This document shows, in pieces, positions 1-54,351 of a stretch of 54,351 bases of DNA (the first letter of the stretch is position 1; every line of letters begins with the position of its first letter). The stretch spans positions 1 to 54,351 of the IMG/VR virus record IMGVR_UViG_3300035670_011527. One strand, 5' to 3'. Under the pieces are notes generated by a model. The model worked only from the letters and a program-made list of their open reading frames with translations. It had not been told where the DNA came from and ran no database searches. The stretch is from a virus. A program made the translations under genes and the position numbers.

Positions 1-1
1 T

Positions 2-427
2 AGATTTATTATGTATATTGATGGTATTCCATCATATCTTATCAAATCTATTGCTAGACCAACTGTATCTTTTGGTGATATCACATTAGATCACATTAAT
101 GTGAAAAGAAAATTAAAAGGTAAAGCAGAATGGCAAGATGTAAATGCTACCTTATATGATCCTGTTTCTCCTTCTGGAGCACAAGCAGTAATGGAATGGG
201 TTCGTTTATCACACGAATCTGTAACAGGTAGAGATGGTTATTCTGATTTCTATAAAAAAGATGTTGTATTCAATATGTTAGGCCCAGTAGGCGATATTGT
301 TGAAGAATGGATTTTAAAAGGTGCTTATGTTAAATCAGCAGCATTTGGTGAAGCTGCTTGGGCTAACGAAGCTCCAATGGAAATTACATTAGGTATCCGT
401 TACGACTACGCTATTTTAAATTACTAA
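2..427 (+). CDS. Tail tube protein (T4 gp19-like), 5' end cut by window
   Basis: Forms the inner tube of a contractile tail. The reading frame is open to the left edge: codons before the first ATG (position 11) read Arg-Phe-Ile, so the gene very probably starts upstream and this is the C-terminal ~140 residues of a protein that is ~160 aa in T4. The stretch IDGIPSYLIKSIARP and the segment LTLYDP-like (ATLYDPVSPSG) match the conserved tube fold as I remember it for gp19 homologues. A clear hairpin terminator follows the stop, separating it from the baseplate genes. Family assignment is from recalled motifs and position before the chaperone and tape-measure genes. Confidence 0.8.
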   Translation, partial: RFIMYIDGIPSYLIKSIARPTVSFGDITLDHINVKRKLKGKAEWQDVNATLYDPVSPSGAQAVMEWVRLSHESVTGRDGYSDFYKKDVVFNMLGPVGDIVEEWILKGAYVKSAAFGEAAWANEAPMEITLGIRYDYAILNY

Positions 428-450
428 TATTTACCTCCCCTGACCGATCA

Positions 451-487
451 AAAGCTCGTACATTAATTTGTATGAGCTTTTTTTCTT
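451..487 (+). terminator. Rho-independent terminator after tail tube gene
   Basis: AAAGCTC at 451-457 pairs with GAGCTTT at 474-480, extended by further A/T and G-T pairs around an AT-rich loop, followed directly by a run of T (to 484). It lies 24 bases after the tail tube stop, so it would end a highly expressed structural transcript. Confidence 0.85.
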
Positions 488-516
488 TCTATATGTATAT
501 ATAAAAATATATTATT

Positions 517-1281
517 ATGAGTGAGATAACATTCCCAACAGAAATCATTGAGTTGCCGAGTAAAGGTTTATTATATCCAGAAGGTCATCCACTTTCATCT
601 GGTACTATAGAAATGAAATATATGACCGCTCGTGAAGAAGAAATTCTATCTAATCAAAACTTAATTCAAAAAGGTTTAGTATTAGATAAATTAATTGAAT
701 CATTAATTGTTACTAAATTTAATTATAAAGATTTATTAGTAGTTGATAAAAATGCATTATTATTTGCTGCTCGTGTATTAGCTTATGGAGCAGATTATCA
801 AATTAAAATGAATCACCCAGAAACTAATGAAGAAGAAATAGTAAATATTAATTTAGCTGGTGTTGATAACAAACCCTTACATTCAGTATATGAAAATTGC
901 GGTGGAGTTAATAATTTTGAATTTGATTTACCACATTCTAAAGTTAAAATTACATTTAGATTATTAACACATGGTGATGAACAAGAAATTGAACAAGAAA
1001 TTGCTACTTATAAAAAAATTAAAAAAGAATATAGTGAAGCTTTAATTCGTTTAGAAAGAATTATTACTAGTGTCAATGGAGACACCAATAAAGGTGTAAT
1101 AAGAAATTTTGTTACCAACCAATTTTTAGCCAGAGATGTAAGAGAATTTAGAAAATATATGAAAGAAATATCCCCAGACGTTGATACTAAAGTTGATGTA
1201 ACTTTTGAAGATGGATATGTGATGCAAGGTGTGGAGGTGCCTATTACTCTAAACTTTTTTTGGCCTGATTTTAACCTCTGA
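517..1281 (+). CDS. Baseplate hub/tail assembly chaperone (T4 gp26-like, PF12322-type)
   Basis: A 254-residue protein resembling the T4-family baseplate protein often called gp26 or baseplate hub assembly chaperone. The N-terminal signature ELPSKGLLYPEGHPL and the following MKYMTAREEEILSNQNLIQKG are the parts I recognise. It sits between the tube gene and the tape-measure-like gene, the usual place for tail assembly chaperones. The end of the frame runs through a T7 tract (1255-1261) and stops at 1279-1281, while a second frame opens at 1253 and continues 285 bases; see the frameshift extension. Function in hub assembly is inferred from family, not visible in sequence. Confidence 0.75.
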   Translation: MSEITFPTEIIELPSKGLLYPEGHPLSSGTIEMKYMTAREEEILSNQNLIQKGLVLDKLIESLIVTKFNYKDLLVVDKNALLFAARVLAYGADYQIKMNHPETNEEEIVNINLAGVDNKPLHSVYENCGGVNNFEFDLPHSKVKITFRLLTHGDEQEIEQEIATYKKIKKEYSEALIRLERIITSVNGDTNKGVIRNFVTNQFLARDVREFRKYMKEISPDVDTKVDVTFEDGYVMQGVEVPITLNFFWPDFNL

Positions 1282-1537
1282 ACAGGCTCTTCAGTACAGA
1301 CAAATATTGTTACAAGAAATCCATGATCTATGTTTTCATGGTAATGGTGGATTTACTTATAGTGAAGTATATTCTCTTCCAGTAATGAGAAGAAAATATC
1401 ACATAAAGAAAATAGTAGATCATTTTGAACAACAGAGAAAACAGTTAGAAAATCAAAATAATCAACAAATAGATAACAAAATATATTCTCCACCTAAACC
1501 TAAAGATAATGTATTTAACGTTAAGAAGGCGCAGTAG
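1253..1537 (+). CDS. Probable frameshifted C-terminal extension of the chaperone (G/GT-like)
   Basis: This frame is open from just after a TAA at 1250-1252 to a TAG at 1535-1537 and overlaps the end of the gp26-like gene. The first possible independent start is TTG at 1307, with no good ribosome site, and that start would cut off the conserved-looking lead-in SEQALQYRQILLQEIH. A +1 (or -2) shift on the T7 tract would fuse it to the upstream frame. The conserved core HGNGGFTYSEVYSLPV then precedes a Gln/Asn-rich tail. It lies directly before the tape-measure-like gene, as lambda-type GT products do. A one-base homopolymer error (T7 for T6) would give the same picture. Confidence 0.6.
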   Translation, partial: TFFGLILTSEQALQYRQILLQEIHDLCFHGNGGFTYSEVYSLPVMRRKYHIKKIVDHFEQQRKQLENQNNQQIDNKIYSPPKPKDNVFNVKKAQ

Positions 1538-1551
1538 GCGCCTTTTATTTT
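1526..1551 (+). terminator. Terminator overlapping chaperone stop codon
   Basis: AAGGCGC (1526-1532) pairs perfectly with GCGCCTT (1538-1544) around a five-base loop that contains the TAG stop of the upstream frame. A T-rich tract follows. GC-rich hairpins are rare in this window, which makes the call firm. Confidence 0.8.
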
Positions 1552-1580
1552 CTCATATTTATTATAAAACATAACATTTT

Positions 1581-3716
1581 ATGGATATAAAAATAATTTC
1601 TGAAGGTGATCCAGAGTATGAAAATTTTAAAAAAACTACTCAAAAATCTGAAAAACCGAAAAAAAAGTCTCGTGAAACAGAGTTAGAAAAAGCAACCAAA
1701 GAAACAGAAAAAGCAATAAAATTAAACAATGAATTTAATGTTTCTCTTGATAATACAAAGGAATTATATTCTGAACTTAGTGAAAATATCACAGAATTAG
1801 CATTTAATAATCGAAATTTAGTAGAGTCTTATAAAAGATTAATAAGTGAAAGTGATAATATAGGAACAATTTCAGCAGGTATTATTAGAAAACTTGGTAC
1901 TTCACAAGTAAATGCTATAGAGGCCTCTAGAAATTTAATAACAAATTTTGAAACTGATTCTAAAAAATTAAATAAAGGTATAGATACTAATACTAGTCTT
2001 ATAAACGAATTTGAACGTGAAATAGAAGAATTACGTAAAACTAAAGGTAATGAAGTATTAGTAAAATCACTTCAAGAAGCGCAAAAAAATCTTATACAGA
2101 GTAATAAACAATTAGAAACTTTTAAAAAAATTACATCAGAAATAGAAAGTATTAAAATTTCCGAAAATTTTGACAAATTTGCTGATAGTATTCCTGTATT
2201 AGGACCTCTTATAAAAAAAAATATAACTACTCCTTTTAAAGAGGGAGTAAGCGAAGCTATTAAATCAGGTGCTACATCAACAGAAGCTCTTACAGCAGGA
2301 TTTCAAAATATTAAAAAAGTAGGATTAGCTGCTTTATTTACTTTACTTGTTGAAGAAACATTTAAAGTTAATGAACAAATCACAGATCTACAACGCAATT
2401 TTGGTTTAACTAATGGTCAAGCAATTGGATTAAGATCAGAACTATCTGAAGTAGCCGCTTTAAGTGGTGATATATTCATTACTTCAGAAAAACTATTAAA
2501 AAGTTTTACAGCATTATCTCAACAATTAGGATTTCAAGTAACTACTTCTGGAGATTTACTTGAAACATATACTAATCTTACTCAAAGATTAGGACTTAAT
2601 GAACAAGATGCAACTCAACTTACTGTATTATCCGCACTACAATCTAAAAATACAAAAGATGTATTAAATAATACTATTAAAACAATAAATAATTCACGTG
2701 ATTCCAATAAGTTATTCAATAATACTAAACAAATATTACAAGATATATCTAGTGTTAGTTCATCAACTATTGCTTCTTTAGGAAAATCACCAGAAATATT
2801 AGCAGAAGCTGCTACTAAAGCACGTGAATTAGGTTTAAACTTAAATCAAGTTGAAAAAATAGCTGATAGTTTGCTAAATTTTGAGTCATCTATTAATGCT
2901 GAACTAACAGCAGAACTGATAACAGGTAAACAGTTAAATCTTGAAAGAGCAAGATTTTTAGCCCTCAATAATGATATTGAAGGGGTAATGAAAGAAATCA
3001 ACAAACAAGGTATTAATTTTACTGAGTTTACTGAAATGAATCGTATTGCTCAAAAAGCATTGGCTGAAACTTTAGGAATGAGTCGTGAAGAAATGACAGA
3101 AATGTTATTTAAACAAGAAAAATTAGCATTAGCTCAAAGAGCATCTCGTGGAGAACTTGAAGGTCAATCATTAGCAACATTTAACGCTCTTTCAGCTCAA
3201 GAAAAATTTACTAATAGTGTATCAAAACTAAAAGATTTATTTTCCTCATTAGTTATAGCTTTTTCTCCAATTATAGATTTAATAGCACTTGCTGCAGAAG
3301 GAATTGCACTAATAGTTTCACCTCTTACATGGCTTTTTTCCCAAACAGGAAAAATGGTTGGACAATCAGTATCAGCAATTACTCCTACTCCTATACAAGA
3401 TGCCTATTTTGATTCTTCTCAACAAGGCCCAATGATATTTGATAAAGGTCAACTATATCAAGGAATACCTGGAGATAATATATTAGTAGGTACAAATATT
3501 CCTTCTCCTATTACACAAGTAAGTAATAATACTAACAACTTACAAATAAATAATAATGAGATTATAAATGAATTAAAAACCTTAAAGCAAGCTTTAGTTG
3601 AATCACGCAGTATACCAGTAGTTATTGAAAATAATATAGATGGAAGACAACTTAATAAAAATACAATGAATGGTGCACGTAAAGGTTACTTAACAACACC
3701 TTCTGTATACACTTAA
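1581..3716 (+). CDS. Tail tape-measure / hub protein (T4 gp29-like position)
   Basis: A 711-residue protein with a highly charged N-terminal half (residues ~10-200) that looks coiled-coil, a first hydrophobic patch around residues 245-262, and a second strongly hydrophobic region around 545-590 near a Gly/Pro-rich stretch. This profile, the length and the position right after the chaperone pair fit a tail-length determinator. In T4 the equivalent, gp29, is 590 aa. I do not see a diagnostic motif, so the identification is mainly contextual. The start ATG at 1581 follows an A/T-rich leader without a clear Shine-Dalgarno site. Confidence 0.6.
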   Translation: MDIKIISEGDPEYENFKKTTQKSEKPKKKSRETELEKATKETEKAIKLNNEFNVSLDNTKELYSELSENITELAFNNRNLVESYKRLISESDNIGTISAGIIRKLGTSQVNAIEASRNLITNFETDSKKLNKGIDTNTSLINEFEREIEELRKTKGNEVLVKSLQEAQKNLIQSNKQLETFKKITSEIESIKISENFDKFADSIPVLGPLIKKNITTPFKEGVSEAIKSGATSTEALTAGFQNIKKVGLAALFTLLVEETFKVNEQITDLQRNFGLTNGQAIGLRSELSEVAALSGDIFITSEKLLKSFTALSQQLGFQVTTSGDLLETYTNLTQRLGLNEQDATQLTVLSALQSKNTKDVLNNTIKTINNSRDSNKLFNNTKQILQDISSVSSSTIASLGKSPEILAEAATKARELGLNLNQVEKIADSLLNFESSINAELTAELITGKQLNLERARFLALNNDIEGVMKEINKQGINFTEFTEMNRIAQKALAETLGMSREEMTEMLFKQEKLALAQRASRGELEGQSLATFNALSAQEKFTNSVSKLKDLFSSLVIAFSPIIDLIALAAEGIALIVSPLTWLFSQTGKMVGQSVSAITPTPIQDAYFDSSQQGPMIFDKGQLYQGIPGDNILVGTNIPSPITQVSNNTNNLQINNNEIINELKTLKQALVESRSIPVVIENNIDGRQLNKNTMNGARKGYLTTPSVYT

Positions 3717-3749
3717 TATTTATAACCACAACCCTTAATTTTTAAAAAC

Positions 3750-3971
3750 ATGTCTTTACTTAGAAAAGATTCAAAATTTGATTTAGATAAACAAAAAGGT
3801 CCTCAATTTGAAAGATTAGAAAGAAATTCTTTCCTTTCTAGTCTATTTGAATCTGGAAAAAAATATTTTTCTAGTATTCATAAACTTTCATATGGTCCTC
3901 AAGGAAGAGGTCCAGAAACAAAACGTGGTCCTATTAATCCTAAAAAATACGTAGATAATTTACCTAGATAA
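3750..3971 (+). CDS. Small hypothetical protein between tail genes
   Basis: A 73-residue basic protein, rich in Lys, Arg, Gly and Ser, with the repeated theme GPQGRGPETKRGP near its end. I do not recognise the family. Its stop codon overlaps the next start by one base (TAATG), so it is probably translated with the following baseplate gene. Composition suggests a small virion or assembly component, but nothing in the sequence proves it. Confidence 0.6.
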   Translation: MSLLRKDSKFDLDKQKGPQFERLERNSFLSSLFESGKKYFSSIHKLSYGPQGRGPETKRGPINPKKYVDNLPR

Positions 3972-5728
3972 TGGGTTTATTTACTAAATATAAAGAAAAT
4001 CAAGAAAAGTTTGTTTCTGGTTCGGTGGTATCTCAACTACCCCCGAATAGAAAAAATACTCTATTTAATGGAGCCACAATTGATGGTTCTTTATTAAAAG
4101 AAGAACAAATTACTCAAACTACTTCAACACAGGATGTTACATTAGGTAGAGTAGAATCAAGTTTATTTAAAAAACGCCAAGAATTAGATGAACAAAGAAT
4201 AGAAAATTTTCTTAAAACTCCAGGTGGTCAAACACACAAAACAAAAGAAATAAGATTAGCTAGAACTAATCCTGTTTTTTCACCTGAATTAGGATCAATA
4301 GGACAAAATCCAACTAAAAATATAATACCTAATAAAGTAGCTATTAATGCTGGATTATCTGGTGGAGGAGTATTTGAAGATAAATTTGGTTTAATATCCA
4401 ATATTACTAATGATGGATATGTAAAATATCGTAATAATCCTGATAAATCTAAATTAGCTTATTTAGCTAAAAAATATGGTTATGATAAAGGAATTAAAAC
4501 AAACGATAGTGGATTTCTTTCTGGATTTAGTGGTAGATTATCCAATTTTGCTTCTGGAGTTAATAATTTTTCTAATCAAATATTAGGTGCATTTGGGTAT
4601 AGAACACCTCCAAAAGAAGAATTATATTCCTATTCAGGTGGCCCTGGATCAGATAATGGTATTGGTATAACTACAATTTATAAATATGATCCTATAGTAT
4701 TTGATACAAATAATATTAATTTTAAAAATCTAAAAAATAGTTTTATTATACGTGATGATCCAGAAAGAAAAAAAGAAGAACGTAATATTGAAAATAATAA
4801 ATTTTGGGATAATAATTTAAGTATTGAAATTGGAAATAGAAGATTTATTGAAGGAATAGGAAATCGTCCGAGTATGTTCTTGGATAATGGACTTTTAAGT
4901 TATAGCCAAGAATTTATAAGTCAATTTACAACCTTTTATGGAAATAATGTTTTACCTAGTTCTGATCCTTTAAGATTTACCACCTCTGGTTCAGTTAAAA
5001 CAACAGAATATAACAATGGAAAATTATCACCCTATATATCAGATTATTACTCAACTAAACCTATAAATGATACAAAAAGAATAGGGAGCTCAAGTTATTC
5101 ATCAACAGGTGGTATAATTAATCCAAATTTTTATTATAATAGTAGTTCTCTTTCAGAAAATAATGTTACTAATATTGAACAAAATTCGAAAAATGATATT
5201 ATTCCTTTTAGAATAGAAATAATAGATCTAGAACTTCCTGAGCAATCATATTATCTTTATTTTAAAGCTTTTATAGATAATTTTTCTGATGATTTTAGAG
5301 CAAATTATGAATCTATAGTTTCTCCTGGAAACCCAACAGGAAAAATGTTTAAATATCAATCATTTGATAGAACCTTATCTCTTAATTTTAAAATAGCTAT
5401 TTTTAGAGAAGAAGAAGCAGAAAATATATATAAAAAATTAAATCGATTAGCTTCAACTACTTTACCAACTAATACTAATGGTGGTATTCGCAGTACCATT
5501 ACAAAACTTACAGTAGGAAACTGGTGTAAAAGATTACCTGGAGTAATAAATAGTATAAATTTTACAAATCTAGTTAGTAATCCGTGGGATATAGATAATA
5601 AAAGACCAATGGTAATAGATGTTTCTATGGGTTATCAATATTCTTCAATATATGATGATGATAATTCTATATTATATTCATCCCCTGATATTGAATATAA
5701 ATTATTAGGAAACCCAAATGCAGCGTAA
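3971..5728 (+). CDS. Baseplate / tail tube-associated structural protein
   Basis: A 585-residue protein in the baseplate run. The N-terminal two thirds are low in recognisable motifs and rich in Asn, Ser, Gly and Tyr. The C-terminal ~170 residues look like a folded tube-initiator type domain: YLYFKAFIDNFSDDF, then LTVGNWCKRLPGVINSINF and a final VSMGYQYSS. This pattern resembles T4-like gp48/gp54-type proteins that cap the baseplate and start the tube, but that is a recollection and not a firm match. It overlaps the next gene by 11 bases. Confidence 0.55.
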   Translation: MGLFTKYKENQEKFVSGSVVSQLPPNRKNTLFNGATIDGSLLKEEQITQTTSTQDVTLGRVESSLFKKRQELDEQRIENFLKTPGGQTHKTKEIRLARTNPVFSPELGSIGQNPTKNIIPNKVAINAGLSGGGVFEDKFGLISNITNDGYVKYRNNPDKSKLAYLAKKYGYDKGIKTNDSGFLSGFSGRLSNFASGVNNFSNQILGAFGYRTPPKEELYSYSGGPGSDNGIGITTIYKYDPIVFDTNNINFKNLKNSFIIRDDPERKKEERNIENNKFWDNNLSIEIGNRRFIEGIGNRPSMFLDNGLLSYSQEFISQFTTFYGNNVLPSSDPLRFTTSGSVKTTEYNNGKLSPYISDYYSTKPINDTKRIGSSSYSSTGGIINPNFYYNSSSLSENNVTNIEQNSKNDIIPFRIEIIDLELPEQSYYLYFKAFIDNFSDDFRANYESIVSPGNPTGKMFKYQSFDRTLSLNFKIAIFREEEAENIYKKLNRLASTTLPTNTNGGIRSTITKLTVGNWCKRLPGVINSINFTNLVSNPWDIDNKRPMVIDVSMGYQYSSIYDDDNSILYSSPDIEYKLLGNPNAA

Positions 5729-6017
5729 TAGAACTATATTAAAAGATGAAAATAACAAACGTTATTATAAAAACGTTTTATATCCGGAAATTCCTCTAAG
5801 TGTGAATGATATTTATGTTTTAACATCTATAAGTGATAGAATAGATAAATTAGCTTATACTTATTATAAAGATGAAACATTGTGGTGGATAATAGCAGAA
5901 GCTAATGTTGATATTATAAAAAGAGATAGTCTTTATACTGGAGCGGGTAAACAAATTAGAATCCCAACCAATATATCTCAAATTTTACAGGATTTTAACA
6001 GTTTAAATAATTTTTAA
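5718..6017 (+). CDS. LysM-like baseplate wedge protein (gp53-like)
   Basis: A 99-residue protein with the fold signature of phage LysM-like baseplate proteins: SISDRIDKLAYTYYKDETLWW followed by an I-A-E-A-N and a C-terminal RIPTNI. T4 gp53 and the tail protein X family share this layout, in which Asp-Arg-Ile-Asp and the aromatic LWW hold the small fold. It lies between two large baseplate genes and ends one base before the next ATG. The exact equivalence to gp53 is inferred from size, motif and place. Confidence 0.7.
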   Translation: MQRNRTILKDENNKRYYKNVLYPEIPLSVNDIYVLTSISDRIDKLAYTYYKDETLWWIIAEANVDIIKRDSLYTGAGKQIRIPTNISQILQDFNSLNNF

Positions 6018-8975
6018 ATGAGTACCATTTTTGAACCTATAAATGGAGATATAACTAGACAACTTGATCTTCGTCAAAAGGTAATGTCTAATGAAATTAG
6101 AAATCCAAATGTTCGTAGTGTTTTTTTAAACAAAAAATGTACTATTAGATTAGTTCCTTTAGTAAAAGATCTAACAACTATTGAAAATATAAATATTCTA
6201 GATTCAGATGATTTTATATTTGATAATTATACTTTAACTGATAATTTTTTTGATAACATTATCAATAGTGATTTAATTAATAATAGTGAATTTAGTGTTT
6301 ATACTTCTTATAAAAATAATTTTAATAATACAAAAGAAAAACCATTTGTAAAAGATTTTAATATTATTACTAGAAGTGGAAATAATTATGGTGCTACTCG
6401 TATTGGATCTATAACTATAATAATTCCTACTCGAGATCAATTTAATTTAATAGAACGTTTTTTTAGAATAGGTAGTCCATTTTTATTAGAATGGGGATGG
6501 TCCAAATATATTTTAGATGATACTTCTTCTGAATTTTTATCTTTTATAGATGACACATTATATAAACAAAAACCAGAAATAAAACAAATTGATTTAGAGA
6601 ATGCTATAATTCGAAAAAAGATAGATAATAAAGGAAATTATGATGGAGGGGTGTTTGTAATAAATAATTTTACAACAACTATACAAAACGGTAGTACTGA
6701 TTATTATTATGAATTAAAATTAGATTTAATAACAAAAGGAGATATATTAAACAGCATAAAACCATCTAAAAACGTTTCTGTTTCTTCTACTTCAACTGAT
6801 TATGCTACAACTTATAGAATAAACAGTAATCCTTTAATTCGTGCTTTAAGATTTTTAAATCAGTATCAATCAGGATATAAAGAAGAATTAAAAAACAAAG
6901 AAATATCTTTAGAAATAACAATAGCTGAAAATATAGAAGGAGAATTAACCCCAGAAATAGAAACAATAGAATTAAATAACATATTATCAATTCTACACGA
7001 ATCTACTCCTGTAAATAATTCAGTTGAATTATCTTTAAATCCTTTTAGTAATATTATTCAAGAAATAGATAGTAATTTTTTACCAATTAAAAAAACAGTA
7101 ACAAGAGAAAATCAAGTTCGTCTCCCTACCCCAGGATTATCTCCTGGTTCTTTTCAATCGTCAACTACTAGTAATAAAGAAATTACTTATATTAAATTAG
7201 GTTATTTTTTGCAAATGTTGAATCGTTTAAAAACAAAAACAGATCCAGGTTATGTTGATTTAGGATATGAATATTCTAATCCAGAATATTATTATACTTT
7301 ACAGGGCGATATTCCGAATAGTTTTAAATATGAGTGGAATTCTGATATTCATTTTGGAAGTTTTAATCCATCTAAAGTTATTTTACCTAACTATAAATGG
7401 ACTGAATTTTTAAGTAAATATGTAGCAGATTTAGATTTTTTTATTTCTTATCAAAAAAGATTTATCATTAGTAATATATTATTAAGAACAAATGTTTTAT
7501 TAGATGAAGTAATAAATTTAATAAAACAAGATGAGTTTACATTTAATAATATTATAAAAATGATATTAGATTTAATAAATACTAATACTGATAATGAATT
7601 AAGATTAACAAAATATGATCTTGAAAATGGAAGTTATACTATTGCTTCTTTAACAAATTCTAATCCAATTATAAATAATCCTTTTTCTTTAAAATTATAT
7701 AATACGGGGTCTATAGTAGAATCAGTTACAATAGATACAACAATAAATGATTCTGTTGCCAAAGAAGTTGCCATAATGTTTAATGGTTCTCCAGATTATG
7801 CTGTTTCGGCTGAAGCTGTTAGTTTATTAAAATTTAATCATGGAACTAAATCACGACTTGTTGAAAATAACAACACAAATATTGAAGATAATCAAAATTC
7901 ATCTATAGGATATTTAAATTTTATAGAAGAAAATCTTTTTAATCTCCATAAGAATATATTTTCTTTAACAGAAAATCCTAATATAGATACAATATCTACA
8001 GATTTATTAAACTATTACCAAAATTTTAAACAAAAATATATTTCCGGAATATCTTTATATGGCAATTATAAAAATATAAGAGCAGTTCCTTTGTTTCCTA
8101 TAAAAATCAAAATAACCTTACCTGGAGTTTCAGGAATAAAAATAGGTAACAGCTTAAAAATAGAGGATAGTAGATTACCAGCAATATACACAGATAATAA
8201 AATATATTATTTAATCACTAATATTGAACATCAAATCCTAAACAGATATTGGAATACATTATTGGATTTATCTCCACAGATTAATACAGATATAACTCAA
8301 TTATCAATATCTTCTACATCAACAGATATTAATCAACCTTTAAATGTTAATGATATTGGTTGGGATTTAGATACTTTTCTCAAAGCCCTTATACAGGTTG
8401 AAACGGGTATATATGAATTTGAATCAATTGTTCTTAATCGTCCTGGTATTATAGATAGATGGAGAAGAAAAGGTACAGAAACATGGAATAATAGTCCTTT
8501 ATTTAGTCAAGCATCACAAGCAATATCTGCTATTCGTGCAAGAGGACCATACCAAATTAAACCTGCTTATGTTTTTGATGCTTTAGGAAACCAACCTAAT
8601 ATTTCTAATATTGAAAAGAAAGGTGAAATTTGGCAATGGGACAAAGTAAATGAGTTAGTTAATATAGATACTATTTTCTATCAAAAACAAGCTGTTGAAA
8701 GATATCTTAATAGATATTTTCCTAAAGAAATTAATAAAAAAACATATAAAAGAGCATCAGCTATACACCATTTAGGACCAATAGGTGGAAACGATTACAA
8801 TGAAGTAAAAAGAAAAATATCGGAAGGTTTAAAAACAAATAATAAAAAATGGTCAAATATTAGAAATAATTTTATTTATTTTGAAAACACATACTGGCCA
8901 AAAATGAAAGAATATTTAGGAATAGATCCAAATTCACTTATAGATGCCGGTCAACCAAATAATTTTAACTTTTAA
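6018..8975 (+). CDS. Baseplate hub protein with C-terminal SLT lysozyme domain
   Basis: A 985-residue protein. The N-terminal part carries PFLLEWGWSKYI around residues 152-163, typical of gp27-like hub proteins. The last ~200 residues look like a lytic transglycosylase/lysozyme: LIQVETG with candidate catalytic Glu795, RGPYQIKP (residues ~842-849), and AIHHLGPIGG (~915-924) where SLT enzymes have their AYN-x-GP segment. In T4 the hub gp27 binds a separate lysozyme, gp5; here both roles appear fused, so the tail could cut peptidoglycan during injection. Enzyme activity is inferred from motif order. Confidence 0.72.
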   Translation: MSTIFEPINGDITRQLDLRQKVMSNEIRNPNVRSVFLNKKCTIRLVPLVKDLTTIENINILDSDDFIFDNYTLTDNFFDNIINSDLINNSEFSVYTSYKNNFNNTKEKPFVKDFNIITRSGNNYGATRIGSITIIIPTRDQFNLIERFFRIGSPFLLEWGWSKYILDDTSSEFLSFIDDTLYKQKPEIKQIDLENAIIRKKIDNKGNYDGGVFVINNFTTTIQNGSTDYYYELKLDLITKGDILNSIKPSKNVSVSSTSTDYATTYRINSNPLIRALRFLNQYQSGYKEELKNKEISLEITIAENIEGELTPEIETIELNNILSILHESTPVNNSVELSLNPFSNIIQEIDSNFLPIKKTVTRENQVRLPTPGLSPGSFQSSTTSNKEITYIKLGYFLQMLNRLKTKTDPGYVDLGYEYSNPEYYYTLQGDIPNSFKYEWNSDIHFGSFNPSKVILPNYKWTEFLSKYVADLDFFISYQKRFIISNILLRTNVLLDEVINLIKQDEFTFNNIIKMILDLINTNTDNELRLTKYDLENGSYTIASLTNSNPIINNPFSLKLYNTGSIVESVTIDTTINDSVAKEVAIMFNGSPDYAVSAEAVSLLKFNHGTKSRLVENNNTNIEDNQNSSIGYLNFIEENLFNLHKNIFSLTENPNIDTISTDLLNYYQNFKQKYISGISLYGNYKNIRAVPLFPIKIKITLPGVSGIKIGNSLKIEDSRLPAIYTDNKIYYLITNIEHQILNRYWNTLLDLSPQINTDITQLSISSTSTDINQPLNVNDIGWDLDTFLKALIQVETGIYEFESIVLNRPGIIDRWRRKGTETWNNSPLFSQASQAISAIRARGPYQIKPAYVFDALGNQPNISNIEKKGEIWQWDKVNELVNIDTIFYQKQAVERYLNRYFPKEINKKTYKRASAIHHLGPIGGNDYNEVKRKISEGLKTNNKKWSNIRNNFIYFENTYWPKMKEYLGIDPNSLIDAGQPNNFNF

Positions 8976-8980
8976 TTAAA

Positions 8981-9526
8981 ATGTATATTCCTTCTTCATT
9001 TATCGAAAAAAAATATACTAATGGAGATGAATTTATTTTTTCTACAAATAGAAAAAAGTATATTGGTCCGTATGTCATAATAAATGGAAATAAATTTTAT
9101 AGTGGAGAAATATATAATAATTCTTCGATAGAATTAATTCCTGTTCCTAAACCAGAAGAAATCCCCTCTATTATCAAATACGATGTACTTTCTGATTTTA
9201 AAGTTTTTGATTTAAAATCATTTTCTCCAATAAACTTTTCATACAATCCTCCTACTGAACAAGATTATCAAAAAGGATCATATAAAAGATATTTTGTAAA
9301 AAATCGATCAATTAAAGCAGGAGGAATAACAGAAGTAGATTATGAAACCTTTAAAGATTTGGTTGATCAGGGTGGAAAACATGATTATAATATTTATGAA
9401 CCATTTTTTATTAATTGGAATTTGACTCAAACACAAAGAAATATTGATCAATTAAATTTATTAAGTAGAAGATACTTAGGATTAAAATCTTATTTAAAAA
9501 ACCCATCTCAATTTGTAAGACAGTAA
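8981..9526 (+). CDS. Hypothetical virion-associated protein
   Basis: A 181-residue protein closing the baseplate run, five bases after the hub gene. It has a KYIGPYVIINGNKFYSGE segment near the N-terminus, a Pro-rich hinge around residues 55-65, and a KGSYKRYFVKN motif near residue 98 followed by a charged C-terminal half. I do not recognise a family. Because it is cotranscribed with structural genes, a tail or baseplate role is the best guess. Transcription may end after it, since a promoter-like stretch follows. Confidence 0.6.
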   Translation: MYIPSSFIEKKYTNGDEFIFSTNRKKYIGPYVIINGNKFYSGEIYNNSSIELIPVPKPEEIPSIIKYDVLSDFKVFDLKSFSPINFSYNPPTEQDYQKGSYKRYFVKNRSIKAGGITEVDYETFKDLVDQGGKHDYNIYEPFFINWNLTQTQRNIDQLNLLSRRYLGLKSYLKNPSQFVRQ

Positions 9527-9527
9527 A

Positions 9528-9542
9528 AAAAGTTGTATATTT
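9528..9542 (+). promoter_or_regulatory. Promoter-like motif before replication block
   Basis: An A-rich stretch followed by GTTGTATATTTAA lies in the 38-base gap between the last baseplate gene and the family A polymerase. Nearly the same string (AAAAAGTTTGTATATTATAA) lies just before the sliding clamp at 27052-27071. The shared string marks it as a candidate phage promoter; no transcript evidence is available. Confidence 0.35.
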
Positions 9543-9564
9543 AATTAGTTATAAGAATTAATAA

Positions 9565-10860
9565 ATGTTATTTAATAATACCAAAATAAAAGGTAACTAT
9601 ATTATTTGGTGTTTGACTCATTCTGATCAATTACACCCACAATTGAATTCAATAATTGGGACCTTTCTATATAGTTTAGAAACCCAAGAATATTCTTATT
9701 TAAATTATTCTCATCCTGATATAGAACCAGTATCGAATAAAAGTTATTTTCTTGATAAAATATTTTCTAATTCTGATTCTTTTATTTTTGGAAAAAAAGA
9801 TATTCTACATTACAAAAGTACTTTAAATTATGATATAGATTCACTTTATTATTTAAAAACTAATAGTAAAATCCCATACTATGATCTAAAAACACAAGCA
9901 CATTTATTTTTTGAAAGAAAATACCAAACAATTAAAATTAATAATATAATTCCTATAACTAAACACTTAGAATATTTTAAGAAATTAGTAGAATTTATTT
10001 TACCATTTATAGAAAAAGACGAATCGTTAGATTTTTATTCTAATACTATTATACCTGTTTTACATCAGATTGAAAAAAATCCAATTAAAATTGATAAGAG
10101 AAAATTTGATAAATTTTTTGAATTAGAATATGAAAAAAACAACATAAAGAATAATCTATTATATAGTTACTATAATCCATTCTCTACTACAGGAAGATTC
10201 ATCTGTTCATATAATGGATTAAATTTACAAACTTTGAATAAAGAAAATAACTCTAAAGAAGCATTTTTACCCACTAATGATTATTTTCTAGAAATAGATT
10301 ATGATGGATACCATGTTAGATTGATTGGTGAGTTAATTGGTTATAATTTTGGTAATGAAAATGTTCATCAATATTTAGCCAAAAAATATTTTGGAGATAA
10401 TCCCACTGAACACCAGTTAAAAGAATCTAAAGAATTAACATTCAAACAATTATATGGAGGTGTTTTTTCAAAATATAAAGACATTGAATTCTTTAAACAC
10501 ACACAATATTTTATTAATAAGATATGGAAACAAGCCAAAACATATGGTTTTATAGAAACTCCTTTATCTAAACGTAAAATACACCTTACAGATAAAATAG
10601 ATTCTTCTCAGAAACTATTTAATTACTTGATCCAAGCATATGAAAGTGAAAAAAATGCTTGGATGTTATCCAATCTCTTCCTATATTTGGAGATATATAA
10701 AACAAAAGTTTCATTATATGTTTATGATGCTTTTGTTTTGGATGTTGATTCATCCGAAGAAAATATAGTAGATAATATAAAAAATATAATATCTTGGGAC
10801 GGAAAATTTCCCCTAAAAATAAAAAAATCTCATACACTGAATAATTTTAAACCACTATGA
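9565..10860 (+). CDS. Short family A DNA polymerase-like protein, altered palm motifs
   Basis: A 431-residue protein with the palm/fingers order of Pol I and no recognisable 3'-5' exonuclease domain. Seen: FSTTGRFICS and NLQTL (the TGR...NLQ region), motif A EIDYDGYHVRL, motif B KELTFKQLYGG (K, F and Y of K-x3-F-x3-YG kept), and motif C VYDAFVLDV. Both catalytic Asp residues are kept. The steric-gate Glu of motif A (DYSQIELR in Pol I) is His here, and the HDE of motif C is Tyr-Asp-Ala. The phage also encodes a full family B polymerase, so this is a second, specialised enzyme or a non-catalytic relative. It heads the replication operon. Confidence 0.78.
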   Translation: MLFNNTKIKGNYIIWCLTHSDQLHPQLNSIIGTFLYSLETQEYSYLNYSHPDIEPVSNKSYFLDKIFSNSDSFIFGKKDILHYKSTLNYDIDSLYYLKTNSKIPYYDLKTQAHLFFERKYQTIKINNIIPITKHLEYFKKLVEFILPFIEKDESLDFYSNTIIPVLHQIEKNPIKIDKRKFDKFFELEYEKNNIKNNLLYSYYNPFSTTGRFICSYNGLNLQTLNKENNSKEAFLPTNDYFLEIDYDGYHVRLIGELIGYNFGNENVHQYLAKKYFGDNPTEHQLKESKELTFKQLYGGVFSKYKDIEFFKHTQYFINKIWKQAKTYGFIETPLSKRKIHLTDKIDSSQKLFNYLIQAYESEKNAWMLSNLFLYLEIYKTKVSLYVYDAFVLDVDSSEENIVDNIKNIISWDGKFPLKIKKSHTLNNFKPL

Positions 10861-11252
10861 ACAATAAATTGTATTGTACCTTTGTAAAAACAGAACAAGT
10901 AGATAACCATATTGAATATTTAACAGATAATTATGATATTCTGTATAATAAAATATTTGTTTTAGAAACTAAAAATAGAGATTATGACAGATTTATTTTA
11001 ACATACAATATCGATTCTGTTAATTTAAAAGAAGATGCATTTTTTGAAAATACAATTAATGTACATAGAAAAAAAGAAACAAATACGTTATATACTATAA
11101 ATGCTATAAATGTTGTTTCTTTAGAAGAAAATGGTAGAATAGATCCTAGTTATAGAATTGATTGGGAAAAATACAAAAACTGTTTACTTTTAAGTAAAAA
11201 TAATAGATTAATAAATATTTCAACTTCTCTTAATCGTATAGTGGAGTTCTGA
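10857..11252 (+). CDS. Conserved-looking hypothetical protein in replication operon
   Basis: A 131-residue protein whose ATG overlaps the polymerase stop by four bases. The C-terminal half, NTLYTINAINVVSLEENG followed by IDWEKYKNCLLL and a final SLNRIVEF, has the even hydrophobic spacing of a compact alpha/beta fold. I do not recognise a function. Translational coupling to the polymerase-like gene and a following gap before the SSB gene suggest that it works with the polymerase-like protein. Confidence 0.6.
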   Translation: MNNKLYCTFVKTEQVDNHIEYLTDNYDILYNKIFVLETKNRDYDRFILTYNIDSVNLKEDAFFENTINVHRKKETNTLYTINAINVVSLEENGRIDPSYRIDWEKYKNCLLLSKNNRLINISTSLNRIVEF

Positions 11253-11262
11253 TTATTTTTTA

Positions 11263-11272
11263 TTATATTCAA
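11263..11272 (+). promoter_or_regulatory. Recurrent TTATATTCAA element before SSB gene
   Basis: The ten bases TTATATTCAA occur in the 60-base gap before the gp32-like gene, and again at 52499-52508 and 54217-54226, each time in an intergenic gap just before a gene. The core TATATT resembles a -10 element. The distance to the ATG varies (40, 7 and 23 bases), so the role is a guess. Confidence 0.3.
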
Positions 11273-11312
11273 TCTTTAACAACAAAACCAAAACACTTAA
11301 TATTTAGTTATT

Positions 11313-12071
11313 ATGAACATAGATGAAGTAAAAAGACGCTTGAATAAATTTCAAAGCAAACAATCATATAGTAAAGATAATTCCGATTATCTTAATGCCT
11401 TCTGGAAACCAAAACCAGAAGATGGAAAACAATTAATTCGAATTGTTCCTTATAAGTTCAATAAAGATTATCCTTTTAGTGAACTTTATTTCCACTTTAA
11501 TGTTGGAAAAAGTAGAATGTTGGCTCTTACTAACTTTGGTGAATCTGATCCAATTGTAGAGCTTGTAAACGAATTGCGAAAGAGCAATGATGCTGAAATG
11601 AAAGAACTAGCTAAAAAGCTAGCACCTAAACTTCGCATTTTTGCTCCAGTTGTAGTTCGTGGTGAAGAAGATAAAGGTGTACGTTTTTGGGAATTTGGAA
11701 AAAACGTTTACATGGATATTCTTGGAGTAATGGCTGATGAAGATTATGGTGATATCACAGATGTTGTATCTGGTCGTGATATTTCAGTTGAAACTGTAAA
11801 AGAATCTGGTAAACTTTACAATTCTACTTTTATCCGTGTAAAACCAAATACCACTCCGCTACATCAAGATTCATCTACAGTTGAAAAACTTCTAGATAAT
11901 CAAAGAGAACTTGTCAATATCTATAAAAAATATAGTTTTGATGAAATGAAATCTGTTCTTCAGAATCATATGTTGTCTCTTCAGGGCGAAACTGAACAAG
12001 TAACATATGTTGAGAATAACCCATCATCACTTGAAAGTGATATTGATGACATGTTTGGAGATGATGAATAA
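11313..12071 (+). CDS. 32: Single-stranded DNA-binding protein (T4 gp32-like)
   Basis: A 252-residue protein that coats single-stranded DNA during replication and recombination. The N-terminal FWKPKPEDGKQLIRIVPY and LTNFGESDPIVELVNEL are the gp32-type landmarks I recognise. The C-terminus is strongly acidic (DIDDMFGDDE), the tail through which phage SSBs contact polymerase, helicase and recombinase. It lies five bases ahead of the UvsX gene. No zinc motif of the T4 gp32 type is evident. The gene has its own leader of 60 bases, in keeping with high demand. Confidence 0.85.
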   Translation: MNIDEVKRRLNKFQSKQSYSKDNSDYLNAFWKPKPEDGKQLIRIVPYKFNKDYPFSELYFHFNVGKSRMLALTNFGESDPIVELVNELRKSNDAEMKELAKKLAPKLRIFAPVVVRGEEDKGVRFWEFGKNVYMDILGVMADEDYGDITDVVSGRDISVETVKESGKLYNSTFIRVKPNTTPLHQDSSTVEKLLDNQRELVNIYKKYSFDEMKSVLQNHMLSLQGETEQVTYVENNPSSLESDIDDMFGDDE

Positions 12072-12076
12072 AAATT

Positions 12077-13156
12077 ATGGCTAAAAAAAGATCACTAACA
12101 TCAACTGTGTCTTCTTCTGTCAAGGATTTTAATCTTCAAAAATTCAAAGAAAAAAAACTCCTTACTGGAAACATTAAATTTAAATCACAAGAATGGATTC
12201 CATTTAGTAAGGCTCTTCAAGAAATATTAAGTGTTCCTGGTGTTCCGCATGGCCACGTAACTTTGTTACGTGGTCATTCTGACACCGGAAAAACTACCGC
12301 TCTTCTTGAACTCGCTGTTAATGCTCAAAAAATGGGCAAAATGCCTGTTTTTATTATTACTGAAATGAAATGGAGTTGGGAACATGCCCAACTAATGGGT
12401 CTTGAAATAGAAGAAATAGTAAATGAAGAAACAGGAGAAATTATAGACTATGATGGTCATTTTCTTTATGTAGATCGTTCTCGAATCAATACTATTGAAG
12501 ATGTAGCTAGTTTTATTATGGATTTAGTGGATGAACAGAAAAAAGGTAATCTTCCATTCGATCTTGTGTTTTTATGGGATTCAGTGGGTTCAGTGCCATG
12601 TGAATTGTCTGTTCGTTCAAATAAAAATAACAACGAATGGAATGCAGGTGCTATGTCTACTCAATTTGGAAATAATGTTAATCAAAAGATTACTCTAAGT
12701 AGAAAAGAAACATCTCCATTTACTAATTCACTTATTTGTATCAATAAAATTTGGACAATGAAAGCTGAAACACCAATGAGCCAACCTAAAATTAAAAATA
12801 AAGGTGGAGAAACTATGTGGTATGATTCAACTTTTGTTCTAACATTTGGAAATGTTACTAACAGTGGTACTTCTAAAATTAAAGCTCGAAAAGATGGTAA
12901 AGAAGTTGAATTTGCTAAACGTACTAAAGTACAGGTAGATAAAAATCACATTAATGGTATTTCAACTAAAGGAAATATTATTATGACTTCACATGGTTTT
13001 ATTTTAGAAGGCGATATAGATTCATATAAAAAAGAACATTCACAAGAATGGTCTGAAATCTTGGGTGGATATGATTTTGACATTATTGAAGAACAAGAAG
13101 ATCCAATTGAGGACATGACAGAAATTTACTCCGAATCTACAATAGATCAGTTGTAA
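12077..13156 (+). CDS. uvsX: UvsX-type RecA-like recombinase
   Basis: A 359-residue strand-exchange protein. The Walker A loop GHSDTGKTT is at residues 66-74, preceded by VPHGHVTLLR; the Walker B segment is LVFLWDSVGSVP, and the Asn/Ser-rich loop around EWNAGAMSTQF corresponds to the RecA/UvsX DNA-binding region. The end of the protein is acidic, as in UvsX. Placed directly between the SSB and the 5'-3' exonuclease, it fits recombination-dependent replication as in T4. Confidence 0.9.
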   Translation: MAKKRSLTSTVSSSVKDFNLQKFKEKKLLTGNIKFKSQEWIPFSKALQEILSVPGVPHGHVTLLRGHSDTGKTTALLELAVNAQKMGKMPVFIITEMKWSWEHAQLMGLEIEEIVNEETGEIIDYDGHFLYVDRSRINTIEDVASFIMDLVDEQKKGNLPFDLVFLWDSVGSVPCELSVRSNKNNNEWNAGAMSTQFGNNVNQKITLSRKETSPFTNSLICINKIWTMKAETPMSQPKIKNKGGETMWYDSTFVLTFGNVTNSGTSKIKARKDGKEVEFAKRTKVQVDKNHINGISTKGNIIMTSHGFILEGDIDSYKKEHSQEWSEILGGYDFDIIEEQEDPIEDMTEIYSESTIDQL

Positions 13157-13158
13157 TA

Positions 13159-14211
13159 ATGACCAATATTTTTTCTTTACTTGAAAATATTAAAGATCCT
13201 CTTTATGATCCTGATCTAAAGATAAACAGCAAGGTTCTTCTAATAGATGGTATGAACACCTTCTTTAGGAACTTTGCTGTTATTAATTATCTTAATGTAG
13301 ATGGAAGTCATATTGGGGGATTAGTTGGGTTTTTACGAAGTTTAGGTTATGCTTCTAACTTAACTAAAGCTACTAGGATTATTATAGCTTTTGATGGTGA
13401 AGGAAATATAACCAATAAAAAGAATCTTCTACCTGAATATAAAAGTAATCGAAATCTTACTAAAGTTACAAACTGGAAAACATTCGATAGTAAAGATGAA
13501 GAAATAGGATCAATGAATGCTCAATTAGATAGACTTATGGTTTATCTAAAATGTTTACCAGTTACTACTGTTATTGTAAATAAAGCCGAAGCAGATGATA
13601 TATTAGCATATTACAGTAAAAAATTATATAATGATGATCCTTCTTCACTAATATATTTAATGTCTTCAGATAAAGATTTTCTTCAATTAGCAAATGATAG
13701 AATTACTATTTTTTCTCCAATGAAAAAAATATTCTATAGTCCTGAAGAAGTTTTAAAAGAATATGGCGTTTCGTCAAATAATTTCTTAACATACAAAATA
13801 TTATTAGGTGATAAAACAGATAATGTTCCGGGAATAGAAGGACTAGGTCCTAAAAAAATATTAAAACTATTTCCTGAATTATCATCAAATAATCCCTTTA
13901 CTTTGAAAGATGTTCTTGAAAAATCTCGTTTTAAACAACAGGAAAATTCAATGTATGGGAAGGTGTTGATATTAAAAGAGCAACTAAGAATAAACGAAAC
14001 AATAATGGGATTACACAAAAATATATTCACCAGTGATGAACAAGATTATTTGGATGATTCATTAAACAATCCTATTAATTCTTTAAATAAAGAAAATTTT
14101 AAATTCTTATACGAAACAGATACTTTAGGAAAATCTATTTTAAACCTTGATAATTGGCTTTCAGAAAATTTTAATTTACCAAATAGGTTTATAAATGAAC
14201 ACACTAACTGA
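13159..14211 (+). CDS. rnh: 5'-3' exonuclease / RNase H (T4 rnh-like)
   Basis: A 350-residue FLAP/PIN-type nuclease that removes RNA primers and flaps. Metal-binding acidic clusters are visible in order: LLIDGMNTFFRNF, IIIAFDGEG, KAEADDILAYY and LMSSDKDFLQL. They are followed by a helix-3-turn-helix region LLGDKTDNVPGIEGLGPKK. Length is close to T4 RNase H (305 aa) with a longer C-terminus. It starts two bases after uvsX stops and overlaps the helicase gene by 17 bases. Confidence 0.87.
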   Translation: MTNIFSLLENIKDPLYDPDLKINSKVLLIDGMNTFFRNFAVINYLNVDGSHIGGLVGFLRSLGYASNLTKATRIIIAFDGEGNITNKKNLLPEYKSNRNLTKVTNWKTFDSKDEEIGSMNAQLDRLMVYLKCLPVTTVIVNKAEADDILAYYSKKLYNDDPSSLIYLMSSDKDFLQLANDRITIFSPMKKIFYSPEEVLKEYGVSSNNFLTYKILLGDKTDNVPGIEGLGPKKILKLFPELSSNNPFTLKDVLEKSRFKQQENSMYGKVLILKEQLRINETIMGLHKNIFTSDEQDYLDDSLNNPINSLNKENFKFLYETDTLGKSILNLDNWLSENFNLPNRFINEHTN

Positions 14212-15556
14212 ATTTGGGCACAGTTTTCAAACGAAAACTCTAGCTGCTCTTATTTTCGATTTTAATTTTTTACAACAGGTTCATGATCTAATTTCAGATG
14301 AATATTTTGATAATGATGCTTCAAAATGGATTACAAAAATAGTATCTTCTTACTATGATGAGTATAAAACTACTCCCACTTTAGAAGTATTTAAAGTTAA
14401 ATTAAGTGAAGTACCTAATGATGTATTAAAAGTTGCAATTAAAGATCAATTAAAACAAATAGTAGAAAATAAAAATGTTTCAGATCTTGATTTTGTCAAA
14501 GATAAATTTATTGCATTTGGAAAGGATCAAAGTTTAAAAAAAGCACTTATTAAAAGTGTAGATCTTTTACCATTAGGAGATTATGAAGGTATAAGAAGTC
14601 TAATTGATACCGCACTAAAAGCAGGAACTGATAGAGGAGTAGGACATGAATATGTTCTTCATTTGGAAGAAAGATTTAAAGAAGAAAAACGTAATATCGT
14701 TGCTACACCCTGGGAAGTTATTAATGATTTAACAAATGGTGGTCTCGGAAATGGTGATCTTGGTTTGATAGTAGGAGGACCAGGAGGAGGAAAATCATGG
14801 ACATTAGTTAACCTAGGAAAATATGCTGTTGAACAAGGACATACAGTAATTCATTATACTTTAGAGTTAGGAGACATTTATGTAGGAAGAAGATATGATG
14901 CTGCTTTTTCTCAAATACCTGTGTCTCAAATATTAGATAATAAAGAAAAAGTAAAAGAAAAATTATCTGACATAAAAGGAAATTTATATATTAAAGCATA
15001 TCCTACAAATAATGCTACTGTTGGTACTATTAGAGCACATGTTCAAAAATGTATATCACAAGGTATTAATCCTGATATGATTATAGTTGATTATGCTGAT
15101 CTCTTAGATAGTAAAAAGGGTAGAGAAAGAAAAGATAAACTTGATGAAATTTATAAAGATTTAAGAGGACTAGCTAACGAATTAAATATTTTAGTATGGA
15201 CCGCTTCTCAAGTTAATAGAGCTGGAGCTCAAGATGATCACGTTGAAGGAGACAAAATAGCAGGTTCATACGATAAAATGGGTATTATTGACTTTGGTAT
15301 GTCTCTATCTCGTAAAAAAGAAGATAAAGTAAATGGAACAGGTAGATGGCATATAATGAAAAATAGATATGGATCTGATGGAATGACATTTTCGAGTATT
15401 CTTGATACTTCGATAGGAAAAATTGAAATATTTGAAACCTCAGAATCTGAAAATCATCCTCCATCAAGAAATTTACCTAATTCTTCTAACTTCAATAATA
15501 ATATTAGTTCAGAAGAAGCTAAAAAAGTAGCTGAAACTTTTTTTAAACTTTATTAA
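14195..15556 (+). CDS. 41: Replicative DNA helicase, DnaB family (T4 gp41-like)
   Basis: A 453-residue hexameric helicase. The N-terminal ~150 residues are the helical domain; the RecA-like motor carries the Walker A GGPGGGKSW at about residues 194-202, the YTLELGD segment, Walker B MIIVDYADLL, and the sensor region LVWTASQVNRAG. The family normally pairs with a primase (gp61 in T4). No primase is evident in this window. A 70-base gap without a visible hairpin follows it. Confidence 0.9.
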   Translation: MNTLTEFGHSFQTKTLAALIFDFNFLQQVHDLISDEYFDNDASKWITKIVSSYYDEYKTTPTLEVFKVKLSEVPNDVLKVAIKDQLKQIVENKNVSDLDFVKDKFIAFGKDQSLKKALIKSVDLLPLGDYEGIRSLIDTALKAGTDRGVGHEYVLHLEERFKEEKRNIVATPWEVINDLTNGGLGNGDLGLIVGGPGGGKSWTLVNLGKYAVEQGHTVIHYTLELGDIYVGRRYDAAFSQIPVSQILDNKEKVKEKLSDIKGNLYIKAYPTNNATVGTIRAHVQKCISQGINPDMIIVDYADLLDSKKGRERKDKLDEIYKDLRGLANELNILVWTASQVNRAGAQDDHVEGDKIAGSYDKMGIIDFGMSLSRKKEDKVNGTGRWHIMKNRYGSDGMTFSSILDTSIGKIEIFETSESENHPPSRNLPNSSNFNNNISSEEAKKVAETFFKLY

Positions 15557-15626
15557 AACTTCTTATAGTTTTTAAAATATATACAATATTTATGGTTAAT
15601 CCTTTAAAAAACAAAAAATAAAATCT

Positions 15627-17489
15627 ATGGAAATTAGTAATCAGATCCTTTCGGACATAACAGTTTTTATGAAATATGCCAAATTTATTCCTGAACTCAA
15701 TAGACGAGAAACGTTTGATGAGATTGTGAATAGAAACAAAGAAATGCATATCAAAAAATATCCTCAACTTGAAGAAGAAATCATTAATGTTTACGAAAAT
15801 TTTGTTCGTACTAAAAAAGTATTACCATCAATGCGTAGTTTGCAATTTGCTGGTAAACCTATTGAAATAAATCCAACTAGAATTTATAACTGTTGTTATT
15901 TACCAATTGATTCGATTGAATCTTTTGGAGAAATTATGTTCTTACTTTTAAGTGGAACTGGAGTTGGATATTCTGTTCAAACTCATCATATCGATAAATT
16001 ACCTGAGATTAGACGACCAAATCCAAATAGAAGAAAAAGATTCTTAGTTGGAGATAGTATTGAAGGATGGGCTGATGCTATTAAGTTTCTTGTAAAATCA
16101 TATTTTGGAAGAAATTCATCCACCCCAATATTTGATTTTTCAGATATTAGACCAAAAGGTGCTAAACTTATTACATCTGGTGGTAAAGCACCTGGAGCTG
16201 GTCCACTTAAAGAATGTTTAGTAAAAATTCAAAATATTTTAGATGAAAAACAAGATGGTGATAAATTAACTTCAATTGAAGTACACGATATTGTTTGTCA
16301 TTTAGCGGATGCTGTATTAGCAGGTGGTATTAGAAGAGCAGCTCTTATCTCATTGTTTAATGCTGATGATAATGAAATGTTATCTTCAAAAGCAGGTGCT
16401 TGGTGGGAAAATAATCCACAAAGAGGTAGAGCTAATAATTCAGCCGTGTTACTTCGTCATAAAGTTGATAAAGAGTTTTTCCTTAATCTTTGGGAAAGAG
16501 TTGAAGCATCCAATTCAGGTGAACCTGGAGTATTTTTTACAAATGATAAAGATTGGGGAACCAATCCATGTGCCGAAATTGCTCTTCGTCCATATCAATT
16601 CTGCAACCTTACTGAAATCAATGCTTCAACTATTGAATCTCAAGAAGATTTAAATGATAGAGCAAAAGCAGCAGCATTCATTGGAACTCTTCAGGCAGGT
16701 TATAGTGATTTTCATTATCTGAGAGATATTTGGAGAAAAACAACAGAAAAAGATGCTCTTATTGGAGTAGGAATGACAGGTATCGCTGATGGTGCTGTAC
16801 TTAATTATGATTTATCTGAAGCTTCTAAACAAGTTGTAGCAGAAAATCAAAGAATATCTGCTATTATTGGTATTAAAGCAGCAGCTCGTACATCTACTGT
16901 TAAACCTAGTGGTACTTCAAGTTTAGTATTAGGTACATCTTCAGGAGTTCATGCTCGACACAATGATTACTATATCAGAAGAATTAGAGTTGGTAAAGAT
17001 GAATCAATTTATAACTACTTAAAAGTATTTCATCCTGAATTAGTTGAAGATGAATATTTTAGACCTGATACAATTGCTGTTATTTCAATTCCTCAGAAAT
17101 CACCTGATGGAGCTCGTTTAAGAACAGAAGCAGCATTAGATACTCTTGAAAGAGTAAAGAAAATGTATATGGAATGGATTAAACCTGGACATGTACGTGG
17201 AGAAAATACTCATAATGTTTCTTGTACTATTAGTTTAAAACCAGAAGAATGGAAACCAGTAGGAGAATGGATGTGGGAAAATAGAAATAAATATGCTGCT
17301 ATTGCTGTATTGCCCTATGATGGTGGATCATATATTCAAGCACCTTTTGAGGACTGTAACAAAGAAACATATGATAAAATGATGACAAGTCTTACAAATG
17401 TGGATTTAAAACAAGTAATTGAATATGATGATTTAACAGATCTACAAGGTGAACTTGCTTGTGCTGGTGGAAATTGTGAAATAGCATGA
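15627..17489 (+). CDS. Class II (adenosylcobalamin-dependent) ribonucleotide reductase, monomeric
   Basis: Makes deoxyribonucleotides using vitamin B12. In the 620 residues I find the active-site triad N313-x-C315-x-E317 (NPCAEI), the redox partner Cys at 326 (CNLTE), an upstream Cys pair at 89-90 (YNCCYLP), and a C-terminal shuttle pair C612-x4-C617. The 11-residue spacing of 315/326 and the 5-residue spacing of 612/617 match the Lactobacillus-type triphosphate reductase. No small (radical) subunit gene is nearby, in keeping with class II. At 620 aa it is shorter than the ~740 of the bacterial enzyme. A thioredoxin 3 kb downstream could reduce it. Confidence 0.87.
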   Translation: MEISNQILSDITVFMKYAKFIPELNRRETFDEIVNRNKEMHIKKYPQLEEEIINVYENFVRTKKVLPSMRSLQFAGKPIEINPTRIYNCCYLPIDSIESFGEIMFLLLSGTGVGYSVQTHHIDKLPEIRRPNPNRRKRFLVGDSIEGWADAIKFLVKSYFGRNSSTPIFDFSDIRPKGAKLITSGGKAPGAGPLKECLVKIQNILDEKQDGDKLTSIEVHDIVCHLADAVLAGGIRRAALISLFNADDNEMLSSKAGAWWENNPQRGRANNSAVLLRHKVDKEFFLNLWERVEASNSGEPGVFFTNDKDWGTNPCAEIALRPYQFCNLTEINASTIESQEDLNDRAKAAAFIGTLQAGYSDFHYLRDIWRKTTEKDALIGVGMTGIADGAVLNYDLSEASKQVVAENQRISAIIGIKAAARTSTVKPSGTSSLVLGTSSGVHARHNDYYIRRIRVGKDESIYNYLKVFHPELVEDEYFRPDTIAVISIPQKSPDGARLRTEAALDTLERVKKMYMEWIKPGHVRGENTHNVSCTISLKPEEWKPVGEWMWENRNKYAAIAVLPYDGGSYIQAPFEDCNKETYDKMMTSLTNVDLKQVIEYDDLTDLQGELACAGGNCEIA

Positions 17490-17695
17490 TAGACAATAAA
17501 GATAGTGATAATTTGAACGAATCTTTAGGTGAGCTTGAGAGTTTTATAACAGACAATCAAGCTTTCCTAAAGAAAGAAAACGTGGATATTGATAATCTTG
17601 TTAATATATTTGACGAGATACGAAAAGTACAAGATGAAATTCAAAAATTAAATAAAAAGTTATATGATAGTACCTCCCAAACCCACAAGTCGTAA
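17486..17695 (+). CDS. Small acidic coiled-coil hypothetical protein
   Basis: A 69-residue, strongly charged protein whose ATG overlaps the reductase stop (ATGA). Heptad-like spacing through DEIRKVQDEIQKLNKKL suggests a coiled coil. It overlaps the following gene by 32 bases, so it is squeezed between two genes but keeps a clean frame. I do not recognise it. Confidence 0.5.
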   Translation: MIDNKDSDNLNESLGELESFITDNQAFLKKENVDIDNLVNIFDEIRKVQDEIQKLNKKLYDSTSQTHKS

Positions 17696-18170
17696 GTCAA
17701 CTCCATTTTATTGGTGGAGACGTTTTCCTGTTCAAAAATATAATTCACGTCAATCATTAGTTGATCGTATCAAAGCTGGTGAATTTGATCCTTCTCCTTA
17801 TATTGAACAATCTCTTTGGGAAATTGAATGGATGAAACAAGAAATGGAAGAAGAAACATCCAACTATATCAATCATAATAGTGCTGCTTTTTATGATGAA
17901 GTTGCTGGTCCTATTAAAACTCGTTATATGAAGCGTTTCAAAAAACTTACCGAAGATAGTTGGGCGGATGAAGATAAACGTTTGTCATCATTGATTAAAG
18001 CACTTCGTGTTGAATTTTCGCTTCCAGAAATATTTGTACAAGATTTTCTTTCTGATTTTGATGGAAGTGTGTTGGAAGCATACAATAGTTTGCGTATATT
18101 TTGTGAAAAACATAATAGTGTTATTATGCGTAGGGTATATTTAAAAAACATGTTTAACAATCCATGGTAA
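17664..18170 (+). CDS. Hypothetical phage protein
   Basis: A 168-residue protein beginning with a Pro/Arg/Trp-rich segment (STPFYWWRRFPV), then LVDRIKAGEFDPSPY and a Glu/Lys-rich helical middle with the run WEIEWMKQEMEEE. The composition looks like an intracellular helical protein. Similar short proteins follow nucleotide-metabolism genes in T4-like phages as I recall, but I cannot name a function. The ATG at 17664 lies inside the preceding gene; no later Met leaves the N-terminal motif intact. It overlaps the DpdA-like gene by seven bases. Confidence 0.6.
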   Translation: MIVPPKPTSRKSTPFYWWRRFPVQKYNSRQSLVDRIKAGEFDPSPYIEQSLWEIEWMKQEMEEETSNYINHNSAAFYDEVAGPIKTRYMKRFKKLTEDSWADEDKRLSSLIKALRVEFSLPEIFVQDFLSDFDGSVLEAYNSLRIFCEKHNSVIMRRVYLKNMFNNPW

Positions 18171-18973
18171 ATAAAATCCTGATTAGTCATGAAGTTCCTG
18201 TAAATTTTCTATATGAAAGTAGACAATTTAATGATTATGATTATGCTCTTCCTCATTTGTTAGATAGTGATTCTCAATACAGAGAATATTTCATAAACAG
18301 CAAAAGAGAAGGACGTTATATCATAATGGATAATTCATTACATGAATTAGGAAGTGCTTATGATAATGAACGATTAGTTTATTGGATCAATGAACTTGAA
18401 CCGAATGAATTTATTGTTCCTGATGTATGGGAAGAACATTCTTCTACTTTATATAATGCAAAAGAATGGAAACAATATCAAAAAGATGGAATTATTTCAT
18501 CTAATACTAAATTAGTAGCAGTAGCACAAGGAAAAACCCATTCAGATATATTAACATGTGCCTGGATTTTGGTTAATAACTATGATTATCAAAAAATATC
18601 ATTGAGTTATGGAGCATCAGCATATAATGAAATATTTCCTCATCCCAATCCTTATATTGGAAAAATGTTAGGAAGAATTTATACTGTATCTAAATTAGCA
18701 GAAGAAGAATGGATAAAAAGTGTTAAACTTCATCTATTAGGATGTGCTCTTCCACAAGAATTTTCATATTATAATGACCCCAAATTTAATTTTATAGAAT
18801 CATTAGATACTTCTAATCCTGTTATACATGGAATCATGGGAATTAATTATGAAGAATATGGATTAAATAAAAAACTATCTGTAAAAATTGACACTATTAA
18901 AGAAATAAAAAACAAAGAAATTGTATACAACAATATTGAAAAATTTAGAAAACTTTTAACTTATTACTCATGA
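18164..18973 (+). CDS. dpdA: DpdA-like DNA 7-deazaguanine transglycosylase (TGT superfamily)
   Basis: Candidate enzyme that swaps guanine in DNA for a 7-deazaguanine base. In its 269 residues, YIIMDNSLHELGS matches the Asp-containing substrate loop of tRNA-guanine transglycosylases (DSGGFQ in TGT). VAQGKTHSD fits the middle barrel strand, HLLGCALPQEF fits the H-L-L-G region, and FIESLDTSNPV carries the candidate nucleophile Asp. The tRNA-specific zinc Cys cluster of bacterial TGT is absent, as expected for DpdA. QueC, QueD, QueE and FolE within 5 kb supply the substrate. The alternative, a tRNA enzyme, is less likely given the short length. Confidence 0.78.
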   Translation: MVNKILISHEVPVNFLYESRQFNDYDYALPHLLDSDSQYREYFINSKREGRYIIMDNSLHELGSAYDNERLVYWINELEPNEFIVPDVWEEHSSTLYNAKEWKQYQKDGIISSNTKLVAVAQGKTHSDILTCAWILVNNYDYQKISLSYGASAYNEIFPHPNPYIGKMLGRIYTVSKLAEEEWIKSVKLHLLGCALPQEFSYYNDPKFNFIESLDTSNPVIHGIMGINYEEYGLNKKLSVKIDTIKEIKNKEIVYNNIEKFRKLLTYYS

Positions 18974-19431
18974 ACACCTTACTTATTATTTGGTTTATTT
19001 TAAGCCTTCCATTAATACTATTTTTTATATTTAAAACTATTCATTACAAAGAATGGGCAGAACGAGAAGCAGACATTAGATTGAGAGAAATGCTCGAACA
19101 AAAAGAAAAAGAAATTAGAGAAGATGCTTTTTCTCGTTCTAGAGCAGTTAGTTTTGGAAAAACAATTGAAAAATTTGTACCATTTTTGAAAGAATTTCCT
19201 GCTGATCCTAGAGAAGCTATTTTCTTAGGTAAACCTATTGATTATATTTGTTTTATTAATAGAGATAGTAAAAAGAAATCACTTGTTCGTTTTGTTGAAA
19301 TTAAATCTGGAAAATCAACACTAAATACCCACCAAGAAAATATTAAAGAAGCTATATTAAATGGTAGAGTTGAATGGCATGAAGTTATGGTTGATGGTTT
19401 AACAGCAGAAGAAAAGAAAGATATCGGTTGA
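18970..19431 (+). CDS. Membrane-anchored Holliday-junction-resolvase-like nuclease (PF10107-type)
   Basis: A 153-residue protein with one N-terminal membrane segment (residues ~3-23), a charged helix (~30-45), and a nuclease core. SRAVSFGKTIEKFVPFL, then DPREAIFLGKPIDYICF and VRFVEIKSGKS supply the E, D and E-x-K residues of an archaeal-resolvase-like fold. The family is described as predicted secreted or membrane endonucleases of unknown role. It overlaps dpdA by four bases. Its last codons also form one arm of the candidate pseudoknot before queC. Confidence 0.78.
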   Translation: MNTLLIIWFILSLPLILFFIFKTIHYKEWAEREADIRLREMLEQKEKEIREDAFSRSRAVSFGKTIEKFVPFLKEFPADPREAIFLGKPIDYICFINRDSKKKSLVRFVEIKSGKSTLNTHQENIKEAILNGRVEWHEVMVDGLTAEEKKDIG

Positions 19432-19470
19432 ATGTGAATGTAACCGATTAATAAATTAATACTATTCACA
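19423..19470 (+). promoter_or_regulatory. Candidate H-type RNA pseudoknot in queC leader
   Basis: Two perfect 7-base inverted repeats interleave. ATCGGTT (19423-19429) pairs with AACCGAT (19442-19448), and TGTGAAT (19433-19439) pairs with ATTCACA (19464-19470). Each can add a G-U pair (19430/19441 and 19440/19463). The order S1-S2-S1'-S2' with a short first loop and an A/T-rich second loop is that of an H-type pseudoknot, ending 15 bases before the queC ATG. It does not match the preQ1 aptamer consensus that I know. Confidence 0.45.
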
Positions 19471-19485
19471 CAAATTAATAATATA

Positions 19486-20283
19486 ATGAAAAATAAACAT
19501 GTAGTAGTTTCACTTAGTGGTGGAATGGATAGCAGTACTTTGTTACTTCATTGTTTGGCACAAAAGATGAATGTAACCGCTCTTAGTTTTGATTATGGTC
19601 AAAAACATAGAGTAGAACTTGAACGTGCACAATCTCTTGTTGATTATCTTAGAGATAATGGACAAGAATTAAGATATCAAGTTATTAAACTTGATGGTCT
19701 TACTAATTTACTTAATTCAGCACTTGTATCTGGTGGAGCAGAAGTTCCAGAAGGTCATTATGCTGAAGAAAACATGAAAGCAACAGTTGTTCCTAACAGA
19801 AATAAAATATTTAGTTCAATTTCTCAGGCAGTTGCTTTGAGTATTTCTAATGAAACTAAAGATATAACTTATCTTGCTTTAGGAATCCATGCAGGAGACC
19901 ATGCGATTTATCCTGATTGCCGACAAGAATTTAGAGATGCAGATATGGACGCTTTTAGGATTGGAAATTGGGAATCTGAATTGGTTGAGTTTTATACCCC
20001 TTATCTCCATACTGATAAATTTGGTATTCTTCAAGATGGTGAGGAGGCGTGTGATACACTTTGTGTAGATTTTGATGAGGTTTATCGACGTACTAATACA
20101 TCTTATAAACCATATCCATCTGGAAATAGTGATTATAAATCTGCTTCTTCAGTAGAACGTATTGAAGCTTTTATTAAACTTGGAAGACCAGATCCAGTAC
20201 AATATGAAGATGAAACGGGTCCTGTTTCTTGGGAAGTAGCTAGAACTCATGTAGAACAAGTATTATCATCTTATGAAGGATAA
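19486..20283 (+). CDS. queC: QueC-like 7-cyano-7-deazaguanine synthase, zinc cysteines lost
   Basis: Converts 7-carboxy-7-deazaguanine to preQ0 using ATP and ammonia. The 265-residue protein has the PP-loop SGGMDSS at residues 11-17 and FDYGQKHRVEL downstream, as in QueC. The usual C-terminal zinc site (C-Y plus CGxCxxCxxR) is recognisable by position but without cysteines: S206-Y207, then D216, S219 and S222 where C is expected, ending V-E-R225. A separate C189/C193 pair exists earlier. The ATG at 19486 follows a candidate pseudoknot. Either the fold is stabilised differently or the activity has changed. Confidence 0.88.
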   Translation: MKNKHVVVSLSGGMDSSTLLLHCLAQKMNVTALSFDYGQKHRVELERAQSLVDYLRDNGQELRYQVIKLDGLTNLLNSALVSGGAEVPEGHYAEENMKATVVPNRNKIFSSISQAVALSISNETKDITYLALGIHAGDHAIYPDCRQEFRDADMDAFRIGNWESELVEFYTPYLHTDKFGILQDGEEACDTLCVDFDEVYRRTNTSYKPYPSGNSDYKSASSVERIEAFIKLGRPDPVQYEDETGPVSWEVARTHVEQVLSSYEG

Positions 20284-20298
20284 AAATAAGGAATTAAT

Positions 20299-20682
20299 AT
20301 GAAAGAAATGTGGGATGATTCATATACCAGAGCACCCAAAACTATAATTTCTGATATAGATGGTACTTTAATAGAACAAAGTGATATTAAAAATATTGTT
20401 GATTCTAATCATGAAATGAAACTATTACCAGGTGTAAGAGAAAAATTAAATGAATGGGAAAAACATGGTTATAATATCGTTCTTATAACAGGTCGAAAAG
20501 AAAGTTTAAGACAAATAACAGAATTACAATTAAGAAAAGCAGGTATTTGTTATGATCATTTAATAATGGGAGTAGGACCTGGACCCAGATATCTTTTAAA
20601 TGATGCTAAACCGAATGGACAAGTAACTGCTTTTTCTTATTGTATGAAACGAAATCAAGGATTAGAAACTATAGAAATATGA
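20299..20682 (+). CDS. HAD-superfamily phosphatase (polynucleotide-kinase-type domain)
   Basis: A 127-residue hydrolase with the catalytic DIDGTLI (D-x-D-G-T) at residues ~20-26, the second motif LITGRKE near residue 73, and a later Asp in LLNDAKPNG for metal binding. It is a minimal HAD domain without a cap, similar to the 3'-phosphatase domains of phage end-repair enzymes. The start is supported by AAGGAATTA seven bases upstream. Lying between queC and thioredoxin in the deazaguanine block, it may act on a nucleotide; the substrate is unknown. Confidence 0.75.
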   Translation: MKEMWDDSYTRAPKTIISDIDGTLIEQSDIKNIVDSNHEMKLLPGVREKLNEWEKHGYNIVLITGRKESLRQITELQLRKAGICYDHLIMGVGPGPRYLLNDAKPNGQVTAFSYCMKRNQGLETIEI

Positions 20683-20927
20683 AACAATTTTATTATTTTA
20701 CAGCATCATGGTGCCAACCATGTCGTCAATTAGGTCCAATTATGGACAGAGTAGCACAACAAGTATCTGTTAGAAAAATAGATATTGATATAGAACCTTT
20801 AATAGCACAACAAAATGGAGTAAGAAGTGTTCCTACTGTTATTTTAATGAAAAACGGTGTAGAAGTAACACGTTTAGTAGGAGTTCAACCAGAAAATTAT
20901 TATATTAAGCTTTTTAATCAATATTAA
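20679..20927 (+). CDS. Thioredoxin
   Basis: An 82-residue thioredoxin with the active site ASWCQPCRQL near residue 11 and the cis-proline region RSVPTVIL. I choose the ATG at 20679, which overlaps the HAD stop (ATGA), over an upstream in-frame TTG at 20640. It may reduce the class II ribonucleotide reductase or QueE-type partners. Length is short compared with ~105 aa in bacteria: the first strand and helix are absent, as in T4-type glutaredoxins. Confidence 0.88.
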   Translation: MKQFYYFTASWCQPCRQLGPIMDRVAQQVSVRKIDIDIEPLIAQQNGVRSVPTVILMKNGVEVTRLVGVQPENYYIKLFNQY

Positions 20928-20931
20928 TAAT

Positions 20932-21396
20932 ATGAAAAAATTTCAATCAACAAAATTATTTGATGGTTTTTCTACATGTTTTAGACAATGGAAAGCCAAA
21001 GGAACCCATTGTAGTTTTGTTCATGGATATGGTGTTTCATTTAGAATTTGGTTTGAGGGTGAATTAGATGAACGCAACTGGGTATGGGATTTTGGAGGAA
21101 TGAAACGTGCCAATGGTCGAATTGATGGAATGACTCCAAAAGAATGGATGGAATATATGTTTGATCATACAGTAGTTGTTGCTGAAGATGATCCTATGAT
21201 GCATTTATTTGTAGAAGCAGGATATGCTGGTATTATTCAACTTCGAGTAATTCCTGCTGTTGGTGCAGAACAATTTGCAAAATTTATTTATGATAAATTA
21301 AATCCATTTATTCTTGAAGAAACTAATAATAGAGTTAAAATAGTTAAAGTAGAATTTTTAGAACACAATAAAAACACAGCAATTTATATACCATAA
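20932..21396 (+). CDS. queD: QueD-like 6-carboxytetrahydropterin synthase, atypical zinc site
   Basis: Predicted to convert dihydroneopterin triphosphate to carboxytetrahydropterin for preQ0 synthesis. The 154 residues align with QueD through FSTCFRQW, HCSFVHGYG and FDHTVVV. The catalytic Cys27, the D-H of FDHT and the Glu near the end (FLEHNKNT) are kept. Of the three zinc His, the first is Phe17 and the third is Tyr33; only His31 remains. The stop overlaps queE by one base (TAATG). Either a different metal site or an altered reaction is likely; family membership itself looks sound. Confidence 0.82.
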   Translation: MKKFQSTKLFDGFSTCFRQWKAKGTHCSFVHGYGVSFRIWFEGELDERNWVWDFGGMKRANGRIDGMTPKEWMEYMFDHTVVVAEDDPMMHLFVEAGYAGIIQLRVIPAVGAEQFAKFIYDKLNPFILEETNNRVKIVKVEFLEHNKNTAIYIP

Positions 21397-22292
21397 TGTC
21401 AATTAATCCAAATAAACTATTAATTTCCAGTGATTTTTACTCAGTACAAGGAGAAGGAATCTCATCTGGAGTACCATCCTATTTTGTAAGACTAGGTGTA
21501 TGCAACCTAAGTTGTGGAATGTCACGAAAATTTCTTAATGAACTAGTTAAAGCTAAAGAACTAGAAGATGGAGAAATTTTTGTAGGTGATCTACATGCTG
21601 AAGGTAAAGCTACCTGGACTTGTGATAGTACAACTCAATGGGCGTGGCGAGGTGAAGATAAAGAATTTCAATATCTGTTTGATAGATGGAAAGAACAGGA
21701 TATTTTAGAAGATATCAGTTCTGGAACCATTCATATTATATGGACTGGTGGAGAACCTACCATTCCACAACATCAACAAAATATCGTAGATTTTACAGAA
21801 TATGCCATTAGACATAAATACTTTACTGGTTTTATTGCAAGTGGTGATCATTGGGAAAATGGAGAACGTATAACAGATGCTTACCCAATAATCTCTGGTC
21901 CTTATTATGAAATTGAAACTAATGGAACATTTTATATTAATGATAAATTATTTAAATTACTAGATCAGATTAATTGCTCCCCTAAACTTACCAACACAGG
22001 TATGAGTGAAAAACAGCGTATTAAACCAGAAGCAATTAAACGTATTATGGAACATGATAATTATCAATTTAAATTTGTTATTAGCACAGAAGACGATGTA
22101 AAAGAACTATTTAGAGATTTTGTAGAACCTTTTAATATACCTCTTAAAAATGTTGTGTGTATGCCGGGGTTAGATAGTCAAGACGATTTCCATGAACGAA
22201 CCGAATTTGTTCTTGAACTTGCTAAAAAATATAAATTTAGAGGACTTACACGACTTCATATTAGTGCTTGGGATAAAACATTAAACGTTTAA
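21396..22292 (+). CDS. queE: QueE-like radical SAM 7-carboxy-7-deazaguanine synthase, expanded cluster loop
   Basis: Predicted radical SAM enzyme making 7-carboxy-7-deazaguanine. The start SSDFYSVQGEG and SSGVPSYFVRLGVCNLSC are QueE hallmarks. The three cluster cysteines are C36, C40 and, I infer, C76 (TWTCDS), giving C-x3-C-x35-C where QueE normally has C-x3-C-x2-C; the segment between looks inserted. IIWTGGEPT supplies the SAM-binding GGEP. At 298 residues it is longer than most bacterial QueE (~220). It follows queD and precedes a phosphoribosyltransferase by one base. Confidence 0.85.
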   Translation: MSINPNKLLISSDFYSVQGEGISSGVPSYFVRLGVCNLSCGMSRKFLNELVKAKELEDGEIFVGDLHAEGKATWTCDSTTQWAWRGEDKEFQYLFDRWKEQDILEDISSGTIHIIWTGGEPTIPQHQQNIVDFTEYAIRHKYFTGFIASGDHWENGERITDAYPIISGPYYEIETNGTFYINDKLFKLLDQINCSPKLTNTGMSEKQRIKPEAIKRIMEHDNYQFKFVISTEDDVKELFRDFVEPFNIPLKNVVCMPGLDSQDDFHERTEFVLELAKKYKFRGLTRLHISAWDKTLNV

Positions 22293-22293
22293 T

Positions 22294-22698
22294 ATGGATA
22301 AAATATTTTATAATTGGGATGATGTTTCGCGAGCAATAGATTTTTTAGCATATTTGCTTAGAAACGAATCTATAAATCTAATTACTGGTTTACCTCGAGG
22401 AGGTCTTATTCCAGCTGTTATGCTTTCCCATAAGATGAATATTAAATATATTAACATTAATAAAACAAAACGAAAACAATTTAATACTATTGCTTTAGTA
22501 GATGATATTTGTGATTCAGGAAATACTATTAAAGGATATAATGAAATGGGATTTATTACAATTTGTATTGATAAAAAACATTCTTCGGTTGTGTCTCCTA
22601 ATTATTTTTCATATATTGCCCCTGATGACAAATATATTGTCTATCCTTGGGAAAACCCAGAATCTAAACCTATAGCTGATTATTTAAAAAATGATTGA
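22294..22698 (+). CDS. Phosphoribosyltransferase-family protein
   Basis: A 134-residue type I phosphoribosyltransferase. The PRPP-binding loop LVDDICDSGNT (residues ~69-79) and the first loop TGLPRGGLIPAV are clear. It begins one base after queE and overlaps folE by eight bases, so it is cotranslated with the deazaguanine block. A role in base salvage, or in joining a ribose-phosphate to a deazaguanine base, is possible but not shown. It is small compared with hypoxanthine enzymes (~180 aa) and lacks their hood region. Confidence 0.78.
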   Translation: MDKIFYNWDDVSRAIDFLAYLLRNESINLITGLPRGGLIPAVMLSHKMNIKYININKTKRKQFNTIALVDDICDSGNTIKGYNEMGFITICIDKKHSSVVSPNYFSYIAPDDKYIVYPWENPESKPIADYLKND

Positions 22699-23422
22699 AA
22701 ATAAAAGACGAAAAAAAGTAAATATTGAAGAGCTGGAAACAGCTCAATTTGGTTATGCAAATGGTATTTCAACTCAGCTGCAAAAACTAATAGAAACAGG
22801 TGAACACCGTTCACTTACACAACAAGAAAAACAAGAAATGGTTAAAGAAGCCGCTGAACATTATGGTAAATTTCTTACTGCTCTTGGTTGTGATTGGCAA
22901 AATGATCCTAACTCAATGGAAACTCCTTGGAGAGTTGCTAAAGCATATGTAAATGATCTTTGGAAAGGTAGATATGAACTTCCATCTGATATTACAGCAT
23001 TTCCTTCTGATGGTTATAGAGGTATTATTCTTGAAAAAGATATTTCTGTTGTAAGTCAGTGTTCACATCACCATCAAACAATCCTGGGTAAAGCACATGT
23101 CGCTTATATTCCTGGAGAAGAAGGAAAAGTAATTGGTTTGAGTAAAATTAATAGAATTGTAGAACATTTTGCTCGTAGAGGAGCCATTCAAGAACAACTT
23201 ACTGTAGCTATTCATAATGCTATGGATAAAATTTGTGAAGGTAATGTTGGTGTTATGGTAGTAATTCAAGCAACTCATAATTGCGTTGCCTGTAGAGGTG
23301 TTAAACATATGGGAGCAAGTATGATTACCAGTGAAGTAAGTGGAGTATTTGCAGATCATACCAAAACAGCCAAGCAAGAAGTACTTGGTTATATTAAAAT
23401 GAATCTAGAAACATATAAATAA
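22691..23422 (+). CDS. folE: GTP cyclohydrolase I
   Basis: First enzyme of the deazaguanine (and folate) pathway: GTP to dihydroneopterin triphosphate. The 243 residues keep the zinc ligands in SQCSHHH (Cys and the His three later) and in HNCVACRGV (Cys), plus GLSKINRIVEHFARR and QEQLTVAIHNAM. The N-terminal ~60 residues are a charged extension. Unlike the neighbouring QueC and QueD, its metal site is fully canonical. It supplies the QueD substrate and so completes a GTP-to-preQ0 route inside the phage. Confidence 0.92.
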   Translation: MIENKRRKKVNIEELETAQFGYANGISTQLQKLIETGEHRSLTQQEKQEMVKEAAEHYGKFLTALGCDWQNDPNSMETPWRVAKAYVNDLWKGRYELPSDITAFPSDGYRGIILEKDISVVSQCSHHHQTILGKAHVAYIPGEEGKVIGLSKINRIVEHFARRGAIQEQLTVAIHNAMDKICEGNVGVMVVIQATHNCVACRGVKHMGASMITSEVSGVFADHTKTAKQEVLGYIKMNLETYK

Positions 23423-23433
23423 GGAATAATAAA

Positions 23434-23625
23434 ATGTATTATATTGCAAAAGTAAAAGTACAAGTAATTGAAGGTAAAAGAATGAAATGGAATACCGAAA
23501 CATTTTTGGTTGATGCTGTTTCTGTAACAGAAGCAGAAGCTAAAGTATATAAAGAATATGAAAGTTTTTCTGATGATTGGGAAGTAAAATCAGTTTCACA
23601 ATCTCCTGTTATTAAAGTTCTTTAA
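23434..23625 (+). CDS. DUF4494-like small protein
   Basis: A 63-residue protein with ETFLVDAVSVTEAEAKVYKE, which resembles the DUF4494 family (VDA followed by TEAEA) that I associate with Bacteroidetes and their phages. An AAGGAATAAT site lies just upstream of the ATG. The role of the family is unknown. It hints at the host group and sits in the operon between folE and the deoxycytidylate deaminase-like gene. Confidence 0.65.
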   Translation: MYYIAKVKVQVIEGKRMKWNTETFLVDAVSVTEAEAKVYKEYESFSDDWEVKSVSQSPVIKVL

Positions 23626-23825
23626 TGCAACGACTTAATATAAACGGAAATTTATATATTGTTAAGAGAAAATTTTCTTTTAACAGAATTAAAGATGAAA
23701 ATGCTTTAGCTGATATTAAGCACTATTATGGTGCTGATTATTTAATTAAAGATATTAAAAACCAAAAATATATTTTGGCATCTAAAGTAGAAGATGCTAT
23801 CATTATAGAAGAAAAGGAAAATTAA
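23625..23825 (+). CDS. Small hypothetical protein
   Basis: A 66-residue, Lys/Ile-rich protein joined to the previous gene by TAATG and ending one base before the next gene. The segment ADIKHYYGADYLIKD is the only distinctive part. Position inside a tight operon and clean coupling support its being real. I do not recognise a family. Confidence 0.5.
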   Translation: MQRLNINGNLYIVKRKFSFNRIKDENALADIKHYYGADYLIKDIKNQKYILASKVEDAIIIEEKEN

Positions 23826-23826
23826 A

Positions 23827-24324
23827 ATGCTATTATCTGGAAAAAATATTGAACAACATGTAACCACATCAGAATTTTCAAAAACAAATCAAGTAGGAAT
23901 TGATCTTTCTGTAAAAAAAATTGAACGAATTTACAGAGGAGGTCAAGTTCTTAAAGATAAAACTATTGTAGATTCTCATAATTATCAAGAAGTATTTGCT
24001 ACTAAAAACAATGAAGGAAGAATAACATGGAAACTTCCATCAGGAATATATGCTCTTACATTTAATGAAAAAGTAACCATTCCTGCAACTCATACAGGAT
24101 TTATTGTTTCTCGTAGTTCTATTTACAGAATGGGATCACATATTAATAGTCCAATTTGGGATCCTGGTTTTACTACTGGTGATAATGAGATGGGAACAAC
24201 TATGATAGTACATGTACCTATTGAAATTGAAAAAGATGCTCGCGTTGGACAATTTTATATGGTTTCAAATGAAGTAGTTGATGAACTTTATAATGGACAA
24301 TTCCAAAATAAAACTAATTACTAA
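23827..24324 (+). CDS. dCTP deaminase / dUTPase-superfamily nucleotide hydrolase
   Basis: A 165-residue trimeric-type nucleotide enzyme. VSRSSIYRMG, then SPIWDPGFTTG and ARVGQFYMV are the conserved dUTPase/dCTP deaminase motifs, and QVGIDLSV near residue 27 is the first strand motif. The choice between deaminase and dUTPase cannot be settled by eye. Either would supply dUMP for dTTP or keep dUTP low for DNA synthesis. It overlaps the family B polymerase by one base. Confidence 0.8.
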   Translation: MLLSGKNIEQHVTTSEFSKTNQVGIDLSVKKIERIYRGGQVLKDKTIVDSHNYQEVFATKNNEGRITWKLPSGIYALTFNEKVTIPATHTGFIVSRSSIYRMGSHINSPIWDPGFTTGDNEMGTTMIVHVPIEIEKDARVGQFYMVSNEVVDELYNGQFQNKTNY

Positions 24325-27050
24325 TGTATCAATCGATCTATTACGATCATTTTGAAAAAACATATTACATTCGAGATGATCAATATAGTGGGTTTCAAAA
24401 AATAGAATATAGTCCTGGGTACTATGTTTTAGATCCTAAAGGAGATATTCCTACATTAGATGATAAAAGATGTAGACGAATATTAGATTTACCTCAAGGA
24501 GCATATAACCAGGTTTATGAAAAAGATGTAGACAAACTAACCCGTTATTTAGTTGATCATTATTTTGAGGATGATAATCCTCCTAAATATCACAATATTC
24601 TTTATTTAGATATTGAGATTACCATTAATGGTGCTCTGACTACAGAAACCATTAAAAAAGCAATTAGTGAAATAACTTCAATTGCTTTATATGATAATAC
24701 CACAAAAGAAATGTGGTGTTTTATTTTAGATAAAACCAAGGAACTTAAACAAATTCGTCAAGCGAATAAGTTTATTGTTCCTTGTACAAATGAAGCTAGT
24801 CTATTATCAAGTTTTCTTGATAAATGGGAAGAACTAGACCCAACCATCATTACAGGATGGAACAGTGGATTTTTTGATATACCCTATCTTTATTATAGAA
24901 TACAAAGAGTATTAGGAGATAGATATGCTAATCGCTTGTCTCCTATTAAAAAAATCAAAATTAATGATTGGGATGAATCACAACCAGTAGAAATAGGTGG
25001 TATCAATCATCTTGATTATATGCTTTTATTTAAAAAGTATATTACTAAACAAGAAGATTCCTATAAATTAGGAGATATTGGTAGCAAATATGTTAACTTA
25101 GGAAAAATAGAATATGAAGGAAATCTAGATAAACTATTTAAAGATGATATAAACAAATTTATTGAATATAACCTTCGAGACGTAGATATTATTGTTGAAT
25201 TAGAGAAAAAACTCAAATTTATCGAATTAACAGTTAATATTTGTCACCTATGCCATGTTCCTTATGAAAATATTTACTTATCAACTGTATTAAATGATGG
25301 TGCTATATTAACATATCTTAAACGTAAAGGTATTGTTTCTCCAAATAAACCTACTACTATCAATAAAAGTATTAATAGTATTTCTGTAGGAGATGATGTT
25401 AAAATCCATAAATCATTGGGTGGAGGAGAAGGTATTCTCACAAAAATAGACACAGAAGAGAAAAAAGGATATGTCAAATTTAAATCAGGAGCAGTTAGAT
25501 CATATGATATTAATTCACTTCGTAAAATAGAAGAATATGCTGGAGGATATCTAAAAGATCCAATCCCTGGACTATATGAATGGATTATTGATCTTGATTT
25601 TACTTCACTGTATCCTTCTATTATTCGTTCTTTAAATATGGGTCTAGAAACACTAGTAGGCCGAATTGTTAATCACGGCAAATATGACAACAATTGGACT
25701 CTCGATGATCTCAAACAAATGAACAAAGATGAATATATTACTATTCAACGACTAACAGATGAACGAGAAATAAAAGAAACCCAAACAACTGTAGGTTCCA
25801 TTATTGATCTAATTGAGAAAAATAATCTCATAATAGCAGCAAATGGTTCTATGTTTAGAACTGATAAATCTAGTATTGTGTGTGAAGTACTAGAAGATTG
25901 GTTCAACAAAAGAAGCGAATATAAAGATCTAATGAAGGAAGCTTATAAAGTTAAAAAAGATCCAGCATTAGGAGAATTTTATGATAAACGCCAACATGCA
26001 TATAAAATCAAACTTAATGACGTTTATGGTTCATATGCTATTAATGGTTGGCGATATACTGATGGACATAAATTCATTTCAGCCGCTATTACACTTACCG
26101 GCCAAAGAGTAACCCAAGAAAGTATCAAATTTGTAAATCAATGGTTAAATGATCAACTTAATACAGATAAAGACTATGTTGTTACTTCAGATACAGACTC
26201 ACTTTTTATTCAAGTAAAACAACTAATCCAAAAGCGTTATCCTGATATAGATTTTAAAGATAGAGACAGAGTAATTGAGATTGTACTTCAAATAGCAAAA
26301 GAAATTCAGATAGAAGCTAATAAAAATCTTGATAAACTAGTTATTGATCTATTTAATATTAAAACAAAACATTATTTTGAACTAAAACAAGAAGTTGTAC
26401 TCGAAAGAGGTTATTTTTCTGGTAAAAGAAGATATGCACAATTTATTGTTAATAAAGAAGGTGTAACTAAAGAAGAATTAGATATCAAAGGCATGGATTT
26501 AATGAAATCAAATATGCCCCCTATCTACAGAAAGTTTGGTGAAGAAATACTTCAAGATGTACTATTTGGTAAATCTAAAGAAGAAATATTTGACAAAATT
26601 AATTCATTTAAAAAGAAAATGGATATTATAGACTGGGTTGAAATATCTAAACCAACTTCTTTAAAACAACTGAACGAATATATAGCAAGTAAACCATCAG
26701 CTGGAGAAATATTCTCTAAACTTGAAAAAAAATGCCCAGCAAATACTAAAGCAGCAATTTATTATAATGATTTGCTTCGTTTTAAAAAACTAGATACAAA
26801 ACATTCTGTTATAACTCTTGGAGAAAAAATCAAATGGGTTTATTTAAAAGAAAACCCATATAAAATTGATTGTATTGCTTTTCTCAGTTATGATATTGCT
26901 CCTGAAATAAAAAACTTTATAGACACATACATTGATAGAGAACAATTATTTGATACTGTTTTGAAAAATAAACTTGATTCCTTTTACCAAGATCTAGGTT
27001 GGGGAAATTTAAATTTTAACAATCATATAAATAGATTTTTTGCTTTCTAA
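24324..27050 (+). CDS. 43: DNA polymerase, family B (T4 gp43-like)
   Basis: The main replicative polymerase, 908 residues. Exonuclease motifs: YLDIEIT (D96, E98), WNSGFFDIPYLY and YNLRDVDIIVEL. Polymerase motifs: A DLDFTSLYPS (residues 423-432), B KIKLNDVYGS and C TSDTDSLF (D623, D625). Length matches T4 gp43 (898). It begins at TAATG with the deaminase-like gene and is followed by the clamp after 24 bases containing a promoter-like string. All catalytic residues appear intact. Confidence 0.95.
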   Translation: MYQSIYYDHFEKTYYIRDDQYSGFQKIEYSPGYYVLDPKGDIPTLDDKRCRRILDLPQGAYNQVYEKDVDKLTRYLVDHYFEDDNPPKYHNILYLDIEITINGALTTETIKKAISEITSIALYDNTTKEMWCFILDKTKELKQIRQANKFIVPCTNEASLLSSFLDKWEELDPTIITGWNSGFFDIPYLYYRIQRVLGDRYANRLSPIKKIKINDWDESQPVEIGGINHLDYMLLFKKYITKQEDSYKLGDIGSKYVNLGKIEYEGNLDKLFKDDINKFIEYNLRDVDIIVELEKKLKFIELTVNICHLCHVPYENIYLSTVLNDGAILTYLKRKGIVSPNKPTTINKSINSISVGDDVKIHKSLGGGEGILTKIDTEEKKGYVKFKSGAVRSYDINSLRKIEEYAGGYLKDPIPGLYEWIIDLDFTSLYPSIIRSLNMGLETLVGRIVNHGKYDNNWTLDDLKQMNKDEYITIQRLTDEREIKETQTTVGSIIDLIEKNNLIIAANGSMFRTDKSSIVCEVLEDWFNKRSEYKDLMKEAYKVKKDPALGEFYDKRQHAYKIKLNDVYGSYAINGWRYTDGHKFISAAITLTGQRVTQESIKFVNQWLNDQLNTDKDYVVTSDTDSLFIQVKQLIQKRYPDIDFKDRDRVIEIVLQIAKEIQIEANKNLDKLVIDLFNIKTKHYFELKQEVVLERGYFSGKRRYAQFIVNKEGVTKEELDIKGMDLMKSNMPPIYRKFGEEILQDVLFGKSKEEIFDKINSFKKKMDIIDWVEISKPTSLKQLNEYIASKPSAGEIFSKLEKKCPANTKAAIYYNDLLRFKKLDTKHSVITLGEKIKWVYLKENPYKIDCIAFLSYDIAPEIKNFIDTYIDREQLFDTVLKNKLDSFYQDLGWGNLNFNNHINRFFAF

Positions 27051-27051
27051 C

Positions 27052-27067
27052 AAAAAGTTTGTATATT
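27052..27067 (+). promoter_or_regulatory. Promoter-like motif before sliding clamp
   Basis: AAAAAGTTTGTATATT lies between the polymerase stop and the clamp ATG (27075), seven bases from the start. It closely repeats the string before the family A polymerase gene (9528-9542). If TATATT is a -10 element, the transcript would be leaderless or nearly so. Confidence 0.35.
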
Positions 27068-27074
27068 ATAACCT

Positions 27075-27800
27075 ATGTTTAATAAAGAAAAATTACTGAA
27101 TTTTATCCCTCAATATTATTTAGGAGGAAAAGTAGAGCATGCTATTTGGGTTTGTTCTGGTAATGATATATCTGTGGATTTTGTTGATGATTCCAAAACA
27201 TTAGTTGGAAAAATCAAAGCAGACAATATAGATATTGAAGCTGGATCTTATGGTATATTCAATACTTCACAGCTAATCAAAATGTTAGGAATACTTGATA
27301 ATGAAATTCTTATCGAAGTATCTAAACATAATGGTATTGCTCATAAATTTAACTTTTCAGATCAGACAACAGATATCTATTTTAGTTTAGCTGATCAATC
27401 TGTTATATCTAAAGCTCCTGAAATTAAATTAGATGAATATAATATATTCTGTGAACTTGATAAAGATTTTATTTTAAAATTTATTCGTTCTAAAGATTCT
27501 TTACCTGAAAGCTCATTAGTAACACTTAGTACTAAAAAGATTATAGGTTCAGATACATTATCAATAACACTAGGAAATAATAATATTGGATCTAATAAAA
27601 TTTCATTAACTATTGACGCTGATTTAAATCAAGAAATTCAAAATCCCTTACCATTTAATTCAGATAATATAAAAGAAGTCTTAAAAGCAAATAAAGATTC
27701 AGATAAAGCAATATTGAGTCTAAACAATATGGGACTATTAAAATTTTATTTTGAAAAAGAAAACATAACATCAACTTATTACTTAAGCCGAGAAAACTAA
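27075..27800 (+). CDS. 45: Sliding clamp (T4 gp45-like)
   Basis: A 241-residue processivity clamp that encircles DNA and tethers the polymerase; T4 gp45 is 228 aa. Features resembling gp45 are the N-terminal helix, the acidic middle KADNIDIEAGSYGIFNTSQL, and the repeated two-domain pattern. It lies between the polymerase and, after the chaperonin pair, the clamp loader. In T4 the gp45 and gp44/62 genes are adjacent; here groES-groEL is inserted between them. Confidence 0.82.
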   Translation: MFNKEKLLNFIPQYYLGGKVEHAIWVCSGNDISVDFVDDSKTLVGKIKADNIDIEAGSYGIFNTSQLIKMLGILDNEILIEVSKHNGIAHKFNFSDQTTDIYFSLADQSVISKAPEIKLDEYNIFCELDKDFILKFIRSKDSLPESSLVTLSTKKIIGSDTLSITLGNNNIGSNKISLTIDADLNQEIQNPLPFNSDNIKEVLKANKDSDKAILSLNNMGLLKFYFEKENITSTYYLSREN

Positions 27801-27801
27801 T

Positions 27802-28101
27802 ATGAAAATAAAAGCACAACATGATAGAGTAGTCATTAAGATTATTCCTGAAAATGAATCACAATATGGTTCAATTATTATTCCCGATTTGGGAAAAGAA
27901 CGTCCCTTTAAAGGACAAGTAGTATCTGTGGGACCAGGAAGGACCACAGAATATGGTTCGGTTATTAAACCAACCTGTAAAGTAGGAGATATGGTTTTGA
28001 TTCCTCAGTTTGGGGCTCAATCAGTTTCTTATGAAAACGAAGAATATTACATAACAAGAGATAGTGAAATTTTAGCAATTTTGGAGGAAAACAATGCCTA
28101 A
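27802..28101 (+). CDS. groES: GroES co-chaperonin
   Basis: A 99-residue co-chaperonin lid. Seen: the N-terminal DRVVIK, SIIIPDLGKERPFKGQVVSVG with the mobile loop, KVGDMVLIPQFG, and the C-terminal strand. The mobile loop region (SQYGSIIIP) ends in I-I-I-P, where GroES carries the I-V-L motif that docks on GroEL. It starts one base after the clamp stop and overlaps groEL by eight bases. Canonical length (97 in E. coli) suggests it works with the phage GroEL. Confidence 0.9.
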   Translation: MKIKAQHDRVVIKIIPENESQYGSIIIPDLGKERPFKGQVVSVGPGRTTEYGSVIKPTCKVGDMVLIPQFGAQSVSYENEEYYITRDSEILAILEENNA

Positions 28102-29719
28102 AAATATAACATTTGACAACGAAGCAAGATATGCCTTAAAAGAAGGCGCACATAAACTATATAAGAGTGTAGTTTCTACATTAGGACCTAATGGACGAAA
28201 TGTAGTAATCCAATCAGATCGTGGACCTCTTCTAACTAAAGATGGAGTAACAGTAGCAAAAAACATTGATCTTAAAGATCCTGTTGAAAATATGGGTGCC
28301 CAAATGGTAAAACAAGCTGCTGTAAAAACAGCAGATGTTGCTGGTGATGGAACCACTACTTCAACCCTTCTAGCATACCACCTAATCGAACAAGGTATGA
28401 AACTTATGAAAGCAGGTTCAAATGCTATTCAAGTAAAAAGAGGAATGGAAGAAGCAGTTAATAAAATCGTTGAATTAATTCGTGATAAATCTGAAGATAT
28501 TAGTGGTTTTGATCAGATTAAACAAGTAGCAACTATTTCTGCTAATAACGATGAAGAAATTGGTAATCTTATCGCTACCGCAATGGATAGAGTTGGTAAA
28601 GAAGGTGTTATTACTGTTGAAGAAAGCAAAACAGGTGAAACTACTTTGGAAATTGTAGAAGGTATGCAATTTGATAGAGGATATAAATCACCTTATTTTG
28701 TTACTGATAATAACACAATGACTACCAGTCTTGATAATCCTCTTATTTTGCTTTGCAATGATAAGATTACTCAAGTAAAAGAACTTCTACCATTACTTGA
28801 AGGATGTTCTCAACAAAATCGTTCACTACTCATTATCGCAGATGATATTGATGGTGAGGCACTTGCAACAATTATTTTGAATAAAATTCGTGGTATCCTT
28901 AAAGTATGTGCTGTACGTGCTCCTGAATATGGTGAAAGAAAAACACTGATGCTTGAAGATATAGCCGCGCTAACAGGTGCTACTGTTGTTTCACGCGAAA
29001 AAGGTTTGGCTCTTAATAACGTTAAAACTGAACATTTGGGTTCTTCACGAACAGTCACTGTAACCAAAGATAGTACTACTATTGTTGATGGTAATGGTAA
29101 TGAAGATAAATTAGTAGCTCGTGTAGAAGAAATTAAAGCACAAATTGAAAAAGCAGAAAGCCCATATGCTAAAGAAAAACTTCAAGAACGTTTGGCTAGT
29201 TTAGCTGGAGGAGTAGCTATTATAAATGTTGGTGCTAATTCTGAACTTGAGATGCGTGAGAAAAAAGATAGAGTAGATGATGCCCTTCATGCTACACAAT
29301 GTGCTGTTTATGAGGGTATTGTTCCTGGAGGTGGTATAGCATTATATCGTTTGTCTAAAGAATTAAATAATCTTACTCTTAATGATACTGATAAAGATTT
29401 AGGAGTAAAGATAGTTAAAAACGCTATTCAGTATCCTTTCTTTAAAATCATGGAAAATGCAGGATTATCTGATTATACTCTTGATCATGTTACTCTAATA
29501 AACAACAATGATGACTTTTGGACAGGTATTAATGTTAAAACAGAAAAGTTGGAAAACTTTAAAGAAGTTGGTATCATCGATCCTACTAAAGTAACACGAT
29601 CAGCATTGCAAAATGCAGTATCTGTTGCCGGAGCATTTCTAACAACAGAATGTGTTATTGTAGATGAACCAGAAGAAGAAAACAAAAACTCTGTGCCCGA
29701 TTATTCAGGAATGATGTAA
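28094..29719 (+). CDS. groEL: GroEL chaperonin
   Basis: A full 541-residue ATP-driven folding chamber subunit. Conserved parts are all present: [49 protein letters not shown] and RVDDALHAT with the catalytic Asp. The C-terminus ends SGMM and lacks the usual Gly-Gly-Met repeats. A strong Shine-Dalgarno (GGAGGAAAAC) precedes the ATG. Sequence details such as DPVENMGAQ and [12 protein letters not shown] read like Bacteroidetes GroEL, suggesting capture from that group. It could fold virion or replisome proteins. Confidence 0.95.
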
Positions 29720-29720
29720 T

Positions 29721-30647
29721 ATGATTTTAACAGAAAAATACAGACCCAAAACTCTAGATGAGTTTATTGGTGATGATGGTTTTAAGAAACAAATTAGATA
29801 TTTTTTAGATAAAAAAGATATCCCTAATTTGTTATTTTATGGTGAAGCTGGAGGGGGTAAAACCTCTCTAGCCAAACTAATAGTAAATGAATTAGAAGTA
29901 CAATATTTGTACATCAATGCTAGTGATAAAAATGGTATTGATTTTGTTAGAGATGAGATTATACCATTTGCTTCTTCAATGAGTTTTAATCTAAACCCTT
30001 TAAAAATTGTAATCTTAGATGAATATGATAACACTACTATACAGGCTCAGTCTGCCCTTCGTAATGTTATTGAAACTTATAGTAATAATACTCGTTTTAT
30101 TCTTACTTGTAACTATATTAATAAACTTATTTCTCCTATTCAGTCTAGATTTCATTCTTTCAAAGTTGCACCTCCTTCCAAAAAAGAAGTAGCACTTCAT
30201 TTACTTAATATTCTTAATAAAGAGAATGTTTCATATGAGAAATCAGATATAGCGGCAATTGTAAATCAACATTATCCTGATTTTAGAAAAATTATCAATA
30301 CTATTCAGGGTAATATTATTGATAATAAATTAGTAGTTTCTTCTAATATTACTGGTATAAATGAAACACTACTATCTCAAATTAAAGATGAATTCAAATC
30401 AAGAAATAACTTTTATACCAAATATGAAAATTTGAGAAAATTACTTAATTCATTTTCTGAACGAGAATACGAATTTATTTTTAGATATTTTTTTGAAAAT
30501 GTAAATATTTTATTTACTCAAACTAATATACCCCTTGCTATTATTTTGCTTTCGAAATATCAATATGAATATAATTTTGTAATTGATAAAGAAATTAATA
30601 TAATGGCTCTATTAATTGAACTTTTAAAACTTGAAAATAATGAATAA
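29721..30647 (+). CDS. 44: Clamp loader large subunit (T4 gp44-like AAA+)
   Basis: A 308-residue AAA+ ATPase that opens the clamp. TEKYRPKTLDEFIG begins the protein, Walker A GEAGGGKTS is at residues 41-49, Walker B reads VILDEYD, and the SRC-like arginine finger is in SPIQSRFHSF. T4 gp44 is 319 aa. It begins one base after groEL. No other large-subunit gene is present, so this forms the four-copy core of the loader. Confidence 0.9.
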   Translation: MILTEKYRPKTLDEFIGDDGFKKQIRYFLDKKDIPNLLFYGEAGGGKTSLAKLIVNELEVQYLYINASDKNGIDFVRDEIIPFASSMSFNLNPLKIVILDEYDNTTIQAQSALRNVIETYSNNTRFILTCNYINKLISPIQSRFHSFKVAPPSKKEVALHLLNILNKENVSYEKSDIAAIVNQHYPDFRKIINTIQGNIIDNKLVVSSNITGINETLLSQIKDEFKSRNNFYTKYENLRKLLNSFSEREYEFIFRYFFENVNILFTQTNIPLAIILLSKYQYEYNFVIDKEINIMALLIELLKLENNE

Positions 30648-30861
30648 ACAACCACAACAACAATTCAATATTGATATCAATAATACTACTGAATTTACTT
30701 GTCCAGAATGTGGACATGGTATTTTTAGAGAAAATTATATGATTCGTAAATTGTCTGCTCTACTTAGCCCAACAGGAACTGAATCTTTTATTCCTATCAA
30801 TGTATTAGCTTGTGCTAAATGCGGAGAAGTTCCAGAACAATTTATGCCTAAAATGCAATGA
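30640..30861 (+). CDS. Small zinc-ribbon protein
   Basis: A 73-residue protein with two Cys pairs, CPECGHG and CAKCGEV, about 40 residues apart, forming a probable zinc ribbon. I use the ATG at 30640 and not the upstream TTG at 30631; it overlaps the gp44 stop by eight bases. A Gln-rich start precedes it. It lies between the two clamp-loader genes, so a role with the replisome or late transcription is possible but not shown. Confidence 0.65.
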   Translation: MNKQPQQQFNIDINNTTEFTCPECGHGIFRENYMIRKLSALLSPTGTESFIPINVLACAKCGEVPEQFMPKMQ

Positions 30862-31286
30862 CTTTATTTGATCATATAAATAATCTTATTTACAAAAATA
30901 AGAAATGGGAAGATTTTACAGAAGAAGAATGTAAGTCTTTTAATGTGTATATGATTAATAAATTTATTTCAATGAAACCAGAATATACTGATGTAGTAAA
31001 CCAAATTCAGCATTATACTGGAGATTTATCTGCTCAAACTATTTTTAATTTTTATTATAACCTTTTACCTAAAAAAAAGACATATTTTAAATATATTAAA
31101 GGTAATAAAGTAGAAATAGATCAAAATATTGTTGATATATTGTGTTTACATTTTGAATGTGGAGAAAAGCATATTTTAGAATACATGAATTTATTGTCTT
31201 CTGAACAAATTAAAGAAATTTTAAATAAATATGGATTTGATAATCCTACAATAAAGAAGAAAAATGTCAAGAAATCAAAAAAATGA
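30858..31286 (+). CDS. Clamp loader small subunit (gp62-like)
   Basis: A 142-residue helical protein whose position after gp44 and pattern (NKFISMKPEYTDVVNQIQ near residue 34) fit the gp62 small subunit of T4-like clamp loaders. The sequence is poorly conserved across phages, so identification rests mainly on place and size. The Lys-rich tail KKKNVKKSKK overlaps the start of the nuclease gene by 23 bases. Confidence 0.6.
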   Translation: MTLFDHINNLIYKNKKWEDFTEEECKSFNVYMINKFISMKPEYTDVVNQIQHYTGDLSAQTIFNFYYNLLPKKKTYFKYIKGNKVEIDQNIVDILCLHFECGEKHILEYMNLLSSEQIKEILNKYGFDNPTIKKKNVKKSKK

Positions 31287-32211
31287 ATTACCAGATTATA
31301 TTAGAGGTTTTTCTTCAGTTGAAGTAGAACCAGCAGATTATGTTAATCATAAGACTGTATCCTATACTCAATTTTCAATGTATAGTGAGTGTCCTTATCA
31401 GTGGTATTTAACTTATGTTAAGAAAGTAGCTCCTCCTTCAATTTCTATACATTTTACTTTTGGAACATCTATTCATGAAACTCTTCAAGAATATTTAAAA
31501 ATAATGTTTGATAAGAGTGGAGCAGAAGCAGATAGATGGGATGCTGATGCTTTTTTTCAAGAAAGATTTGTTCAACTTTATCAAGAAGATTATGGAAAAA
31601 CCAATGAGCATTTTTCTACCCCATCTGAAATGAAAGAATTTTTAGAAGATGGTTTAGCAATTATAGATTATTTTAAAAAGAATAGAAATTCTTATTTTAC
31701 ACGAAATAGCCAATTATTACTAGGAATTGAAACTCCGGTAAATATTGTCCCTACTGTTAATCCTGAAGTTTATTTTTATGGAAAATTAGATTTAGTAATA
31801 TATGATACTTTCCATAATAGAGTAAAAATTATAGATATAAAGACATCTACAGCAGGATGGAATAAATACCAAAAAACAGACAAAATAAAACTTCGTCAAT
31901 TACCATTATATAAGAAATTTTTTAGTGAACAATACAATATTCCTATTGACGAAATTGAAACTGAATATTTTATAGTAAAACGTAAAATAAGTGAAAATGC
32001 TGATTATCCTAATATGCAACGAAGGATACAAGTATTTAGTCCGCCTAGTGGAAAAACAACCATAAATCAAGTAACATCAGAATTAAATAATTTTATTAGT
32101 ACTTGTTTTAATAAAGGAGAATATAATACTAATATAGAATATTTTAAAAATACCAATAGTTGTAGATTCTGTCCTTTTAACAATAATACAGAATTATGTG
32201 ATAAATCATAA
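31264..32211 (+). CDS. Cas4/RecB-like PD-(D/E)XK exonuclease with Fe-S cysteines
   Basis: A 315-residue nuclease. CPYQWYLTYV near residue 40, HFTFGTSIHETLQEY, a GKLDLVIYD strand and IIDIKTST (D-x-K type) are the RecB-family nuclease motifs, and a C-terminal CRFCPFNN...C with the first Cys gives a likely 4Fe-4S cluster as in Cas4/AddB. In T4-like phages the family probably resects DNA for recombination. No CRISPR array accompanies it. It overlaps the gp62-like gene, so it belongs with the replisome genes. Confidence 0.82.
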   Translation: MSRNQKNELPDYIRGFSSVEVEPADYVNHKTVSYTQFSMYSECPYQWYLTYVKKVAPPSISIHFTFGTSIHETLQEYLKIMFDKSGAEADRWDADAFFQERFVQLYQEDYGKTNEHFSTPSEMKEFLEDGLAIIDYFKKNRNSYFTRNSQLLLGIETPVNIVPTVNPEVYFYGKLDLVIYDTFHNRVKIIDIKTSTAGWNKYQKTDKIKLRQLPLYKKFFSEQYNIPIDEIETEYFIVKRKISENADYPNMQRRIQVFSPPSGKTTINQVTSELNNFISTCFNKGEYNTNIEYFKNTNSCRFCPFNNNTELCDKS

Positions 32212-32280
32212 AATATTTTGTATCTTCCCTCTTTAGACAATATGTATTTATGTATATAACAACCATTAACATAAAAATAT
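32212..32280 (+). promoter_or_regulatory. 69-base gap with tandem TATGTAT before regulator gene
   Basis: The gap before the ribbon-helix-helix gene holds TTTTGTATCTTCC, then two direct copies of TATGTAT (32241-32247 and 32249-32255) eight bases apart, and a possible weak hairpin TTGT(a)TCT/AGACAA. Direct repeats at one-turn spacing suit a ribbon-helix-helix operator, so autoregulation of the glycan block is plausible. No terminator-type T-run was found. Confidence 0.3.
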
Positions 32281-32478
32281 ATGTCAAAAAACAATTTAAA
32301 ATTAACATCAGTAAAAATAGATGATGAATTGTTTGAAGAATTTAAAATTAATGCTATTAAACATAAAACATCGCTACAAAAAGTAGTTAATCGTACTTTA
32401 GATTTATATAACAGAGATGAAAAATTCAGAGAAATAATTCACAATCATAATGAACTAAAAGATAAAGGAAATTTATGA
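32281..32478 (+). CDS. Ribbon-helix-helix DNA-binding protein
   Basis: A 65-residue protein with the beta strand LTSVKIDDELFEEFK and a helix-turn-helix-like second half SLQKVVNRTLDLY, the pattern of MetJ/Arc-type dimeric repressors. It opens the glycosylation block and overlaps the first glycosyltransferase by four bases. Its tandem upstream repeats could be its own operator. Family confidence is moderate; DNA binding is inferred. Confidence 0.68.
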   Translation: MSKNNLKLTSVKIDDELFEEFKINAIKHKTSLQKVVNRTLDLYNRDEKFREIIHNHNELKDKGNL

Positions 32479-33950
32479 AAGAAGGGTATTTACCCCCTTT
32501 TGAACGAAAAACAATATTACTATTATCAGACGATTGCAGAATGTTTAGCGGTATCGCGACAATGTCTCGCGAACTTATATTAAATACTTGTCATAGATAT
32601 AATTGGATTCAATTGGGGGCAGCAATTAAACATCCGGATCAAGGAAAGATGTTTGATTTAGGTGAAAGTGCAAAAACAGAAACAGGAGTACCTGATCCAC
32701 AAATCAAAGTTATTCCTTGGGATGGATATGGAGATCCTACAATTTTAAGACAATTGTTATCTCAATTTAAACCTGATGCTCTGATGCATTTTACTGATCC
32801 GAGATATTGGGTTTGGTTATATCAAATGGAACATGAGATAAGAAAAAAAATACCTATTTTTTATTATAATATTTGGGATGATATTCCTTATCCATTTTGG
32901 AATCGCGATTACTATAAGAGTTGTGATATGCTTTTAAACATTTCAAAACAAACAAACAATATTGTTAAAAATGTTTTAAGAGGAGAAAATTATAAAGATT
33001 GGCAAATTCAATATGTTCCTCATGGAATTGATTCTAAAAAATATTTTCCTATTTTAAAAAAAGACAAAAAATACGAAAAATTTAGAGAAGAATTTTTAGA
33101 AGGAAAAGAATATGATTTTATAGCATTCTATAATGCTAGAAATATCAGACGAAAAAATGTATCTGATATTATATTAAGTTGGAGAACATTTACAGATCAA
33201 TTATCACCAGAAAAAGCAAGAAGATGCTTATTAGTTTTACATACTTCTCCAGCTGATGAAAATGGTACTGATTTAAACGCAGTTATTGAAACTTTCTGTA
33301 ATCAAGATACTGCTCAAGTTAAATTTACATTAAAACCACATCAAACAAGTAATGAAGAACTTAATTATTATTACAATATGTCTGATGTTCATATTTTTAT
33401 GAGCAGTAATGAAGGATGGGGATTAGGATTGACTGAATCATTAATGTCTGGAACTATGATTATTGCTCCTGTAACTGGAGGTATGCAAGACCAAATGAGG
33501 TTTGAAGATGAAAATGGAAATTGGATTGAATTTAGCGAAGAATTTGGTTCAAACCATAATGGTCAATATAAAAAATGTGGTAGATGGGCTATTCCAATGT
33601 TTCCTGGATCACGTAGTATAAAAGGTAGTATTCCTACTCCATATATTTCTGATGATACTTGTGATTTTGAAAATGGTGCTCTTGCTCTTTTAGAAACATA
33701 TAATCTTGGAAAAGAAGAAAGAATCAAACGAGGATTAGAAGGAAGAGAATGGGTTCTTTCAGATGAAGCAATGATGAGTGCTGAAAATATGGGCAAAAAT
33801 TTAATTAAAAATGTTGATATTTTATTTGAAAATTGGAAACCTCGTGAAAGATTTAGTATAGAAAATATTACTAAGATACCAAATAATTATCAAAATTATC
33901 CAATGCCTTTTACCCCCGAATTTAAAAATAAACTTAAAGAATTAATATAA
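32475..33950 (+). CDS. Glycosyltransferase, GT-B fold (GT4-like)
   Basis: A 491-residue sugar transferase. SSNEGWGLGLTESLMSGT near residue 310 is the E-x7-E donor-binding region of GT4-type enzymes, and LLLSDDCRMFSGIATMSREL at the N-terminus fits the acceptor domain glycine loop. The HGID motif and a basic KNVSD patch follow the usual order. Substrates cannot be read from sequence. It is the first of a run of glycan genes and is directly followed by a second GT-B enzyme. Confidence 0.82.
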   Translation: MKEGYLPPFERKTILLLSDDCRMFSGIATMSRELILNTCHRYNWIQLGAAIKHPDQGKMFDLGESAKTETGVPDPQIKVIPWDGYGDPTILRQLLSQFKPDALMHFTDPRYWVWLYQMEHEIRKKIPIFYYNIWDDIPYPFWNRDYYKSCDMLLNISKQTNNIVKNVLRGENYKDWQIQYVPHGIDSKKYFPILKKDKKYEKFREEFLEGKEYDFIAFYNARNIRRKNVSDIILSWRTFTDQLSPEKARRCLLVLHTSPADENGTDLNAVIETFCNQDTAQVKFTLKPHQTSNEELNYYYNMSDVHIFMSSNEGWGLGLTESLMSGTMIIAPVTGGMQDQMRFEDENGNWIEFSEEFGSNHNGQYKKCGRWAIPMFPGSRSIKGSIPTPYISDDTCDFENGALALLETYNLGKEERIKRGLEGREWVLSDEAMMSAENMGKNLIKNVDILFENWKPRERFSIENITKIPNNYQNYPMPFTPEFKNKLKELI

Positions 33951-35267
33951 ATGAAAAAACTGTGTATTGTATCATGTCCAATAGATACACTTTCAGGATA
34001 CGGAAGTCGTAGTAGAGATTTGGTACGTTCTTTAATAAAACTTAAAGATGACAAATGGGATATTAAAATTTTAGCTCAACGTTGGGGTAATACTCCTTGG
34101 GGAGTTTTAGATCCAGAAAAAGATATAGATCTTATTTCTCGTCTTGTTCCTAATATTCACCGCAAACCAGATGTATGGATTCAGATTACTGTTCCTAATG
34201 AATTTCAACCAGTAGGAAACATAAATATAGGTGTTACAGCAGGAATAGAAACAACTATATGTCCTCCTCAATGGATAGAGGGATGTAATAGAATGAATCT
34301 AGTATTAACTTCTAGTAATCATAGTAAAAAAGTATTTGAATCTGTTCAATTTAAAGTAGCAAATGAGCAAGGTCAACCTACTGGACAAGAAATAAAATTA
34401 ACAACTCCTGTTGAAGTATTATTTGAAGGATTTGATACTGATATTTACAAACATATTGAATCTTCTAATATTCTGCCTTCTGTAAATGATTTAATGAGTT
34501 CTGTAAAAGAAAATTTTGCTTTTCTTTTAGTAGGACATTGGTTACCTGGTAATTTAGGAGAAGATAGAAAAAATATAGGATTGACTATTAAAACATTTTT
34601 AGAAGCATTTAAAACAACAAATAATCCTCCTGCTCTTGTTATTAAAACTAGTTTAGGAACTAATAGTATAATGGATCAATCTGAAGTTAAAAAACGTATT
34701 TTTGATATTAAAAAACTAGTTCTTAAAAATTCTGAAAAATCACCTAATATTTACTTAATACATGGAGAATTAAGTGATGAAGAAATGAATCATTTATATA
34801 ATCATCCAAAAATTAAAGCACATATTAATTTAACTAAAGGTGAAGGATTTGGTCGTCCATTATTAGAAGCATCTCTATCTAAAAAACCTATAATAGCAAG
34901 TAATTGGAGTGGACATTTAGATTTTTTAAATTCTAATCATACATTTTTAGTTAAAGGAAACTTAGCACAGGTACATGAATCTGCTGTTAGGGAACAAGGA
35001 GTGATGAAAGAAGCACAATGGTTTAGTTTTAATATATCTGAAGCAAAAGATATAATGAAAGAAATTTTTAAAAATTATATAAAATATAAAGAAAAATCAA
35101 TAAGACAATATGTGCATGTTTCGAATTTTACATGGGATAAAATGACAGAATTATTAGAAACATATTTAGAAAAATATGTTAAATTACCTGAACTTGTACA
35201 ACTTAAATTACCACAACTTAAAAAGATTGAGCTTCCTAAAATTTCTAAATTAACTAAAAATGATTAA
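33951..35267 (+). CDS. Glycosyltransferase, GT-B fold
   Basis: A 438-residue transferase starting KKLCIVSCPIDTLSGYGSRS and carrying LTKGEGFGRPLLEASLSKKP and IIASNWSGHLDFL, the donor-binding pattern of GT4-type enzymes. The C-terminal ~60 residues are Lys/Leu-rich (KLPELVQLKLPQLKK), possibly a membrane-surface helix. It starts at the base after the preceding stop and overlaps the next gene by eight bases. Substrate unknown. Confidence 0.8.
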   Translation: MKKLCIVSCPIDTLSGYGSRSRDLVRSLIKLKDDKWDIKILAQRWGNTPWGVLDPEKDIDLISRLVPNIHRKPDVWIQITVPNEFQPVGNINIGVTAGIETTICPPQWIEGCNRMNLVLTSSNHSKKVFESVQFKVANEQGQPTGQEIKLTTPVEVLFEGFDTDIYKHIESSNILPSVNDLMSSVKENFAFLLVGHWLPGNLGEDRKNIGLTIKTFLEAFKTTNNPPALVIKTSLGTNSIMDQSEVKKRIFDIKKLVLKNSEKSPNIYLIHGELSDEEMNHLYNHPKIKAHINLTKGEGFGRPLLEASLSKKPIIASNWSGHLDFLNSNHTFLVKGNLAQVHESAVREQGVMKEAQWFSFNISEAKDIMKEIFKNYIKYKEKSIRQYVHVSNFTWDKMTELLETYLEKYVKLPELVQLKLPQLKKIELPKISKLTKND

Positions 35268-35694
35268 TACTAATATAATTTCTTGTCCTTGTTGCAACGA
35301 TGGAGCGTGTATTGAAACCAAAACAGAGTATATAACTTTATGGTCTTGTCAAACATGTGGTTATCAAACCAACTCCAGAATGACAGATGGAGCCGAACAT
35401 GTATTAAAATATCATTCTACTTTACCTAATTTAATGCAAGATTTAAAAAAAGAAATAAATGAATTAGTATGGTATCCTAGTGTGGTTAATCTTGAAAAAA
35501 AAGGAATGGTTTTTCCAGATGGAAAAAGCATTGATGATTGGAAATGGACAGCTATTTTAGCTGTAGAAGTACCAGAAGAAGAAAGAAATCAATTTAAAGG
35601 AGCTACTCATAAAATGGATATGACTACTTCTCAACAATTTGAAAGAATGGAGTTTATGGAAGCTCTTGATTATATTGGATTTTATAAACCTTAA
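35260..35694 (+). CDS. Zinc-ribbon hypothetical protein
   Basis: A 144-residue protein with two Cys pairs at the N-terminus, CPCCNDG and CQTCGYQT, forming a likely zinc ribbon, then an acidic C-terminal domain with DDWKWTAILAVEV. The C-terminal half resembles proteins I have seen beside phage structural or replication genes, but I cannot name it. It overlaps the upstream glycosyltransferase by eight bases. Confidence 0.6.
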   Translation: MINTNIISCPCCNDGACIETKTEYITLWSCQTCGYQTNSRMTDGAEHVLKYHSTLPNLMQDLKKEINELVWYPSVVNLEKKGMVFPDGKSIDDWKWTAILAVEVPEEERNQFKGATHKMDMTTSQQFERMEFMEALDYIGFYKP

Positions 35695-35705
35695 TTATTA
35701 AAAAA

Positions 35706-36305
35706 ATGAAAAAATCTTTATTAACATTAGTTACATTATTTGTTGTATCCCAAACAACATTTGCACAACTCCGAGATTCGGTATTGGTTGAAAAACCTAT
35801 ATTTAGAATCATGTATTCTGAAACCAAAGAACAACCACTTTGGGTAGAATATACGGTTAGAAAAATTACAAAGGGAGCAGATAGAAAGGGAATGGATTTC
35901 TTTGAAGAAAGTGATTACCATACTTCAAATAATTACGATTATGTAAGTAATGAATGGGATAAAGGACATATGGCTCCCGCTGCTCATTTTGCTGATACAA
36001 AACAAAATTTAGCACAAACATTTACATATCTAAATTCAGCACTTCAACATCAAAAATTGAATAGAGTTCAGTGGAGATTGTTAGAAGAAAAAGAAAGAGA
36101 ATGGGCTGAAGTATTTGGTGAGTTGGATGTAAGAGTGGATGTTATTTTTGATGACGTACCACAGGTGTTACCAACAGGAGCAGAAATTCCTGATGCATTC
36201 TACAAAAGAATTTATTTTCGTAGTACCCAAAAGTGGCAATGTTATTATTTCTTGAATGAACCACCTACCAAACCTTGGAATGAATACGAAGTAGAATGTA
36301 AATGA
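35706..36305 (+). CDS. Secreted DNA/RNA non-specific endonuclease (NUC1-type)
   Basis: A 199-residue nuclease with an N-terminal signal peptide (residues 1-20, ending FAQ) and the beta-beta-alpha-metal core: DKGHMAPAAHF carries the catalytic His in its D-x-GH setting, and TYLNSALQHQKLNRVQW provides the metal-binding Asn, as in Serratia-type nucleases. Export implies action in the periplasm or outside the cell, so it could degrade DNA released there or block superinfecting DNA. The signal peptide style is typical of Bacteroidetes. It overlaps the next gene by four bases. Confidence 0.82.
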   Translation: MKKSLLTLVTLFVVSQTTFAQLRDSVLVEKPIFRIMYSETKEQPLWVEYTVRKITKGADRKGMDFFEESDYHTSNNYDYVSNEWDKGHMAPAAHFADTKQNLAQTFTYLNSALQHQKLNRVQWRLLEEKEREWAEVFGELDVRVDVIFDDVPQVLPTGAEIPDAFYKRIYFRSTQKWQCYYFLNEPPTKPWNEYEVECK

Positions 36306-36925
36306 TTACTATAAGTTATGCTATTACTGTAAAAGATGAATTAAAAGAAATTCAACAACTAGTTCCTTTTCTTTTAAAGAATAAAAGACCCAAGGATGAA
36401 ATAGTTATTCTTTATGATCAAAGAAATGGTGATGAAAGAGTAGTAGATTATTTACTTGAGTATAATAAACTTCCTAATGTTCAAACATGGAGAGGTTTTT
36501 TTGATAATCATTTTGCAGAATGGAAAAATAAACTTACAGAATATTGTAAAAATGATTATATATTCCAGATAGATGCAGACGAAATACCTCATATATCTTT
36601 ATTACAAAATCTTCCAATAATACTAGAAGACAATAACATAGATTTGATATTAGTTCCTAGAGTAAATACTGTAGAAGGAATCACACAAGAACATATTAAT
36701 AAATGGGGTTGGAGAATAAATGAAAATAATTGGATTAATTATCCGGATTATCAATTTCGTGTTTATAAAAACATTTCAACAATTAAATGGGTAAATAAAG
36801 TGCATGAAAGACTTGAGGGATATGAAAATATTTCGTATCTTCCTGCTGAAGAAGAATGGAGTTTATATCATCCCAAAACAATAGAACGCCAAGAAAAACA
36901 AAATAATTATTATAATACCTTATGA
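36302..36925 (+). CDS. Glycosyltransferase family 2-like (GT-A)
   Basis: A 207-residue transferase. DEIVILYDQRNGDERV gives the nucleotide-binding start, and DYIFQIDADEIPH provides a D-x-D type metal site. The later HERLEGYENI and YHPKTIERQ fit the C-terminal region of small GT2 enzymes acting on LPS-like acceptors. It overlaps the next gene by four bases. Substrate unknown. Confidence 0.72.
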   Translation: MITISYAITVKDELKEIQQLVPFLLKNKRPKDEIVILYDQRNGDERVVDYLLEYNKLPNVQTWRGFFDNHFAEWKNKLTEYCKNDYIFQIDADEIPHISLLQNLPIILEDNNIDLILVPRVNTVEGITQEHINKWGWRINENNWINYPDYQFRVYKNISTIKWVNKVHERLEGYENISYLPAEEEWSLYHPKTIERQEKQNNYYNTL

Positions 36926-37350
36926 GAAAATATTTACCTACATTAAGTGAACTAATAGATAGATTAAGCATTGTACAACTAAAAGAAGTTTTTATAGTTG
37001 AACATAAAAATGAATATGCTCAAGAAATAAAAGATATTATCCATGATATCAATGAAATTATTTCAGAATCTAAAGATTTAACTATTGACGGAGATTTTAT
37101 AAGGGCAATTATTGTTTTATCACAGATGAATTTACATATATGGCATAATGAATCTAATTATAGAAAAGGTATAAGAGATGGTAATAATTTAGAATTAACC
37201 CATGGATTAAATGGAATTAGAAATACTGCTAAAAATAAAATTCAAGAAAAAGTCGGTGGTAGAAAAGATTATAAAATAGATTGTTTAGCAGCTGAATTCA
37301 AAGATTGGGAAATAAGTTGGAAGGATAATTTAAATAATGATAATAGGTAA
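36922..37350 (+). CDS. Hypothetical protein of glycan clusters
   Basis: A 142-residue protein with TLSELIDRLSIVQLKEVF, a motif I associate with small proteins found beside glycosylation genes in phages and bacteria, and a C-terminal half with GIRDGNNLEL and KIDCLAAEF. No enzymatic motif is visible. It overlaps both neighbours, indicating a single operon with the transferases. Confidence 0.55.
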   Translation: MRKYLPTLSELIDRLSIVQLKEVFIVEHKNEYAQEIKDIIHDINEIISESKDLTIDGDFIRAIIVLSQMNLHIWHNESNYRKGIRDGNNLELTHGLNGIRNTAKNKIQEKVGGRKDYKIDCLAAEFKDWEISWKDNLNNDNR

Positions 37351-37840
37351 TGGTAGTATAGCTAGTGTTCTTCCAAATAGAGAAGACCTAGTATTTTTTG
37401 CATCTGGAGTAAGTAATAGTTCATGTATTGATGAAAAAGAATATGAACGTGAGTTTAATCTATTAAAAACAGTTCCTATCGATCAACATATAGTATATTT
37501 TTCTAATTTAGGAATATATTATAAAAAAGATAGATATACTCAGCATAAAATAGATATTGAAGAATATATTAGAACTAATTATTATAGTTATACTATTGTT
37601 AGAATAGAAGTTTGTGAATGGGTAAAAACTCCTAATACTATTTTAAATTTTTTTAAAAGACAATTAAATGAAGGTATAGAACCCATTATTCAAGATACAA
37701 CCAGATATGTTTTAAGTTTAAATGAATTTTTATATTGGATAAATATGATAAAAGCAGGAGTAAAAAATGAAATGAATATATTGGGTAGGAAAATGACTAT
37801 ATCTCAAATAGTTGAAGATATAAAACAAGGAAAATTATGA
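37337..37840 (+). CDS. Short NAD-binding sugar reductase-like protein
   Basis: A 167-residue Rossmann-like protein: MIIGNGSIAS opens the nucleotide-binding strand, DLVFFASGVSNSSC follows, and VYFSNLGIYYKKDRYTQHK reads like the S-x10-Y-x3-K region of short-chain sugar epimerases (Tyr and Lys in YTQHK). It is only about half the length of full epimerases. It may act on a nucleotide sugar of the surrounding cluster. The match is by pattern only. Confidence 0.6.
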   Translation: MIIGNGSIASVLPNREDLVFFASGVSNSSCIDEKEYEREFNLLKTVPIDQHIVYFSNLGIYYKKDRYTQHKIDIEEYIRTNYYSYTIVRIEVCEWVKTPNTILNFFKRQLNEGIEPIIQDTTRYVLSLNEFLYWINMIKAGVKNEMNILGRKMTISQIVEDIKQGKL

Positions 37841-38757
37841 CCAAAATTAAATTATATTATTTAATAATGCCTTGGCAGATAGATTATGCCTTATTATCAT
37901 TTAGTCAATTTAAAAGATCAAAATATCACTTACCAGAAGACATAGAAATAACAATAGATACTCATTTAAATTTATCTAATTACATAGTTGATTGGGATAA
38001 TAGCCAATTATCTAAAGAGTTTTTTATTAAAAAATATAATGATTTAGCAATTCTATTAAAAGACTATAAACATAATAATATCATATATGAAGGAGATGAT
38101 AATTATGGGTTATTAGATATGCAAAAGCAAGCCTATGGTAAAGAATTTGATTATTATATTTCTACTTGCCCCGATATCTATTTTAGTGAATATTTATTAT
38201 TCTATCTTATAGAATCAGCTAAATTAGTAAAAAATAAATATTTTGTTATTACTCCAGAAATTCATAAAATGTGGGATTGGACATGGGATGAAATAACTAA
38301 TGATCTTTATAAAGATATTCCTTATGATAAATGGAATTCTCCAGATATATTTGATATTGAATATAATTTGAAAAATAATAACAAAGATAGAACCTTAGAA
38401 CCAACTGAAAAAAGTAAATGGGCAATATGGTTTGATATTTGTAATAAGGCTTTTTACGAAGATTTATGTCCTCTTCATGATGATTGGATTGGTTATGGTC
38501 CTTGGGATTGGTATTCAATGATGCTATCAGAATATGCAAAAAATAAAGGCGTTGACTTTCAACAGTATGTTTTACGAGGTGAAACTATCTTTGAGTATTC
38601 TACTGGTCCTTTAAAAGATAGAAATTTTACTAGTTCTTATAAAGATTTTTTAAAAATTAAAGTAGGAGCAAATGAACAAAGAAAAAAATTTGAAGCTCGA
38701 ATGGAAGAATATCTTCAAAAAGGTATCCAAATGATTAAAGATAAAAATATAATATGA
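37837..38757 (+). CDS. Probable glycosyltransferase-like protein
   Basis: A 306-residue protein rich in Tyr, Asp and Trp. ISTCPDIYFSEYLLFY near residue 110 and HDDWIGYGPWDWYSMM near 213 are its distinctive parts. A GT-A-like assignment rests on overall look and its place between transferases; no D-x-D context convinces me. It overlaps its neighbours by four bases on both sides. Confidence 0.45.
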   Translation: MTKIKLYYLIMPWQIDYALLSFSQFKRSKYHLPEDIEITIDTHLNLSNYIVDWDNSQLSKEFFIKKYNDLAILLKDYKHNNIIYEGDDNYGLLDMQKQAYGKEFDYYISTCPDIYFSEYLLFYLIESAKLVKNKYFVITPEIHKMWDWTWDEITNDLYKDIPYDKWNSPDIFDIEYNLKNNNKDRTLEPTEKSKWAIWFDICNKAFYEDLCPLHDDWIGYGPWDWYSMMLSEYAKNKGVDFQQYVLRGETIFEYSTGPLKDRNFTSSYKDFLKIKVGANEQRKKFEARMEEYLQKGIQMIKDKNII

Positions 38758-39389
38758 TTACAGAAAGCTATTTAGGAGAAACTATTGATAAATTAATCTC
38801 CTTTTTCAAATTAAATATTAAAGGAGTTTTACATGTTGGTGCTCATCAATGTGAAGAACAAAATGTGTATTTAAAGCATATTTTTAAAGAAAATATATAT
38901 TGGATAGAAGCTATAGATAGTTTAGTTGAAAAAAATCTTCAAGAAAATCCAGAATTAAATATAATAAATGAATGTATAGGAGAAGAGGATGGTAAAAATG
39001 TTATATTTAATATATCTAATAATACTTTAAGTTCATCTATTTTAAAATTAGGTGAGCATAAAAATATTCATCCTAATGTAAAAATTGTTGATTTTTTAAA
39101 TAAAAAAACTAAAACTCTTAAAACAATCATAATAGAAAATAATTTAAAAGATAGATTTAATTTATTAGTATTAGATTTACAAGGAGCAGAATTAATGGCA
39201 TTAAAAGGTTTAGGAAATATGTTAGAAGATTTTGATTTTATTTTTACAGAAGTAAACGAAAAAGAAATTTATATAAATTGTGCATTATTAGAAGATTTAG
39301 ACGATTATTTAAAAGGTTTTAATTTTAATAGAAAATATTTAAACACACTTAACAATTATGGAAATGCATTATACATCAAAAAACATTGA
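38754..39389 (+). CDS. FkbM-family methyltransferase
   Basis: A 211-residue SAM-dependent methyltransferase. GVLHVGAHQCEEQNVY is the FkbM SAM-binding start, WIEAIDSL the acidic second strand, and LLVLDLQGAELMALKG the family-specific G-x-E motif. FkbM enzymes often O-methylate sugars, which suits the glycan block. The C-terminal 30 bases overlap the oxygenase gene. Confidence 0.85.
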   Translation: MITESYLGETIDKLISFFKLNIKGVLHVGAHQCEEQNVYLKHIFKENIYWIEAIDSLVEKNLQENPELNIINECIGEEDGKNVIFNISNNTLSSSILKLGEHKNIHPNVKIVDFLNKKTKTLKTIIIENNLKDRFNLLVLDLQGAELMALKGLGNMLEDFDFIFTEVNEKEIYINCALLEDLDDYLKGFNFNRKYLNTLNNYGNALYIKKH

Positions 39390-39981
39390 AGAATTAAATA
39401 CTAAAGGACTTACTCATATAGATAATGTTTTACCTTTAGATTTAGCTAATCAGATATATGAACTTTATGAAAAAGAAACCGAATGGTCTCTCATAGACCA
39501 GGTTAGGCCACATCATTATAATCATGTTTTTAAATCACCTAATCCTTATCTACCTCATGAAGATGAAGCATACTCTGCTAGATTTAGTAGATCAAATATT
39601 TTGGAGAACAACGAAATTATTAAAGATATTTTTAATAAACATTTATTTCCTTTTGCTAAAACACTTTCTCCTTTTGAAATTAATGAATATGATATAAGAT
39701 GTTATAAATTAGATTCTGGAGATCATTATCGAACTCATATTGACGATTATGCTGGTTCTATTAATATGATATATTATGTTAACAAAAATTGGAGATGGGA
39801 TTGGGGTGGTATTTTAAATGTTTTATCTCATGATGATTTAGATTTTTGTGAATCTATATTTCCTCGATTTAATAGAATTACTTTATTAAATAATAAAATA
39901 TTTAGAGCCCCCCATTTTGTTAGTACTATTGAACAATATGCTCAGAATCCTCGATATACTATTGTATCTTTTAATAAATAA
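39358..39981 (+). CDS. 2-oxoglutarate/Fe(II)-dependent oxygenase-like
   Basis: A 207-residue prolyl-4-hydroxylase-type oxygenase. The iron-binding H-x-D is in YRTHIDDYAG, the distal His is in APHFVSTI, and the 2-oxoglutarate-binding Arg is in PRYTIVSF. INMIYYVNKNWRWDWGG fits the double-stranded beta helix strand. The likely start is the ATG at 39358, or the ATG six bases later, inside the methyltransferase gene. A role in hydroxylating a sugar or a protein is inferred from neighbours. Confidence 0.8.
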   Translation: MEMHYTSKNIEELNTKGLTHIDNVLPLDLANQIYELYEKETEWSLIDQVRPHHYNHVFKSPNPYLPHEDEAYSARFSRSNILENNEIIKDIFNKHLFPFAKTLSPFEINEYDIRCYKLDSGDHYRTHIDDYAGSINMIYYVNKNWRWDWGGILNVLSHDDLDFCESIFPRFNRITLLNNKIFRAPHFVSTIEQYAQNPRYTIVSFNK

Positions 39982-39984
39982 TAT

Positions 39985-40872
39985 ATGATTGTGTTTTCTA
40001 ATTTTAGAGATTCTAAAACAGATCCATATATGGTTTTTATACAAGAACAGTATAAAGATAAGCCATTTACTTTTTGGTATGATAAATTTCCAGAAAATTT
40101 AGATCAATTAAAATATAACCCATATAATTTTTTATTTTTACATGAACCCGATGAATTTTTTGGTTTTCATAAATATGCTTTAAACCATCATTCTTACTTT
40201 TCAGCAATACTAACATGGAATAATCTATTGTTACATAATTTAAATAATGCAATTAATTTTACTTATAATGGGCAAACATTAGATAATGAATATATTACAC
40301 AGAATCATGATTTGAAAGAATTTAATGTATCTTTTTTATGTGGAACTAAAAATTTAGTTGAAGGACATCATTTAAGACAAAAAATATATAAATTAGAAGA
40401 TTTAGTAAAAATACCTAAAAAATGGTATTATGTGTTAGAAGATTATGATTTTGAAAATAATGCTCGTCCAGGATATTCTGATTATTCTAAAGATTTATCT
40501 CATATTCCAAATGGAATAGATCCTATTGGGTATGGTAGAAGAGTTTTATTTAATAATTCTATGTTTAATATCGTTGTTGAAAATGTAAAATATAATAATT
40601 GGTATAATAAAATAGGAGATAATTTTGTTTCTAAAACTATCCCCATTTACTGGGGATGCCCTAATATAAAAGAATTTGGTTATGATGAAAGAGGAATTAT
40701 TAGATTTGAAAATGAAAAAGAATTATTAGATATTATAAATAATTTGACTTCTCAAGATTATTTTAATAAATTAGAATATATTGAACATAATTACAATGTT
40801 GCAGTAGTTGATACTTTTGAAAATAATATTACTCAATTTTTTGATCAATTTTGTATTTTAAATAATTTATGA
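39985..40872 (+). CDS. GT10 fucosyltransferase-like glycosyltransferase
   Basis: A 295-residue enzyme. The C-terminal region FNIVVENVKYNNWY followed by VSKTIPIYWGCPNI is the conserved GT10 (alpha-1,3/4-fucosyltransferase) donor motif, in which E-N and the K-x-I-P-x-x-x-G pattern bind GDP-fucose. GDP-linked deoxysugar enzymes lie downstream, so the donor could be a GDP-6-deoxyhexose and not fucose itself. The start follows the oxygenase by three bases, and the end overlaps the epimerase by four. Confidence 0.78.
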   Translation: MIVFSNFRDSKTDPYMVFIQEQYKDKPFTFWYDKFPENLDQLKYNPYNFLFLHEPDEFFGFHKYALNHHSYFSAILTWNNLLLHNLNNAINFTYNGQTLDNEYITQNHDLKEFNVSFLCGTKNLVEGHHLRQKIYKLEDLVKIPKKWYYVLEDYDFENNARPGYSDYSKDLSHIPNGIDPIGYGRRVLFNNSMFNIVVENVKYNNWYNKIGDNFVSKTIPIYWGCPNIKEFGYDERGIIRFENEKELLDIINNLTSQDYFNKLEYIEHNYNVAVVDTFENNITQFFDQFCILNNL

Positions 40873-41345
40873 TATTTCCTGAAGTAAAAATATTTCAACC
40901 AGATGTTTTCGAAGATTTTAGAGGAGAATTATTCACTCTATTTAAACAAGAAGACCATGATTTAGTTTTTAATCATGATAAAGTATCTATTTCAAAACAA
41001 TATGTTTTACGAGGATTACATGGTGATCACAAATCATGGAAACTAGTTACATGTTTAGCAGGTGAAATATATTTTGTAATAGTAGATAATAGATCCGATT
41101 CTCCTAATTATTTAAAATGGGATTGGACGATACTTACAGCAAAAAATAGACGTTCAGTATTAATTCCCCCTATGTTTGCTAATGGACATTACATTATTAG
41201 TAAAGAAGCTACATTTTTTTATAAATGGTCATATAAAGGTGATTATCCAGATGTAAAAGATCAATTTACTTTAAAATGGGATGATCCCAATATAGGAATT
41301 CATTGGCCTATTTCTGATCCAATATTATCTAAAAGGGATAAATAA
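40869..41345 (+). CDS. RmlC-like sugar 3,5-epimerase
   Basis: A 158-residue cupin-fold protein. YVLRGLHGD has the catalytic His position of RmlC, LVTCLAGEIYFVIVDNR the central strands, and VLIPPMFANGHYI the substrate-side segment. It looks like dTDP-4-keto-6-deoxyhexose epimerases, though a GDP-sugar or a different substrate is possible. A 41-base AT-rich gap follows. Confidence 0.8.
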   Translation: MIFPEVKIFQPDVFEDFRGELFTLFKQEDHDLVFNHDKVSISKQYVLRGLHGDHKSWKLVTCLAGEIYFVIVDNRSDSPNYLKWDWTILTAKNRRSVLIPPMFANGHYIISKEATFFYKWSYKGDYPDVKDQFTLKWDDPNIGIHWPISDPILSKRDK

Positions 41346-41371
41346 TATTTGGAAATTAACTTAAAATTTAT

Positions 41372-41377
41372 TATATT
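41372..41377 (+). promoter_or_regulatory. Possible -10 element before thiamine enzyme gene
   Basis: TATATT lies nine bases before the ATG at 41387, in one of the few gaps of the glycan block, between stretches of A and T. It repeats the core found before genes at 9565, 27075 and 52516. The AT-rich context makes chance occurrence possible. Confidence 0.25.
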
Positions 41378-41386
41378 TAATTAAAT

Positions 41387-42013
41387 ATGAATATTCCAAA
41401 ACACTATACTAAAGTTAGAGATATAGATCTTACACCAAATGATCTTATTTCTTTTGAAGATAAAGTAAAAAATGCTTATGAGACTGCTCAAGTGAGAGGT
41501 CCTGTACACTTATCAAAAAATAATGAAGAACAATTAATAGAGTTATTTCAATATATTCATCCTAAAGATTGGGTGTTATCAGCATGGAGAAATCATTATC
41601 ATGCTTTGCTTCATGGAATAGATCCTGATAAATTGTTTGAATGGATTAGTGAAGGTAGAAGTATGGGTATAAATAATGTTAATCCTAATTTTTATGCTTC
41701 ATCTATTGTTGGAGGTATTATTCCCATATCTTTAGGAATAGCCGCAGGATTAAAAAGATCAAATTCTTCACAAAGAGTATGGTGTTTTATAGGTGATATG
41801 ACTATGGAAACAGGAGTATTTTGGGAAGCATATAAATATTCTCAAAATATGAATTTACCTCTTCAGTTTGTAGTAGAAGACAATAATTTAAGTGTTCATA
41901 CTCCAACAGATATAGCTTGGGGTAAAAGAATGGATGTTCCTCCAAATGTAATTTATTATCAATATAAAATGTCCTATCCCCATCATGGAACAGGTAAATG
42001 GGTAAACTTTTAA
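41387..42013 (+). CDS. Thiamine-diphosphate enzyme, E1 alpha-like (PP) subunit
   Basis: A 208-residue subunit resembling the TPP-binding half of E1 alpha dehydrogenases or split transketolases. The motif starts at IGDMTMETGVFWEAYKYSQ and ends in VVEDNNLSVHT, giving GD-x(~27)-NN. Position five bases ahead of the Pyr-domain partner makes a two-gene enzyme. No lipoyl E2 or E3 gene is present, so it probably does a carbon-carbon bond reaction on a sugar rather than oxidative decarboxylation. It is ~100 residues shorter than E1 alpha. Confidence 0.75.
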   Translation: MNIPKHYTKVRDIDLTPNDLISFEDKVKNAYETAQVRGPVHLSKNNEEQLIELFQYIHPKDWVLSAWRNHYHALLHGIDPDKLFEWISEGRSMGINNVNPNFYASSIVGGIIPISLGIAAGLKRSNSSQRVWCFIGDMTMETGVFWEAYKYSQNMNLPLQFVVEDNNLSVHTPTDIAWGKRMDVPPNVIYYQYKMSYPHHGTGKWVNF

Positions 42014-42017
42014 AAAT

Positions 42018-42548
42018 ATGAAATACAGAGAAGAATTAATAAGATCAATGGAATGGTTAGCCACTAAACCAGATATTGTATTTACAGGTCAAGCTATAGG
42101 AATGTCAGGTCATGCTATTTCTGGTACTGTATCTACTGTTCCTCAAGATAAAAGAATAGAATTACCAGTATTTGAAGAAACCCAATTAGGAATGGCTACA
42201 GGAATGGCTTTAACAGGATGGGTTCCTGTTACTGCTTATCCTCGTTTTGATTTTTTTATTTTATCTTTAAATCAATTAGTTAACCATTTAGATAAAATAC
42301 AAGACATGTCTAAAGGAGACATGAAACCCAAAGTGATTATTCGAGTAGCTATAGGTTCTAAAATTCCATTCAGTGCAGGTCCTCAACATACTCAAGATCA
42401 TACTGAAGCAATACGTAAAATGCTTACTGAAGTAGAAGTAGTAGAATTAATAGAACCTGAAGATATTTTTCCTGCTTTTGAAAAAGCTTATAATAGCGAT
42501 AAATCAACTTTAATTATTGAACATAGTGAATATTATGGAAGTAAATAA
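42018..42548 (+). CDS. Thiamine-diphosphate enzyme, E1 beta-like (Pyr) subunit
   Basis: A 176-residue partner of the preceding subunit. FEETQLGMATGMALTGWVPV carries the catalytic Glu that activates thiamine, followed by YPRFDFFILSLNQLVNHLDK and the HTQDHTE segment typical of E1 beta/transketolase Pyr domains. The usual C-terminal transketolase domain is missing. It overlaps the next gene by 14 bases. Confidence 0.75.
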   Translation: MKYREELIRSMEWLATKPDIVFTGQAIGMSGHAISGTVSTVPQDKRIELPVFEETQLGMATGMALTGWVPVTAYPRFDFFILSLNQLVNHLDKIQDMSKGDMKPKVIIRVAIGSKIPFSAGPQHTQDHTEAIRKMLTEVEVVELIEPEDIFPAFEKAYNSDKSTLIIEHSEYYGSK

Positions 42549-43251
42549 ATATATTTCAATTTTAATTAGTTCTAGAGAACATGATAGAAAAAATTCAGGA
42601 AATTTAATAAATTTTTTAACTTCTTTAAGAAATTCTATTTCAAATCCAAATAATATTGAAGTTATTTTTAAATTTGATAAAGATGATGATATTATAGAAG
42701 GAAAACTGAATGAAGCTAAAGAAAAATGTCCTGATTTAAATGTTAAATATGTCATATCAGATAGATATGGTTATTTAGGTTTACATAAAGCGTATTATGA
42801 TTGTTTGAAGGAAGTAGATTCTAATTCTAAAGTAATAGTAATATTAGCAGATGATTTTGATTTTCATAGAGAAAGAAACTGGGATTTAGATATTATTAAA
42901 AATTCATTTCATATTCAAGATGAACCTTTTATAGTACAAGATAGTAGAAAAATAGGAAAGATGCATGATATTCCTACATTTAGTAAAAAAATTATAGATT
43001 TAGTAACTTTAGGTAATTCTTTAAGTGTAGATGGTTTTTTAATAGATTTATGTGAAATATATTTAAGAAATAATTTAAATAATTACATTGTATTTGTACC
43101 TGAATTTACTTCTAGAAAACATTGTAATTACGATGTAGGAATAGAAAGAAAAATAGAAAGTAATAAACTAGGAACATATTTAGCTTCTCAAGAATATAAA
43201 GAATTTTTAAAAAATTGTGAAAATAAAATAAAAAATTATTTTAATATCTAA
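42535..43251 (+). CDS. Glycosyltransferase-like (GT-A) protein
   Basis: A 238-residue protein. I start it at ATG 42535, which overlaps the upstream stop, and not at an earlier TTG (42517). NKYISILISSREH and IFKFDKDDDIIEG resemble a GT-A nucleotide-sugar site with D-x-D, and VIVILADDFDFHRERNW reads like a GT2-type acidic site near the acceptor. Substrate unknown. Confidence 0.6.
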   Translation: MEVNKYISILISSREHDRKNSGNLINFLTSLRNSISNPNNIEVIFKFDKDDDIIEGKLNEAKEKCPDLNVKYVISDRYGYLGLHKAYYDCLKEVDSNSKVIVILADDFDFHRERNWDLDIIKNSFHIQDEPFIVQDSRKIGKMHDIPTFSKKIIDLVTLGNSLSVDGFLIDLCEIYLRNNLNNYIVFVPEFTSRKHCNYDVGIERKIESNKLGTYLASQEYKEFLKNCENKIKNYFNI

Positions 43252-43252
43252 T

Positions 43253-44416
43253 ATGAAATATACTTGGCCTTTAATTAATGATAACATCACTCAAGGTGAT
43301 AGAAAAATTTTAGCTGATTTTTGTCTAAATGGTGAGCGTTTTACGAATGGACCTAAAGTAAAAGAATTTGAAGAAATTTGGTCTAAATGGTTGGGTGTTA
43401 AATATTCCGTAATGGTAAATTCAGGTGCTTCAGCCAATTATATTTCTATTGCTATGGTAAAAGAATTAGTAGGTGAAGGAGAAGTAATTGTTCCTCCTAT
43501 TGGTTGGGTTTCAGATATATCTTCAGTTGCTCAATTAGGTATGACACCTGTATTTGTGGATGTTTCACTTGATGATTTTAATATTACATCTGAAAATATT
43601 AGAAATGCTATTACACCAAAAACTAAAGCAATTGTATTAGTTCATACATTAGGATTTCCAGCAATTAATGATGAAATTATTCAAATCGCTAAAGATAATA
43701 ATTTAATTTTAATTGAAGATTGTTGTGAAGCACATGGTGCTGTTTATAATAATCAACGTGTAGGTTCATTTGGGGATATTTCATTATTTTCATTTTATTT
43801 TGGTCATCATATTACTACTATTGAAGGTGGCACTATTTGTGTAAATGATGATAAATTATATGACCTAGCTAAATTATTTCGTTCACATGGAATGACTCGT
43901 GAAGCATCTCAAGAATTACAACGTGATTACCAGTTGATGTATCCTAATTTAAATCCATTATTTACATTTGCTGTAGCTGGGTTTAATATGCGTCCAACTG
44001 AACTAAACGCAGTGTTAGGTATTGAGCAAATGAAACGTTTAGATTCTAATATAGAACGTAGAAGAGAAAATCTTGATATTTGGTTAGACAACCTTGATAA
44101 TTCAAAATTTATGACTTTTTTTAAAAGACAAGGAAATAGTAATTTTGCTTTACCTCTTATGATGCAAGAAATTACTCGAAATAAATTAAAAAATATTTGT
44201 AATATTTTAGATAAAGAAAAGGTAGAATATCGTTTAGGAACAGCTGGAGGAGGAAATCAGGCACGTCAGCCATATTTGAAAAAATTTCCTCACAGAATAG
44301 AAGGAACATTATCTAAAGCAAATTATGTTCACAATAATGCTTTATATATAGGAAATCACACAGATTTAACTAAAGAACAAATTATTAACTTATGTAACAA
44401 ATTAAACAATGTTTAA
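43253..44416 (+). CDS. ColD/RfbH-like PLP-dependent sugar 3-dehydratase (DegT family)
   Basis: A 387-residue PLP enzyme. MVNSGASANY, DVSLDDFNIT, LIEDCCEAHGA and SLFSFYFGHHITTIEGG are the DegT/DnrJ/EryC1 landmarks. The Lys that normally holds PLP, in the S-F-x-x-x-K-x-x-x-x-G-E-G-G setting, is His here (FGHHITTIEGG). That His is the hallmark of the 3-dehydratases ColD and RfbH/E1, which remove the C3 hydroxyl of 4-keto-6-deoxy sugars. It is followed by NAD-dependent sugar enzymes. A GDP- or CDP-linked 3,6-dideoxyhexose intermediate is the likely product. Confidence 0.82.
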   Translation: MKYTWPLINDNITQGDRKILADFCLNGERFTNGPKVKEFEEIWSKWLGVKYSVMVNSGASANYISIAMVKELVGEGEVIVPPIGWVSDISSVAQLGMTPVFVDVSLDDFNITSENIRNAITPKTKAIVLVHTLGFPAINDEIIQIAKDNNLILIEDCCEAHGAVYNNQRVGSFGDISLFSFYFGHHITTIEGGTICVNDDKLYDLAKLFRSHGMTREASQELQRDYQLMYPNLNPLFTFAVAGFNMRPTELNAVLGIEQMKRLDSNIERRRENLDIWLDNLDNSKFMTFFKRQGNSNFALPLMMQEITRNKLKNICNILDKEKVEYRLGTAGGGNQARQPYLKKFPHRIEGTLSKANYVHNNALYIGNHTDLTKEQIINLCNKLNNV

Positions 44417-45380
44417 AAATCAAAAAATATTAATAACAGGTGGAGGAGGAATGATTGGTAGATCATTGGTAAAATTCTTTCTTGAAAAAGAAGCTAAAGT
44501 AACTATTGCTGATCTTACTGTACCATCTGATTTACCTCATGAAGTAGAATTTATAAAAGTTGATCTTCGTTATTTTGATCAATGTGAAATTATTTGTAAA
44601 GGAATGGATTATGTTTTTAATTTAGTAGGAATTAAAGGTTCTCCTAAAATGTGTGCTGAACAACCGGCTGATTTTATGGTTCCTATGCTCCAATTTAATA
44701 CAAATATGATGGAAGCAGCCCGAAGAGCCAATGTTAAATGGTATCTATATACGAGTTCTGTTGGAGTATATGCTCCAGCTGAAGTATTTGTTGAAGATAG
44801 TGTGTGGTCAACTGTTCCATCACCTAATGATCGTTTTGCTGGTTGGGCTAAACGTATGGGAGAACTTCAAGCTGAAGCATATTCTATTCAATATGGTTGG
44901 AATAAGGTATCAATAGTAAGACCAGCAAATGTGTATGGTAATTATGATAATTTTAATCCAGCAAATGCTATGGTTATTCCTTCTCTTATAAGAAAAGCCC
45001 AAGAAAACGATATACTTGAAGTTTGGGGAGATGGCACTACTATTAGAGATTTTATTCATGCTGATGATGTTGCTTTAGGAATGATATTTGTTGTTGAAAA
45101 TCAAATTACTAAACCTATGAATTTAGGATCAGGTAGAGGATATTCAATTAAAGAAATAGTAGACATGGTTGTAAAACATTCTCAAAAAGAACTTAAAATA
45201 AAATGGTTAACAGATAAACCATCAGGAGATAAAATTCGTTTGTTTGATATGAATAGAGCTAAATCTTATGGATTTGATATTTCAGTATCTTTAGATGAAG
45301 GTATCCGTAGAACAACTGAATGGTTTTTAGATAATAGAGATATTTTAGATAAACGATATAACGCTTTTGTGGATCATTAA
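44409..45380 (+). CDS. NAD-dependent nucleotide-sugar epimerase/reductase
   Basis: A 323-residue extended short-chain dehydrogenase. The nucleotide loop is G11-x2-G14-x2-G17 (GGGGMIG); VFNLVGIKG and YTSSVGVYAPAE are catalytic-strand elements, and RDFIHADDVALGM with GSGRGYSIKEIV belong to the substrate domain. At the Y-x3-K site the sequence reads FAGWAKRMGE, where the Tyr appears to be Ala or shifted. It could carry out the C5 epimerisation/C4 reduction after the 3-dehydratase, as ColC does. Substrate not proven. Confidence 0.75.
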   Translation: MFKNQKILITGGGGMIGRSLVKFFLEKEAKVTIADLTVPSDLPHEVEFIKVDLRYFDQCEIICKGMDYVFNLVGIKGSPKMCAEQPADFMVPMLQFNTNMMEAARRANVKWYLYTSSVGVYAPAEVFVEDSVWSTVPSPNDRFAGWAKRMGELQAEAYSIQYGWNKVSIVRPANVYGNYDNFNPANAMVIPSLIRKAQENDILEVWGDGTTIRDFIHADDVALGMIFVVENQITKPMNLGSGRGYSIKEIVDMVVKHSQKELKIKWLTDKPSGDKIRLFDMNRAKSYGFDISVSLDEGIRRTTEWFLDNRDILDKRYNAFVDH

Positions 45381-46069
45381 TGGCTAGATTTCTTGTAACC
45401 GGAATTAATAGTGGATTAGGAAAACATTTATTTGAAACATTGCCTGATTCATTAGGATTAGATAGAAATAATTTTAATCTTATTAAACATGAAAATTTTG
45501 ATACTATAATTCATTGTGCTTTTAATAAAGAAACAAACATAATAGATTACAAAAAATATATAGACGATAATATATTTTTAACTCAGCGTCTTAAAAAATT
45601 AAACTATTCTAAATTTGTTTATATATCTACAGTAGATGTATATCAAGAAAATCATAATATGTATTCTCATTTTAAAAAATTTGCTGAAACACTATTGGAT
45701 GATGATGACTTAATATTAAGATGCCCAATGTTATTAGGATATACAATGAAACCTAACCATTCTGAAAGATTAAAAAACAATGAAGAAAAAATAGGATTAT
45801 CTGGAGAATCTTTATTTAACTATATTTTAATGGATGATTTAGCAGAATTTTTTAATAGTAACGACTATACAAAATATACAGGAGTACTTGATTTTGTATC
45901 TAATGATGTAGTTAAACTTCAAGAAGTTAAAGATTATTTTGGATCAACAACAAAATTAGGAGAATATGTTTATAAAAATAGTTTGGATTTTGTAAATCCT
46001 ATATTTAAATTAGACAAAAAATATAATAAATCATCTTTTGATAGAATAAAACAATATTATGGAAAATAA
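45380..46069 (+). CDS. Short NAD-dependent sugar reductase-like protein
   Basis: A 229-residue Rossmann protein: RFLVTGINSGLGKHLFE has the glycine loop, FDTIIHCAFNKE the second strand, and KFVYISTVDVYQENHNMYSHFKK includes S/T and Y-x3-K positions (YSHFK). It is shorter than full epimerases and lacks a clear C-terminal sugar domain. It overlaps the next gene by eleven bases and the previous one by one. It probably reduces or epimerises a nucleotide sugar from this cluster. Confidence 0.68.
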   Translation: MARFLVTGINSGLGKHLFETLPDSLGLDRNNFNLIKHENFDTIIHCAFNKETNIIDYKKYIDDNIFLTQRLKKLNYSKFVYISTVDVYQENHNMYSHFKKFAETLLDDDDLILRCPMLLGYTMKPNHSERLKNNEEKIGLSGESLFNYILMDDLAEFFNSNDYTKYTGVLDFVSNDVVKLQEVKDYFGSTTKLGEYVYKNSLDFVNPIFKLDKKYNKSSFDRIKQYYGK

Positions 46070-47018
46070 TTTTTTTAAAAATAAAAAAGTAGTAGTTACT
46101 GGAGGATCAGGTTTTATAGGAACACATTATCTTCTTGAATTATTAGATCAAGGAGCCATCGTTAAGACTCATACTCATAATAAACCCCTTCAAATTCAAG
46201 ACAATAGACTTGATGTAGTGGAGAATATAGATTTAACCAATCTTAATGATTGCATTAGATTAATTGAAGGAGCAGATTATGTAATTCATTCGGGTGGTCA
46301 AATAGCCCACCCTTCTACTGTACCTACTGATATTCAAATATCAATGCAGAATATTCTAGTATTAGGAAATACACTTGAAGCATCATATAAATTAGGAGTG
46401 AAACGATTTTTAGATCTAAATAGCTCAACAGGTTATCCTGATGTTCGTAAACCATTAACAGAAGACGAATTTTGGAATGATGAACCATATAAATCTTATT
46501 ATGGATACGGATGGATGCGTCGTTACAGAGAAAAATTAATGGAACACGTATCTAAATTTTCAGGAATGGAAATAGCTTTAACACGTGGAACTGCTATTTA
46601 TGGACCATATGATAATTTTGATCCTAAAACATGTCACGTGGTTCCTGCTTTAATTAAAAGAATATTAGATGGTGAAGATCCTTTTATTGTTTGGGGTACT
46701 CCAGATGTAGTTAGAGATTTTCTTTATGTAAAAGATGTTGTTAAAGCTGCTTTATTGGTGCTTGAAAAGGGAGAATCTATGAGACCCTATAACATAGGAT
46801 CAGGTATAGCAATAACAGTAGGAGATATAGTTAATGCTATTTTAAAAGCAACAAATAAGAATCCAGAAGTTATTTATGATGAAACTAAACCTACTACAAT
46901 TCCCTTTAGAATGGTTAGTACAGAAAGATTAACAAATGAACTGGGTTTTGTTCCTTCCTATACTTTTGAAAAAGGGATCCAAGAAACAGTTAACTGGTAT
47001 ATAGAAAATTATGAGTAA
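46059..47018 (+). CDS. NAD-dependent nucleotide-sugar epimerase/dehydratase
   Basis: A 319-residue extended SDR. VVVTGGSGFIGTHYLLEL is the nucleotide loop, IHSGGQIAHPS the second conserved strand, and LTRGTAIYGPYDNFDP with RDFLYVKDVVKAAL the sugar-binding part. At the Y-x3-K site it reads YGWMRRY, giving Tyr with Arg in the Lys position. It is similar to its neighbour at 44409 and may be a diverged duplicate. Confidence 0.75.
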   Translation: MENNFFKNKKVVVTGGSGFIGTHYLLELLDQGAIVKTHTHNKPLQIQDNRLDVVENIDLTNLNDCIRLIEGADYVIHSGGQIAHPSTVPTDIQISMQNILVLGNTLEASYKLGVKRFLDLNSSTGYPDVRKPLTEDEFWNDEPYKSYYGYGWMRRYREKLMEHVSKFSGMEIALTRGTAIYGPYDNFDPKTCHVVPALIKRILDGEDPFIVWGTPDVVRDFLYVKDVVKAALLVLEKGESMRPYNIGSGIAITVGDIVNAILKATNKNPEVIYDETKPTTIPFRMVSTERLTNELGFVPSYTFEKGIQETVNWYIENYE

Positions 47019-48021
47019 TGCCTTAATAACGGGTATAACGGGAATGGTAGGTTCCCATCTATTAGATTTTCTTATAAAGAATACTGATTGGGAAATTTAT
47101 GGATTTCTCCGTTGGTATGATAGATTAGATAATATTGAACATCATTTTCAGAGTATTAATAATAAAGATCGAATTCATTTAATTTACGGTGATTTAAATG
47201 ATTATTCTTCTTTACAAAATGCAATAGAAATATCTAAACCTAATTATGTTTTTCATTTAGCTGCTCAATCTTATCCTCAAACTAGTTTTGATGCTCCTTT
47301 AGAAACATTGCAAACCAATATAATTGGAACAACTAATTTACTTGAGGTATTAAAAAAATCAAAATACAAAAATTCTATCATTCATGTATGTGCAAGTAGT
47401 GAAGTATTCGGAAGAGTAAGTAAAGAAGAATTACCTATTAATGAAAATTGTAGATTTCATCCTGCTTCTCCTTATGCTATATCAAAAGTAGGAACAGATT
47501 TAATAGGAAGATATTATGCTGAAGCATATGGTATGACTATCATGACTACAAGAATGTTTACCCATACTGGTCCAAGAAGAGGAGATGTATTTTCAGAATC
47601 AACTTTTGCTAAACAAATAGCAATGATAGAAGCAGGACAACAAGAACCAAAAATATATGTTGGTAATTTAGAATCACTTCGTACATATGCTGATGTAAGA
47701 GATGCAGTTAAAGCTTATTATATGTTGGTAACTATTAATCCTAAACCAGGTGAATATTATAATATAGGAGGAACATATACTTGTAAAATAGGCGATATGT
47801 TAAGTTATTTAATCAATCAATCATCAGTTAATAATATTGAAATTGTAATTGATCCTGAACGTCTAAGACCAATTGATGCTGATTTACAAATACCTGATAC
47901 TACAAAATTTCAAAATCATACAGGTTGGAAACCAGAATATACTTTTGAACAGACAATGAATGATCTTTTAGAATATTGGAGAGATAAAATAAAATCAGGA
48001 AGGAAATTTTTAAGGAGATGA
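47011..48021 (+). CDS. GDP-mannose 4,6-dehydratase family enzyme (GMD or RMD)
   Basis: A 336-residue SDR. LITGITGMVGSHLLDFL gives the nucleotide loop, CASSEVFG and YAISKVG the catalytic Ser/Thr and Y-x3-K, and THTGPRRGDVFSESTFAKQI the GDP-mannose-specific signature shared by GMD and the related reductase RMD. If it is GMD it makes GDP-4-keto-6-deoxymannose, the substrate for ColD-type enzymes encoded 3 kb upstream. The C-terminal DLQIPDTTKFQNHTGWKPEY ends the family domain. The choice between GMD and RMD is open. Confidence 0.82.
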   Translation: MSNALITGITGMVGSHLLDFLIKNTDWEIYGFLRWYDRLDNIEHHFQSINNKDRIHLIYGDLNDYSSLQNAIEISKPNYVFHLAAQSYPQTSFDAPLETLQTNIIGTTNLLEVLKKSKYKNSIIHVCASSEVFGRVSKEELPINENCRFHPASPYAISKVGTDLIGRYYAEAYGMTIMTTRMFTHTGPRRGDVFSESTFAKQIAMIEAGQQEPKIYVGNLESLRTYADVRDAVKAYYMLVTINPKPGEYYNIGGTYTCKIGDMLSYLINQSSVNNIEIVIDPERLRPIDADLQIPDTTKFQNHTGWKPEYTFEQTMNDLLEYWRDKIKSGRKFLRR

Positions 48022-48758
48022 AAATATTAGTAATAGGAGATAGTTGCTTAGATATTTTTAGATATGGAAAAGTAAATAGATTAGCACCGGAAGCTCCAAT
48101 TCCTATTATTATTCCTGAAAAAGAAACATCAAATCCAGGAATGGCTGGAAATGTAGTAGCTAATTTAAAGGCACTTGGTGTTGATGTAGATTTTATAACT
48201 AATAAAAATGAAATCAAAAAAATTAGATATGTTTGTTCCAAATATAACCATTTACTTTTAAGAGTAGATGAAAATGATAAATGTGAACGAATTGACATTT
48301 CTGTTATATCTTTTGATATATTTGAAAATTACAATGCTATAATTATTTCTGATTATTGTAAAGGATTTTTAACCGAAGAAGATATCCAATATATTTCTCA
48401 GAAATCAAAAATACCTGTATTTTTAGATACAAAAAAGTTATTAGGTAATTGGGCTCATGATGTTGATTTTATAAAAATTAATTATAATGAATATGAAAAT
48501 AATATTAATATCTTAGAAACAGATAACATCTTTAAGAATAAAACAATAATTACTAGAGGAAAATATGGGTGTAATTATAAAGGAAAAAATTATCCTACTA
48601 TAGATGTACCAGTAAAAGACGTTTCAGGAGCAGGTGATACTTTTATAGCGGGATTAGCAACCGAATATATTCGTTCTAAAGATATAGAAAAAGCTATTGA
48701 TTTTGCTCAAAAATGCACAACAATAGTAATCCAAAAATCTGGAGTATCTACAATATGA
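48018..48758 (+). CDS. Heptose-7-phosphate kinase-type PfkB protein (HldE kinase half)
   Basis: A 246-residue PfkB/ribokinase fold protein. ILVIGDSCLDIFRYGKVNRL and APEAPIPI are the HldE (RfaE) N-terminal signatures, and DVSGAGDTFIAGLATEY is the catalytic Asp loop. In bacteria the kinase is usually fused to the nucleotidyltransferase; here that half is a separate gene at 49983. At 246 residues it is shorter than the ~315-residue HldE kinase domain. It overlaps the next gene by four bases. Confidence 0.8.
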   Translation: MKILVIGDSCLDIFRYGKVNRLAPEAPIPIIIPEKETSNPGMAGNVVANLKALGVDVDFITNKNEIKKIRYVCSKYNHLLLRVDENDKCERIDISVISFDIFENYNAIIISDYCKGFLTEEDIQYISQKSKIPVFLDTKKLLGNWAHDVDFIKINYNEYENNINILETDNIFKNKTIITRGKYGCNYKGKNYPTIDVPVKDVSGAGDTFIAGLATEYIRSKDIEKAIDFAQKCTTIVIQKSGVSTI

Positions 48759-49609
48759 AAACAGCCGCTTTAATTTATGGAAGAAATGATGGATATAAAG
48801 AAGATAATAGATTAATAGTTCATATAAATTCTCTATTAGAAACATTTGATGAAGTATTGTATCTTGATTGGAATTCAGATGATGAAAAAGGATCTGTATT
48901 AAATAATATAAAACATAAACTTCCCCAGATAGGTAAAATAAAACATTTTGTTATTCCTGCTAGTATAGTTTCAGAAATATATAATGGAATAGAAGGAATA
49001 GGAGCATGTATTTCTCCTATTATATATAATATTTTGATAAGAAGATGTGATGCAGAGTGGATGGTAGCTACAACAAATGATATTATAGCACCTAATAAAG
49101 ATTTATTTGTTGAATTTATGAGTAAAGTAAATAAAAATACTTTTTATACTTTTTCTAGAAGAGACATTGAAATTAAAGAACTAGAACAGTTTGGATTTGA
49201 AAAATGGAGAGAATATAGAGAAATACTAAACAAAACAACAGAAGAGAGAAGAGTATATGCAAAAGTAACCCCAAATGATAATTATAGTATTATAAATTGT
49301 TGTGGAGATTTTCAATTAGCCCATAGAGATCTATTATATAGTATTAAAGGATTTGAAGAAAATATGTTTTTTGCATGTTATGCTGATACCAATATTCAGA
49401 AAAAAGCTGTAATGAATGGTTATAATTTGGAAGCAATATATAATATTCCTTTATATCACATGTCTCATATAGGAATGGGAAATGATGGATCATCGCCATC
49501 CAAACAAAAATATAACGATCCTTATTACTGGGTAGAATATTTTAAAAAAAGTGAAAATGATGAAAACTGGGGATTAAATAATATAGAAATAGAATATGAA
49601 ATAATATAA
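48755..49609 (+). CDS. Glycosyltransferase family 2-like protein
   Basis: A 284-residue protein using the ATG at 48755, which overlaps the kinase stop (ATGA), in place of an earlier ATG at 48713. KTAALIYGRNDGYKEDN and VLYLDWNSDDEKGS give a GT-A nucleotide-sugar start, and MVATTNDIIAP an acidic site. FQLAHRDLLYSIKGFEE reads like the GT2 acceptor-side G-x-x-E segment. Substrate unknown. Confidence 0.68.
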   Translation: MKTAALIYGRNDGYKEDNRLIVHINSLLETFDEVLYLDWNSDDEKGSVLNNIKHKLPQIGKIKHFVIPASIVSEIYNGIEGIGACISPIIYNILIRRCDAEWMVATTNDIIAPNKDLFVEFMSKVNKNTFYTFSRRDIEIKELEQFGFEKWREYREILNKTTEERRVYAKVTPNDNYSIINCCGDFQLAHRDLLYSIKGFEENMFFACYADTNIQKKAVMNGYNLEAIYNIPLYHMSHIGMGNDGSSPSKQKYNDPYYWVEYFKKSENDENWGLNNIEIEYEII

Positions 49610-49986
49610 TGAAAAAAACATTTGATTTTTTAGAACCAAGTAAGATAGTTCCAAAAGGATGGGGACATGAACATCATATAGTAAATAATTATGATTATTG
49701 TTTAAAACTTTTGATATTTGAAAAAGGAAAAAAGTTTTCTATGCATTATCATATCAACAAGACAGAAACATGGTATGTTAATAAAGGACATTTTAATTTA
49801 TATCTAATTGATACTAATACTTCTCAAATTCAAAAATATGATTTTAAAAAAGGAGATATTTTAACCTTATATCCTGGACAACCACATCAATTAGAAGCCT
49901 TAACAGATTCAGAAATAATTGAAGTATCAACATATGATGAAAGTTATGATAATTATAGAGTATTTCCAGGAGATTCACAACAATGA
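49609..49986 (+). CDS. Cupin protein, mannose-6-phosphate isomerase C-terminal type
   Basis: A 125-residue cupin. PKGWGHEHHIVNN and the metal-binding HYHINKTETWYV (His-x-His...Glu) and GQPHQLEAL are the standard motifs of the sugar-phosphate isomerase cupin. It starts in a TAATG overlap and ends four bases inside the cytidylyltransferase gene. It may be an isomerase or a metal cupin acting on a sugar phosphate of the heptose/deoxysugar pathway. Confidence 0.78.
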   Translation: MKKTFDFLEPSKIVPKGWGHEHHIVNNYDYCLKLLIFEKGKKFSMHYHINKTETWYVNKGHFNLYLIDTNTSQIQKYDFKKGDILTLYPGQPHQLEALTDSEIIEVSTYDESYDNYRVFPGDSQQ

Positions 49987-50387
49987 AAATATGGTCAAAT
50001 GGGTGTTTTGATTTATTTCACTATGGACATCTAAAATTATTAGAATTTGCTTCTCAGCAAGGAGAAGAATTATTTGTAGGAATAGATAGTGATTATAAAA
50101 TCAAACAAAAAAAAGGCAACAATAGACCTATTATTCCTCAAGAACAAAGAATAGAAATTATAAAAAATCTAAAATTTGTTAACAAAGTATTTGTATATGA
50201 TTCTAATGAAGAATTAGAAAATACAATTAGATTAGTAAAACCAGATAGAATTGTGATAGGGGATGATTACAAATATCAAGATGTAGTAGGTGAAAAATAT
50301 GCAAAAGAAATTATATTTTTTCCTAAACTTGATGGTATTTCTACTTCCTTAATTGAAAATAAAATAATTAATATGTATAATAAATAA
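49983..50387 (+). CDS. Cytidylyltransferase-fold sugar nucleotidyltransferase (HldE C-terminal half)
   Basis: A 134-residue nucleotidyltransferase. SNGCFDLFHYGHLKLL has the H-x-G-H of the family and VGIDSDYKIKQKKG the basic substrate patch, as in the RfaE/HldE second domain. VKPDRIVIGDDY and a final ISTSLIENKI match the ISTS-x-x-I motif. Together with the PfkB kinase at 48018 it makes a split HldE, for activating a heptose or related sugar as ADP- or GDP-sugar. It closes the glycan block. Confidence 0.82.
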   Translation: MKIWSNGCFDLFHYGHLKLLEFASQQGEELFVGIDSDYKIKQKKGNNRPIIPQEQRIEIIKNLKFVNKVFVYDSNEELENTIRLVKPDRIVIGDDYKYQDVVGEKYAKEIIFFPKLDGISTSLIENKIINMYNK

Positions 50388-50394
50388 AATTATT

Positions 50395-50850
50395 ATGAAA
50401 ATTGATATTAACAAGATTATACACGAAGAACTTGATAAAATTCTTGGTCGTGTTAAAGAACAAGATGAAGAAGATACACAAAATATTGTTTCTCCTTCTG
50501 TTAATACTGTTGTTTTTAACAACATAAAATATCGTTTCAAAACTGGCGTAAATAGAAACCCAACTAAACTTGGAATTAAAATTCAATTTACACCTATGGA
50601 AGGAATGGATCCCCAAGACCCAGATGAACGCCAAAAACAAGACGCACTACTTCAGAAATATCTTAATAAGAAGTTCCAAGAATATGGTAAACCATCTTTA
50701 GTAGTCGATTTTGATACAGACGTTCCAAACCCAAATACAACTGGATTCATAATTCGTTTGGGTTTGATAGAATCTTTAGTAGATTCCTTCTTTAAACAAG
50801 AATCTGAATCCGATGCCATCAGCAATACACCTGACGATAGAGCAGATTAA
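50395..50850 (+). CDS. Hypothetical protein
   Basis: A 151-residue protein. An N-terminal amphipathic helix (KIDINKIIHEELDKILG) precedes an acidic linker and a C-terminal domain with PSLVVDFDTDVPNP. Codon use is a bit less AT-rich than in the glycan genes before it. It overlaps the next gene by 38 bases. The start helix resembles the short I-x-E-E-L helices at the N-termini of some phage structural proteins. I do not recognise a function. Confidence 0.55.
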   Translation: MKIDINKIIHEELDKILGRVKEQDEEDTQNIVSPSVNTVVFNNIKYRFKTGVNRNPTKLGIKIQFTPMEGMDPQDPDERQKQDALLQKYLNKKFQEYGKPSLVVDFDTDVPNPNTTGFIIRLGLIESLVDSFFKQESESDAISNTPDDRAD

Positions 50851-51463
50851 ACATGCGATGAGCCGCACTATGAGTAATAAGGCGGCCGCACGTTATTTAG
50901 GAGTGGATTATCATACTTACCGTAAATACGCTAAGTTATATGATGACCCAGCAACAGGTAAAACTCTATTTGAAATTCATTTCAATCGTGCTGGAAAAGG
51001 AATTCCAAAACATCTTACAACTAAAATAAGACAAGGCGAAGAACTACCTCCATTACAAAAAATATTAAATGGAGAAGTAGAGATTTTAGCTTCTTTTAGT
51101 ATAGATAAATTAAAAGCAACATTACTGCATGAAGCTGCTTTATTAGAAGAATGTGGTCATTGTGGTTTTAAAGAAAGAAGGGTTATAGACCATAAAGTTC
51201 CATTATTATTAAATTTTAAAGATAAGAATAAGAAAAATTGGAAACGTGAAAATTTAGAACTTCTTTGTTATAATTGTTATTTTCTTCATGTAGGAAACGT
51301 ATGGAGTGAAGAACAATTGAAACAACTTGAGGATTATGATAAAGTAAATCCAAAAGAAGAAGAAATAGAATGGGAACTCGATCAACATCATATTGATCAT
51401 TTAAGAGAATTAGGGTTGTGGGAAGATTCCAAACCTGAAAACGAATACATAAGTCGAATATAA
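50813..51463 (+). CDS. HNH-like endonuclease with N-terminal helix-turn-helix
   Basis: A 216-residue protein. Residues ~18-40 (SNKAAARYLGVDYHTYRKYA) look like a helix-turn-helix, and residues ~114-160 carry an HNH-type zinc core: CGHCGF, VIDHKVPLLL, WKRENLELLCYNCYFLH. This is the domain order of phage HNH enzymes that act in recombination or as mobile endonucleases. Whether this copy is mobile cannot be told, because no intron or split host gene surrounds it. The ATG lies within the upstream gene. Confidence 0.72.
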   Translation: MPSAIHLTIEQIKHAMSRTMSNKAAARYLGVDYHTYRKYAKLYDDPATGKTLFEIHFNRAGKGIPKHLTTKIRQGEELPPLQKILNGEVEILASFSIDKLKATLLHEAALLEECGHCGFKERRVIDHKVPLLLNFKDKNKKNWKRENLELLCYNCYFLHVGNVWSEEQLKQLEDYDKVNPKEEEIEWELDQHHIDHLRELGLWEDSKPENEYISRI

Positions 51464-51467
51464 AATT

Positions 51468-51932
51468 ATGAAAAAACTACTAATAACTTTTATTACTGCC
51501 TTTTTTCTATTATTTAATTTTAATTCTTTTAAAGAAAAAATAAAAATAGAACCAGAAACATTAACATATCAGCATTTTTTAGAAAATGATCCTGTTTTAA
51601 ATGCTATAGCATATGTTGAAAGTAATCATGATACTAGTGCCATTAATAAAACAGATGGGGGAACAGGATTACTTCAAATTACACCAGTAATGGTATATGA
51701 TATAAACAGAATTAATAGATTAAAAGGAATACCCATTTATTATTCCTTAGAAGATCGATTCAATCCTTATAAATCTATCGAAATGTACTATATATTTAAC
51801 AACTATTATAAGCATTCTGAACCAGAAGAAATAGCAAGAGCATGGAACTCTGGACCAAAATGGTATACTAAAACACACAAAACAGATAGATATTGGGAAA
51901 AAGTTCAAGAAACACTTGAATCAGCTCCTTAA
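51468..51932 (+). CDS. Membrane-anchored SLT lysozyme/endolysin
   Basis: A 154-residue lysin. An N-terminal hydrophobic segment (residues ~3-19) would act as a signal anchor. AIAYVESNHDTSA carries the candidate catalytic Glu, GTGLLQITPVM the second SLT motif, and ARAWNSGPKWY the third. It is the probable lysis enzyme of this region and is distinct from the SLT domain at the end of the baseplate hub. Export via the signal anchor resembles SAR-type endolysins. No holin is recognised beside it. Confidence 0.82.
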   Translation: MKKLLITFITAFFLLFNFNSFKEKIKIEPETLTYQHFLENDPVLNAIAYVESNHDTSAINKTDGGTGLLQITPVMVYDINRINRLKGIPIYYSLEDRFNPYKSIEMYYIFNNYYKHSEPEEIARAWNSGPKWYTKTHKTDRYWEKVQETLESAP

Positions 51933-51950
51933 ATTTCATATATTTATGTT

Positions 51951-51973
51951 ATAGATGACCATAAGGCATCTAT
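51951..51973 (+). promoter_or_regulatory. Hairpin in hsp20 leader
   Basis: ATAGATG (51951-51957) and CATCTAT (51967-51973) form a perfect 7-base-pair hairpin with a nine-base loop, 37 bases before the Hsp20 start at 52010. It is not followed by a T-run, so it is not a terminator. A temperature- or protein-sensitive leader is possible but unproven. Confidence 0.35.
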
Positions 51974-52009
51974 ATCTAATAACTTATCTAAATGAAAGGA
52001 AAAAAAACA

Positions 52010-52468
52010 ATGACAACACTATTAGAACGAGTTATGCCGTCTGCATATCATCCCTGGAGAGATATTGAAAACGCATTTACAGAAGCAGATTTGCTCTTTA
52101 AAAACGTTTTCGATTCAAGTTCAACTTTTGATTCCGTTTTAAACACTAAACTAAATTATCCTGTTGATATTTCTGAGACAGATAAAGGTTTAGTATTTGA
52201 AGTAGCAGTAGTTGGTTTAGATAAAAAAGATCTAACCATCAAAACAGAAGCAAATACTTTACGTATTTCTTACGTAAAACCAGAAGCAAAAGTAGAACAA
52301 CCAAAATATATCCATCGTGGTATTTCTCGTCGTTCTTTTGATTTCAGTTTCAAAATTAGTGCTAGATACGATGTATCTAAAGTAAAAGCAAATATGGATA
52401 AAGGTTTACTCACAATTGAAGTACCTTTTTCAGCTGAAGCTGAACCGAAAGAAGTTAAAATTGGTTAA
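52010..52468 (+). CDS. Small heat-shock protein Hsp20 (alpha-crystallin type)
   Basis: A 152-residue holdase. YPVDISETDKGLVFEVAVVG and LRISYVKPEAK, then GLLTIEVPF near the end, are the alpha-crystallin core. I start it at the ATG at 52010, preceded by AAAGGA nine bases upstream, rather than at the in-frame ATG at 51992 that includes that site. Hsp20 genes are known from T4-like cyanophages. It has its own leader and a strong terminator, making a one-gene transcription unit. Confidence 0.9.
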   Translation: MTTLLERVMPSAYHPWRDIENAFTEADLLFKNVFDSSSTFDSVLNTKLNYPVDISETDKGLVFEVAVVGLDKKDLTIKTEANTLRISYVKPEAKVEQPKYIHRGISRRSFDFSFKISARYDVSKVKANMDKGLLTIEVPFSAEAEPKEVKIG

Positions 52469-52476
52469 AAATAATA

Positions 52477-52500
52477 GGGACCTTCGGGTCCCTTTTTTTT
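52477..52500 (+). terminator. Strong terminator after hsp20
   Basis: GGGACC (52477-52482), a TTCG tetraloop and GGTCCC (52487-52492) make a perfect six-pair hairpin, followed by eight T residues (52493-52500). It is the clearest terminator in the window. Confidence 0.95.
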
Positions 52501-52508
52501 ATATTCAA
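52499..52508 (+). promoter_or_regulatory. Recurrent TTATATTCAA element
   Basis: Second copy of TTATATTCAA, partly overlapping the hsp20 terminator T-run and seven bases before the ATG of the DUF1599-like gene. If it is a promoter, the transcript would be nearly leaderless. Confidence 0.3.
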
Positions 52509-52515
52509 ATTAAAA

Positions 52516-52875
52516 ATGGAAAAAAGAGAACTACAAGTTTATATTGACGAAATTATAGAAAATATAAATAAAACACTAGTATCAAAGGGTAAAGAATATC
52601 AAAAAGGAGAAAATGTATTCTCAAATTTTGAAACCAATGCTGAAGATTTGGGTTTGACTCGATATCAAGTTTGGGCTATTTATTTTAATAAACATGTTCG
52701 CTCTATTTTGAACTCAATAAAAGTAAATCCAAATAATCCCAATAATTCTAACCTCTCAGAAGAATTAGAAGGAAGATTAATGGATGCTATTGTGTATTTA
52801 ACACTGATGTATGGGATGATAAATCAAGAAAAACCTAATTCTGAAAAACAATCATATTATTCTAATCATACTTAA
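52516..52875 (+). CDS. DUF1599/Nmad1-like phage protein
   Basis: A 119-residue helical protein. SKGKEYQKGENVFSNFE and YQVWAIYFNKHVRSIL, then LEGRLMDAIVYLTLMYGM, fit the DUF1599 pattern as I recall it. This family is also called nucleotide modification associated domain 1. Its function is not established. Given the deazaguanine genes, a link to modified-DNA phages is worth noting but may be coincidental. It sits one base ahead of the next gene. Confidence 0.55.
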   Translation: MEKRELQVYIDEIIENINKTLVSKGKEYQKGENVFSNFETNAEDLGLTRYQVWAIYFNKHVRSILNSIKVNPNNPNNSNLSEELEGRLMDAIVYLTLMYGMINQEKPNSEKQSYYSNHT

Positions 52876-52876
52876 T

Positions 52877-54127
52877 ATGTATGATAATAAAACTGATAAA
52901 ATGGATATAATTGATTTATTTTTAAAACGCTATTCTTATAAATTTCCTAAAGGATACATTGATATTGATGATCAAAATGATCGTATAATTTTAGAATCTA
53001 TTTTTAATAATTTAGGTTTAGAAATTAATCTTAATGAACAGGAAATAAGAACAGTTTCAAGAGATAAAGTACCAGGTAGAAAAGCTTCTAACCAAAAAGC
53101 ATCAGAAGAAGAGATTAAACAAGATATAGAAGATGCAACTTCTAAAGAAGATTTAATTAAAATTATTCAAGATTTAAATTTATCTTCTGATCAATTATCT
53201 CGTTTAAAAAAACTAATATTTAATCTAAACACTACAGATGAACTAGATGATTTTCTAAATAAAATAGTAGCTGAAAAAAATATTCCTGCTTCTGAAGTAA
53301 CCAAATTCGGTAATTTAATTAAAGAAAAAGGATTAGAAACAGAATTTGTTGAATATTTTAAAAATCCAGCTGATTTAGATCTTAATGCTAGTAACTTTAC
53401 TAGTCTTATACCCAATATAGATAAAAAAGAATTACTTGATTTATATAGAAGTATGGGATCGGCAATTGTTCAAACTGTATCTATAGGTCCAGGTGAAATA
53501 CCTTTTATAATTTGGTTTAAAAATGTTAAAAAACGAGATTCAAAAGGAGATTTAGATGTAGATGGAAAAAATGTTGAGTTAAAAGCATCCACTAAAGGAG
53601 CAGGAGCAGTTGTAGCAAAAGGATATAACAGAGGAGAATGGAAAACAACAAAAAGAAAAGGACGATTTGAGGAAGTTATAGAGGGATTAGGATGGTCAGA
53701 TGAAGAACTTAAAAATGATGCATTAAAAAAATTAGACGAAAGTTTAAATTGGGCCTCAAAAATATCAGATATATATGATTTATATTTTCAAGATGATAGT
53801 TTTAATCAATCTGAATTTATAGAAGCAGTTAAAAATATTCTTGATAACATTTATACTAAATCAGATTGGCAAAATGGAGGAAAATATTTTAAATTAGAAT
53901 CTTATTTTAATAACAATGACATGGATTCTAATAGATTTAGAGTAGATTTAGCTAAGGAATTAGTTAATGAATATAGAGAAGCAGAAGGATTTGACGGTAT
54001 TTTATATGTAGATAAAAACGGAAATTTAAAATATCTTCAAGAAGAAGAAATAATAGATAAAATCGGAAAAGAAATTAAAGTTTCGGGTCCATCTGATGAT
54101 GTTCCTCGTTTAGTGTATAAAACATAA
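52877..54127 (+). CDS. Hypothetical protein with PD-(D/E)XK-like core
   Basis: A 416-residue protein. Residues 55-170 are acidic, Lys-rich and helical, with no motif. GEIPFIIWFKN around residue 208, then KGDLDVDGKNVELKAST (~221-237) look like a restriction-enzyme-type core with a D-x(~8)-E-x-K signature. A helical C-terminal part with EYREAEGFDGILYVDKNG follows. Similar proteins occur in T4-like phages of uncultured groups in my memory, sometimes as structural proteins. Nuclease activity is a hypothesis. Confidence 0.55.
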   Translation: MYDNKTDKMDIIDLFLKRYSYKFPKGYIDIDDQNDRIILESIFNNLGLEINLNEQEIRTVSRDKVPGRKASNQKASEEEIKQDIEDATSKEDLIKIIQDLNLSSDQLSRLKKLIFNLNTTDELDDFLNKIVAEKNIPASEVTKFGNLIKEKGLETEFVEYFKNPADLDLNASNFTSLIPNIDKKELLDLYRSMGSAIVQTVSIGPGEIPFIIWFKNVKKRDSKGDLDVDGKNVELKASTKGAGAVVAKGYNRGEWKTTKRKGRFEEVIEGLGWSDEELKNDALKKLDESLNWASKISDIYDLYFQDDSFNQSEFIEAVKNILDNIYTKSDWQNGGKYFKLESYFNNNDMDSNRFRVDLAKELVNEYREAEGFDGILYVDKNGNLKYLQEEEIIDKIGKEIKVSGPSDDVPRLVYKT

Positions 54128-54178
54128 TTTTAAAGACTGATTCATAGCCAGTCGCCCTATTGGGTAAATAAGTTTAAG
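54128..54178 (+). other. Structured 3' region before terminator
   Basis: GACTG (54135-54139) and CAGTC (54149-54153) can pair, and CCC/GGG around TATT (54155-54164) makes a second small hairpin. Both lie between the previous stop and the terminator hairpin. They could be part of a 3' UTR or a small RNA. Pairing is short, and no known RNA family is recognised. Confidence 0.3.
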
Positions 54179-54218
54179 AGAGTTGTGGCCTCATTTGTAG
54201 GTCACAACTCTTTTTTTT
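54179..54218 (+). terminator. Long terminator hairpin
   Basis: AGAGTTGTG (54179-54187) pairs with CACAACTCT (54203-54211), then a G-T wobble and CCT/AGG, around the loop CATTTGT, followed by a run of eight T (54211-54218). The stem of about thirteen pairs makes the call firm. It separates the PD-(D/E)XK-like gene from the flavoprotein gene. Confidence 0.92.
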
Positions 54219-54226
54219 ATATTCAA
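54217..54226 (+). promoter_or_regulatory. Recurrent TTATATTCAA element before flavoprotein
   Basis: Third copy of TTATATTCAA, starting inside the terminator T-run and 23 bases before the ATG at 54250. Its repetition in three gaps before genes suggests a phage promoter core. Confidence 0.3.
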
Positions 54227-54249
54227 CAATTCAAATTTATAATACAAAC

Positions 54250-54351
54250 ATGAAAAAAGTAAAAATTATAATTGTAGGTGCAGGTGTTTCTGGTATTCAT
54301 GCTGCTACTAAACTTGTAGATAATGATTATCCCGGACATTTAATTACTATC
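54250..54351 (+). CDS. FAD/NAD-binding oxidoreductase, N-terminal fragment
   Basis: The first 34 codons of a gene cut by the right edge. KIIIVGAGVSGIHAATKL is a dinucleotide-binding beta-alpha-beta motif (G-x-G-x2-G) typical of flavin enzymes. The subfamily cannot be decided from 34 residues; flavin amine oxidases, UDP-galactopyranose mutases and tryptophan halogenase-like enzymes all start like this. It has a terminator and a promoter-like element upstream, so it opens a new unit. Confidence 0.8.
   Translation, partial: MKKVKIIIVGAGVSGIHAATKLVDNDYPGHLITI

Follow-up and report, generated by a model that had tools for sequence, protein, structure and literature searches.

The QueC homologue of the phage analysed here has lost all four cysteines of the QueC zinc site, has retained the catalytic residues of the family, and carries in place of the zinc site a replacement that is conserved throughout its clade. 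The protein, a zinc-free variant of the 7-cyano-7-deazaguanine synthase family with 265 amino acids, is encoded on the plus strand at positions 19486..20283 of an IMG/VR virus record, a 54 kb piece of a tailed-phage genome (the whole piece is called the window below). We consider it likely that this QueC is a working, metal-free but otherwise ordinary preQ0 synthase that feeds a DpdA3-type transglycosylase encoded in the same operon. The substitutions are not confined to the window, and zinc loss extends to dozens of related phages and to a second phage lineage.

The former zinc site and the active site

Since the QueC start lies at 19486, nucleotides 20101..20160 (+) correspond exactly to residues 206-225 (SYKPYPSGNSDYKSASSVER). 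Alignment with cellular and phage QueC sequences placed S206, D216, S219 and S222 at the four zinc ligand positions, which bears out the original prediction that all four ligands are gone, while the tyrosine after the first lost ligand (Y207) and the arginine after the last one (R225) are retained. The replacement consists of two motifs, TNTSYKP (residues 203-209, 20092..20112, +) and SDYKSASSVER (residues 215-225, 20128..20160, +). We also asked whether C189 and C193 might serve as substitute zinc ligands, an assignment that had been named as one that would overturn the claim. It was rejected, as cysteine is found at position 189 in 46 of the 70 clade members and at position 193 in only one, so that neither is a conserved ligand.

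In contrast to the zinc site, the catalytic motifs are complete. The PP-loop SGGMDS (residues 11-16, 19516..19533, +) is intact as predicted (S11-G12-G13-M14-D15-S16), and S11, G12, G13, D15 and S16 are invariant in a set of 86 zinc-free and Cys4 sequences. In the same set, Y37, G38, H41 and E44 are invariant in the YxQxHxxE motif (residues 37-44, 19594..19617, +), which matches the motif around Y35 of E. coli QueC, as are V102, P103, R105 and N106 in the VPxRN motif (residues 102-106, 19789..19803, +). Within YPDC (residues 142-145, 19909..19920, +), Y142 is invariant and P143, D144 and C145 are conserved in at least 90%. K178 (20017..20019, +), the equivalent of the conserved K165 of E. coli, is invariant, and so are D138, P172, Y207, R225 and D236. 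According to a survey of the QueC family (PMC13329287), alanine at Y35, R99, Y131 or Y189 of E. coli QueC abolishes function; the equivalents in the window are Y37, R105, Y142 and Y207. The same survey calls zinc required for function and, in the parts consulted, describes no zinc-free canonical QueC (PMC13329287), and we found no assay of any zinc-free QueC in the literature. Canonical enzymes (E. coli QueC and B. subtilis QueC, 3BL5) thus share with the window QueC the fold, the PP-loop, the YxQxHxxE, VPxRN and YPDC motifs, the conserved lysine, the essential tyrosine and the pathway neighbours, whereas the window enzyme lacks the four zinc cysteines. It is recognised as QueC by PHROG and by Pfam (127 bits against a cut-off of 22), but its score for the NCBIfam equivalog TIGR00364 is 122, below the cut-off of 150.

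Structure prediction, which had been proposed as a check, gave an AlphaFold model with a mean pLDDT of 93 and with blocks over residues 201-230 at 90-96; the model is no proof of metal-free stability, because AlphaFold does not model metals. The best PDB matches were the QueC structures 2pg3 and 3bl5 (target TM 0.73-0.80), and Cap9 was the fourth-best. This match, together with the repeated repurposing of the QueC fold, is what favours a recruitment of the protein to a different reaction, for instance the coupling of a deazaguanine to a protein in the manner of Cap9 or QatC. These anti-phage defence proteins share the QueC fold and the PP-loop with the window enzyme, but both retain the zinc site, the active site of QatC is remodelled and Cap9 is shorter. 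In addition, the window QueC has the full canonical catalytic signature and is surrounded by a folE-queD-queE-dpdA operon, and neither a CD-NTase nor qatA, qatB or qatD was recognised among the neighbouring genes examined, which makes repurposing very unlikely.

Conservation and independent origins of the zinc-free state

Among 216 sampled homologues whose sequences were read by eye, 141 have all four cysteines (one of them with a column gap that shifts the second ligand by one column), 75 have none, and no intermediates were found. The SY/D/S/S replacement is present in all 70 distinct members of the window clade, in answer to the suggestion that the same substitutions be sought in related phages, and it is shared by the best 80 IMG/VR relatives, by Flavobacterium phage immuto (Immutovirus), and by three MAG contigs. 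With the replacement shared among the best IMG/VR relatives, neither chance nor a sequencing error can account for the loss; within this set, the one deviation is Ser221 to Ala in one contig (L023), at a non-ligand position. Many active cellular QueCs with the same loss had been named as a further finding that would overturn the claim; no bona fide cellular QueC in the sample has lost the site, and the three matches labelled as genomes that have (L102-L104, the MAG contigs) have phage-type neighbours.

Across the 70 clade members, conservation peaks, among the stretches measured, at residues 202-209 and 215-228 (mean conservation 0.996 and 0.994, compared to a mean of 0.833). With the window sequence as reference, the 22 codons of the replacement site showed 669 synonymous and 5 non-synonymous differences. 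Over the whole gene, the median dN/dS of the QueC clade comes to about 0.15, although dS approaches saturation. These codon comparisons support very strong purifying selection on the replacement, and the cysteine loss is a conserved state and not decay. That the gene is decaying or inactive, with preQ0 coming from a host QueC, would fit the loss of a hallmark site and the frequent presence of QueC in hosts; given that selection centres on the replaced site, that the active site is invariant and that QueC is present in 20 of the 20 related records examined, it is hardly credible.

A second zinc-free group was found in Iggyvirus and in Rhizobium, Stenotrophomonas, Sphingomonas, Acinetobacter, Dinoroseobacter, Pseudanabaena and Microcystis phages. 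As in the window enzyme, the QueCs of Iggyvirus and of the Rhizobium, Sphingomonas, Dinoroseobacter and Stenotrophomonas phages have lost the four cysteines and kept the essential tyrosine and the catalytic motifs. In contrast, the residues that replace the zinc site are different and unrelated (HTSYDG...NHSNLLR), and the C-terminus is longer. When the zinc columns were left out of the tree, this group adjoined the QueCs of CAjan and a Cellulophaga phage and was distant from the window clade, and a single shared origin of both groups was rejected (AU test, p = 1.4e-6). Zinc loss thus arose at least twice independently in phages. In a second tree, the second group requires two changes instead of one, so it may contain more than one loss event; the extra change is probably caused by the Cys4 sequence of Vibrio phage GR7B, the nearest Cys4 relative. 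GR7B has two adjacent QueC-family genes (L270:877-2467), one Cys4 and the other shorter and more divergent.

The two lineages also bear on whether the former zinc site might have kept its metal by means of other residues, or have switched to a different metal or to a cluster. Such a site is favoured by the invariant D216 of the window clade and by a histidine that is conserved in the corresponding segment of the other lineage. However, in the window clade the segment has no conserved cysteine or histidine, the residues that have become invariant there are for the most part Ser, Thr, Asn, Lys, Tyr and Pro, all suited to hydrogen bonds, and the replacements are unrelated between the lineages; we therefore regard another metal site as quite unlikely. 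The original prediction had read the loss of every ligand either as selection for a metal-free fold or as a changed reaction, for example a stop at the amide intermediate. The first half is supported by purifying selection, by the all-or-none pattern of loss, and by the confident AlphaFold region; we infer from these data that the protein folds without metal.

The deazaguanine operon and the product of QueC

In the window, folE, queD and queE adjoin a gene for a DpdA3-type DNA guanine transglycosylase (18164..18973, +), which is 42% identical to the DpdA of immuto and 35% identical to the homologues of Campylobacter phages CP220 and CPt10; its close isolate relatives were found only in immuto and Campylobacter phages. 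A transglycosylase of this type was found in 20 of 20 related records. The DpdA3 subfamily and a dPreQ1 formyltransferase (DpdN) were reportedly described by Cui et al. in 2023, the source of the name that we apply to the window enzyme. No cysteine is among its near-invariant residues, so its TGT-type zinc site seems to be missing too. The QueD gene (20932..21396, +; PF01242, PHROG QueD) encodes a variant in which, by alignment, only one of the three canonical zinc histidines remains, with F17 and Y33 at the lost positions and with C27 and H31 retained. This FRQ...HGY form of QueD is also found in immuto, Iggy and Cellulophaga phi3ST:2, and it adjoins Cys4 QueC as well; forms retaining the first histidine were seen in L219 and L227. 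QueE (radical SAM; 21396..22292, +; PHROG QueE) has a Cx3Cx35C spacing due to a 35-residue insertion between its second and third cluster cysteines (21501-21623, +), where the QueEs of immuto and Cellulophaga phages have shorter insertions. FolE (GTP cyclohydrolase I; 22691..23422, +; PF01227, 152.6 bits) retains its zinc ligands in CSHHH and HNC motifs. Beside the operon lies a phosphoribosyltransferase gene (22294..22698, +; PHROG, NCBIfam), which recurs near queE or folE in many related loci and perhaps serves to recycle the guanine freed by the base exchange of DpdA3. At 32475-50387 (+) lies an extended run of genes that, judged from their translations alone, belong to sugar and cofactor metabolism and resemble glycosyltransferases, epimerases, an aminotransferase, transketolase halves, a sugar kinase and a cytidylyltransferase.

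The second half of the original reading, the stop at the amide, is not supported. If zinc loss turned QueC into an amide synthase, 7-amido-7-deazaguanine would be released and inserted by DpdA3 as dADG. The nearest characterised relatives of the window DpdA3 are those of CP220 and CPt10, in whose DNA the guanines are fully replaced (100% of G) by dADG (PMC8306585), and QueF was seen neither in the window nor in contigs of its sub-group. In CP220 and CPt10, however, the DpdA3-type transglycosylase is paired with a QueC that retains all four cysteines, which shows that dADG does not need zinc loss, and the window departs from this pairing in having DpdA3 with a zinc-free QueC. Moreover, of 44 records from the zinc-free clade, 19 contain a QueF above the family cut-off, among them all records of 97 kb or more. 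QueF consumes the nitrile, and its catalytic cysteine and aspartate were intact in the ten QueFs that were read. Each of 20 related records checked contains exactly one QueC, so that the zinc-free enzyme is the sole QueC of the phage. The QueC of immuto is 63% identical to that of the window and has the same SY/D/S/S replacement; immuto also encodes a DpdA3, with QueF and a formyltransferase nearby, and differs from the window in having these two genes and a family A DNA polymerase. In the second lineage, QueF lies two genes after the zinc-free QueC in Dinoroseobacter phage R5C and Pseudanabaena phage Pan1, and the DNA of Pseudomonas phage Iggy, whose QueC is zinc-free and whose DpdA is different from that of the window, is reported to contain dPreQ0 (PMC11008142, citing Olsen 2023). 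Zinc loss and an amide product are thus uncoupled in both directions, and we judge the conversion to an amide synthase unlikely. Taken together, the genomic context points to the nitrile as the product.

The window itself belongs to a sub-group defined by a DpdA3 gene adjoining QueC and by a family B polymerase. No QueF was found in the 54 kb of the window or in sub-group contigs up to 81 kb, with the exception of the short L023, where a zinc-free QueC, a distant DpdA3, QueF and a formyltransferase-like gene lie in a row (L023:1567-5155). A scan with DpdA yielded five longer contigs of this sub-group, none of them complete. The DNA of the window phage may therefore receive dPreQ0 directly, or dADG, or the phage may have a QueF elsewhere. 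A related reading, to which we give a slightly better though still small chance than to the amide synthase, is that the deazaguanine pathway of this sub-group is largely independent of zinc (QueC, QueD and the small DpdA3) and that, QueF being absent, the QueC variant itself changes the end product.

A probable metal-free preQ0 synthase and the role of the QueC zinc

For the preferred reading, that of a metal-free preQ0 synthase, we propose that a hydrogen-bonded loop without metal has taken the place of the structural zinc knuckle of QueC. Elsewhere in the family, the knuckle probably keeps the essential tyrosine (Y189 in E. coli, Y207 here) and the C-terminal helix in place above the active site, and the TNTSYKP...SDYKSASSVER motif would take over this positioning. 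With ATP and ammonia, the zinc-free enzyme would then turn 7-carboxy-7-deazaguanine first into the amide and then into the nitrile preQ0, as ordinary QueC does. The preQ0 would pass to the neighbouring DpdA3-type transglycosylase, to be exchanged for guanine in the phage DNA, either directly or, in immuto-like relatives, as the product reduced by QueF. Hosts such as P. aeruginosa have their own QueC, and a host enzyme could supply the preQ0, which counts against this proposal.

QueC has two hallmarks, of which the zinc motif is one, and the family literature treats this motif as required. Functional phage QueCs will be overlooked where annotation relies on the zinc motif or on the cut-off of the NCBIfam equivalog. 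The two independent zinc-free lineages are a natural experiment on the role of the QueC zinc, and they offer metal-free preQ0 synthases for structural work and enzymology. Both lack the zinc site and keep all catalytic residues, which predicts that zinc acts in QueC as a structural clamp and not as a catalyst. Taken together, these results suggest that the zinc is probably dispensable, and that its loss is not the mark of a new chemistry.
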